From positions 1-35,211 of the forward strand of contig JANYLJ010000048.1 in the NCBI GenBank assembly GCA_025357945.1: DNA of 35,211 nt, read 5' to 3'. The stretch comes from Gemmatimonadota bacterium. Its GTDB lineage: Bacteria > Gemmatimonadota > Gemmatimonadetes > Gemmatimonadales > GWC2-71-9. How positions within the stretch are numbered: the first letter of the stretch is position 1; each line of letters begins with the position of its first letter. The notes under the pieces are model-generated. The model was not told the DNA's origin. It searched no databases and worked only from the letters and a program-made list of their open reading frames with translations. Both the position numbers and the translations under genes were made by a program. Positions 1 through 35,211 of this stretch are shown piece after piece.

Positions 1-733
1 TCCTGGCCCGACGCGGTGAATTGCTGGGTGGCATTGGCCACCAAGCTGACCGGGTTGGGAGTAATGGTGATGCTCGCCAACGCACCTGCTGCGGCAACGA
101 CCGTCACGGAAGCGAAGCCCGAAACACTACCGCTGGTGGCCTTGATCGTCTGGGAGAACGCCCCGGCCGACGCACCCGCGGTAAACAGGCCCGAGCTGCT
201 GTTGATGCTGCCACCGCCGTTTACCACAGACCAAGTGGGCGATATGGGAACGATATTGCCGTTGGCGTCCCGGCCCGTGGCCGCAAATTGGACGTTGGCA
301 CCGGTCGCGAGGGAGACTGGGTTGGGCGCGACGCTGATGCTCGCGAGCGTACCCGCAGTAACTGATACCGAAGCAAAGCCCGAGACACCGCCACTGGTCG
401 CCTGGATCGTGTTGGCGAATGTTCCCGTCGACACGCCGGCGGTGAATAGGCCAGCGCCGCTGATGGTTCCGCCACCCGCCACTACGGACCAAGTGGGCGC
501 CGGCGATATTGGAACGACATTACCATCGACGTCCTGGCCGTGGCAACGAATTGCTGAGTGGCACCGACCGCCATGGTGTTGGGGTTGGGTGTGACGGTGA
601 TGATCGCCAACGGACGCGGTCCGGTGGGCCCGCTGTGTTCGCACGACGCGAGCAGCAGCACACTGAGCGGGACCATGACAGCGAGTCGCGCGGTGAGCCG
701 GGCGCGACCAAGAATAGACGTCGAATGTTTCAT
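1..733 (-). CDS. Bacterial Ig-like (Big) repeat lipoprotein, partial, frameshifted
   Basis: The gene reads leftward off the window edge, so its 3' end is missing. It starts at ATG 733 (MKHSTS), 7-8 nt after an AGGTGG ribosome site; an adjacent ATG at 736 is the alternative. A basic N-terminus and hydrophobic stretch end in a lipobox (LLAS-C, Cys31), so a lipoprotein is expected. About 88-residue repeats follow, each opening with a variant of ITVTPNP and containing QQF(V/T)A..GQD and a W-SVV-GG-S-GLF(T)AG pattern, as in Big2-type domains of surface proteins. The DNA units repeat every 263-267 nt. Near 538-539 one base is missing relative to the other two units; after it the annotated frame stops within about 20 codons, while the -1 frame continues the repeat perfectly to position 1. 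Either a sequencing error or a real disruption. Role is probably surface structural or adhesive (inference). Confidence 0.75.
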
Positions 734-980
734 CATGAACCCACCTGCAAGAAGAGACGGGGCAACGCGCAAGATTGCGGAGAAAGCGTCACTGGTAGGG
801 AGCGTAGCATCAATGCTGACGACGAAGCGTCCTTGCCAACTTGCACAGGCGGTTCGTCGCTGCCGCCCAACCGGCCGAGCGCTGGCGCTGGACACCGGCC
901 TGCACAGCTTCCCGCCCCGCCGTCGGCGGTCGGTCATTTATGATTGTGTCGCGCTTCTACCCTTACCCGTCGGCACGGCC

Positions 981-2642
981 ATGACCGAATTCTCCTCGTC
1001 TTCCGTAACCACTTTGCCACAGCCCACCGGCGGCACGCTGCGAATCCTCATGACGGATGACATCGATCCCGAGGGCGTTGCCGTGCTTGCCGCTGAGCCG
1101 AGCCTCACGGTCGAGGTGGTGCCGACGCTCCCGCCGGCCGAGTTGCTTGCACGAATCGAGCATTACGACGCCCTGGTGGGACGCAGCGCCACGCGCATCA
1201 CAGCGGAGCTGCTCACGCGTGGCCGCAAACTTCGGGTGGTCGGTCGGGCCGGCGTCGGCGTCGACAACATTGCGCTGCCCGAGGCCACCCGGCTTGGCGT
1301 GGCAGTGGTCAACGCGCCCGCTGGCAATACCGTCGCCGTGGCGGAACTCTTTTTCGGCAGCCTCCTGTCGCTGCTACGCCACATCCCCAGCGCCGCGATG
1401 TCGATGCAGGCTGGCCGCTGGGACCGGAGCGAATTCCTCGGTAGTGAACTCTTCGGGCGCACGCTCGGCATCGTCGGCCTGGGGCGGATCGGCAGCGAAG
1501 TGGCCCACCGTGCCAAGGCCTTCGGTATGACGGTTCTCGCCTACGATCCCTACCTGCCGGCAGAGCGGTTCCAGGCATTGCAGGTCACCCGCGCCGACTC
1601 ACTCGATGAACTCCTCCGCAGCGCGAGTATCGTGACCCTGCATGTGCCGCTGACCGAGGAAACGCGCGACATGATTGGCCGCCGGGAGCTGACGCTGCTC
1701 GCCAAGGGAGCGATCGTGGCCAACCTCGCCCGCGGCGGGATCGTCCAGGACGAGGCGCTGCAGGAGGCCCTCCTCGCTGGCGGCCTGCGCGGTGCGGTGC
1801 TGGATGCGTTTGCGATTGAACCGCTGCCGCCCGACGCGCGCCTGCGCCGGATGCCCAACGTGGTCCTCACGCCGCACATTGGCGCGGCGACCGCGGAAGC
1901 CCAGCGCAATGTCGCGGTCGACGTCTGCGTCGCGGTGCGAGACCTGCTCCTCCATGGCCAACTCTCGCGCTCGATCAACCTTGCAGCGGTGGACCATCTG
2001 TCGTGGGATGCACTCCAGCCGGCACTGCTGCTGGCCCGCCGGGCGACCGCTATCGGCCGCGCACTGTTGGCAGACCGCGGCGTCCAGATCGCCCGGCGGA
2101 TTACGGTCCGGGTCGGGTCAGAACTTGCCGGCGCAAGCGGGGCCCTGTTGTCATCCGCCGCACTCGGCGTCATGGAGAACGTGGTCGAGATCGAGCGCCT
2201 CAATCTGATCAGCGCACGGGCACTGGCTGAAGCTCGCGGTATTGAACTGGCCCTCGCCGAAGCACTGGCCGAGGACCATCCGTACGCCATTCAAGTCGTC
2301 GTCGGCGGCGGGATGGAGACGATAACGGTCGGCGGTATCGCTCCGCTCGGCGAAACCCCACGCCTCACCCAGATCGGCGCATTCTCGGTCAACGTCGCAC
2401 CACGGCAAACCCTGGTGATCCTCACCAACCGCGACGTACCCGGCGTCATCGGCCACGTCGGTACGCTGCTCGGCGCGGCCAACGTCAACATCGCGGAGTA
2501 CCATCAGGCTCGCCTCATCCAGGGCGGTGACGCGCTCGCCGCGATTGCGGTGGACGGCACCGTCGATGAGAGCCTGCGCCGGGCACTCCTCGATCTCCCC
2601 GATGTGCGCTCCGCCACGGCCGTGGATTTTCGTCGTTCGTGA
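981..2642 (+). CDS. serA: D-3-phosphoglycerate dehydrogenase, long (ASB + ACT) form
   Basis: Oxidises 3-phosphoglycerate to 3-phosphohydroxypyruvate with NAD+, the first step of phosphorylated serine synthesis in the cytoplasm. The product is 553 residues, near the usual 525-530 of the long form. Visible are the Rossmann motif GLGRIG (about residues 166-171), the signature NLARGGIVQDEAL and the catalytic His in TPHIGAAT (about His299). A middle allosteric substrate-binding-type region follows, and a C-terminal ACT domain from about residue 477 (LVILTNRDVPGVIG), which normally binds serine for feedback inhibition. ATG 981 is chosen because the conserved N-terminal strand (LRILMTDDI) begins just after it; ATG 1050 would cut that strand. 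The open frame extends further upstream but without family similarity. First gene of an operon with serB 22 nt downstream. Confidence 0.95.
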   Translation: MTEFSSSSVTTLPQPTGGTLRILMTDDIDPEGVAVLAAEPSLTVEVVPTLPPAELLARIEHYDALVGRSATRITAELLTRGRKLRVVGRAGVGVDNIALPEATRLGVAVVNAPAGNTVAVAELFFGSLLSLLRHIPSAAMSMQAGRWDRSEFLGSELFGRTLGIVGLGRIGSEVAHRAKAFGMTVLAYDPYLPAERFQALQVTRADSLDELLRSASIVTLHVPLTEETRDMIGRRELTLLAKGAIVANLARGGIVQDEALQEALLAGGLRGAVLDAFAIEPLPPDARLRRMPNVVLTPHIGAATAEAQRNVAVDVCVAVRDLLLHGQLSRSINLAAVDHLSWDALQPALLLARRATAIGRALLADRGVQIARRITVRVGSELAGASGALLSSAALGVMENVVEIERLNLISARALAEARGIELALAEALAEDHPYAIQVVVGGGMETITVGGIAPLGETPRLTQIGAFSVNVAPRQTLVILTNRDVPGVIGHVGTLLGAANVNIAEYHQARLIQGGDALAAIAVDGTVDESLRRALLDLPDVRSATAVDFRRS

Positions 2643-2664
2643 CGTCACTGGCGAATGTTCTGCC

Positions 2665-3315
2665 GTGAAATTTCCGCGATACGCCTCAGTCATTCTCGAT
2701 GTCGATTCGACGTTGTGCGGGCTCGAAGGCGTGGACTGGCTGGCGGAGCACCGGGACGACGCGATGGCTGCGGAGTTTGCCAAACTCACGGCCCGGGTGA
2801 TGGCAGGCGAGATCCCTCTGGAAAGCATCTATGCCACGCGGTTGGATCGGATCAGGCCCGGTGCCGAGGAACTCGCCGCGCTGGCTGAGGCATACCGGGA
2901 CGCGATTGCAACCGGAGCCGCCGGGACGGTCCGAAACCTTCGTGCCGCGGGTGTGAGGATCCATCTGGTGAGCGGCGGGCTGCGCCAGGCCATCCTGCCA
3001 CTGAGCCGTGACCTGGGTTTCCTCGACACGGAGGTCCATGCCGTCCCGGTGGTCCTGGACTCCCACGGCCGCTACGTTGATTTTGATCGGACCTCGCCTC
3101 TCTGCCGAACGGCGGGCAAGTGCGAGATTGTCACAGCGATCGAGCTGCCCAAACCCCGGCTGGCCGTCGGGGATGGGGTTACTGATGCCGCGTTGCGTGC
3201 GGTTACCGAGGGCTTTGCCGTGTTCACTGGTTTCGTTCATCGCCAATCCGTGGTAGACCTCGCGCAGCACGAGTGCCGCTCCTTCGCCGACCTCCTGGAT
3301 CTTGTGCTGCCATGA
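2665..3315 (+). CDS. serB: Phosphoserine phosphatase (HAD family)
   Basis: Hydrolyses O-phosphoserine to serine, the last step of the pathway begun by the preceding gene. The 216-residue product is a minimal HAD-type phosphatase: motif I DVDST (Asp12 nucleophile, Asp14) near the N-terminus, motif II LVSGG around residue 100, and motif III GDGVTD (Asp170, Asp174). The cap region contains the acidic and Arg-rich segment expected for phosphoserine binding. No ACT domain is fused, unlike E. coli SerB. GTG 2665 is the best start because it lies directly before the conserved first strand; upstream in-frame sequence overlaps serA and has no similarity. The stop overlaps the start of the next gene (ATGA), so translation is probably coupled. 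Confidence 0.9.
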   Translation: MKFPRYASVILDVDSTLCGLEGVDWLAEHRDDAMAAEFAKLTARVMAGEIPLESIYATRLDRIRPGAEELAALAEAYRDAIATGAAGTVRNLRAAGVRIHLVSGGLRQAILPLSRDLGFLDTEVHAVPVVLDSHGRYVDFDRTSPLCRTAGKCEIVTAIELPKPRLAVGDGVTDAALRAVTEGFAVFTGFVHRQSVVDLAQHECRSFADLLDLVLP

Positions 3316-4427
3316 GTAATGCAGTTGCGGGACGCTTCTTCGTTCCCGGCCCAACCGAAGTCCGTGCCGAGATCCTCGCCGCCATGACCGGCCCGATGAT
3401 ACCGCACCGGAGCAAAGCGTTCGAGTCACTCTTCGGCACCCTGCAAGTGGGACTGCGTGAGGTATTCGGCACGTCTCGAACGGTGATCGTGAGCACGTCG
3501 TCAGCCACGGGGATGATGGAAGGCGCGGTACGGTGTGCTCCCCCGGGAGCCGTGCTGGCGCTCGTCAACGGGGCTTTCTCGACGCGTTTCGGCGATATCT
3601 CAGCAGCGTGCGGCCGTGAAACGCAGCTCATCCAGGCACCACTCGGCGCGGTCGTGCCGCTGGAGCAGATCGAGGCCGCGCTGGCCGCGCGCCCGTTCGC
3701 GGCGGTGCTGGTGGTCCACTCGGAGACTTCCACCGGTGCCCGGAGCGATATCCGCGCGGTGACCGACCTGGCTCGCCGCTATGGCGCGCTCGGCCTGGTG
3801 GACAGCGTGTCGGGCATCGGTGGCATCCCGCTGATGTTCGACGAGTGGGATCTCGACTTTGTGCTCACCGGCTCGCAGAAGGCTCTGGCGTTGCCACCGG
3901 GGCTGGCGTTCGCCGTGGCCTCGGAGCGCTATCTGCGGCATGCGGCCACGAATCCGTCGCGGGGCCGCTATCTGGATATCGCTGAGTTGCAGGGCTTCGC
4001 AGAGCGCAACCAGACGCCGGCCACCCCGGCGCTCTCGCTCATGTACGCTCTCGAAGCTCAGCTCGAGACCATCCGGGCGGAAGGAATGACGGCACGATGG
4101 GATCGCCATGCTGCCATGGCCGCAGTCATGGCGGAGTGGGTGGCCGGCGCCAAGGCGCGCTGTGGCCATGCGCTCGGGATTCTCGCTGGAGAGCACTGTC
4201 GCTCCGAGACCGTCACGGCCGTCCTCTTGCCGGAATACCTCAAGGGCCCTGAGGTTGTCGCGGCGGTATCCACCAAGGGGTATACCCTCGGCGAAGGCTA
4301 CGGCTCGAGCCGAGCGCGCACCGTCCGGGTCGGCCACATGGGCGACCACACGGCCGAAGGACTCAGCAACTTCCTGGCGGTCGTGGACCAGGCATTGGGT
4401 GAGGTGGCGCAGCACAACCGCGGGTAA
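3312..4427 (+). CDS. Class V PLP aminotransferase (alanine-glyoxylate / serine-pyruvate type), probable phosphoserine transaminase role
   Basis: A 371-residue fold-type I, class V aminotransferase. The N-terminal FVPGPTEV motif, the (I/M)PHRSKAF segment and the PLP lysine in GSQKALALPPG (Lys190) are typical of the alanine-glyoxylate/serine-pyruvate branch rather than classical SerC. It overlaps serB by 4 nt (ATGA) and ends the serA-serB operon. Context therefore suggests it performs the glutamate-dependent conversion of 3-phosphohydroxypyruvate to phosphoserine, the step otherwise missing here. Family members of this branch are known to be broad in specificity. A glyoxylate or pyruvate transaminase role is the alternative. 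The family assignment is strong; the physiological substrate is inferred only from position. Confidence 0.85.
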   Translation: MSNAVAGRFFVPGPTEVRAEILAAMTGPMIPHRSKAFESLFGTLQVGLREVFGTSRTVIVSTSSATGMMEGAVRCAPPGAVLALVNGAFSTRFGDISAACGRETQLIQAPLGAVVPLEQIEAALAARPFAAVLVVHSETSTGARSDIRAVTDLARRYGALGLVDSVSGIGGIPLMFDEWDLDFVLTGSQKALALPPGLAFAVASERYLRHAATNPSRGRYLDIAELQGFAERNQTPATPALSLMYALEAQLETIRAEGMTARWDRHAAMAAVMAEWVAGAKARCGHALGILAGEHCRSETVTAVLLPEYLKGPEVVAAVSTKGYTLGEGYGSSRARTVRVGHMGDHTAEGLSNFLAVVDQALGEVAQHNRG

Positions 4428-4485
4428 ACGAACTGTCGGGGGCCGCCGCCTCCCCTTGCGTGAGAAAGCGGCAGGACACGATCGG

Positions 4486-5886
4486 TCAGAATACGACCCA
4501 GCTCAACAGGTACAGCGTGTTGTTGTCCTTCGCATTCCGGCCAAATCCATCGTAGTTCGTGCCGCCGCCATTGAACTTGTTATAGAGAACGTACTGGAGT
4601 TCGAACCGCGTGTTGAGCCAGGGAAGCGCCGACAACTCGAAGACGAGCCCGTTGCTGTTTGGACTGCCGGTTGCGCTGCCGCCGACGGCGCCCGTCGGAT
4701 AGCGAAGCGGATCGGTCGTGCCGGAGGTCGCGAAGTAGCCCAACGTGACACCCAGTCGTGCCGGGGTGTAGATCGACGCATTGATCCGGAACGTGTTGAG
4801 CGTGTTGCTGAGGTTGGCCGCTGCGCCGGACGCGACGTCGGCGTCGAGCTTCTGCTTTTCATGGAGATACAGGGCGTGGGCGGTGAAACCGCCCTTGCCT
4901 TCCCCGATAGGTACCTCGTACTGCGCATCGAAACCAACGTCCGTAAATCGGTTCCGGGCACCGATAATTCCGGTCGGGAACATCGACGTGCTCATCCCCA
5001 ACGTGCCAACCATCAGGTCCTGGCGCCCAAGCTGCTGATGCCAGAACGCTCGCCAGTAGGGCGCGACGCCGTGGATCGTATTCGTGGACGCCGAGTCGGG
5101 CAGCGGATTGCCGCCCTGCACCGCCGACCGGTACACGCTGAACTCGCCGTAGAGATGATTGTCCCAGAAGCCGTAGGCACCGAGGCCAGCCACCTGCTGG
5201 CCGAGCTGCCCGTCGAGAACGGTTGCGGCGGCCGGTGACGGAGCCACCGCGGACGAGGCATACGGAAAGCCCCAGGCCGGTACCGTGTTCCAGACATCCT
5301 GCACGGTCGGGTTGTTGTTCAGCGTCACTCCGTAGATCACGGACTTGGAGCCAAACGTGGTCCGGTTCGCGTATCGGATGTCGGCATTGTCCATCCCGAT
5401 GCTCCCGGCCACCGGGTCGTATGTGACCTGGAGAAATGTGCCGATGCGTGGCGTAATCGCCTCACCGAAGAACACGCTGACCTGCTGCGGGAATTGCACG
5501 TTGCCGTTCTGGGTTCCCGGGAGCGTCTTGCTCGTCTGCGTGAGCGAGGACATCACCATGGCCGACACCGGCGGAATGAGATCGAGCTTCAACGATTCCC
5601 GCTTGCCGCTGTCGCCAGCCCGGACGACCTGGAGCGCGGTCAGCGTGTAGCCGTTCAGCTTGAACAGGCGGCCGAACTGCGTGAGGTGCGGGAAGGCCGT
5701 ATGGCAGGCGCTGCAGGCGAGGCCAGTCTGTCGCGAAAAACTGGGAATGCTCGCATGCGACCGGACGCTCGCAGTGTAATTTCGCAGATACCGGCGCACG
5801 GCGTCGTTGAGCCCGTCGGCGCGGAGGGCGGGCACCAGGAGCAGGGACGGGAGCCCGAGATACAGCAGGCGACTGAATACCTTCAT
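4486..5886 (-). CDS. Monoheme cytochrome c-outer membrane barrel fusion (Cyc2-like), copy 1
   Basis: The 466-residue protein has a signal peptide (first about 22 residues). A short N-terminal heme domain follows with a single CSACH motif (Cys58, Cys61, His62) inside IPSF(S)RQTG-L-C--CH---P-L--FGR-FK-NGY. The remaining roughly 380 residues are rich in alternating polar/aromatic strands and end in Trp-Val-Val-Phe, the aromatic C-terminus typical of Bam-inserted barrels. This one-heme-plus-porin plan matches Cyc2-type fused cytochrome-porins, which pass electrons across the outer membrane in iron oxidisers. The Cyc2 likeness rests on remembered family patterns. A paralogue lies at 7022-8209. Start ATG 5886 follows a GAGG ribosome site; upstream codons lack a signal. 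A small membrane-protein gene lies 96 nt upstream on the same strand. Confidence 0.75.
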   Translation of the reverse strand: MKVFSRLLYLGLPSLLLVPALRADGLNDAVRRYLRNYTASVRSHASIPSFSRQTGLACSACHTAFPHLTQFGRLFKLNGYTLTALQVVRAGDSGKRESLKLDLIPPVSAMVMSSLTQTSKTLPGTQNGNVQFPQQVSVFFGEAITPRIGTFLQVTYDPVAGSIGMDNADIRYANRTTFGSKSVIYGVTLNNNPTVQDVWNTVPAWGFPYASSAVAPSPAAATVLDGQLGQQVAGLGAYGFWDNHLYGEFSVYRSAVQGGNPLPDSASTNTIHGVAPYWRAFWHQQLGRQDLMVGTLGMSTSMFPTGIIGARNRFTDVGFDAQYEVPIGEGKGGFTAHALYLHEKQKLDADVASGAAANLSNTLNTFRINASIYTPARLGVTLGYFATSGTTDPLRYPTGAVGGSATGSPNSNGLVFELSALPWLNTRFELQYVLYNKFNGGGTNYDGFGRNAKDNNTLYLLSWVVF

Positions 5887-5982
5887 GGGGACCTCTGCGA
5901 CTGAAGACGCCTGCACGGAAGGGAAATTTCCTGCAACCTGCGTGACTGCCATGAATAAGCACCGCCGCCCATGAAGAAACCA

Positions 5983-6426
5983 TTAAGGCCGCATTAAGAA
6001 CGCTGCGCCTCCACCGTAGATAAGGCCAACCAGTCCACCGTAGATAACGTGTCCCGCGAGGCTACCGACGAGCAGCAGCAGGTCGCCGCGGGAGAAGGCG
6101 CCGGCGCCGACCAGCGGCATGAAGGTGAGTTGCGCAACGATGAAAACGGCGCATCCGTACAGGATGCCGCGAACGAGTGGCGGGCCCGGCAACCGATTGA
6201 CCAGCCATCCCGCGTAGATCACCGCCAACCCGACGCCAACGAGGACGTGAATGGCCCAGCCGACCGCGGGCCAGATCGGCAGGTAGGCGGTCGCGACCGC
6301 CAGGAAGCTGCTGAGCAAGCTGCCGACGGCCAAGCTGGGGAGACCGAGGAAGGGTTCCACCAGCCAGAACGTGGTGACGGCCGCGGTCGCAACGATTCCG
6401 GCGACGCCAGCGCGCGTGGCATTCAC
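5983..6426 (-). CDS. Small four-helix integral membrane protein (DUF6789-like)
   Basis: A 147-residue, almost entirely hydrophobic protein with about four transmembrane segments separated by short Gly/Pro-containing turns. It resembles small membrane proteins of the DUF6789 type, of unknown function; this family link is tentative. The GTG start at 6426 is chosen because a strong GGAGGAGG ribosome site lies 5 nt upstream (6432-6439, minus strand). The longer open frame to 6486 has no other good site. It probably shares a transcript with the cytochrome-barrel gene 96 nt downstream, so a link to the redox cluster is possible but unproven. Confidence 0.7.
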   Translation of the reverse strand: MNATRAGVAGIVATAAVTTFWLVEPFLGLPSLAVGSLLSSFLAVATAYLPIWPAVGWAIHVLVGVGLAVIYAGWLVNRLPGPPLVRGILYGCAVFIVAQLTFMPLVGAGAFSRGDLLLLVGSLAGHVIYGGLVGLIYGGGAAFLMRP

Positions 6427-6431
6427 GGCAG

Positions 6432-6439
6432 CCTCCTCC
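6432..6439 (-). promoter_or_regulatory. Strong ribosome binding site deciding a GTG start
   Basis: The minus-strand sequence GGAGGAGG lies 5 nt before GTG 6426. It fixes the start of the small membrane protein well inside the longer open frame. Confidence 0.7.
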
Positions 6440-6543
6440 ACGAGAAAACGATGGCAGGAAAGGGATAGTATACATTTGGCGACCAAGAAAAGAGTCGCCT
6501 TGGGTAACGCGCCGTTCCCTACCCCAGCGACCCGGAGGCTCGA

Positions 6544-6969
6544 ATGGCGGATCGCTTGACGTTTTCATCCTGCTTACGCATACGACATTTCGCGGCGGCA
6601 TCGATGCTCGCCGGGGCGCTCATCGCACCCGCGCTCGGGGCCCAACAACCGGCCGACACCAACAAGGCATTTCGAGACAGCGTCGCGGTTCGGTTGAAGG
6701 CAATCGACGCCGGGCGCCACCTGTTTCACGGCGAAGGAACCTGCTTCGCCTGCCATGGGCCGAACCTCGAGGGAACGGCCATCGCCCCGACCCTCCGGGC
6801 GCACAAATGGCGCAATGGCGACGGCAGCCTGGCGATGATCATGCGAGTCGTCCGGAACGGGGTCCCGAATACCGTGATGATCAGTCATCCGGGCGGAATC
6901 AATGATGCGGAACTCGCCGAAGTCACGGCATACGTCTGGGCCGTCAGCCGAGGCGCAGTGAAGCCATAG
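6544..6969 (+). CDS. Periplasmic class I cytochrome c
   Basis: A 141-residue exported monoheme cytochrome. A signal peptide covers about residues 1-33 (cleavage near LGAQQ). The heme motif CFACH lies at Cys67-Cys70-His71, and the likely axial methionine is Met112 in VPNTVMISHPGG. Length and spacing fit a small soluble class I electron carrier. It is the only plus-strand gene of the redox cluster, lies between the two cytochrome-barrel genes, and is convergent with the second of them. Start ATG 6544 has a GGAGG site about 8 nt upstream. A natural guess is shuttling electrons between the barrel proteins and the bc complex or an oxidase; the partner cannot be told from sequence. Confidence 0.85.
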   Translation: MADRLTFSSCLRIRHFAAASMLAGALIAPALGAQQPADTNKAFRDSVAVRLKAIDAGRHLFHGEGTCFACHGPNLEGTAIAPTLRAHKWRNGDGSLAMIMRVVRNGVPNTVMISHPGGINDAELAEVTAYVWAVSRGAVKP

Positions 6970-6977
6970 CACCGTGA

Positions 6978-7004
6978 CTCCCGCTTCGGCTCCGAGCTCG
7001 GGAG
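6978..7004. terminator. Candidate bidirectional hairpin between convergent genes
   Basis: CTCCCG (6978-6983) pairs with CGGGAG (6999-7004), with a further TCGG/CCGA pairing inside. It lies in the 52-nt gap between the plus-strand cytochrome c and the minus-strand cytochrome-barrel gene. There is no T-tract on either side, so terminator function is uncertain. Confidence 0.35.
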
Positions 7005-7021
7005 CGCGCTGGGTGGCCGTA

Positions 7022-8209
7022 TCAGAACACAATCATCACCTGGCCGATGAGGCCATGTTGCTTCAGGCTTCCCGGACCCTTCGGTTGATCGAGCGTGTAC
7101 TCGAGCGCGAATCGCAGATACTCCGGCATCTCGACCGGCAGCACGCTCCCCAACACGAACCTGGTATTGCCCTGGTCCGCTACGCCGGAGTTCGGGTTCA
7201 CGACTTCGTACCGGCCGAACAAGGTCATCCTGCTCTTCGGGAGCGTATACCCGCCGTACAGCCAGAAACCGTTTCCTTTCACCGACGTCGTCGTGAACGC
7301 CGAACCAGCCGCGATCGGCAGGTCAGTGTCCTTGGCATATGCATAGCCCGCCATGAGTTCGGCGGGGCCGAAGATCTTGTTCGCGGTGATCGCCAGGCGG
7401 GTGAACTTCGATGTGAGCGTGGGCGCGATCGGATCGGCACCTATGATGCGGCCGAGGTAGGCGACCGCGGTGAAACCTGAACCTTGCTTGTCGAAGATGA
7501 ACTGGTCGATCAACGCGACGTCCTTTGCGACCCGATTACCCGCCCCTGCGATCATCACTCCATTGAGAACCTCAGCTGACAGTCGGTTCCTTCCCTTCAC
7601 CCAGAATGCTTCGAGGCCGAGCTGAGGGCTGTCGAACACGAATGGGAGGGCGGATGTGAGCTGGTTTCCGAGCGGGGTAGGCATGGCGAGGCCGGTCGGC
7701 CGGTCGAATCCCGCAACCGCACCTTCGAGCAACCAGTGCATCTGGCCAACCCGGAACCCGGCATAATTCTCCGCCTGGCCCCAGACGCCGCTCACGTGGT
7801 TGACCAGCTCCGTCCCGCCTTCGTTATGTGCAAACTCGAGGAACGCGCCGAAGTGCTTTCCGATCGCACCACCGGCCCAGAGCGTGGCGTTGTCGAGCTC
7901 GAACTGGCTCGTCGTTGGCGGCGATCCTTCCGTCTTGTTGTAGGCGTACTGCACGGCCATGCGGGCGGCGATGTAATCGCTGACATTCGCTACCTCCTGT
8001 TTTTCGCCGATCTCTTCCGGCAGGCGGTAGCCGGCCCACTTGAACTTGAATCCGAAAGTGTTGAGGCGGGGCACCGCGGGCGAATGGCAGCCGTTGCAGT
8101 TCATGTTGTATTTCCGCGCCCAGGCGGGAATCGCCGCCGTCTTTGCGGGAAGGCCGAACAGGAACAGGGCCAGCGCGAGCAGTCCGCCCAATAGTATCGT
8201 CTTGCGCAT
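7022..8209 (-). CDS. Monoheme cytochrome c-outer membrane barrel fusion (Cyc2-like), copy 2
   Basis: The 395-residue product has a signal peptide (residues about 1-25). A heme domain with CNGCH (Cys38, Cys41, His42) follows, in the context IPAW(A)RKYNM-C--CH---P-LN-FG-KFK--GY, then a long beta-rich region ending in Met-Ile-Val-Phe. The heme-domain context is clearly shared with the gene at 4486-5886, though the barrels have diverged. Start ATG 8209 has a GGAGG site 6 nt upstream. It follows a small cytochrome c gene by 75 nt and is the last gene of a Rieske/cytochrome b-c/cytochrome c run, suggesting one operon joining the quinol-cytochrome complex to an outer-membrane electron conduit. It could accept electrons from outside (e.g. 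Fe(II)) or donate them outward; direction cannot be read from sequence. Confidence 0.75.
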   Translation of the reverse strand: MRKTILLGGLLALALFLFGLPAKTAAIPAWARKYNMNCNGCHSPAVPRLNTFGFKFKWAGYRLPEEIGEKQEVANVSDYIAARMAVQYAYNKTEGSPPTTSQFELDNATLWAGGAIGKHFGAFLEFAHNEGGTELVNHVSGVWGQAENYAGFRVGQMHWLLEGAVAGFDRPTGLAMPTPLGNQLTSALPFVFDSPQLGLEAFWVKGRNRLSAEVLNGVMIAGAGNRVAKDVALIDQFIFDKQGSGFTAVAYLGRIIGADPIAPTLTSKFTRLAITANKIFGPAELMAGYAYAKDTDLPIAAGSAFTTTSVKGNGFWLYGGYTLPKSRMTLFGRYEVVNPNSGVADQGNTRFVLGSVLPVEMPEYLRFALEYTLDQPKGPGSLKQHGLIGQVMIVF

Positions 8210-8284
8210 TGCAGCCTCCAGCGAGGTATGTGGCGAAGCAGTTCTGCGTGCGGACTGCCCCGTAATTCAACAACGCCGGTCCGG

Positions 8285-8620
8285 CTACGAACGCGGCCTG
8301 ATCGCAAGCTCGTGCACATACTTGGCAACGGCCGCCATTTCGGCCGGCGTCAGTTTCCCCTTGAAGGGCTTCATGTCGTCGCCCTTGCCCTTGGTCAGGA
8401 CCGTCACGATCGAGTCCTCGGTGTGCTTGGCGATGAACGCGGCGTCGAACGTCGCGATCTTGGCAAATCGCTCTTTCATGGACTTGGGCGGCGTACCCAG
8501 CACGCCATGACATTTCTTGCAGGTCGCTTCGTACAGCGTCTTGCCGTCTGGTGTCTGCGCCGCCGACCGCTGTACCAGGCCGGCGACGATCAGGAATAAA
8601 CCGATTGCGATGCCGCGCAT
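8285..8620 (-). CDS. Small periplasmic cytochrome c
   Basis: A 111-residue monoheme cytochrome with a signal peptide of about 21 residues (LVQRSAAQ), heme motif CKKCH (Cys34, Cys37, His38) and a likely Met83 ligand in GDDMKPFKGKLT. The C-terminal helix (LTPAEMAAVAKYV) is typical of class I cytochromes c. Its start lies 2 nt beyond the stop of the cytochrome b-c fusion gene, so the two are almost certainly cotranscribed. It is well placed to be the mobile carrier between the bc complex and the cytochrome-barrel protein encoded next (inference). Confidence 0.88.
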   Translation of the reverse strand: MRGIAIGLFLIVAGLVQRSAAQTPDGKTLYEATCKKCHGVLGTPPKSMKERFAKIATFDAAFIAKHTEDSIVTVLTKGKGDDMKPFKGKLTPAEMAAVAKYVHELAIRPRS

Positions 8621-8622
8621 GA

Positions 8623-10122
8623 TCAGGGCCTCTCCGTTCGTTTCACGGGTTCAGGGAAGGTGTCGTAGAATTCCTGCTTGGCCGTCGCCCAGTTGGGCCC
8701 GCGCAACGACGCCAGGTACCGGGTGATCTCCTCGATCTCTTCGTGCGTCAGCTTGGGCGGACCGACGCTCGGCATCTTGGAATTGGGGTGAAACCGGGCG
8801 GGGTCTTCCATGAAGCTGTGCATCCAGGCCGCCGAGTGGCGCAGGCCGACCTCGGTCAGGTCCGGAGCGTTGGGCGTGTCGGCACTGGTGTCGGGCTTCT
8901 GGTCGCCCAGGGCGTGACAGGCGCCGCAGTTACGCGCCTTGTACATCGCGCGCCCGGCGCGCTCGATCGAGCTGAGCGGGCGACCGACCTCCGTGGCCAC
9001 TGCGGTCGGCGGTTCGCTGCGGAAGGCGGCCCCCAGCAGCAATGCGACGCCGGCCAGCGTGACGCCCATGGTGATCGCCGCGGCAGGCCGGTGACGCAGC
9101 GAGCGCATGCTGCGCCGGTCAAAGAACGGCAGCGCCAGCAACACCAGCACCAGGGCCGCGGGCACGCCGACCGCCACCACGCTTTCCAGCGAGCCCGGCA
9201 CCAGCTTGAGCAGCTGGAAGAACGGCAGGAAGTACCACTCGGGCAGTGGTACGTAGGTGGTGTCGGTCGGGTCGGCGGGCGCCTCAAGGCCGGCGCCCGA
9301 GAAGTGCGCCAGCAACACCAGCACCACGATCACCAGCGTCGCGACTACCAGGTCCTTGGCGATGATGTCGGGCCAGAAGCGGACGCCGGCGCGCTTGGAA
9401 CGCGCGTAGCGATCATGGTAGTAGCTGGCGTACGCCGGATCATCGGTGCGCGGCGGCGGCTCGGCGTCCAACACCGCGGTTCGCGGCGCAATCCCCTGCC
9501 GGATCACCTGCACCAGATGCAAGAGCGCAAAGAACCCGAGCAGAACCGGGAAGAGCAGCACGTGCAGCGCATAGAAGCGCGTCAGGGTCGCCGCGCCGAG
9601 CTGAGTGCCACCGCGTAACAATTTGACGAGGGCGCCGCCAATCAGCGGGGCGGTACCGGCAATGTTGGTGCCGACCTGCGTAGCCCAGTAAGCCTTCTGG
9701 TCCCAGGGCAGCAGATAGCCGGTGAAACTGAACCCGAGCACGATGAACAGCAACACGACCCCGAGCACCCAGTTGAGCTCGCGCGGGTACTTGTACGCGC
9801 CCATGCTGAAGACGCGGATCATGTGCGCCAGGACCAGCACCACCATCGCCGACGCGCCCCAATGGTGCACGCCGCGCAACAGGGCGCCGCTCATCACGTT
9901 GTGTTCGAGATAGCGGATGCTGTCGTAGGCGTGGTCGGGTGATGGGGCGTAGTACATGCCCAGCACGATCCCGGTTACCACTTGCACGGTGAACACGGCC
10001 AAGGTCGCGCTGCCGAGCGTGTGCCACCAGGTCAGCCCGCCGGGCACCTTGCGGTCGACCAACGTTTCGCGAATCGACGCGATGTCGATCCGTTCGTCGA
10101 TCCAGCGTCGCATGGCGCCCAC
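8623..10122 (-). CDS. Cytochrome b fused to C-terminal cytochrome c (bc complex)
   Basis: A 499-residue membrane subunit of a quinol:cytochrome c reductase. The complete cytochrome b portion (both the b6-like and subunit IV-like halves, residues 1 to about 370) carries heme b ligands His86/His100 in helix B (HX13H) and His187/His202 in helix D (HX14H). The quinol-site PEWY motif lies at about 294-297. A cytochrome c domain is fused at the C-terminus: CGACH (Cys399, Cys402, His403), with Met450 (NSKMPSVG) as probable ligand. The gene starts at GTG 10122, one nucleotide past the Rieske stop; ATG 10113 is an equally possible start. The fusion replaces a separate cytochrome c1. With the Rieske protein it forms the catalytic core of the complex. 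Confidence 0.93.
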   Translation of the reverse strand: MGAMRRWIDERIDIASIRETLVDRKVPGGLTWWHTLGSATLAVFTVQVVTGIVLGMYYAPSPDHAYDSIRYLEHNVMSGALLRGVHHWGASAMVVLVLAHMIRVFSMGAYKYPRELNWVLGVVLLFIVLGFSFTGYLLPWDQKAYWATQVGTNIAGTAPLIGGALVKLLRGGTQLGAATLTRFYALHVLLFPVLLGFFALLHLVQVIRQGIAPRTAVLDAEPPPRTDDPAYASYYHDRYARSKRAGVRFWPDIIAKDLVVATLVIVVLVLLAHFSGAGLEAPADPTDTTYVPLPEWYFLPFFQLLKLVPGSLESVVAVGVPAALVLVLLALPFFDRRSMRSLRHRPAAAITMGVTLAGVALLLGAAFRSEPPTAVATEVGRPLSSIERAGRAMYKARNCGACHALGDQKPDTSADTPNAPDLTEVGLRHSAAWMHSFMEDPARFHPNSKMPSVGPPKLTHEEIEEITRYLASLRGPNWATAKQEFYDTFPEPVKRTERP

Positions 10123-10123
10123 G

Positions 10124-10705
10124 CTATACCCCGACCTGCTCGGAGACGCCGAGCCGGAAGTCGCGGTAGTTCACGAACACGGCGCTGTCGCGGATCTCCA
10201 CTTGCAGTTCGTCCAGCGGGCGGGGTGGTGGACCCGCCAGCACGGCGCCGGTCTTGATGTCGAACTGGCCCCGATGGCAGGGGCAGGCGAAGGTCTTCAG
10301 CTCCTTGTCGTAGTAGTAACTGCAGCCGAGGTGGGTGCAATGCCCGTTGTAGGCCTTGAACTTGGCGCCATCCTCGGTGTAGAGCCACACGGCGTTCTGG
10401 GTCCGGGACTCGACCCAGGCATCGCTCTGGTTCTGGATAAAATCGAGCCGGATCGGCACGGCGATGTCGAGCAGCGCGATGTCTTCCGCCACCTTGATCC
10501 AGGTCGCCGGTTGCGCCTTGGCCAGCGCCGGCGAAACAAACGAACGGAGCACCGGAATCCCCACCAGCACGCCGCTGATCGTGGCACCAATGCCGCTGAT
10601 CCAGCGCAGGAACCGCCGGCGGCTGAAAAGCACGTCGTCGAGAACCGCCGGCGCCTGCTCGGGTACTCCGTTCGTCACGGCTGCACTCCCTGTCGGGTCG
10701 CCCAT
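10124..10705 (-). CDS. Rieske iron-sulfur protein of the bc complex
   Basis: A 193-residue protein with a twin-arginine export/anchor segment (SRRRFLRW, about residues 28-35, then a hydrophobic helix). The C-terminal Rieske domain binds a 2Fe-2S cluster through CTHLGC (Cys123, His125, with disulfide Cys128) and CPCH (Cys141, disulfide Cys143, His144). The GPPPRPL turn that closes the cluster-binding domain follows. It transfers one electron from quinol to the cytochrome c domain of the next subunit. It is the first gene of the minus-strand run that continues into cytochrome b-c, cytochrome c and the cytochrome-barrel gene. It diverges from lacI; the roughly 250-nt gap must hold its promoter, but no convincing -35/-10 pair was seen. 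Confidence 0.93.
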   Translation of the reverse strand: MGDPTGSAAVTNGVPEQAPAVLDDVLFSRRRFLRWISGIGATISGVLVGIPVLRSFVSPALAKAQPATWIKVAEDIALLDIAVPIRLDFIQNQSDAWVESRTQNAVWLYTEDGAKFKAYNGHCTHLGCSYYYDKELKTFACPCHRGQFDIKTGAVLAGPPPRPLDELQVEIRDSAVFVNYRDFRLGVSEQVGV

Positions 10706-10834
10706 CGGGCGGTACTCTGCCAGAGGATCGCCGTGATATGTATGCCGCCGTTAGTGAAATCCCGATGATGGCGTGATGAAGAAAGCTTCACTCGCCGGTA
10801 CCTCGATCGCCCCCCTTGCGCAAAAGCAGAAAAC

Positions 10835-10848
10835 TGTAAACGTTTACA
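10835..10848. promoter_or_regulatory. LacI-family operator O1 (perfect palindrome)
   Basis: TGTAAACGTTTACA is a perfect 14-bp palindrome with the central CG expected of LacI/GalR-family operators. It lies upstream of the lacI-type gene and in the shared region with the divergent Rieske gene. Confidence 0.85.
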
Positions 10849-10854
10849 TCATCT

Positions 10855-10868
10855 CGTAAACGTTTGCA
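10855..10868. promoter_or_regulatory. LacI-family operator O2
   Basis: CGTAAACGTTTGCA is a near-copy of the first operator. Its central CG (10861-10862) lies exactly 20 bp from that of O1 (10841-10842), close to two helical turns. This fits two repressor dimers bound on the same face of the DNA and autoregulation of the operon that follows. Confidence 0.8.
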
Positions 10869-10954
10869 TTCCATCTGGTAACTCGTTCGCCACGCGCGTT
10901 CTCGTGGGGCGGGTGCCCGATCCGGTCCGTTACGCTGAACCTGGAAGCGTCGAA

Positions 10955-12022
10955 TTGACGGTGACTATCAAGGATGTCGCTCGTGACGCCGCGGTTTCCA
11001 TCGCCACGGCCTCCCGGGCACTCAACCGCACCGACCTGGTGGCCCCCCAGACCCGGGACCGGGTCCGAGAAGCTGCAGCCCGGCTGCATTACACCCCGCA
11101 CGGCGGGGCCCGCAGTCTCATCACCAGACGGACCCACACCATCGGTGTGCTGCTCCCCGACCTTTACGGCGAGTTCTTCTCCGAAGTGATGCGCGGCATC
11201 GACCAGACAGCCCAGCGGGCGGGATTTCAATGCATCGTCTCCAGCGCCCGCCATAGCGGCCCGACGCTCGAGGCGGCGCTCCGCGCCATGCGGGGCCGGG
11301 TCGATGGGCTGGTCCTGATGTCCCCAGAGTTCACGCGGGAGCTTTCGACGCGAACCCTCCCGGCTGGGTTCCCGGTTGTCCTGCTGAACTGCCCGCCCTC
11401 CGAAACGCCGCACGACAGCCTGAATATCGAGAATTATGATGGCGCCTACAGCATGGTCCGACACCTCGCCGGCCTGGGACACCACCGAATCGCCATCCTG
11501 ACCGGCGCCGCGGGGAACTTCGACGCCGCCGAACGCCTCCGCGGGTATCGTGCCGCTCTCCTCGACGCGGGCCTTCCCTCGCCAGCCGAGTTGGTCGTTG
11601 CCGGCGACTTCAGCGAGGCGGCTGGCGAAGCGGGCGCCCGGCAGCTGCTCCAGCTCGCCGAGCGCCCGACCGCGATTTTCGCCGCCAACGACGGCATGGC
11701 GATCGGCGCCCTGCTCGCCCTGCGCGAGGCCGGGCTGCGAGTGCCTGAGGATATCGCCATCGGGGGATTCGACGACATCCCGATGGCGCGCTACGTCGAC
11801 CCCGCACTTACGTCAGTTCACGTGGATATCAGCGCGCTCGGGGAGCGCGCCGTAGCGGCACTGCTCTCGGTGCTTGGGCACCCGGCGCGCCGCGAGTTCA
11901 CCCGCGAGACCGCGGCGACGACCCTTGTCGTCCGTAGGTCCTGCGGCGCCCGAAAAGCCGAAAGCGTGCCCCCAGTCAGACCGAGCGCTGCCCGTAGTTC
12001 ACCTTGGAGGGAGGTCGTATGA
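10955..12022 (+). CDS. LacI-family transcriptional regulator of the glucan operon
   Basis: A regulator of about 355 residues. The N-terminal helix-turn-helix has the family signature [20 protein letters not shown] followed by the hinge region. A periplasmic-binding-protein-like effector domain follows, with [27 protein letters not shown] and [15 protein letters not shown] motifs. The start is uncertain. TTG 10955 is preferred because GGAAG (10943-10947) sits 7 nt upstream and it gives the usual short N-terminus; GTG 10961 and ATG 10904 are alternatives. The last four bases overlap the start of the TonB receptor (ATGA). Two operators lie about 90-120 bp upstream. It probably represses this operon until a beta-1,2-linked glucose oligomer is present (inference). 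Confidence 0.92.
12006..12014 (+). promoter_or_regulatory. Strong ribosome binding site of the TonB receptor
   Basis: GGAGGGAGG lies inside the 3' end of lacI, 4 nt before ATG 12019. It supports that start over the in-frame ATG at 12004 and suggests high receptor synthesis. Confidence 0.7.
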
Positions 12023-15000
12023 AGAATCGAGGACTGCAGCACCACCTCAGCCGGTTCCTGGCCATCGGTGTGGCACTGTTCGCCGTGTTGACGGTCGGTC
12101 CGGTGTCCGCCCAGACCAGCACCGGAATCATCCGCGGGACGGTCACCGCCAACGACGGCAAACCGGCCGCCGACGCAGAACTCATCGCGAAGATCATCGC
12201 CACCGGCGCGGTTCGCACGACGACGAGTCGCCCGGATGGGTCCTACATCCTCCCCGGCCTCGTCCCGGCGGTCTACGAATTGACGGCTCGCCGCATCGGA
12301 AGTGGAGCCCAGACCCGCCAGGTGGTGGTGCAGATCGGCGCCACCGTGGTGCAGGACTTCGCCCTGGAGACGAGGACAGTGCAACTCGCCGAAATCTCGG
12401 TTGTCGCGGCACCCAACGCCGAGACCCGGACCTCCGAGGTGGCCACGAACGTGAGCCCGGCCCAGATCGACAAATTGCCGACCACGAGCCGCAACTTCCT
12501 CGACCTGGCGGTGCTCGCCCCCGGCGTGACCGTGACTGAGGATCGCATCGGTGGAGCGTCGGTGACGTTCCTTGCTGGCGGCCAGACCGCGAACGCAGTC
12601 AACATCTTCATCGACGGGACCAGCCTCAAGAACGATCTCACGGCCGGCGGCGTCACCGGCCAGGACGCGAGCAAGGGAAATCCGTTCCCCCGGAACGCCA
12701 TCCAGGAGTACCGGGTCATTAGCCAGAACTTCAAGGCCGAGTATCAGAAGTCGTCCAGCGCCATCATCACGGCAACCACGAAGTCGGGGACCAACGTCTG
12801 GCACGGCAACGCACTGTTCGGCTATCAAAATAAGGGCCTGCTGTCGCTCGACACCTTCCAGCTTCGGTCGAAGTTCGTGGCGGACAGCATCGCCCAGAAG
12901 AACGGAACGGTCACCACCTTCAAGCAGCCCGACTACAGCCGTTCGCTGGTGTCACTCAGCGCTGGCGGACCAATCCAGCGGGACAAGCTCTTCTTCTTCG
13001 GGTCCTACGAGGGCAACTACCAGAACCGATCGAACCTGGTGAACTTCGCGAACATTCCGAGCGGCTTCCCGGCGCTCGATTCGGTTAATCTCCTACAGTA
13101 CAACGGCAATTTCGCATCGCCGTTTCGTGAGTCGCTCGTGTTCGGCAAGCTGAGCTACACTGCCGACCCGAAGTCTTCGGCGGAGTTGAGCTTCAGCAAC
13201 CGTTCCGAAACGGACGTCCGGGATTTTGCCAATGTGAATTGCCCCGGTGCGATGTGCGCCTTCAGCGAGGCGGTGAACTTTCGCCAGAACGTCTCGATCG
13301 GGCAGCTCAAGTACAATCGATTCGGAGATGCATGGTTCAACGAAGCGAAGGTGGATTTTTCGCGGTTCCAGCGGAATCCGAGCCCCGACACGCCGGGACA
13401 GCCCCTGCGGGACTATCAGTTCAACAACTCGGATAACCTGATCGGCAGCAACGCGAGTACCCAGAACTACATCCAGCAGCGGCTCGGCTTCCGGGATGAC
13501 CTCACGTACACCGGCTTCCATGCGGCCGGCGAACACGTCATCAAGGTCGGTACGAATTTTGACTTCGTGAAGTACAACATCCACAAGGGCAATGACGAAA
13601 CGCCGAAATTCCTCTATCACGCGGACGGCGGTTTCAATTTTCAGACGCCCTACCAGCTGGCGTACGGCACCGGGAATTCGGACCTCAACACCAGCAACAA
13701 TCAGATCGGTGCCTACGCACAGGACGACTGGAGTCCGAGCTCACGACTGACGCTCAACCTCGGCGTGCGCTGGGATTTCGAGTCCCACATGTTCAACACG
13801 TCCTACGTGACGCCCCAGAACGTGATTGACACCGTCACCCGCTACAACAGCCAGCTCATTAATCCGATCGACCCGGCCACCTATTTCTCCACCGGGACCA
13901 ACCGCAAGCCGTTTTACGGAGCCGTTCAGCCCCGGCTCGGATTCTCCTTCGCGCTCGACAAGCAGAGCAAGACGACCATCTTCGGCGGTTTCGGCATCTA
14001 TTACGATCGCTCGCTCTTCGACGTGTCGGTGGACGAGCTGCTCAAGCTCTCCCATCCGACCTACTTCATCAACTTCGCCGCGCCCGGCGTTGCGCCCACG
14101 GCCGGACAGGTGGCCTGGAGCAACACCTTCCTCACCACCGATCACGCGGTGCTCGACTCCCTGGTTCATACGGCAGGCAAGCCGGAGGCCTGGCTGATCG
14201 CCAACAACGCGAAGGTGCCCAAGTCGCAGCAGTGGAATGCCGGCATTCGGCGCGTGCTGGGGAACTTCTCGGTCGCGGCCACCTACGCGGCGGTGCGGGG
14301 CGTTGACCAGCTGGTGCTCAACTGGGCCAACTTCGGCCTCAACCGGAACGGCTCGTGCTGCACCAGCTTCGACATCAGCCAGCACGGATTCCAGAACATC
14401 ATCTACTCCACCAACGATGCGAAGACCTGGTACGATGCGCTGGAGATTCAAATTGACCGCCCCTATCGGCGCTTGACCAACAAGGGGATCGGCTGGGGGG
14501 CCGGCCTGGCCTACACCTACGCGGTCCGCTCGCTGCAAGGAACGGACGGCCTGGGCGACGAATTCTCCTTCCCCAACGCGCTCAATATTCCGAAGCATTC
14601 GTCCAACGACGAGAAGAACCGCATCGTGGCCAACTGGATCCTCGACGTTCCGTACCTGTTTGGCATCCAGTTCAGCGGCCTCCTGACACTGGGGGGCCAG
14701 TACAAGCTGGATGTCGGCTGCCCGGGGCGCTTCTGCGGTTTCGGCACCACCGGGAATACCTTCGAGCCCGGGGGCTTCACCGTGCCCGGCACGTTCCCGT
14801 ATCGGCGAGTCGATCTCAGGCTTCGCAAGGACTTCCCCAACATCGGACGGTCCGCGCTCGGCGTGACCCTCGACATTTTCAACGCGACCAACCGGAACAA
14901 CCTCGGGTGCTACAACGTCGGTGACCGGGGGACGACGGCATCGCCCAATCCGGGTTTCGGTCAGCCCGGCTGCGTGGTCTCCGACGCCCGCCGCTTCCAG

Positions 15001-15024
15001 ATCGGCGCGGAATACACCTACTGA
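12019..15024 (+). CDS. TonB-dependent outer membrane receptor (CarboxypepD_reg + plug + barrel)
   Basis: The 1001-residue product has a signal peptide cleaved near residue 31 (PVSA-Q). A carboxypeptidase-regulatory-like domain (about 32-115, [12 protein letters not shown]...[10 protein letters not shown]) is followed by a plug domain (about 130-240, including the [12 protein letters not shown] segment) and a long barrel ending in EYTY. This layout is the large Oar/SusC-like form of TonB receptors. It probably imports oligosaccharides across the outer membrane using TonB-ExbBD energy. Substrate is inferred from neighbours to be beta-1,2-glucan fragments; no SusD-type binding protein is encoded nearby. 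It overlaps lacI by 4 nt and is separated from the next gene by 65 nt containing a stable hairpin, the only break in an otherwise overlapping gene chain. Confidence 0.93.
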
Positions 15025-15036
15025 TCCAGCTCGCCC

Positions 15037-15059
15037 CGGGGCACCGATCCGGTGCCCCG
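15037..15059 (+). other. Intercistronic hairpin after the TonB receptor gene
   Basis: CGGGGCACCG (15037-15046) and CGGTGCCCCG (15050-15059) form a perfect 10-bp GC-rich stem with a 3-nt loop, 12 nt after the receptor stop. No T-tract follows. It may act as a 3' stabiliser of receptor mRNA or a partial terminator that lowers expression of the downstream genes. Confidence 0.65.
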
Positions 15060-15089
15060 CGGCGATCCCACTGCCGGGGCGATCCGACC

Positions 15090-16523
15090 ATGACTGCACC
15101 AGCGAGACGCCTCGCCCCGTCGTTGAACCTGCTCCTCGGCGCCATCGTCGCGTGCAACGGCTCCGTCGCGACGACGGCGCCCTTGCCGCCGACGCCGCGG
15201 GTGCAGGCGCTGCTCGACACGGTGGAGCAGCGCACCTTCGCGTTCTTCTGGGAGCGCACCGACGATCGCACCGGGCTCACCCCGGATCGCTGGCCCACGC
15301 TCTCCTTCTCCAGCATCGCCGCTGTCGGCTTCGCGCTCACCGCCTATCCGATTGGCGCGGAACGGGGCTACGTCAGTCGGGACGCCGCGGCCGAACGGGT
15401 ACTCACCACGCTGCGCTTCTTCTACCAACTTCCCCAAGGGCCAGCGGCTGCCGGCACCGGCGGCTACCAGGGTTTCTTCTACCACTTCCTCGATCCAGTC
15501 TCCGGCGTCCGCTATCAGACGGTTGAACTCTCGACCGTGGACACCGCGTTGCTGCTGGCCGGTGTGCTCTTCTGCCAGCAGTACTTCGATGGCGCCGGCG
15601 GGCTCGACCCGGCGATCCGCGCCTACGCCGATTCGTTGTATCGCCGCGTCGACTGGGCTTGGGCACAGCCGCGCCCGCCGCTGGTCACAATGGGCTGGTC
15701 CCCTGAGAGCGGCTTTCACCCGCTTGACTGGCGCGGGATGAACGAGGCGATGCTGGTCTATCTGCTCGCCCTCGGCTCACCCACCCACCCGATCGCCGCC
15801 GAGGCGTGGGACGCTTGGACGTCGACCTACACCTGGGGCGATTTCTACGGTCAGGCCCATGTCGGCTTCGCACCACTCTTCGGACATCACTACTCGCAGG
15901 TCTGGGTGGATTATCGCGGGATTGCCGATGCGTACATGCGCGGCCGGGGTATCGACTACGCCGAGAATTCCCGCCGGGCCACCTACGGTCAGCGCAGTTA
16001 CGCCATCGCCAATCCCGCTGGGTGGAACGGGTATGGCGCCGACATCTGGGGCCTCAGCGCATCGGACGGGCCGGCCGATGTCAGCCATGACGTGAATGGC
16101 CGGGCCCGCCGCTTCTTCACCTATGCGGCCCGCGGGGCTTCGTACACCGAGATCCGGGACGACGGCACCATCGCCCCCACCGCGGCCGCGGGTTCGATCG
16201 CGTTCGCGCCGGAAATCGTAGGCCCCGCGCTCGTGGCGATACGAGAGCGGTACGGTGATGGCGTCTTCGGCCAGTATGGTTTTCTCGATGCCTTCAACCC
16301 GACGTGGGTATGGCCGGATGTGCCGCTGCAGCACGGGCGCCTCATCGCCGGCAAGGGATGGTTCGACCTTGATTATCTCGGGATCGACCAGGGGCCGATC
16401 GTGGCGATGATCGCCAACTACCGCTCGGAACTCGTCTGGAAATACATGAGGAAGAGTCCCTACCTCATACAGGGACTCCGCCGTGCTGGATTCCGGGGTG
16501 GCTGGCTGGATCAGGCGCCGTGA
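15090..16523 (+). CDS. GH144/glycoamylase-like lipoprotein, probable endo-beta-1,2-glucanase
   Basis: The 477-residue protein carries a probable lipobox near Cys22 (GAIVAC). It spans the whole length of the PF10091 'glycoamylase-like' family: LTAYPIGAERGYVSR, GFFYHFLDPVSGVR, ELSTVDTALLLAGVLF, RVDWAWAQ, LLALGSPTHPI, the segment ending in ANPAGWNGYGADIWGLSASDGP, DGTIAPTAAAGSIAFAPE and GIDQGPIVAMIANYRS. Characterised members in CAZy family GH144 cut beta-1,2-glucan internally, releasing sophorose and short oligomers, through an (alpha/alpha)6 barrel. The GH94 and ABC genes downstream support this specificity. Start ATG 15090. The stop overlaps the GTG start of the sugar-binding protein. Family membership is strong; exact cleavage mode (endo or sophorose-releasing exo) is not decidable here. 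Confidence 0.88.
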   Translation: MTAPARRLAPSLNLLLGAIVACNGSVATTAPLPPTPRVQALLDTVEQRTFAFFWERTDDRTGLTPDRWPTLSFSSIAAVGFALTAYPIGAERGYVSRDAAAERVLTTLRFFYQLPQGPAAAGTGGYQGFFYHFLDPVSGVRYQTVELSTVDTALLLAGVLFCQQYFDGAGGLDPAIRAYADSLYRRVDWAWAQPRPPLVTMGWSPESGFHPLDWRGMNEAMLVYLLALGSPTHPIAAEAWDAWTSTYTWGDFYGQAHVGFAPLFGHHYSQVWVDYRGIADAYMRGRGIDYAENSRRATYGQRSYAIANPAGWNGYGADIWGLSASDGPADVSHDVNGRARRFFTYAARGASYTEIRDDGTIAPTAAAGSIAFAPEIVGPALVAIRERYGDGVFGQYGFLDAFNPTWVWPDVPLQHGRLIAGKGWFDLDYLGIDQGPIVAMIANYRSELVWKYMRKSPYLIQGLRRAGFRGGWLDQAP

Positions 16524-17779
16524 ATCCGCGCCGCAATGCGGTAGCGCTGCTCGCACTCGCCACGATGCTCGGCTGCGCCAGCCGTCAGGATACCACGACG
16601 CTTCGCTTCTGGGCCTTTGGACGCGAGGGCGAAGTGGTGCCGGAGCTGGTCCGCGGCTTCGAGCGCGAGCACCCCGGCGTCCGGGTCAGGGTCCAGCAGA
16701 TCCCCTGGACTGCCGCGCATGAAAAGCTGCTCACCGCCATCGTCGGCCGGGCGACGCCGGATGTGGCGCAGCTCGGCAATACCTGGATTCCCGAAATGGT
16801 GACGCTCGGTGCGTTGGCGCCGGTATCCGACGGACCGCCCGACAGCAGCTACTTCCCGGGCATCCTCGCCACCAACCGGGTCAACGACACGCTGTTCGGC
16901 GTCCCGTGGTACGTGGACACCCGGGTGCTGTTCTACCGCAAGGACATCCTCGCCCAAGCCGGCTATCAATCGGTCCCCGACACCTGGGCCGGCTGGCTCG
17001 CGGCGATGCGCGCCATCAAGCGGGTCGTCGGCCCCTCGAAATACGCCATCTACGTTCCGTTGAACGAGTGGCCGCCGATGGTGATTCTGGGCCTGCAGGA
17101 AGGGTCCCCGCTGATTGACGCGAACGGATTCGGCGTGTTCCGGAAGCCCGCCTTCGCGCAGGCGTTCGATTTCCTGCTCGCGCTCTATCGTGAGGGGCTC
17201 GCTCCGCCGGTGAGCAGCACCGAAATCGCCAACCTCTACCAGGAATTTGGCCGCGGCACTTTCGCGATGTACATCAGCGGGCCGTGGAATCTCGGCGAGT
17301 TCCGGAGCCGGCTGCCGCCCGAATTGCAGCATGCCTGGGGCACCGCACCGCTGCCGGGTCCCGACGGCGCCGCCTCGGGTGTCTCGCTGGCGGGTGGCTC
17401 CTCGCTGGTGGTGTTCCGGGCCTCGAAGCAGACCCGGCTCGCGCTCGAACTGGTGCGGTACCTCGCCCGGCCGGAACAGCAGGCCCGCTTCTACCATCTC
17501 ACCGGCGATCTCCCCGCCCGCCGCGAGGCGTGGGCCGATTCCGCGCTCGCCGCCGATCGCGAGGCTGCGGCCTTCCGGGTCCAGCTGGGCCGGACGGTGC
17601 CGACGCCGATGGTTCCGGAATGGGAGCAGGTCACCACCAAGGTGATGGACCGGACCGAGGCCGCGGTGCGAGGTCAGCAATCTGCCGCGGCGGCGCTCGC
17701 CGCCCTTGATGCCGACGTCGACCGGCTGCTGGAACGACGCCGATTCCTGCTGGCTCGCCGCGCCGGAGTCAGCCACTGA
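16520..17779 (+). CDS. ABC transporter sugar-binding lipoprotein (family 1 SBP)
   Basis: A 419-residue extracytoplasmic solute-binding lipoprotein with lipobox ATMLGC (Cys19). Features of the MalE/family 1 group are visible: TLRFWAFGREGE at the mature N-terminus, VPELVRGFEREHPGVRV, the PDVAQLGNTWIPEM region, FGVPWYVDTRVLFYRKDIL and GTFAMYISGPWNLGEF. It delivers oligosaccharides to the permease pair that follows. The GTG start at 16520 overlaps the upstream TGA (GTGA), so coupling is likely. By context the ligand is a beta-1,2-glucooligosaccharide, comparable to the binding proteins next to oligoglucan phosphorylases in Firmicutes; this is inference. Confidence 0.92.
   Translation: MNPRRNAVALLALATMLGCASRQDTTTLRFWAFGREGEVVPELVRGFEREHPGVRVRVQQIPWTAAHEKLLTAIVGRATPDVAQLGNTWIPEMVTLGALAPVSDGPPDSSYFPGILATNRVNDTLFGVPWYVDTRVLFYRKDILAQAGYQSVPDTWAGWLAAMRAIKRVVGPSKYAIYVPLNEWPPMVILGLQEGSPLIDANGFGVFRKPAFAQAFDFLLALYREGLAPPVSSTEIANLYQEFGRGTFAMYISGPWNLGEFRSRLPPELQHAWGTAPLPGPDGAASGVSLAGGSSLVVFRASKQTRLALELVRYLARPEQQARFYHLTGDLPARREAWADSALAADREAAAFRVQLGRTVPTPMVPEWEQVTTKVMDRTEAAVRGQQSAAAALAALDADVDRLLERRRFLLARRAGVSH
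17765..17778 (+). promoter_or_regulatory. Ribosome site supporting a CTG start for permease 1
   Basis: GGAG (17765-17768) lies 7 nt before CTG 17776-17778. That CTG overlaps the TGA of the binding-protein gene (CTGA), mimicking the ATGA overlaps elsewhere in the operon. No ATG, GTG or TTG exists in this frame until 17869, inside the first membrane helix. Confidence 0.6.
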
Positions 17780-18669
17780 TCGACGCCGACGCGCGCGCCG
17801 AATCGCGGGCGGGGTGGGCGTTCGTCACGCCGGCGCTGCTGCTGATCGGGGTCTTCTTTGCGATCCCGGTGCTCGGCGCGTTCGTCCTGTCCTTCACCGA
17901 TTTCGACATCTATTCGATCGCGAATCTCGGCAACACCCGTGTTGTCGGTCTCAAGAATTACCACGACCTCGCCACCAGTCCCCAGTTCTGGATCGCACTG
18001 CGCAACACACTCTACTTCGTGGTGGTGGGCGGGCCGCTCTCGGCGGCGGTGTCGCTCATTGCCGCCATCCTGGTCAATGCGAAGCTGGTGCGCTTCAAGC
18101 CGTTCTTCCGGAGCGCGTTCTTCGCCCCGTGGGTCACCACGCTTGTGGCGATGGCGTTGGTGTGGCGGTACATCTATCACCCGCAGTACGGCCTGCTCAA
18201 CGCGGCACTCGGCGTGGTCGGGATCGGCCCGGTGGACTGGCTGGGCAATCCGCACTGGGCGATGCCCGCCCTGATCCTGCTCTCGGTCTGGAAGAATTTT
18301 GGCTACAACATGCTGGTGTTCCTGGCCGGGCTGCAGAGCATCCCCGAGGAACTGTACGAAGCAGCGGCACTTGATGGGGCCGGGGCATGGCGCCGCTTCC
18401 GTCACGTCACACTTCCCATGCTCGGGCCCACCTTCGTGTTCGTGGGCGTGGTGACGATGATCGCTTCGTTTCAGATCTTCAGTGAGCCCTACGTCATGAC
18501 GCAGGGCGGGCCGCTCAAGAGCACGCTGACGCTGGTGCTGTTCATGTACGAGGAGGGCTTCCGCTGGTGGCGTCTCGGGTTCTCCGCGTCGATCGCGGTG
18601 GTACTCTTCCTGCTCACCTTGGTCGGCACACTCGTGCAACTCCGCCTGCAACGGCACTCCGCGCCATGA
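17776..18669 (+). CDS. ABC sugar transporter permease (MalF-like)
   Basis: A polytopic inner-membrane permease of about 297 residues. The first hydrophobic segment (WAFVTPALLLIGVFFAIPVL) begins about 15 residues after a probable CTG start. The cytoplasmic EAA loop, YEAAALDGAGAWRRFRHVTL, which docks to the ATPase, lies at about residues 195-214. The first canonical start codon (GTG 17869) would delete half of the first helix and leave no room for the normal N-terminus, so a CTG start at 17776 overlapping the previous stop is proposed; a base error is the alternative. It pairs with the next permease and probably with the MalK-type ATPase at 27371-28459. Its stop overlaps the next start (ATGA). 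Confidence 0.88.
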   Translation: MIDADARAESRAGWAFVTPALLLIGVFFAIPVLGAFVLSFTDFDIYSIANLGNTRVVGLKNYHDLATSPQFWIALRNTLYFVVVGGPLSAAVSLIAAILVNAKLVRFKPFFRSAFFAPWVTTLVAMALVWRYIYHPQYGLLNAALGVVGIGPVDWLGNPHWAMPALILLSVWKNFGYNMLVFLAGLQSIPEELYEAAALDGAGAWRRFRHVTLPMLGPTFVFVGVVTMIASFQIFSEPYVMTQGGPLKSTLTLVLFMYEEGFRWWRLGFSASIAVVLFLLTLVGTLVQLRLQRHSAP

Positions 18670-19487
18670 AGGCCCGCGGGCGCACCATCGGACTGCATGC
18701 CCTGCTTGTCGTCGGTGCGATCCTCGCCGCGAGCCCGCTGCTCTGGATGGTGTCGGCATCGCTGATGCACTCGGGCGAGGCGAATACCTCGCCGCCGCCG
18801 CTGCTGCCGCACAGCCCCACGCTGGTGCACTACCGGGCCCTGTTCACCTCCCTGAACCTGGGACGCTACTTCCTCAACAGCCTGATCATCGCAACCGGCG
18901 GCACCGTCATGGCGGTGCTGATCACGGGGATGGCGGGGTATGCGTTTGCCAAGCTCCGCTTCCGCGGGCGGCAGTCGGTCTTCCGCGCGTTGCTGGCCGG
19001 CATGGTCATCCCCGGCCAGGTGGCCATGCTGCCGATGTTCATCCTGCTCCGGGAAATGGGCCTCATCAATACCCTCTTCGGCGCGATGATTCCGGTGCTC
19101 GCGCCGATCTACGGGATCTTCCTGGTTCGCCAGTACGCGCTGTCGATTCCCGACGATCTCCTCGATGCCGCGCGGCTCGACGGCGCCAGCGAGTTCCGGG
19201 TCTTCCGATCGATCGTGCTGCCGTCGCTCGGCCCGGTGCTGGCAACCCTCGGCGTGTTCACCTTCCTGAGCGCCTGGAACGATTTCATGTGGCCGCTGAT
19301 CGTGCTGAGTGACGACGCCCGCTACAACCTGCCCGTCGCACTCGCCAATCTCGCCGGCGAGCACGTCCAGGACGTCGAACTCATGATGGCCGGCGCGGTG
19401 GTCACGGTGGTGCCGGTCTTCATCGCGTTCCTCTTCCTGCAGCGCTACTACATCCAGGGCATCATGGCTGGGAGCGTGAAGGGATGA
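18666..19487 (+). CDS. ABC sugar transporter permease (MalG-like)
   Basis: A 273-residue second permease subunit, close to the usual length for the CUT1 family. It has six hydrophobic segments and the EAA loop LLDAARLDGASEFRVFRSIV followed by LPSLGPVL. Start ATG 18666 overlaps the upstream TGA; a longer in-frame reading from 18567 would overlap permease 1 and adds no family sequence. The stop overlaps the ATG of the following exported protein by four bases. It forms the heterodimeric channel with the preceding permease. Confidence 0.93.
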   Translation: MKARGRTIGLHALLVVGAILAASPLLWMVSASLMHSGEANTSPPPLLPHSPTLVHYRALFTSLNLGRYFLNSLIIATGGTVMAVLITGMAGYAFAKLRFRGRQSVFRALLAGMVIPGQVAMLPMFILLREMGLINTLFGAMIPVLAPIYGIFLVRQYALSIPDDLLDAARLDGASEFRVFRSIVLPSLGPVLATLGVFTFLSAWNDFMWPLIVLSDDARYNLPVALANLAGEHVQDVELMMAGAVVTVVPVFIAFLFLQRYYIQGIMAGSVKG

Positions 19488-22400
19488 TTGCGGGACTCTT
19501 GCTCAGTGTCCTGCTGACGGTCCCGCCGGCCGACACGCTCGCCCCGCGAATAGTGGACGACTTCGAACGACTTGACGCGTGGTCCGCCCATCCGGCCGAC
19601 GGCGTCACCATGGCGCTCCGCAGCGATCGGGGACACCGGGGCCGAGCCCTGCGGCTCGATTTTTCGTTTTCCGGCGGCGGCTACGCCATCGCGCGCCGGG
19701 CCACTTCCATCGACCTGCCACGCAACTACGCCTTCTCGTTCTGGATCCGCGGAGAGGCGCCAAGCAACACGCTCGAGTTCAAGCTGGTAGACCAGAGCGG
19801 CGAGAACGTCTGGTGGTACACCGAGCGCGACCGGGTCTTCGATGGCGGCTGGCACCAGATCACCATCCGGCGCCGCCAGATCTCTTTTGCGTGGGGACCC
19901 AGCGGTGGTGCCGCGCTCGATCACGTCGCGGCAATCGAACTCGTCATCACGGCAGGCCGCGGCGGTGGCAAGGGGAGCGTCTGGTTCGACGATCTGATCC
20001 TCATCCCCAGCACCGAGTCCGGCGGCTACGACCTGACACCGCTGGTGCGCGCATCGACCAGCCGCGCCGGCCATCCCGCTGCGGCACTTCTCGACCGCGA
20101 CACCACCACCAGCTGGCGGGCGCCGGGGCCGCGCGCCAACATCACGATCGACTTCCTGCGCCGGCGGGAGTACGGTGGACTCACGCTCGCCTGGGAACCG
20201 GGGCGCGCGGCGCGGAACTACTCGGTCCTCGCCTCCGACGACGGCAAACTCTGGCGCCCGCTTGATCGGCGGGCGCGGGGGCGCGGGGAACGGGACTACT
20301 TCTACCTCCCCGATACCGAATCCCGCTTCCTTCGCTTCAACCTCGCGCTGCCAGAGGGACCTCTCGGCTTCGGCCTCCGGGAACTGCGGATCGAGCCGTT
20401 GGAATCGTCGGCGTCCCGCAACGCGTTCTTCGGCGTCGTGGCTCGCGACGCTCGGCGTGGCAGCTTCCCGCGCTATCTGGTGGGCGGGCGCGCCGACTGG
20501 ACCGTCGTGGGAGTCGATGGCGGCTTCGACGAAGCACTGCTCAACGAGGACGGCGCCCTCGAGCCCGGCGCCGGGTCGTTCAGCGCGGAGCCGTTTCTGC
20601 TGGCAAACGGCCGCCTGCTTACCTGGAACGACGTTACCCGCACGGCGTCCCTGGAACAGCAACGGCTGCCGATTCCATCGGTAGCATGGCGCGCCGACGG
20701 TGTGGCACTCTCGATCACCGCCTTTGCCCGCGGTTCGGACACCGCGTCGAGCGTCGTCGCCCGCTACCGGGTTACCAACCTCGGCCGGATTCCCCTGCGC
20801 GGTAGCTTTTTCCTGGCACTCCGGCCCTTCCAGGTCAACCCGCCATGGCAGTTCCTCGGGACGCCCGGCGGCGTGAGCCGGGTGGATTCGATCGACTGGG
20901 ATGGCCACCGCGTTGTGATCAACGGCGAGCGTACTGTCGCCCCCATCACGCCGGCCGACGGCTTCGGCGCCGTACCGTTTGCCGCGGGGGACGTCGTGGC
21001 GTATCTCCGCGGCGGAGCAGTACCGCCACGCAGTAGCACCCATGATCCGTTCGGTGCTGCCTCGGGGGCACTGTCGTGGCGACTCGATCTTCCGCCCGAC
21101 AGTTCAGCGACCATCGCGGTAGAAATCCCCCTTGGTGTCCGCCCCACACCACTGCTGGCCGAACGAAGCGCCGGTGCGGTGGATCGGGCACTCGACGTCT
21201 CCGCCCGCAGCTGGGCGGCGGCCGTCGATCGCGCCACCATCCAGCTTCCCGCCGCAGGGAGCCGGGTATCCAATACCATCGCCAGCACGCTGGCGTACAT
21301 CCTGATCAACCGTGATGGCCCCGCCATCCAGCCCGGCTCCCGCTCGTACAAACGTTCCTGGATTCGCGATGGATCACTCACCTCGACCGCACTGCTCCGT
21401 TTCGGACACGCTGATGCCGTGCGCGACTTCCTGCTCTGGTACGCTCGCTACCAGTATCCCAACGGGAAGATTCCCTGTTGCGTTGACCGGCGCGGCGCCG
21501 ACCCGGTGCCGGAACACGACAGCGAAGGCGAGTTCATCTACCTCGTCATGGAATATTTCCGCCACACCGGCGACCGTCCCCTGCTGGCGCAGATGTGGCC
21601 CCACGTTGTCGGAGCGGTGGGCTATCTGGACTCCCTCAGGCAGACCGATCGCACCAGCGAATGTCGGACTGGACCAAACCGCCGCTACTTCGGGCTGCTC
21701 CCGCCGTCGATCAGTCACGAGGGGTATTCAGCCAAGCCGATGCATTCGTACTGGGACGACTTCTTCGCGCTGCGCGGATTCAAGGACGCCGCGGCAATGG
21801 CCACCGTGCTCGGACACACCGCCGACGCGGAACGCATCGGGGCCATGCGCGACGAATTCGCCACCGACCTCTACGCCTCCATCGCGGCCGTGATGGCGGA
21901 ACGGCACATCGATTACATCCCGGGTGCCGCCGACCTCGGCGACCTCGACCCGACGTCGACCACCATTGCCGTGACGCCGGTGGAGGAACTGCAGCGTCTC
22001 CCCCGGGCGGCGCTCGAGCGCACGTTCGAACGCTATTGGACCACCGCGAGTGCTCGTCGCGACAGCGGCAGTACCTGGGACGCATATACCCCTTATGAGC
22101 TCCGGACGGTGGGGGTAATGCTCCGGCTCGGCTGGAAAGACCGCGCGCTGGCGATGCTCACGGATTTCCTGGCCGATCAGGCGCCGGTGGCGTGGAATCA
22201 ATGGCCTGAAGTGGTCTGGCACGACCGCCGGGCACCTAAATTCGTCGGTGATCTGCCGCACACCTGGGTCGGTTCGGATTTTCTCCGCTCCGCGGCCGAT
22301 CTCTTCGGGTACGAACGGGAGGCCGACAGCGCCCTGGTGATCGGGCAAGGCCTCCCGGATGCGTGGTTGACCGGTCCCGGTGTGGCGGTGAACGGCCTCA

Positions 22401-22624
22401 GCACGTGGTGGGGACCGCTCTCTTACACGGCGGTCCGCGTCGGGACCGCGACCACGCTCAGGATTGCAGCGGGCGTTCGGGTGCCGCCGGGCGGCCTCGT
22501 CATCCATACTCCCGGCAACGCGCCAGCGCGCCGGATCACGGTAAACGGGCAGCTTGTGGTCGCCGCTGCCGATGGCTCGGTCACGCTCCGTTTTGCGCCC
22601 GCCAGCATCGTCTTCGAACCATGA
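19484..22624 (+). CDS. Exported multidomain protein: CBM-like + F5/8C-like + (alpha/alpha)6 hydrolase-like, unassigned
   Basis: The 1046-residue product has a short signal peptide. About residues 24-175 look like a carbohydrate-binding jelly-roll (FERLDAW..., FSFWIRGE, VWFDDLILIP). Residues about 180-310 resemble a coagulation-factor 5/8 type C domain (HPAAALLDRDTTTSWRA, YSVLASDDGKLWRPL, RFLRFNL). A beta-sandwich-like region (about 320-590) then precedes a helical domain (about 600-1000) with YKRSWIRDGSLTSTALLRFG, EHDSEGEFIYLVMEYF, SYWDDFFALRGF, SGSTWDAYTPYELRTVG and WNQWPEVVWHD. The helical part recalls (alpha/alpha)6 glycosidases of the glucoamylase/debranching type, with acidic residues in WIRDGS (about 624-630) and EHDSEGE (about 676-682) as candidate catalysts. 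I do not recognise a characterised family. Overlapping ATGA junctions on both sides place it firmly in the glucan operon. Periplasmic action on beta-1,2-glucan is inferred. Confidence 0.85.
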   Translation: MIAGLLLSVLLTVPPADTLAPRIVDDFERLDAWSAHPADGVTMALRSDRGHRGRALRLDFSFSGGGYAIARRATSIDLPRNYAFSFWIRGEAPSNTLEFKLVDQSGENVWWYTERDRVFDGGWHQITIRRRQISFAWGPSGGAALDHVAAIELVITAGRGGGKGSVWFDDLILIPSTESGGYDLTPLVRASTSRAGHPAAALLDRDTTTSWRAPGPRANITIDFLRRREYGGLTLAWEPGRAARNYSVLASDDGKLWRPLDRRARGRGERDYFYLPDTESRFLRFNLALPEGPLGFGLRELRIEPLESSASRNAFFGVVARDARRGSFPRYLVGGRADWTVVGVDGGFDEALLNEDGALEPGAGSFSAEPFLLANGRLLTWNDVTRTASLEQQRLPIPSVAWRADGVALSITAFARGSDTASSVVARYRVTNLGRIPLRGSFFLALRPFQVNPPWQFLGTPGGVSRVDSIDWDGHRVVINGERTVAPITPADGFGAVPFAAGDVVAYLRGGAVPPRSSTHDPFGAASGALSWRLDLPPDSSATIAVEIPLGVRPTPLLAERSAGAVDRALDVSARSWAAAVDRATIQLPAAGSRVSNTIASTLAYILINRDGPAIQPGSRSYKRSWIRDGSLTSTALLRFGHADAVRDFLLWYARYQYPNGKIPCCVDRRGADPVPEHDSEGEFIYLVMEYFRHTGDRPLLAQMWPHVVGAVGYLDSLRQTDRTSECRTGPNRRYFGLLPPSISHEGYSAKPMHSYWDDFFALRGFKDAAAMATVLGHTADAERIGAMRDEFATDLYASIAAVMAERHIDYIPGAADLGDLDPTSTTIAVTPVEELQRLPRAALERTFERYWTTASARRDSGSTWDAYTPYELRTVGVMLRLGWKDRALAMLTDFLADQAPVAWNQWPEVVWHDRRAPKFVGDLPHTWVGSDFLRSAADLFGYEREADSALVIGQGLPDAWLTGPGVAVNGLSTWWGPLSYTAVRVGTATTLRIAAGVRVPPGGLVIHTPGNAPARRITVNGQLVVAAADGSVTLRFAPASIVFEP

Positions 22625-25600
22625 CCGACGGTCACCCGCTCACCAACGGCCACTATCGCGTCCTTGTCACTGCTGCGGGCTCGGGGTATTCCGCCTTGGG
22701 CGACTATCAGCTGACGCGCTGGTCGGCCGACGCCACCCGCGATGCCGACGGCTTCTTCGCTTACCTGCGCGACGTCGACTCGGCTCGCTACTGGTCCGCC
22801 GGATACGAGCCGGTGCAATCGACCCCCGACTGTTACCGCGTCACCGCTGTCCCGAGGACGGTGACCATCGTCCGGCGCGACGACGAGATCGAGGTCCGAA
22901 CCGAAATTGCGGTCGCGCTGGATGCCGACCTCGAATGGCGGCGCTACACCGTCACCAATCTCGGCAGTCGAACTCGGCGGCTCGAACTCACCACCTGCGC
23001 CGAAGTCGTCCTCAACACTGCGACAGCCGACGCGGGGCATCCGGCGTTCTCCAAGTTGTTCGTGCAGACCGAACTGCTCGCCCCGCTGGGCGCCGTGCTG
23101 GCGCGCCGCCGTCCCCGGAGCCCCGAGGACGAGCTGCTCTTCATGGGCCACGCGCTTTTCTTCCCCGATATCAACCGCGCAGATTTGCCTGAATTGGAAA
23201 CAGATCGCGCGCGGTTCATCGGCCGCGGCCGCACGCTGGCCAATCCCGTCGCGCTGGCCGCGGCGGGACCGCTCTCCGGCACCGTCGGCAACGTGCTCGA
23301 TCCAATCCTCTCCCTGCGCCGAATTTTCAGCTTGGCTCCGGGGGCCGCCGTGCGGCTCGACGCCGTGCTCGCAGCCGGCACGCACCGGGATGCCGTGGAG
23401 GCCGCCCTCAGTGCCGCGCTGGTCAGCGGGGCCGGCGATGCGGTCTTCGCCGCGGCCCGCCCGCCCGCCGAGATCGAGATTCCCTTTGCGATTCCTGCCC
23501 GTCGCCACCACCCCGCACCGGGCGTCGCGGCGAACGCCGACGCATTGGAACCGCTCCGCTTCTTCAACGGATATGGCGGCTTCTCCGCCGACGGCAGCGA
23601 ATACGTCGTCCGCCTCGATCGCACCGTCGATGAACTGCGCCGCCCGCCGCTTCCCTGGACCAATGTCATCGCCAACGAAGCGGCCGGATGTGTCGTGTCG
23701 GAGTGTGGTCTCGGATTCACCTGGAATGGCAACAGCCGCCAAAACCGCCTGACCCCGTGGTTCAATGACCCGGTCGCCGACCCGGTGGGCGAGGCGCTCT
23801 ATCTGCGCGACGAGGCCACGGGCCTGTTCTGGTCGCCAACACCGGCGCCGGCCCCCGGCACCGGTGCCTACGAAACGCGTCACGGATTCGGCTATACCTC
23901 GTGGCGTCACACCAGCCAATCGCTGGAGCAGGACGTTCTCTGCTTCATGGCCAAGGACGCGCCCGTCAAGATTGTCCGGCTCCGCGTCACCAACCGCAGT
24001 TCCGCGCCGCGGTCGCTGTCGATGTTCTACTATGCCGAGTGGGTGCTGGGTGGCCTGCGCGCCACGACAGCGCCATCGGTCATCACCGAATCAGCGGCCA
24101 ATGGCCGGGTGCTGCTTGCCACTAACCCAGTGAGCGACGATTTCGGCCGCCACGTGGCGTTTGCCGCGGTCAGCGGCCCGGCGTCGTCGGGACACGAATT
24201 CACCGCCGACCGCGCCGCATTCCTCGGTGCGTATGGCAATGCTGCCGCACCCGCGGCACTTGGTTCGGCCACCCCGCTCGACCGGCGCTGTGGTGGTGGT
24301 CATGACCCTTGCGCCGCGTTCCGGCTCGCCACAGCACTCGCGCCGGGCGCAACCGCCGAGTGGTCGATTCTTCTCGGCCAGGCCGTCGACCGGGATGCTG
24401 CGTTGGCACTCTGCGAACGATTCGAGGCGGCCCCCGATGTCGCGACGGAATTCGCGGCGGTGCGCGAATTCTGGCGCGAGTTGCTCTCGGCGGTGCGGGT
24501 AGAAACCCCGGCTCCGGCGCTCGATCTGATGATCAATGGCTGGCTCAGTTATCAAAACCTGAGCTGTCGGCTCTGGGCGCGCTCGGCACTGTACCAATCG
24601 GGTGGCGCCTTCGGTTATCGCGATCAGCTGCAGGACACTGCGGCGCTCGTTTATCACTGGCCCGAGCTGACCCGGCGACAGATCCTGCTCCACGCCGCCA
24701 ACCAGTTCGTCGAGGGCGACGTGCTGCACTGGTGGCATCCGCCTGGGGGAAAGGGGATCCGCACCAGATTCTCCGATGACCTGCTCTGGTTGCCGCTGGT
24801 CACCCAGTATTTCGTCGACACGACCGGCGACACCTCGATACTGGACGAGGAGGCCCGATTCCTGACCGCCCGGGAACTGCTGGCAGGAGAAGATGAGGCG
24901 CTCCTCGCTCCCGAGGACTCGGGGACCCACGCCGATCTGTACGAACACTGCTGTCGCGCCCTGGATCGTTCGCTCGGCGCCGGCGCGCACGGCCTTCCCC
25001 TTATCGGCACCGGCGACTGGAACGACGGGATGAATCGCGTCGGCCGACTCGGCCGCGGGGAGAGCGTCTGGCTGGGGTTCTTCCTCTACGCCATTCTCGA
25101 ACGATTCATCCCGACGTGTATCGGACGCGGAGATTCCGCGCGGGTCAGCCGCTACCAAGCGCGGATGCGCAGCCTTCACGCCGCGCTCAACACCACCGGT
25201 TGGGATGGCGAGTGGTACCGCCGCGCCTACTATGATGACGGGACGCCGCTCGGTTCGGCCGCAAGCGATGAATGCCGCATCGACGCAATCGCTCAGGCGT
25301 GGGCGGTGATGTCGGGCGTAGCCACCGTCGAACGCGCCGGTGTTGCCCTCGATGCGATGGAACAGCATCTCGTCGACGAGCCCGCCGGCTTGATTCGCCT
25401 GTTGACGCCACCGTTCGACCGGACGCCGCACGACCCCGGCTACATCAAGGGATATCTCCCCGGCGTGCGGGAGAACGGTGGCCAATACACCCACGCCGCG
25501 CTGTGGGCAGTGCGGGCACTGGCCGAAGCCGGCTGCGGCGAGCGCGCCGCCGCGTTGCTCGAGATGCTGAGTCCGGTCACCCGCGGTGGTTCAGCCGAGG

Positions 25601-26046
25601 CCATCGCCGTCTACCAGGCCGAGCCATATGTCGTTGCGGCCGACGTGTACGGCGAGCCGCCGCATACCGGGCGCGGCGGCTGGAGCTGGTACACCGGATC
25701 GGCGGGGTGGCTGTTTCGGGTCGCGTTCGAATCAATTCTCGGGCTGACAATATCCGCGGGCCGGACCCTGGTGCTCCGGCCGTGCGTTCCGCTGGACTGG
25801 CCGGGCTTCTCGGTGTGGTACCGGCTTCCCGACGGCAAGACCCGCTACGAACTCGTGGTGCGCCGAACGAGCGGGGCCACCGTGGTGCGCGCGCCGGGTC
25901 TCGAGGCGCGCGTGGCCGACGGTGCCGTGCTGGTGGCGCTCAAGCGTGACGGCGCCAGTCACCGGGTCGAGGTCGATCTCGGCACCGATGTGGGCACCGG
26001 CTACCGGCCGAGCACCCCGCCGAGGGAGCCGATGACCTCGGCGTAG
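22621..26046 (+). CDS. GH94 phosphorylase, probable 1,2-beta-oligoglucan phosphorylase
   Basis: The 1141-residue protein lacks a signal peptide, so it is cytoplasmic. It has the N-terminal signature shared by 1,2-beta-oligoglucan phosphorylases and the GH94 end of cyclic beta-1,2-glucan synthases ([37 protein letters not shown]). The GH94 (alpha/alpha)6 region includes [34 protein letters not shown], the acid loop [13 protein letters not shown] (Asp799/Asp802) and [20 protein letters not shown]. Length is close to the roughly 1100 residues of the characterised Listeria enzyme. The reaction is phosphorolysis of beta-1,2-linked glucooligosaccharides to glucose-1-phosphate. There is no glycosyltransferase domain, so it is not a synthase. 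ATG 22621 overlaps the upstream TGA; its 3' end overlaps the convergent GH1 gene by 46 nt. Confidence 0.9.
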   Translation: [1141 protein letters not shown]

Positions 26047-27353
26047 AATCGAGCGCTGGCCTTGGGAGTGCGGCGCTGCGTGGCGACATTGACCCGGTAC
26101 AGGCCGAACGTCTTGGCGAAACCGGCGCTCCATTCGAAGTTGTCGAAGAGCGACCAGACGAAGTAGCCGCGGAGGTCGACGCCCAGACATATGGCGTCGT
26201 GGGCAGCCAGAAGATGATCGCGGAGATAGGCAACCCGGAGCGGGTCGTTCACCAGGTCGACATCGTCGGGATCGGTGTCGTCGAACGCGGCGCCGTTTTC
26301 AGTGACGTAGAGCGGCACGTTACCGTACCGATCACGAATCCAGGTCAGGACCGCGGTGAGCCCGGCAGGGTACACTTCCCAGTCGAGGGTGGTGTGCAGC
26401 TTCCCTTCCTGCCGGACTCGGCCGGCGCGCACTGGCAGTGCGGCGGGATCATCGCAGGTGACGTTCCGGGTGTAATAGTTGACGCCTAGGAAATCGAGCG
26501 GTTGCCGGATCAGGGTGAAGTCGTCCTGAGGAAACGTCGGCCACGCCTGGCCAAAGATCTGGGGCAATTCCTCGGGGTAGCGACCGAGCAACACCGGGTC
26601 GAGGAATTGGCGGTTCATGTAGGCATCGGCACGTCGGGTCGCAGCGAGATCGGCGGGATGGTCCGAGGCGGGATACTTCGGTTCCAGGTTTACCACCAGG
26701 CCCGCTTGCAGGCCGCCCTCGGCGCGGATCGCCTGCATCGCGGCGCCATGAGCACGGAGCAGGTTGTGGCTCGCCTGCGGCGTTTCGGCAATGCTCCGGT
26801 GACCGGGAGCGTGGACACCGTGCAGGTAGCCGGCGTCGGACACGACCCCGGGCTCGTTGAGGGTGACCCACATCGGGACCCGGTCGCCCAGCGCTTTGAC
26901 CACGACGCTGGCGTAGTCGGCGAACCAGCGGGCGATATCGCGATTGAGCCAGCCACCCGCGTCGTCCAGGACGGCGGGCAGGTCCCAGTGGTAGAGTGTG
27001 ACGGACGGCGCGATGCCCTGGTCGAGCAGCCGGTCCACCAAGCGGTCGTAAAAGGCGAGGCCACCGGGATTGACCGAGCCACGACCGGACGGCAGGACGC
27101 GACTCCACGACACGCTGAAGCGATAGGCGCCGATGCCCAGCTCGCGCATCAGCACCACATCGTCGGCGTAACGTCGGTAGTGATCGCAGGCAACGTCGCC
27201 AGTATCACCGTTGGCGATCCGGCCCGGCTCGTGGACGAAGCGGTGCCAGATGCTCGGCCCGGCGCCGTCGGCAAGCGGCGACCCCTCGATCTGGTAGGCG
27301 GATGTCGCAGCGCCCCACAGGAAGCCTTTGGGAAAGCGGATAGTCTCAGACAT
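26001..27353 (-). CDS. GH1 beta-glucosidase
   Basis: A 450-residue, signal-less family 1 glycosidase of standard length. It has the N-terminal signature FPKGFLWGAATSAYQIEG, the acid/base Glu167 in TLNEPG, the nucleophile Glu352 in VTENGA, and GVNYYTRN and the aglycone/glycone-site segment GYFVWSLFDNFEWSAGFAK. It hydrolyses terminal beta-glucosides in the cytoplasm. Beside a GH94 oligoglucan phosphorylase, which generally leaves sophorose or short oligomers, it is well placed to split sophorose into glucose (inference). It is convergent with the GH94 gene (46-nt overlap) and divergent from the ATPase gene with only 17 nt between start codons. Confidence 0.95.
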   Translation of the reverse strand: MSETIRFPKGFLWGAATSAYQIEGSPLADGAGPSIWHRFVHEPGRIANGDTGDVACDHYRRYADDVVLMRELGIGAYRFSVSWSRVLPSGRGSVNPGGLAFYDRLVDRLLDQGIAPSVTLYHWDLPAVLDDAGGWLNRDIARWFADYASVVVKALGDRVPMWVTLNEPGVVSDAGYLHGVHAPGHRSIAETPQASHNLLRAHGAAMQAIRAEGGLQAGLVVNLEPKYPASDHPADLAATRRADAYMNRQFLDPVLLGRYPEELPQIFGQAWPTFPQDDFTLIRQPLDFLGVNYYTRNVTCDDPAALPVRAGRVRQEGKLHTTLDWEVYPAGLTAVLTWIRDRYGNVPLYVTENGAAFDDTDPDDVDLVNDPLRVAYLRDHLLAAHDAICLGVDLRGYFVWSLFDNFEWSAGFAKTFGLYRVNVATQRRTPKASARFYAEVIGSLGGVLGR

Positions 27354-27370
27354 GAAGGAAGGGCATCTCG

Positions 27371-28459
27371 ATGGCCAGTGTATCGCTCGAAGGCGTCCAG
27401 AAAATATACCGGGACCGCGCCACGGTTCACGTCGCGGTACACGAGGTCAGCCTCGAAGTGCGCCAGGGGGAATTCCTGGTGCTGGTGGGACCCTCGGGCT
27501 GCGGCAAGACCACCACGCTGCGGATGGTGGCGGGCCTGGAATCGGTATCCCAGGGCACCATCCGGATTGGCGATCGGATTGTCAACGACGTGCCGGCGCG
27601 CGACCGGGACATCGCAATGGTCTTCCAGAATTATGCGCTCTATCCCCACATGAGCGTCCGCGACAACCTCGCGTTCGCGCTGAAGCTCCGGAAGCAGTCC
27701 GGCCCGGATATCGACACCCGGGTGCGCGAGGTCGCCGGCCTGCTCGGCATTGAGGAACTGCTCCAGCGGAAACCGAAACAGCTGTCCGGCGGGCAGCGCC
27801 AGCGAGTGGCTCTCGGCCGAGCGATCGTGCGCCAGCCCGAGGTGTTCCTGTTCGACGAACCGCTCTCCAACCTCGACGCCAAGCTCCGGGTGCAGATGCG
27901 TCGGGAGCTCGCGGCACTTCGACGCCGGCTCGGGACCACCACGCTCTACGTCACCCACGATCAGGTCGAGGCGATGACGCTGGGCGATCGCATCGTGGTG
28001 ATGAACGACGGGCGGGTGCAGCAAATTGGCAGTCCGCTCGACATCTACGATCGCCCGGCCAACCTGTTCGTCGCCGGGTTTCTCGGCAGCCCTCCCATGA
28101 ATCAGGTCCCGGGCCGCATCGTCAGAGGCGATGGTGTCCGGTTCGAGCTGGTCGATGGCGGGCTCGCCATGCGCATCCCCGAGAACCAGGTCCCCGCGCG
28201 TGTCCCCGCCGGACCGGTCGTGCTTGGGGTCCGGCCTGAAGCGATTCGGCCAGTGGCGGGCGACCCCGGATTTGACGCCGTCGTCGAGGGCGTCGAACCA
28301 CTGGGGTATGAGTCGCTCGTCACCGTGCGTGCCGGCAGCGTCCTGATCACGCTCCGCGTGGACGCCGGCGTCTCGCCGCCACTGAAGAGCGTGATGGCGT
28401 GTTCGATCCTGCCCGAGGGGTGCCACTGGTTCGATCAGCAAAGCGGCCTGCGACTGTGA
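27371..28459 (+). CDS. ABC sugar transporter ATPase (MalK/UgpC/MsmK type)
   Basis: A 362-residue ATPase with Walker A GPSGCGKT (40-47), Q-loop in [13 protein letters not shown], signature [14 protein letters not shown] (138-151), Walker B VFLFDEP (158-164), D-loop SNLDAKLR and switch His196 (VTHDQ). A C-terminal TOBE-type regulatory domain from about residue 235 is typical of CUT1 sugar importers. The operon at 16520-19487 has a binding protein and two permeases but no ATPase, so this one very likely powers that transporter; such ATPases can also serve several transporters. ATG 27371 has GGAAGG about 9 nt upstream. Its promoter must lie within the 5' end of the divergent GH1 gene. Confidence 0.95.
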
Positions 28460-28496
28460 GTCGAGCCTCGGCGCCGGGCTGCACCGGAATCGGAAC

Positions 28497-28964
28497 ATGA
28501 TGCAACGAATGGACTACGCGCAGGCAGCACCCGGAGCGTTCCGTGCCATGGCAGCGTTCGAGCGCTACGTTCGTGAATGTGGACTGGAGCAGCCGCTGCT
28601 CGAACTGGTCAAGATCCGTGCGTCGCAGGTCAATGCGTGTGCCTATTGCCTGGACATGCACACCAAAGACGCGCGGGCCGCCGGTGAAACCGAGCAACGA
28701 ATCTATCTGCTGAGCGCGTGGCGCGAATCGCCGTGCTATTCCGGGCGCGAGCGGGCCGCGCTCGAGTGGACCGAAGCAGTGACCCGGATTGGCACGGCAC
28801 CCCCCTCCGACGCGCTCTACACTGAAGTTCGCGACCACTTCACCGAAGCGGAGCTGGTGAACCTGACCATGGCCGTGAACGCGATCAACGGGTGGAACCG
28901 GCTCGCCATCAGCTTCCGATCGGAGGTTGGTCACCACCAGCCAAAGGGTCCGGCGACGGCATGA
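28497..28964 (+). CDS. Carboxymuconolactone decarboxylase / AhpD-like protein
   Basis: A 155-residue protein with the AhpD-type motif ACAYCLDMH (Cys48, Cys51, His55) embedded in LVKIRASQVN...THTKDAR-like helices, and the tail LTMAVNAINGWNRLAISFR. Members with the CXXC-H motif have peroxidase-related or protective redox activity, and many are uncharacterised. It follows the ATPase gene by 37 nt on the same strand, which could be read-through rather than functional linkage. Start ATG 28497 (ATG 28500 is adjacent). Confidence 0.88.
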   Translation: MMQRMDYAQAAPGAFRAMAAFERYVRECGLEQPLLELVKIRASQVNACAYCLDMHTKDARAAGETEQRIYLLSAWRESPCYSGRERAALEWTEAVTRIGTAPPSDALYTEVRDHFTEAELVNLTMAVNAINGWNRLAISFRSEVGHHQPKGPATA

Positions 28965-29076
28965 GAGCGAGGGCCGTTGCCGCGACAGCGTGCGCGTGTG
29001 CCGGCGGACATCGTCACCAGCTCGAATCGTGGCGCCAGCGCATCTGGCGATCGTGCGATCCAGCCCCGGAGGCGGT

Positions 29077-29454
29077 ATGCAGACGGCAGCGGCGGCATGG
29101 ACCACTCACCTCGTCAATGCATTCGATCGAGATGTCGCGACGCTAATCGTGCCGGATGGTACACGATATCGATGTGCCATCACCGGCAAGACGATCTCGG
29201 ACGGTGAATTCGCGCAGATCCGCGCCGAAGTCATCGCGAACGCGACCACTGATCCCACCAGCCTCGCTTACCGGATGCTCACCGAGTCCGGACCGAATGC
29301 GCATAAATCGGCTCCGTGCCGGACGTGCGACGCGGCAGTTCGCCTGGCCTGGGGCGCCTCGCCAACGCGCCGGACACGCGGGCTTCCCGCGAGCAGCGAT
29401 TTCGCGCTTGGCAGTCCCAAGCCTGGCCAGCGATCAGCGTCTTCCGTTCGCTGA
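29077..29454 (+). CDS. Small hypothetical protein with three cysteines
   Basis: A possible 125-residue protein beginning at ATG 29077, which has a GGAGG site 5 nt upstream. The first 95 residues look protein-like (WTTHLVNAFDRDVATLIV, YRCAITGKTISDGEF, APCRTCDAAVRLAW), with Cys33 and a CXXC pair at 81-84 that might bind a metal. The last 30 residues are low in complexity and may be wrong-frame sequence after a base error. I recognise no family. An open frame on the opposite strand (29279-29599) overlaps the 3' half, so the call is tentative. Confidence 0.45.
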   Translation: MQTAAAAWTTHLVNAFDRDVATLIVPDGTRYRCAITGKTISDGEFAQIRAEVIANATTDPTSLAYRMLTESGPNAHKSAPCRTCDAAVRLAWGASPTRRTRGLPASSDFALGSPKPGQRSASSVR

Positions 29455-29616
29455 TCGCGAGGGCGTGATAGGCGAACTTGCCGAGCACCGCACCCAACGC
29501 CGCCCGGGAGATCGACGCCCCGGTCGTCACAGTCTGGTCGCCATGCCGGTCCGGGTGATATCTTGAGCCGCAGGCACCGCTCGTGGCGGCGCGACTCACA
29601 TTCTGGTCGGAGCACC

Positions 29617-29994
29617 ATGATCATGTTCAAGCTCGCCGTCGTCGTTGGCGCGGTCGGGGTTCTCGCTGGCGCGACCTTCCATGCCGGATTCAAGTCGGCT
29701 AACCCCGCCCCGGGCGCCACCGTTCCCTCGCCGGTAAAAATTTCGATCACCTTCACGGAAGCCGTGATGGCCCCGCCGATCTCCAGCTTCACGCTGCTCA
29801 ATGCGGATTCGACGGTCGCGATGAAGCTGACCGTCATCGCCAAGCCGGACGACAAGGAAACCATCGAAGCGACGGTGTCGAAGCCGTTGGCGCCGGGCAA
29901 GTACATCGTCCGCTGGAAGAACGGCGCCGCCGATGACGGTCATGCCTTCAGAGGCGCGTTCACCTTTACCGTTGTGGCGCCGAAGTCGCACTGA
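29617..29994 (+). CDS. copC: CopC-domain periplasmic copper-binding protein
   Basis: A 125-residue exported protein of the CopC/PcoC/YcnJ-N fold. A hydrophobic signal (MFKLAVVVGAVGVLAGATFH) is followed by SANPAPGATVPSPVKISITF and the closing strands GKYIVRWKNGAADDGHAFRGAFTFTV. The Asp-Gly-His of DDGH matches residues that bind Cu(II) in the family. A His sits close to the predicted mature N-terminus (TFHAG), where CopC proteins usually place their N-terminal His, but cleavage cannot be set exactly. No CopD or copper ATPase gene is adjacent. ATG 29617 follows GGAG by 4 nt; ATG 29623 is also possible. Confidence 0.82.
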   Translation: MIMFKLAVVVGAVGVLAGATFHAGFKSANPAPGATVPSPVKISITFTEAVMAPPISSFTLLNADSTVAMKLTVIAKPDDKETIEATVSKPLAPGKYIVRWKNGAADDGHAFRGAFTFTVVAPKSH

Positions 29995-30037
29995 AGTCGC
30001 GCGTTGGAGCGGACGAATACCCTGGCCGCTACATCAC

Positions 30038-31693
30038 CTACGATACGCCGTCGCCCGCCATGGCGAGCGCCTCGTCAAGCGAGTCGGCCAGGGTGGCGTT
30101 GGTCACTCGCTCCATGAGCCCCGATTCCATCAGGACCACCATCGGCTGGGCGTGCACTTCAGCAAGGATCACGCGCGCATGGTCGTGGCGCGCCTGATCG
30201 ATCAGCGCGCCGAGTACGTGCAGGCCGGTGGCGTCCATGGCTGGTACATGACGCATGCGTATGATGAGCACGCGGGGCTTCCGGGCGACCTGGCCCAGCG
30301 CATTCCTGAATGCCTCCGCTGCACCAAAGAAGAACGGCCCGTCGATCTCGTAAACCTCCACGCCTGGGGGGACCTGGCGCCGGAGCAGTCCACCTGCGTC
30401 GTCATCACTCGCGCCGTTGTCATCGGCGAGTTCCCGGGTGATCATCGTCACGTTGGTGACTTCGGCCATCTGCTTCATGAACAGAAACGCGGCGAGCACC
30501 ATGCCGACCTCGATCGCGACGGTGAGGTCGATGAACACCGTGAGCAGGAAGGTGACCAGCAGCACGAGGATGTCGCTGCGGGGTGAACTCAGGAGTGTCC
30601 TGAAGGTGCGCCATTCGCTCATGTGGTAGGCGACGACCACGAGGATCCCGGCGAGCGTCGCCATCGGAATGAGCGCTGCCCAGCGACCGAAGAAGAGGGT
30701 GATCAGGAGCAGTGTCAGCGCGTGGGTCATTCCCGCCACGGGGGTCCGGCCGCCATTCTTGACGTTGGTCGCGGTACGCGCAATGGCGCCGGTCGCCGGA
30801 ATGCCGCCGAAGAGCGGCGAGGCGATGTTGGCGACGCCCAGAGCAACGAGCTCCATGTTGGACCGATGGCGTCCGCCGATCATCCCGTCGGCCACCACCG
30901 CCGACAGGAGGGATTCGATGGCGGCGAGGATCGCGATCGTAAAGGCCGGACCGACGAGCGCTGACACCCGGGCAAGGGTGATATGCGGCAACATCGGCGC
31001 CGGCAGGCCCGCATGGATCGCACCGAAACGGCTCCCGATCGTGTCGACCGGCAGGTTGAAGATGGTGACCAGCGCCGTGGTCAGCAGGAGTGCGACGAAC
31101 GGGCTGGGGATTCGCCGGCTCACCCGGGGCCAGAGAACGATGACCACGAGGCTCAGGAGCGCGACGCCGACGGCCCACGGATTGAGCACGGTGAAATGGC
31201 TACCGTACGCCGCCCACTTCGTCACGAAATTCGCGGGGACCTCGCCCATTCTGAGGCCGAGCAGGTCCTTGACCTGACTCGAGAGAATGATGACGGCGAT
31301 TCCGCTGGTGAAGCCAACGACTACGGGATGCGGAATGAACTTGATCGCCGCACCGAGCCGGGCGAGGCCGAAGCCAATGAGCATGACACCGGCCATCAGG
31401 CTCGCGAGCAGCAACCCATCGAGCCCGTACTGCTGGACGATGCCGTAGACGATAACGACGAACGCACCGGTCGGACCGCCGATCTGCACCCGCGAGCCAC
31501 CCAGCGCCGAGATCAGGAAACCCGCGATGATCGCGGTATAGAGGCCACGCTCCGGCGTGACGCCGCTGGCGATCGCGAACGCGATCGCGAGCGGCAGCGC
31601 CACGATGCCGACGATGACGCCGGCGCTGAGGTCGGCGAAGAGTTGCGCGCGCGTGTAACCGCGCAGCGACGTGAACAGCTTGGGGACCAGCAC
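30038..31693 (-). CDS. SulP-family anion transporter with STAS domain
   Basis: The 551-residue inner-membrane protein has a SulP transport domain (about residues 10-420: ADLSAGVIVGIVALPLAIAFAIASG, IGGPTGAFVVIVYGI, then GIPATGAIARTATNVKNGGRTP). A C-terminal STAS domain follows (about 440-545: YEIDGPFFFGAAEAFRNAL, VPAMDATGLHVL). Family members carry sulfate, bicarbonate or dicarboxylates such as succinate; sequence alone does not choose. A GTG start at 31693 is used, with AGGCG upstream. It is convergent with copC (43-nt gap), with a weak AGCGG/CCGCT pairing in between. It lies 109 nt downstream of the cyclophilin fusion gene on the same strand. Confidence 0.92.
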   Translation of the reverse strand: MLVPKLFTSLRGYTRAQLFADLSAGVIVGIVALPLAIAFAIASGVTPERGLYTAIIAGFLISALGGSRVQIGGPTGAFVVIVYGIVQQYGLDGLLLASLMAGVMLIGFGLARLGAAIKFIPHPVVVGFTSGIAVIILSSQVKDLLGLRMGEVPANFVTKWAAYGSHFTVLNPWAVGVALLSLVVIVLWPRVSRRIPSPFVALLLTTALVTIFNLPVDTIGSRFGAIHAGLPAPMLPHITLARVSALVGPAFTIAILAAIESLLSAVVADGMIGGRHRSNMELVALGVANIASPLFGGIPATGAIARTATNVKNGGRTPVAGMTHALTLLLITLFFGRWAALIPMATLAGILVVVAYHMSEWRTFRTLLSSPRSDILVLLVTFLLTVFIDLTVAIEVGMVLAAFLFMKQMAEVTNVTMITRELADDNGASDDDAGGLLRRQVPPGVEVYEIDGPFFFGAAEAFRNALGQVARKPRVLIIRMRHVPAMDATGLHVLGALIDQARHDHARVILAEVHAQPMVVLMESGLMERVTNATLADSLDEALAMAGDGVS

Positions 31694-31802
31694 GCTACGC
31701 CTGGTGGCGTTCGCGCGTCACCGCGCCCGGGGTGGCCAATGGCATGATGCCGGGGAAGTTATCGCACTGGGGCGGCGCGCGCGACGCGGCGGCCGACAAC
31801 CC

Positions 31803-33872
31803 TCAGGGAACCGATCCCACCACCACCACCCGCGCGATCGTGTCACCTTCAAGGATCTGCTCGACCACGTTGAGGCCAGTCGTCACCTTGCCCCACACGG
31901 TGTATTCATGGTCGAGGCGGGTGTTGTCGGTGAGGTTGAAGAACCACTGGGCATCGCCGGTATCACGGCCACGACTCGAAATGCCGAGCGTGCCGCGGAA
32001 GTGCGAGTGCCAGGCGAGTTCGTCGCGCATGAAGGCGGCGTCGCCCACGTACTCCGACGCATCGGGCCCACCGCCCTGCACCACGAAGTTCGGTTCCACG
32101 CGCTGGAACGTATGGCCGTCATAGTAGTGGGTGCGCGCCAGTCGGATGATCCGCGCCGCTGTCGCCGGCGCTTCCGTTGTGAACAGCCGGATCGTGAACG
32201 TCCCGCCGCCGCTTGCGCGGGCCATCGTCACCTTGAGCGTGATGTTCCGGGCGAGAAATACGCGCGCCAACGGTTCGGGGTGGATCGGCAGTGGCATCGG
32301 TTGGGCGCTGACGGCTGTCGCGGTCCACTTCGACAGCATCCCGCCCACGGCCGTCGCGATCGTCGTGTCGAAATCGACGAGATACCGCTGCAGTCGCGTG
32401 ACGTTGCTGCTCGAGCCCATTTCCGCAATGCGCGTGAGCAACGCTACGCGTGGATCGCGAGCGTTCTCGCGCCGTTGGGCGCTCAACCGATCGAAGGCAT
32501 CGAGCAACGCCGGCAACGCGGCGGGATGCTGCGAACCCGTGAGCGCGTTCGCCGACGCGAGCACGACCTGGTATCCAGGGGATGCCAACCCGGCAATAAA
32601 AAGAGTGTCGGCCGCATGTTTGGCCAACGCCGACAATCCGGCGATCGCCGCTTCGCGAACGTTGTGGTCGCCGTCGTGTGCGAGTCGGCGGAGCAGGCTC
32701 GTGTCGCCCACCATCGCCGCGGCATGTGCGGCGTACGCGCGGCGCGGCGATTGTGCCGATCCGGCGAACGACGCCAGCGGTCCCCTGGCACGCGCCGGAT
32801 CGATGCGGGCCAAGGCCACCAGTGCGTGGGCTGGTACCTGCCCGCGGCGTTCGACGGCCGGATTCGGCGACTGATCCAGTATCTGGAGGAGCGCCGAGAC
32901 TGCCGCTGCCGAGTCGGCGCAGGGCAATGCGAGCGCGTCGATCGCGGTGAGCGCCACGTAGGCATCGGGATCGCCGATCGCCGCGGCGATCGGGGCACAG
33001 TCCGGACGCGGTGCGCCCACCCGCGCCGCCGCGATCGCCCCGATGCGCACGATCGGGCTTCGATCGACCAGTGCTGCGCGGACGAGCGTCGCCCGCGCCG
33101 CCGGCGAGAGCGCCGGGGCACCGGCAAGCGCCAGGCGCCGCACCTGTTCGTCGGGATCACTACTCGCGGCAAACACGATGGCGCTGTCGAGCCCGTTCAC
33201 AAGGCCGAGGGTAAGGATCGCCACTCGGCGAACGATGGCATCGCTCGGCGGGCGTGCCGCGCGGTACAGCTGGGTGATCGCCGTTGCGGAGAGTCCGCCG
33301 GTCGTGCCGCGATTCGCCGCCAGCCAGTAGAGACCGTGCGCCGCACCGAAACCGGTACCGCCGTGCGCGAGGATCGCGCGCTCGGCGGACCGTGCGCTCT
33401 CGCTATCGCCGAACGGCAATCGACCGAGTGCTTCGGCGAGCGCGTCCGCCACGGCCGGGTCCCGTTCGGCAGCTAACGCGCCGGCGAGCACCCCGGCTGC
33501 CCACCGCACATCGGCCTGGCCCGAATCACTGGCGAGCCGGCGCACGCGATTGACCGACTGGGCGATGGCGTTGCCGGCTTCGGTGCGAACCGCCGCGAGC
33601 GGATCGGTGAGCCTGGCCGCCAATTGGCGCGCGAGGTCGGGGCGCTGCAGTCGCCCGACAGCGCGCACCGCGACCCGTCGCAGCATCGGGTCGCTGCTCG
33701 CAAGTCCTTCGAGCAGCGGAGCCACGCTGTCTCTGCCAGTGCCCCGGGCGTCCTCGGCGACGAGGAGCCGTTGCAGGCGAGCGGTGTCAGGGCGAAACGA
33801 TCGCTGGGCGGACGCCGCGAGCGGGCTCGAGCAGAGGAGCGCAACGACACATCGTGTGAGGCGTGTAGCCAT
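31803..33872 (-). CDS. Exported HEAT-repeat protein with C-terminal cyclophilin-type PPIase domain
   Basis: The 689-residue product has a signal peptide (LLCSSPLAASAQ). About 500 residues of alpha-helical HEAT-like repeats follow (e.g. LRRVAVRAVGRLQRPDLARQ, VREAAIAGLSALAKHA), then a cyclophilin domain from about residue 535. That domain contains YYDGHTFQRVEPNFVVQGGG, where the Arg of FQRV matches the catalytic Arg of the family, and FFNLTDN and EYTVWGKV. It probably catalyses prolyl isomerisation in the periplasm, with the repeat array serving as a client- or partner-binding scaffold (inference). The cyclophilin part is somewhat divergent but keeps core motifs. Starts at 33872, 38 nt after the upstream oxidoreductase stop. 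Confidence 0.9.
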   Translation of the reverse strand: MATRLTRCVVALLCSSPLAASAQRSFRPDTARLQRLLVAEDARGTGRDSVAPLLEGLASSDPMLRRVAVRAVGRLQRPDLARQLAARLTDPLAAVRTEAGNAIAQSVNRVRRLASDSGQADVRWAAGVLAGALAAERDPAVADALAEALGRLPFGDSESARSAERAILAHGGTGFGAAHGLYWLAANRGTTGGLSATAITQLYRAARPPSDAIVRRVAILTLGLVNGLDSAIVFAASSDPDEQVRRLALAGAPALSPAARATLVRAALVDRSPIVRIGAIAAARVGAPRPDCAPIAAAIGDPDAYVALTAIDALALPCADSAAAVSALLQILDQSPNPAVERRGQVPAHALVALARIDPARARGPLASFAGSAQSPRRAYAAHAAAMVGDTSLLRRLAHDGDHNVREAAIAGLSALAKHAADTLFIAGLASPGYQVVLASANALTGSQHPAALPALLDAFDRLSAQRRENARDPRVALLTRIAEMGSSSNVTRLQRYLVDFDTTIATAVGGMLSKWTATAVSAQPMPLPIHPEPLARVFLARNITLKVTMARASGGGTFTIRLFTTEAPATAARIIRLARTHYYDGHTFQRVEPNFVVQGGGPDASEYVGDAAFMRDELAWHSHFRGTLGISSRGRDTGDAQWFFNLTDNTRLDHEYTVWGKVTTGLNVVEQILEGDTIARVVVVGSVP

Positions 33873-33910
33873 CTGGTTTGTCCTGGTTGAACATGGGTCC
33901 TACCCTTCGC

Positions 33911-34981
33911 TCAGAGCCTGCCCCGAGCTTGTCGAGGGGATGACAACCCTGGGCCCAAAGCCTGGCGCACAGCGGGTGCCACCACAGTACCGAGCAGCTC
34001 GATGGCGTGCATCGTCTTGGCATGTGCCATCGTGCCCACCGTCAGCTGCGCCAGAAATCGCTGGTGTGCAAACAGCTCATGCTCAAAGAGAATCTTGTCG
34101 ATCACTTCCTGCGGACTTCCGACGAGCAGTGCCCCGCGCGGCGAACAGAGCACCTCGAACTGCCCCCGAGTGGTCGGCGGCCAACCGCGCTCGCGCCCGA
34201 TCCTGGTCATGGCTGCGGCGTAGCCCGGGAAAAACTCGTCGCGGGCACGCTGCGACGTGTCGGCGATGTAGGTGTGTGAATTGATCCCGACGGGGAGCGC
34301 GGCCGGATCGCGGCCGACCCGACGTGCCGTGTCGCGATAGAGATCGATCAGCGACACGAAGCGTTCGGGTGCGCCGCCAATGATCGCCAGCGAGAGCGGC
34401 AGGCCGAGGGTCGCCGCGCGCACAACCGATTGTGGCGTGCCACCCACCGCCAGCCAGATCGGCAGCGACGCCTGGAATGGCCGCGGATAGACGGCGAGAT
34501 CGTCGAGTGCGGCACGGTGCCGACCCGACCAGGTCACCCGTTCGTTGTCACGCAACGTGAGCAGGAGATCGAGCTTTTCCGCGAACAGTTCGTCGTAGTC
34601 GTTCAGCGAAAGCCCGAAGAGCGGAAACGATTCCGTAAACGACCCTCGTCCTGCCATGATCTCGGCGCGACCCGACGAGATCAGGTCGAGGGTGGCGAAC
34701 TCCTGGAAGACGCGCACCGGATCGTCGGAACTGAGTACCGTGACGGCACTCGTCAGTCGAATGCGGCTGGTGCGCTCGGCGGCGGCGGCGAGGACCACCG
34801 CGGGCGCCGACACTGCAAAGTCCGGCCGATGATGCTCGCCGATCGCGTAGACATCGAGCCCCACCTGCTCGACCAGCGAGACCTCAGCCATTACATCGCG
34901 CAGTCGCTGGGCCGCCGTCGTGACCTGTCCGGTGACCGGATCGGTGCCGACCTCGGCGAACGTGCACATGCCGATTTCCAT
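33911..34981 (-). CDS. LLM-class flavin-dependent oxidoreductase (luciferase-like)
   Basis: The 356-residue protein has the F420/FMN-type luciferase-like monooxygenase fold: [12 protein letters not shown] start, [58 protein letters not shown]-type core (positions about 70-125), and [18 protein letters not shown]. Such enzymes oxidise small organic substrates using reduced flavin; the substrate is unknown. The open frame extends to 35179 but would run through the tRNA; ATG 34981 gives the conserved N-terminus. The last dozen residues ([11 protein letters not shown]) are encoded by a palindromic intergenic-type repeat that also supplies the stop, suggesting the original C-terminus was shorter. 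Confidence 0.92.
33914..33945. repeat. REP-like palindromic repeat (CCCCGAGCTTGTCGAGGGG core)
   Basis: The core at 33921-33939 is an imperfect palindrome resembling the widely dispersed bacterial intergenic element whose other strand reads CCYTCGACAAGCTCRGG. It lies at the junction of two minus-strand genes and forms the extreme 3' end of the oxidoreductase gene. Only one copy is present in the window, so repetition in the genome is assumed from familiarity with the motif. Confidence 0.55.
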
Positions 34982-35093
34982 GGTCACGTCATCGCTCCGA
35001 TTGGGTGGGCGTTTCGCTGGGGTGGGGCACGGGTCTAACGTAGGCGGCGAGGCGGCACCGGGGGAAGCGGATTGGCGCGGCGAGTCAGCAGGC

Positions 35094-35122
35094 TTGCCGA
35101 CGGTATGGTGAGGCGATAGAGT
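35094..35122 (+). promoter_or_regulatory. Probable promoter of tRNA-Arg
   Basis: TTGCCG (35094-35099) and TAGAGT (35117-35122) are separated by 17 nt, each matching 4 of 6 consensus sigma-70 positions. The predicted start site falls about 8 nt before the tRNA. Confidence 0.45.
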
Positions 35123-35136
35123 TCCCGCCGCAACAC

Positions 35137-35210
35137 GGGTCCGTAGCTCAGTTGGATAGAGCGCTTGCCTCCGGCGCAAGAGGTCGCAGGTTCGACTCCT
35201 GTCGGGCCCA
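35137..35210 (+). tRNA. tRNA-Arg (anticodon CCG)
   Basis: A complete cloverleaf is visible. The 7-bp acceptor stem GGGTCCG/CGGGCCC has one T-G wobble. A D-arm with GCTCAGTTGGATAGAGC follows. The anticodon stem CTTGC/GCAAG frames the loop CTCCGGC, whose anticodon CCG reads the Arg codon CGG. The T-arm holds GGTTCGACTCC, and the discriminator is A. The window ends one base after it, so whether CCA is encoded cannot be seen (the next base is T). Confidence 0.96.
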
Positions 35211-35211
35211 T

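Follow-up and report, generated by a model that had tools for sequence, protein, structure and literature searches.

The closest described relatives of the proteins analyzed here belong to the Cyc2 family, which includes A. ferrooxidans Cyc2, Leptospirillum Cyt572 and Mariprofundus Cyc2-PV1 (PMC8406198, PMC7029218). Its members combine an N-terminal heme domain that has a single CXXCH, in the context PX[FW][AS]R[Q/K][T/Y]..C..CH..P.L, with a porin-type C-terminal barrel in a chain of at least 365 residues, and homology between subgroups is restricted to the N-terminus. Cyc2 isoforms have also been implicated in ferric iron reduction (PMC10715153), and the role in iron oxidation of homologs outside the known iron oxidizers is an acknowledged open question (PMC8406198).

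Two further arrangements invite comparison. In Acidithiobacillus, the rus and pet operons provide a Cyc2-kind protein, a cytochrome c and a bc complex for which reverse operation has been proposed, with the cyc2 and bc1 genes in separate operons; in Zetaproteobacteria, a bc1 complex, not alternative complex III, is highly expressed with Cyc2 (PMC7029218). The petB/petC-containing multiheme PCC, likened to PCC4 (PMC13264449; PMC5566968), have conduit genes that adjoin cytochrome b and Rieske genes, and they consist of separate porins and multiheme cytochromes. Here, we describe a locus that places a one-heme cytochrome-porin and a quinone-linked bc complex in one operon, where outer-membrane electron exchange seems to be coupled straight to respiration.

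Two Cyc2-like cytochrome-porins in one Gemmatimonadaceae genome

The window, a stretch of 35,211 nucleotides from a member of the Gemmatimonadaceae living in soil or groundwater, carries genes for two different one-heme cytochrome-porin fusions. Sugar-degradation genes also lie within it. P0001 (4486–5883, minus strand) is a Cyc2-like protein of the "QTG" type, with 465 residues, a signal-like N-terminus, the segment PSFSRQTGLACSACHTAFPHLTQFGRLFKLNGY and a C-terminal VVF. Its CSACH heme-binding motif (5701–5715, minus strand) spans residues 57–61 counted from the ATG at 5883, the best start; the ORF list begins the gene at the ATG at 5952, for 488 residues. P0002 (7022–8209, minus strand; 395 residues) represents a distinct, bc-linked clade, and its CNGCH motif (8084–8098, minus strand; residues 38–42) is invariant within that clade.

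Both are real open reading frames with exactly one CXXCH apiece, and direct reading of the sequence gives each a hydrophobic, signal-like N-terminus. The initial annotation had described two exported proteins with a single CXXCH in a Cyc2 context, followed by long β-rich regions ending in Phe, and we found these features in both; a six-frame translation of the window contains its motif exactly two times, against none in 300 codon-shuffled windows. Both proteins are predicted to reside in the outer membrane with heme attached. BLASTP aligned them at 26% over 114 residues (E = 1e-7), confined to the heme domain and the sequence just after it, and returned no significant similarity beyond that region, a restriction also seen between Cyc2 subgroups. 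They had been taken for two diverged copies; the tree, obtained by a quick method with a long-branch warning, instead places them in two different clades and rules out an origin as duplicates.

Compared with the description of Cyc2 by Keffer et al. 2021 (PMC8406198), both proteins have a single CXXCH near the N-terminus and exceed the minimum of 365 residues. The PXL motif, in which Pro stands four positions beyond the heme His, is preserved in P0001 (CSACHTAFPHL), and P0002 has one extra residue between CXXCH and PXL (CNGCHSPAVPRL). Neither matched the exact filter motif PXFAR[Q/K][T/Y], with PSFSRQT in P0001 and PAWARKY in P0002, one substitution each; it is present in same-clade relatives, as PGFARQT in L012 and PAFARKY in L111. 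The zetaproteobacterial Cyc2 presumably resembles the HFQ-type protein of L111. Because the exact filter motif was not matched, we term P0001 and P0002 "Cyc2-like" and do not file them as Cyc2. The Cyc2-type plan proposed earlier is supported by the 16-strand barrel model of P0002, with its OprO and OprP matches, and by the full-length homology of P0001 to proteobacterial Cyc2-type porins.

Searches of Pfam, NCBIfam and PDB sequences, with the proteins singly or as profiles, placed neither in a family. Weak matches to Magnetochrome and to a cbb3 cytochrome (E 0.2) were not trusted.

P0001 resembles proteobacterial cytochrome-porins

The full-length homologs of P0001 are proteobacterial "cytochrome C" porins (33–43% identity, with 68–91% of P0001 aligned), whose genes usually adjoin those of c-type cytochromes. 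In the tree, P0001 groups with porins from taxa tied to A. ferrooxidans Cyc2, a connection drawn in PMC10654088. With the plasmid-encoded porins of Caballeronia, A. ferrooxidans YQ-N3, Acidiphilium, Ideonella and Methylocystis, it shares the motifs QTG..C..CH and NNNPT..D.WN. Directly downstream of those porin genes there is usually a gene for a one- or two-heme cytochrome c, whereas P0001 is accompanied by a divergent cytochrome c gene and a DUF6789 gene.

The DUF6789 membrane protein (5997–6486, minus strand) is kept beside P0001 in the two closest relatives (68–75% identity), where the one-heme cytochrome c of 141 residues (6544–6969, plus strand) also holds the same place (72–77%). The cytochrome c gene said to separate the two fusions thus exists, but it lies on the opposite strand and shares the interval with the DUF6789 gene. 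The structure model of P0001, built from a mixed alignment, had a pLDDT of 38; it was unusable and was left out of the evidence.

Predicted structure of P0002

The AlphaFold (AF2) model of P0002 is a 16-strand barrel (pTM 0.73) fused to the cytochrome. Its best matches among solved structures were OprO (Z 24.8 over 302 residues) and OprP (Z 24.4), the porins also reported for Mariprofundus Cyc2-PV1 (PMC8406198). The heme domain of the model has low confidence, with a pLDDT of about 40–50. The start of the long β5–β6 loop (7694–7738, minus strand; approximately residues 158–172) presents His158, followed by a GFDRPTG motif. This barrel His is invariant in 15/15 P0002-type proteins and is a candidate second heme ligand; in QTG-type proteins, the candidate is a Met, present in 19 of 23. 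Together, His158 and the GFDRPTG loop may supply the distal heme ligand or line the pore. P0002 differs from the Cyc2 family in this invariant His, in the extra residue before PXL and in its bc operon.

The P0002 clade, which is unnamed, comprises Gemmatimonadota and a few Nitrospirota. No P0002 relatives were found on plasmids, and no relatives of either protein in viral contigs.

P0002 belongs to a bc operon

The initial annotation stopped at position 8209, which takes in both cytochrome-porin genes and misses the rest of the P0002 operon (8285–10705). On the same minus strand, P0002 is accompanied by genes for a one-heme periplasmic cytochrome c of 111 residues (8285–8620), a cytochrome b6-type cytochrome b fused to a C-terminal one-heme cytochrome c domain (8623–10122; 499 residues) and a Rieske [2Fe-2S] protein (10124–10705; 193 residues), likely the first gene of the operon. 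Pfam matches to Rieske, Cytochrome_B and Cytochrom_B_C were obtained. With intact CTHLGC and CPCH ligand boxes in the Rieske protein and, in cytochrome b, the two bis-His heme b pairs H86/H100 and H187/H202 and the PEWY motif, the complex has the features of a bc1/b6f-type quinol:cytochrome c oxidoreductase, and its quinone site is apparently intact.

This association recurs among relatives. The Rieske and cytochrome b–c genes adjoin P0002-type genes at 13 of 18 Gemmatimonadota loci and at one Nitrospirota locus, and the cytochrome-porin gene may precede them, follow them or lie among them; bc genes were absent nearby at three other Nitrospirota loci examined. A homologous small cytochrome c adjoins the P0002-type gene at 16 of the 18 Gemmatimonadota loci. 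In one relative (G134), a P0002-type gene, a cytochrome c gene and another QTG-type Cyc2 homolog stand in a row. The conserved operon linkage to a quinol:cytochrome c oxidoreductase supports the outer-membrane electron exchange suggested at the outset, and, being kept through rearrangements in two phyla, constitutes genomic evidence for respiratory service of a Cyc2-like protein. That the lineage was not known for it is not supported, as Cyc2 homologs in Gemmatimonadota MAGs have already been reported (PMC9769843, PMC9671151, PMC13055281).

Of 102 genomes in the family, only 9 have clear orthologs of the bc complex; their neighbors are P0002 (2 genomes), a P0001-type gene (1), multiheme cytochromes with 5 to 16 hemes (5) and, in the remaining genome, a contig end. 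The slot of P0002 is taken by a P0001-type gene in one congener and by a 10-heme cytochrome in two others. The operon shares its set of components with Acidithiobacillus, whose cyc2 and bc1 genes are split between operons, and its link to cytochrome b and Rieske genes with the multiheme PCC. It departs from the latter, and from the MtrAB/PCC-type plan of a separate multiheme cytochrome and a large porin, in fusing one heme to one porin in a single polypeptide.

Targeted searches of the host's own genome identified alternative complex III and one aa3-type oxidase, and gave no match for RuBisCO; a search run without a positive control found no 10-heme partner. Since alternative complex III is present, the bc complex of the P0002 operon is probably a dedicated second one.

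Proposed electron path and alternatives

The explanation we favor, at about even confidence, is that P0001 and P0002 are outer-membrane cytochrome-porins of the Cyc2 kind and that P0002 and the bc operon form a dedicated Fe(II)-uptake unit with partly backward flow. Electron uptake, probably from Fe(II), is the most likely role. A donor from outside the cell, most likely Fe(II) in solution, would enter the pore and reduce the N-terminal heme; the electron would pass from P0002 to the 111-residue cytochrome c, and from P0001 perhaps to the 141-residue one. Most electrons would then flow downhill to the aa3-type oxidase, whose gene lies outside this locus, and a fraction may be driven backwards through the b–c/Rieske complex into the quinone pool, by analogy with proposals for Acidithiobacillus and Zetaproteobacteria. 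The host would use iron-derived electrons as a supplement to heterotrophy.

More tentatively, and with somewhat less than even confidence, we propose that the P0002 clade constitutes a cytochrome-porin type of its own, serving a dedicated bc complex at the outer membrane, so that one operon would encode a donor-to-quinone route through two one-heme proteins and the bc complex, with a slot interchangeable with multiheme conduits or a Cyc2-like protein of another clade and with His158 as second ligand. The operon names partner proteins for joint testing and could be included in marker searches, whose present basis is a weakly conserved motif. Should the route operate, heterotrophic Gemmatimonadota that are common in soil and groundwater would contribute unnoticed to iron cycling.

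When O2 runs short, the same conduit could run in reverse, with quinol oxidized by the b–c/Rieske complex and with Fe(III), Mn(IV), humics or another cell accepting the electrons that leave through cytochrome c and P0002, a direction that we consider rather unlikely. It agrees with the apparently intact quinone site of a complex that naturally runs from quinol to cytochrome c, with the heterotrophic look of the genome (the RuBisCO result and the sugar-degradation genes), with related bc operons that adjoin 10- to 16-heme cytochromes and porin-like proteins, with one relative that pairs P0002 with an NrfD/FeS/multiheme module, and with the implication of Cyc2B of A. ferrooxidans in Fe(III) reduction (PMC10715153). 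The validated Cyc2-kind members, however, are Fe(II) oxidases. Moreover, electrons leave a Rieske-type complex at high potential, which makes their transfer to Fe(III) oxides unfavourable at neutral pH.

A reading in which the electrons taken up come not from Fe(II) but from Mn(II), reduced humics, another cell or a mineral, P0001 and P0002 each being suited to its own donor or potential, seems improbable. Their separate clades and differing candidate second ligands would suit such a division, and Keffer et al. (PMC8406198) leave further Cyc2 functions open; yet no named donor has positive evidence, and the prediction for a single heme fused to a porin is that it acts on small substrates in solution.

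That P0001 and P0002 are non-respiratory solute porins with a structural or protective heme is very improbable: the single heme and the barrel matches to solute porins would fit, but the 58 proteins aligned from the three groups under study all have CXXCH (it was part of the collecting pattern), and the repeated linkage to cytochrome and quinone-complex genes would be left without a reason.

The P0001 and P0002 cytochrome-porins

The two minus-strand genes, P0001 (4486–5883, 465 aa) and P0002 (7022–8209, 395 aa), code for proteins that each begin with a signal-like N-terminus, contain one CXXCH only and continue in a long stretch with a terminal Phe. The Cyc2-like heme-domain motif proposed in the initial annotation occurs twice in the window and in none of 300 codon shuffles. 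The claimed shared heme domain was recovered (26% over 114 aa, E = 1e-7), but the likeness does not extend beyond the heme surroundings. The cytochrome c gene described between the two is indeed present (one-heme; 6544–6969) but on the plus strand, together with a DUF6789 membrane protein gene (5997–6486). Gemmatimonadota Cyc2 homologs are already in the literature (PMC9769843, PMC9671151, PMC13055281), contrary to the suggestion of a lineage not known for such electron exchange. Serine-pathway-like genes (phosphoglycerate dehydrogenase-, phosphatase- and aminotransferase-like) adjoin P0001 at 558–4427. A sugar-use locus (10904–28459), with genes named by eye as LacI-type regulator, TonB/SusC-like receptor, sugar ABC transporter, glycan phosphorylase-like and beta-glucosidase-like, adjoins the electron-transfer genes.

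A search of 102 genomes of the window's family revealed full-length P0001 relatives (47–80%), and 57 of these genomes carry cytochrome-porin-like genes once N-terminal matches are counted. The cytochrome c/DUF6789/P0001 cassette is conserved in the two closest relatives. P0001 also matches proteins encoded on annotated plasmids of Caballeronia, Polymorphobacter, an A. ferrooxidans strain, Acidiphilium, Ideonella, Methylocystis and Paraburkholderia (33–43%, mostly across ~90% of its length; annotated as "cytochrome C" or hypothetical), with which it forms one group of high branch support. In five of six plasmid records read, c-type cytochrome genes follow immediately or a short way downstream, and one of these five also has a HiPIP gene upstream; the Paraburkholderia record has a cytochrome ~2 kb upstream. 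In G076, which belongs to the same genus as the window, a P0001-type gene adjoins a cluster of 16-, 19- and 8-heme cytochromes and a 498-aa porin-like protein (L064, 6946–15398).

Distribution and predicted structure of P0002

Two peptide patterns found 12 P0002-type loci in 84,980 genomes, and a profile recovered such genes from 17 of 395 Gemmatimonadota genomes, spread over 11 genera. Named relatives come from Gemmatimonadaceae or Gemmatimonadota MAGs and one Nitrospirota MAG, whose protein falls inside the clade, which has top branch support. Its hallmarks are PAWARKYN.NC..CH.PAVPRLN..G..FKWAGYR in the heme domain, with a CH-to-PXL spacing one residue longer than in P0001, and R.G..H plus GFDRPTG in the barrel. 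His158 is conserved in 15/15 aligned members; the aligned P0001-like (QTG-type) proteins have no invariant second His.

The AlphaFold2 model of P0002 (11 sequences, pLDDT 69.6, pTM 0.73) has 16 strands, within the 14–18 anticipated initially. A 38-residue gap separates strands 5 and 6, between which classical porins place their constriction loop. His158 stands at its start and may meet the heme, whose domain is modeled with low confidence. The top solved-structure match is OprO (Z 24.8, rmsd 3.1, 302 residues), followed by OprP at Z 24.4, the porins named by Keffer et al. for Cyc2-PV1 (PMC8406198); because other porins also score within 1 Z unit, the modeled match points to fold rather than specific relation.

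A bc complex in the P0002 operon

Upstream of P0002, nearly end to end on the same strand, lie genes for a 111-aa cytochrome c, a cytochrome b–cytochrome c domain fusion and a Rieske protein. Rieske and cytochrome b-c genes adjoin the P0002-type gene in 13 of 18 Gemmatimonadota loci (two of the 13, L105 and L106, being near-identical and not independent); 16 of the 18 have a homologous small cytochrome c alongside. Most commonly the cytochrome-porin is flanked by cytochrome b-c and cytochrome c; it follows cytochrome c in the window and precedes the Rieske gene in L107. The Nitrospirota locus L081 brings a P0002-type gene together with genes for cytochrome c, Rieske and cytochrome b-c, all within 5 kb; three other Nitrospirota loci, one on a short contig, have no bc genes nearby. 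Among the exceptions, the P0002-type gene of G060 stands with NrfD, a ferredoxin-like protein and a multiheme cytochrome in which eight CXXCH were counted by eye. In G134, another exception, several conduit types lie side by side in ~13 kb (L111, 1–13067): besides the P0002-type gene and a small cytochrome c, the stretch carries a further Cyc2 homolog of the HFQ type, cytochromes with 16 and 18 hemes, a 493-aa porin-like protein and NrfD/FeS genes.

Clear orthologs of the bc complex (at least 60%) occur in 9 of the 102 family genomes. Their neighbor is P0002-type in the window and G075, a P0001-type gene in G081 (window's genus), 9- to 16-heme cytochromes in G076, G082, G011 and G098, a 5-heme cytochrome module in G087 and a contig end in G063. 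Differing conduit genes therefore fill one slot beside orthologous bc complexes. bc1 genes beside multiheme conduits were reported previously (PMC13264449; PMC5566968); none of the open-access papers searched, which are only part of the literature, describes a one-heme cytochrome-porin that shares an operon with bc genes.

Proposed electron route

The bc complex keeps its Rieske boxes, the two heme b His pairs and PEWY, and with them an apparently intact quinone site; in this it differs from the bc1 complexes of acidophilic Acetobacteraceae, which are deranged. The genome (3.0 Mb, 99.8% complete) encodes one aa3-type oxidase, gave no RuBisCO match and also carries alternative complex III (ActB/C/D/E-like genes), which is why we read the bc complex as probably dedicated. 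An extracellular donor would reduce the P0001/P0002 heme and then periplasmic cytochrome c, from which electrons could pass downhill to the aa3 oxidase and backwards via bc to quinone. This route has parallels in the A. ferrooxidans scheme and in Zetaproteobacteria, where it is bc1, not alternative complex III, that shows high expression alongside Cyc2 (PMC7029218). The chief rival is flow through the conduit in the opposite direction, since Fe(III) reduction has been linked to Cyc2 isoforms (PMC10715153) and the organism looks heterotrophic.

A further Cyc2-like clade is widespread in the family (L030–L051; C.LCHNP.P.L..FG..FA.NGFR....E.PRDT), and Cyc2-like N-terminal domains (E <= 1e-15) occur in 40 of 296 Nitrospirota genomes (L161–L180).
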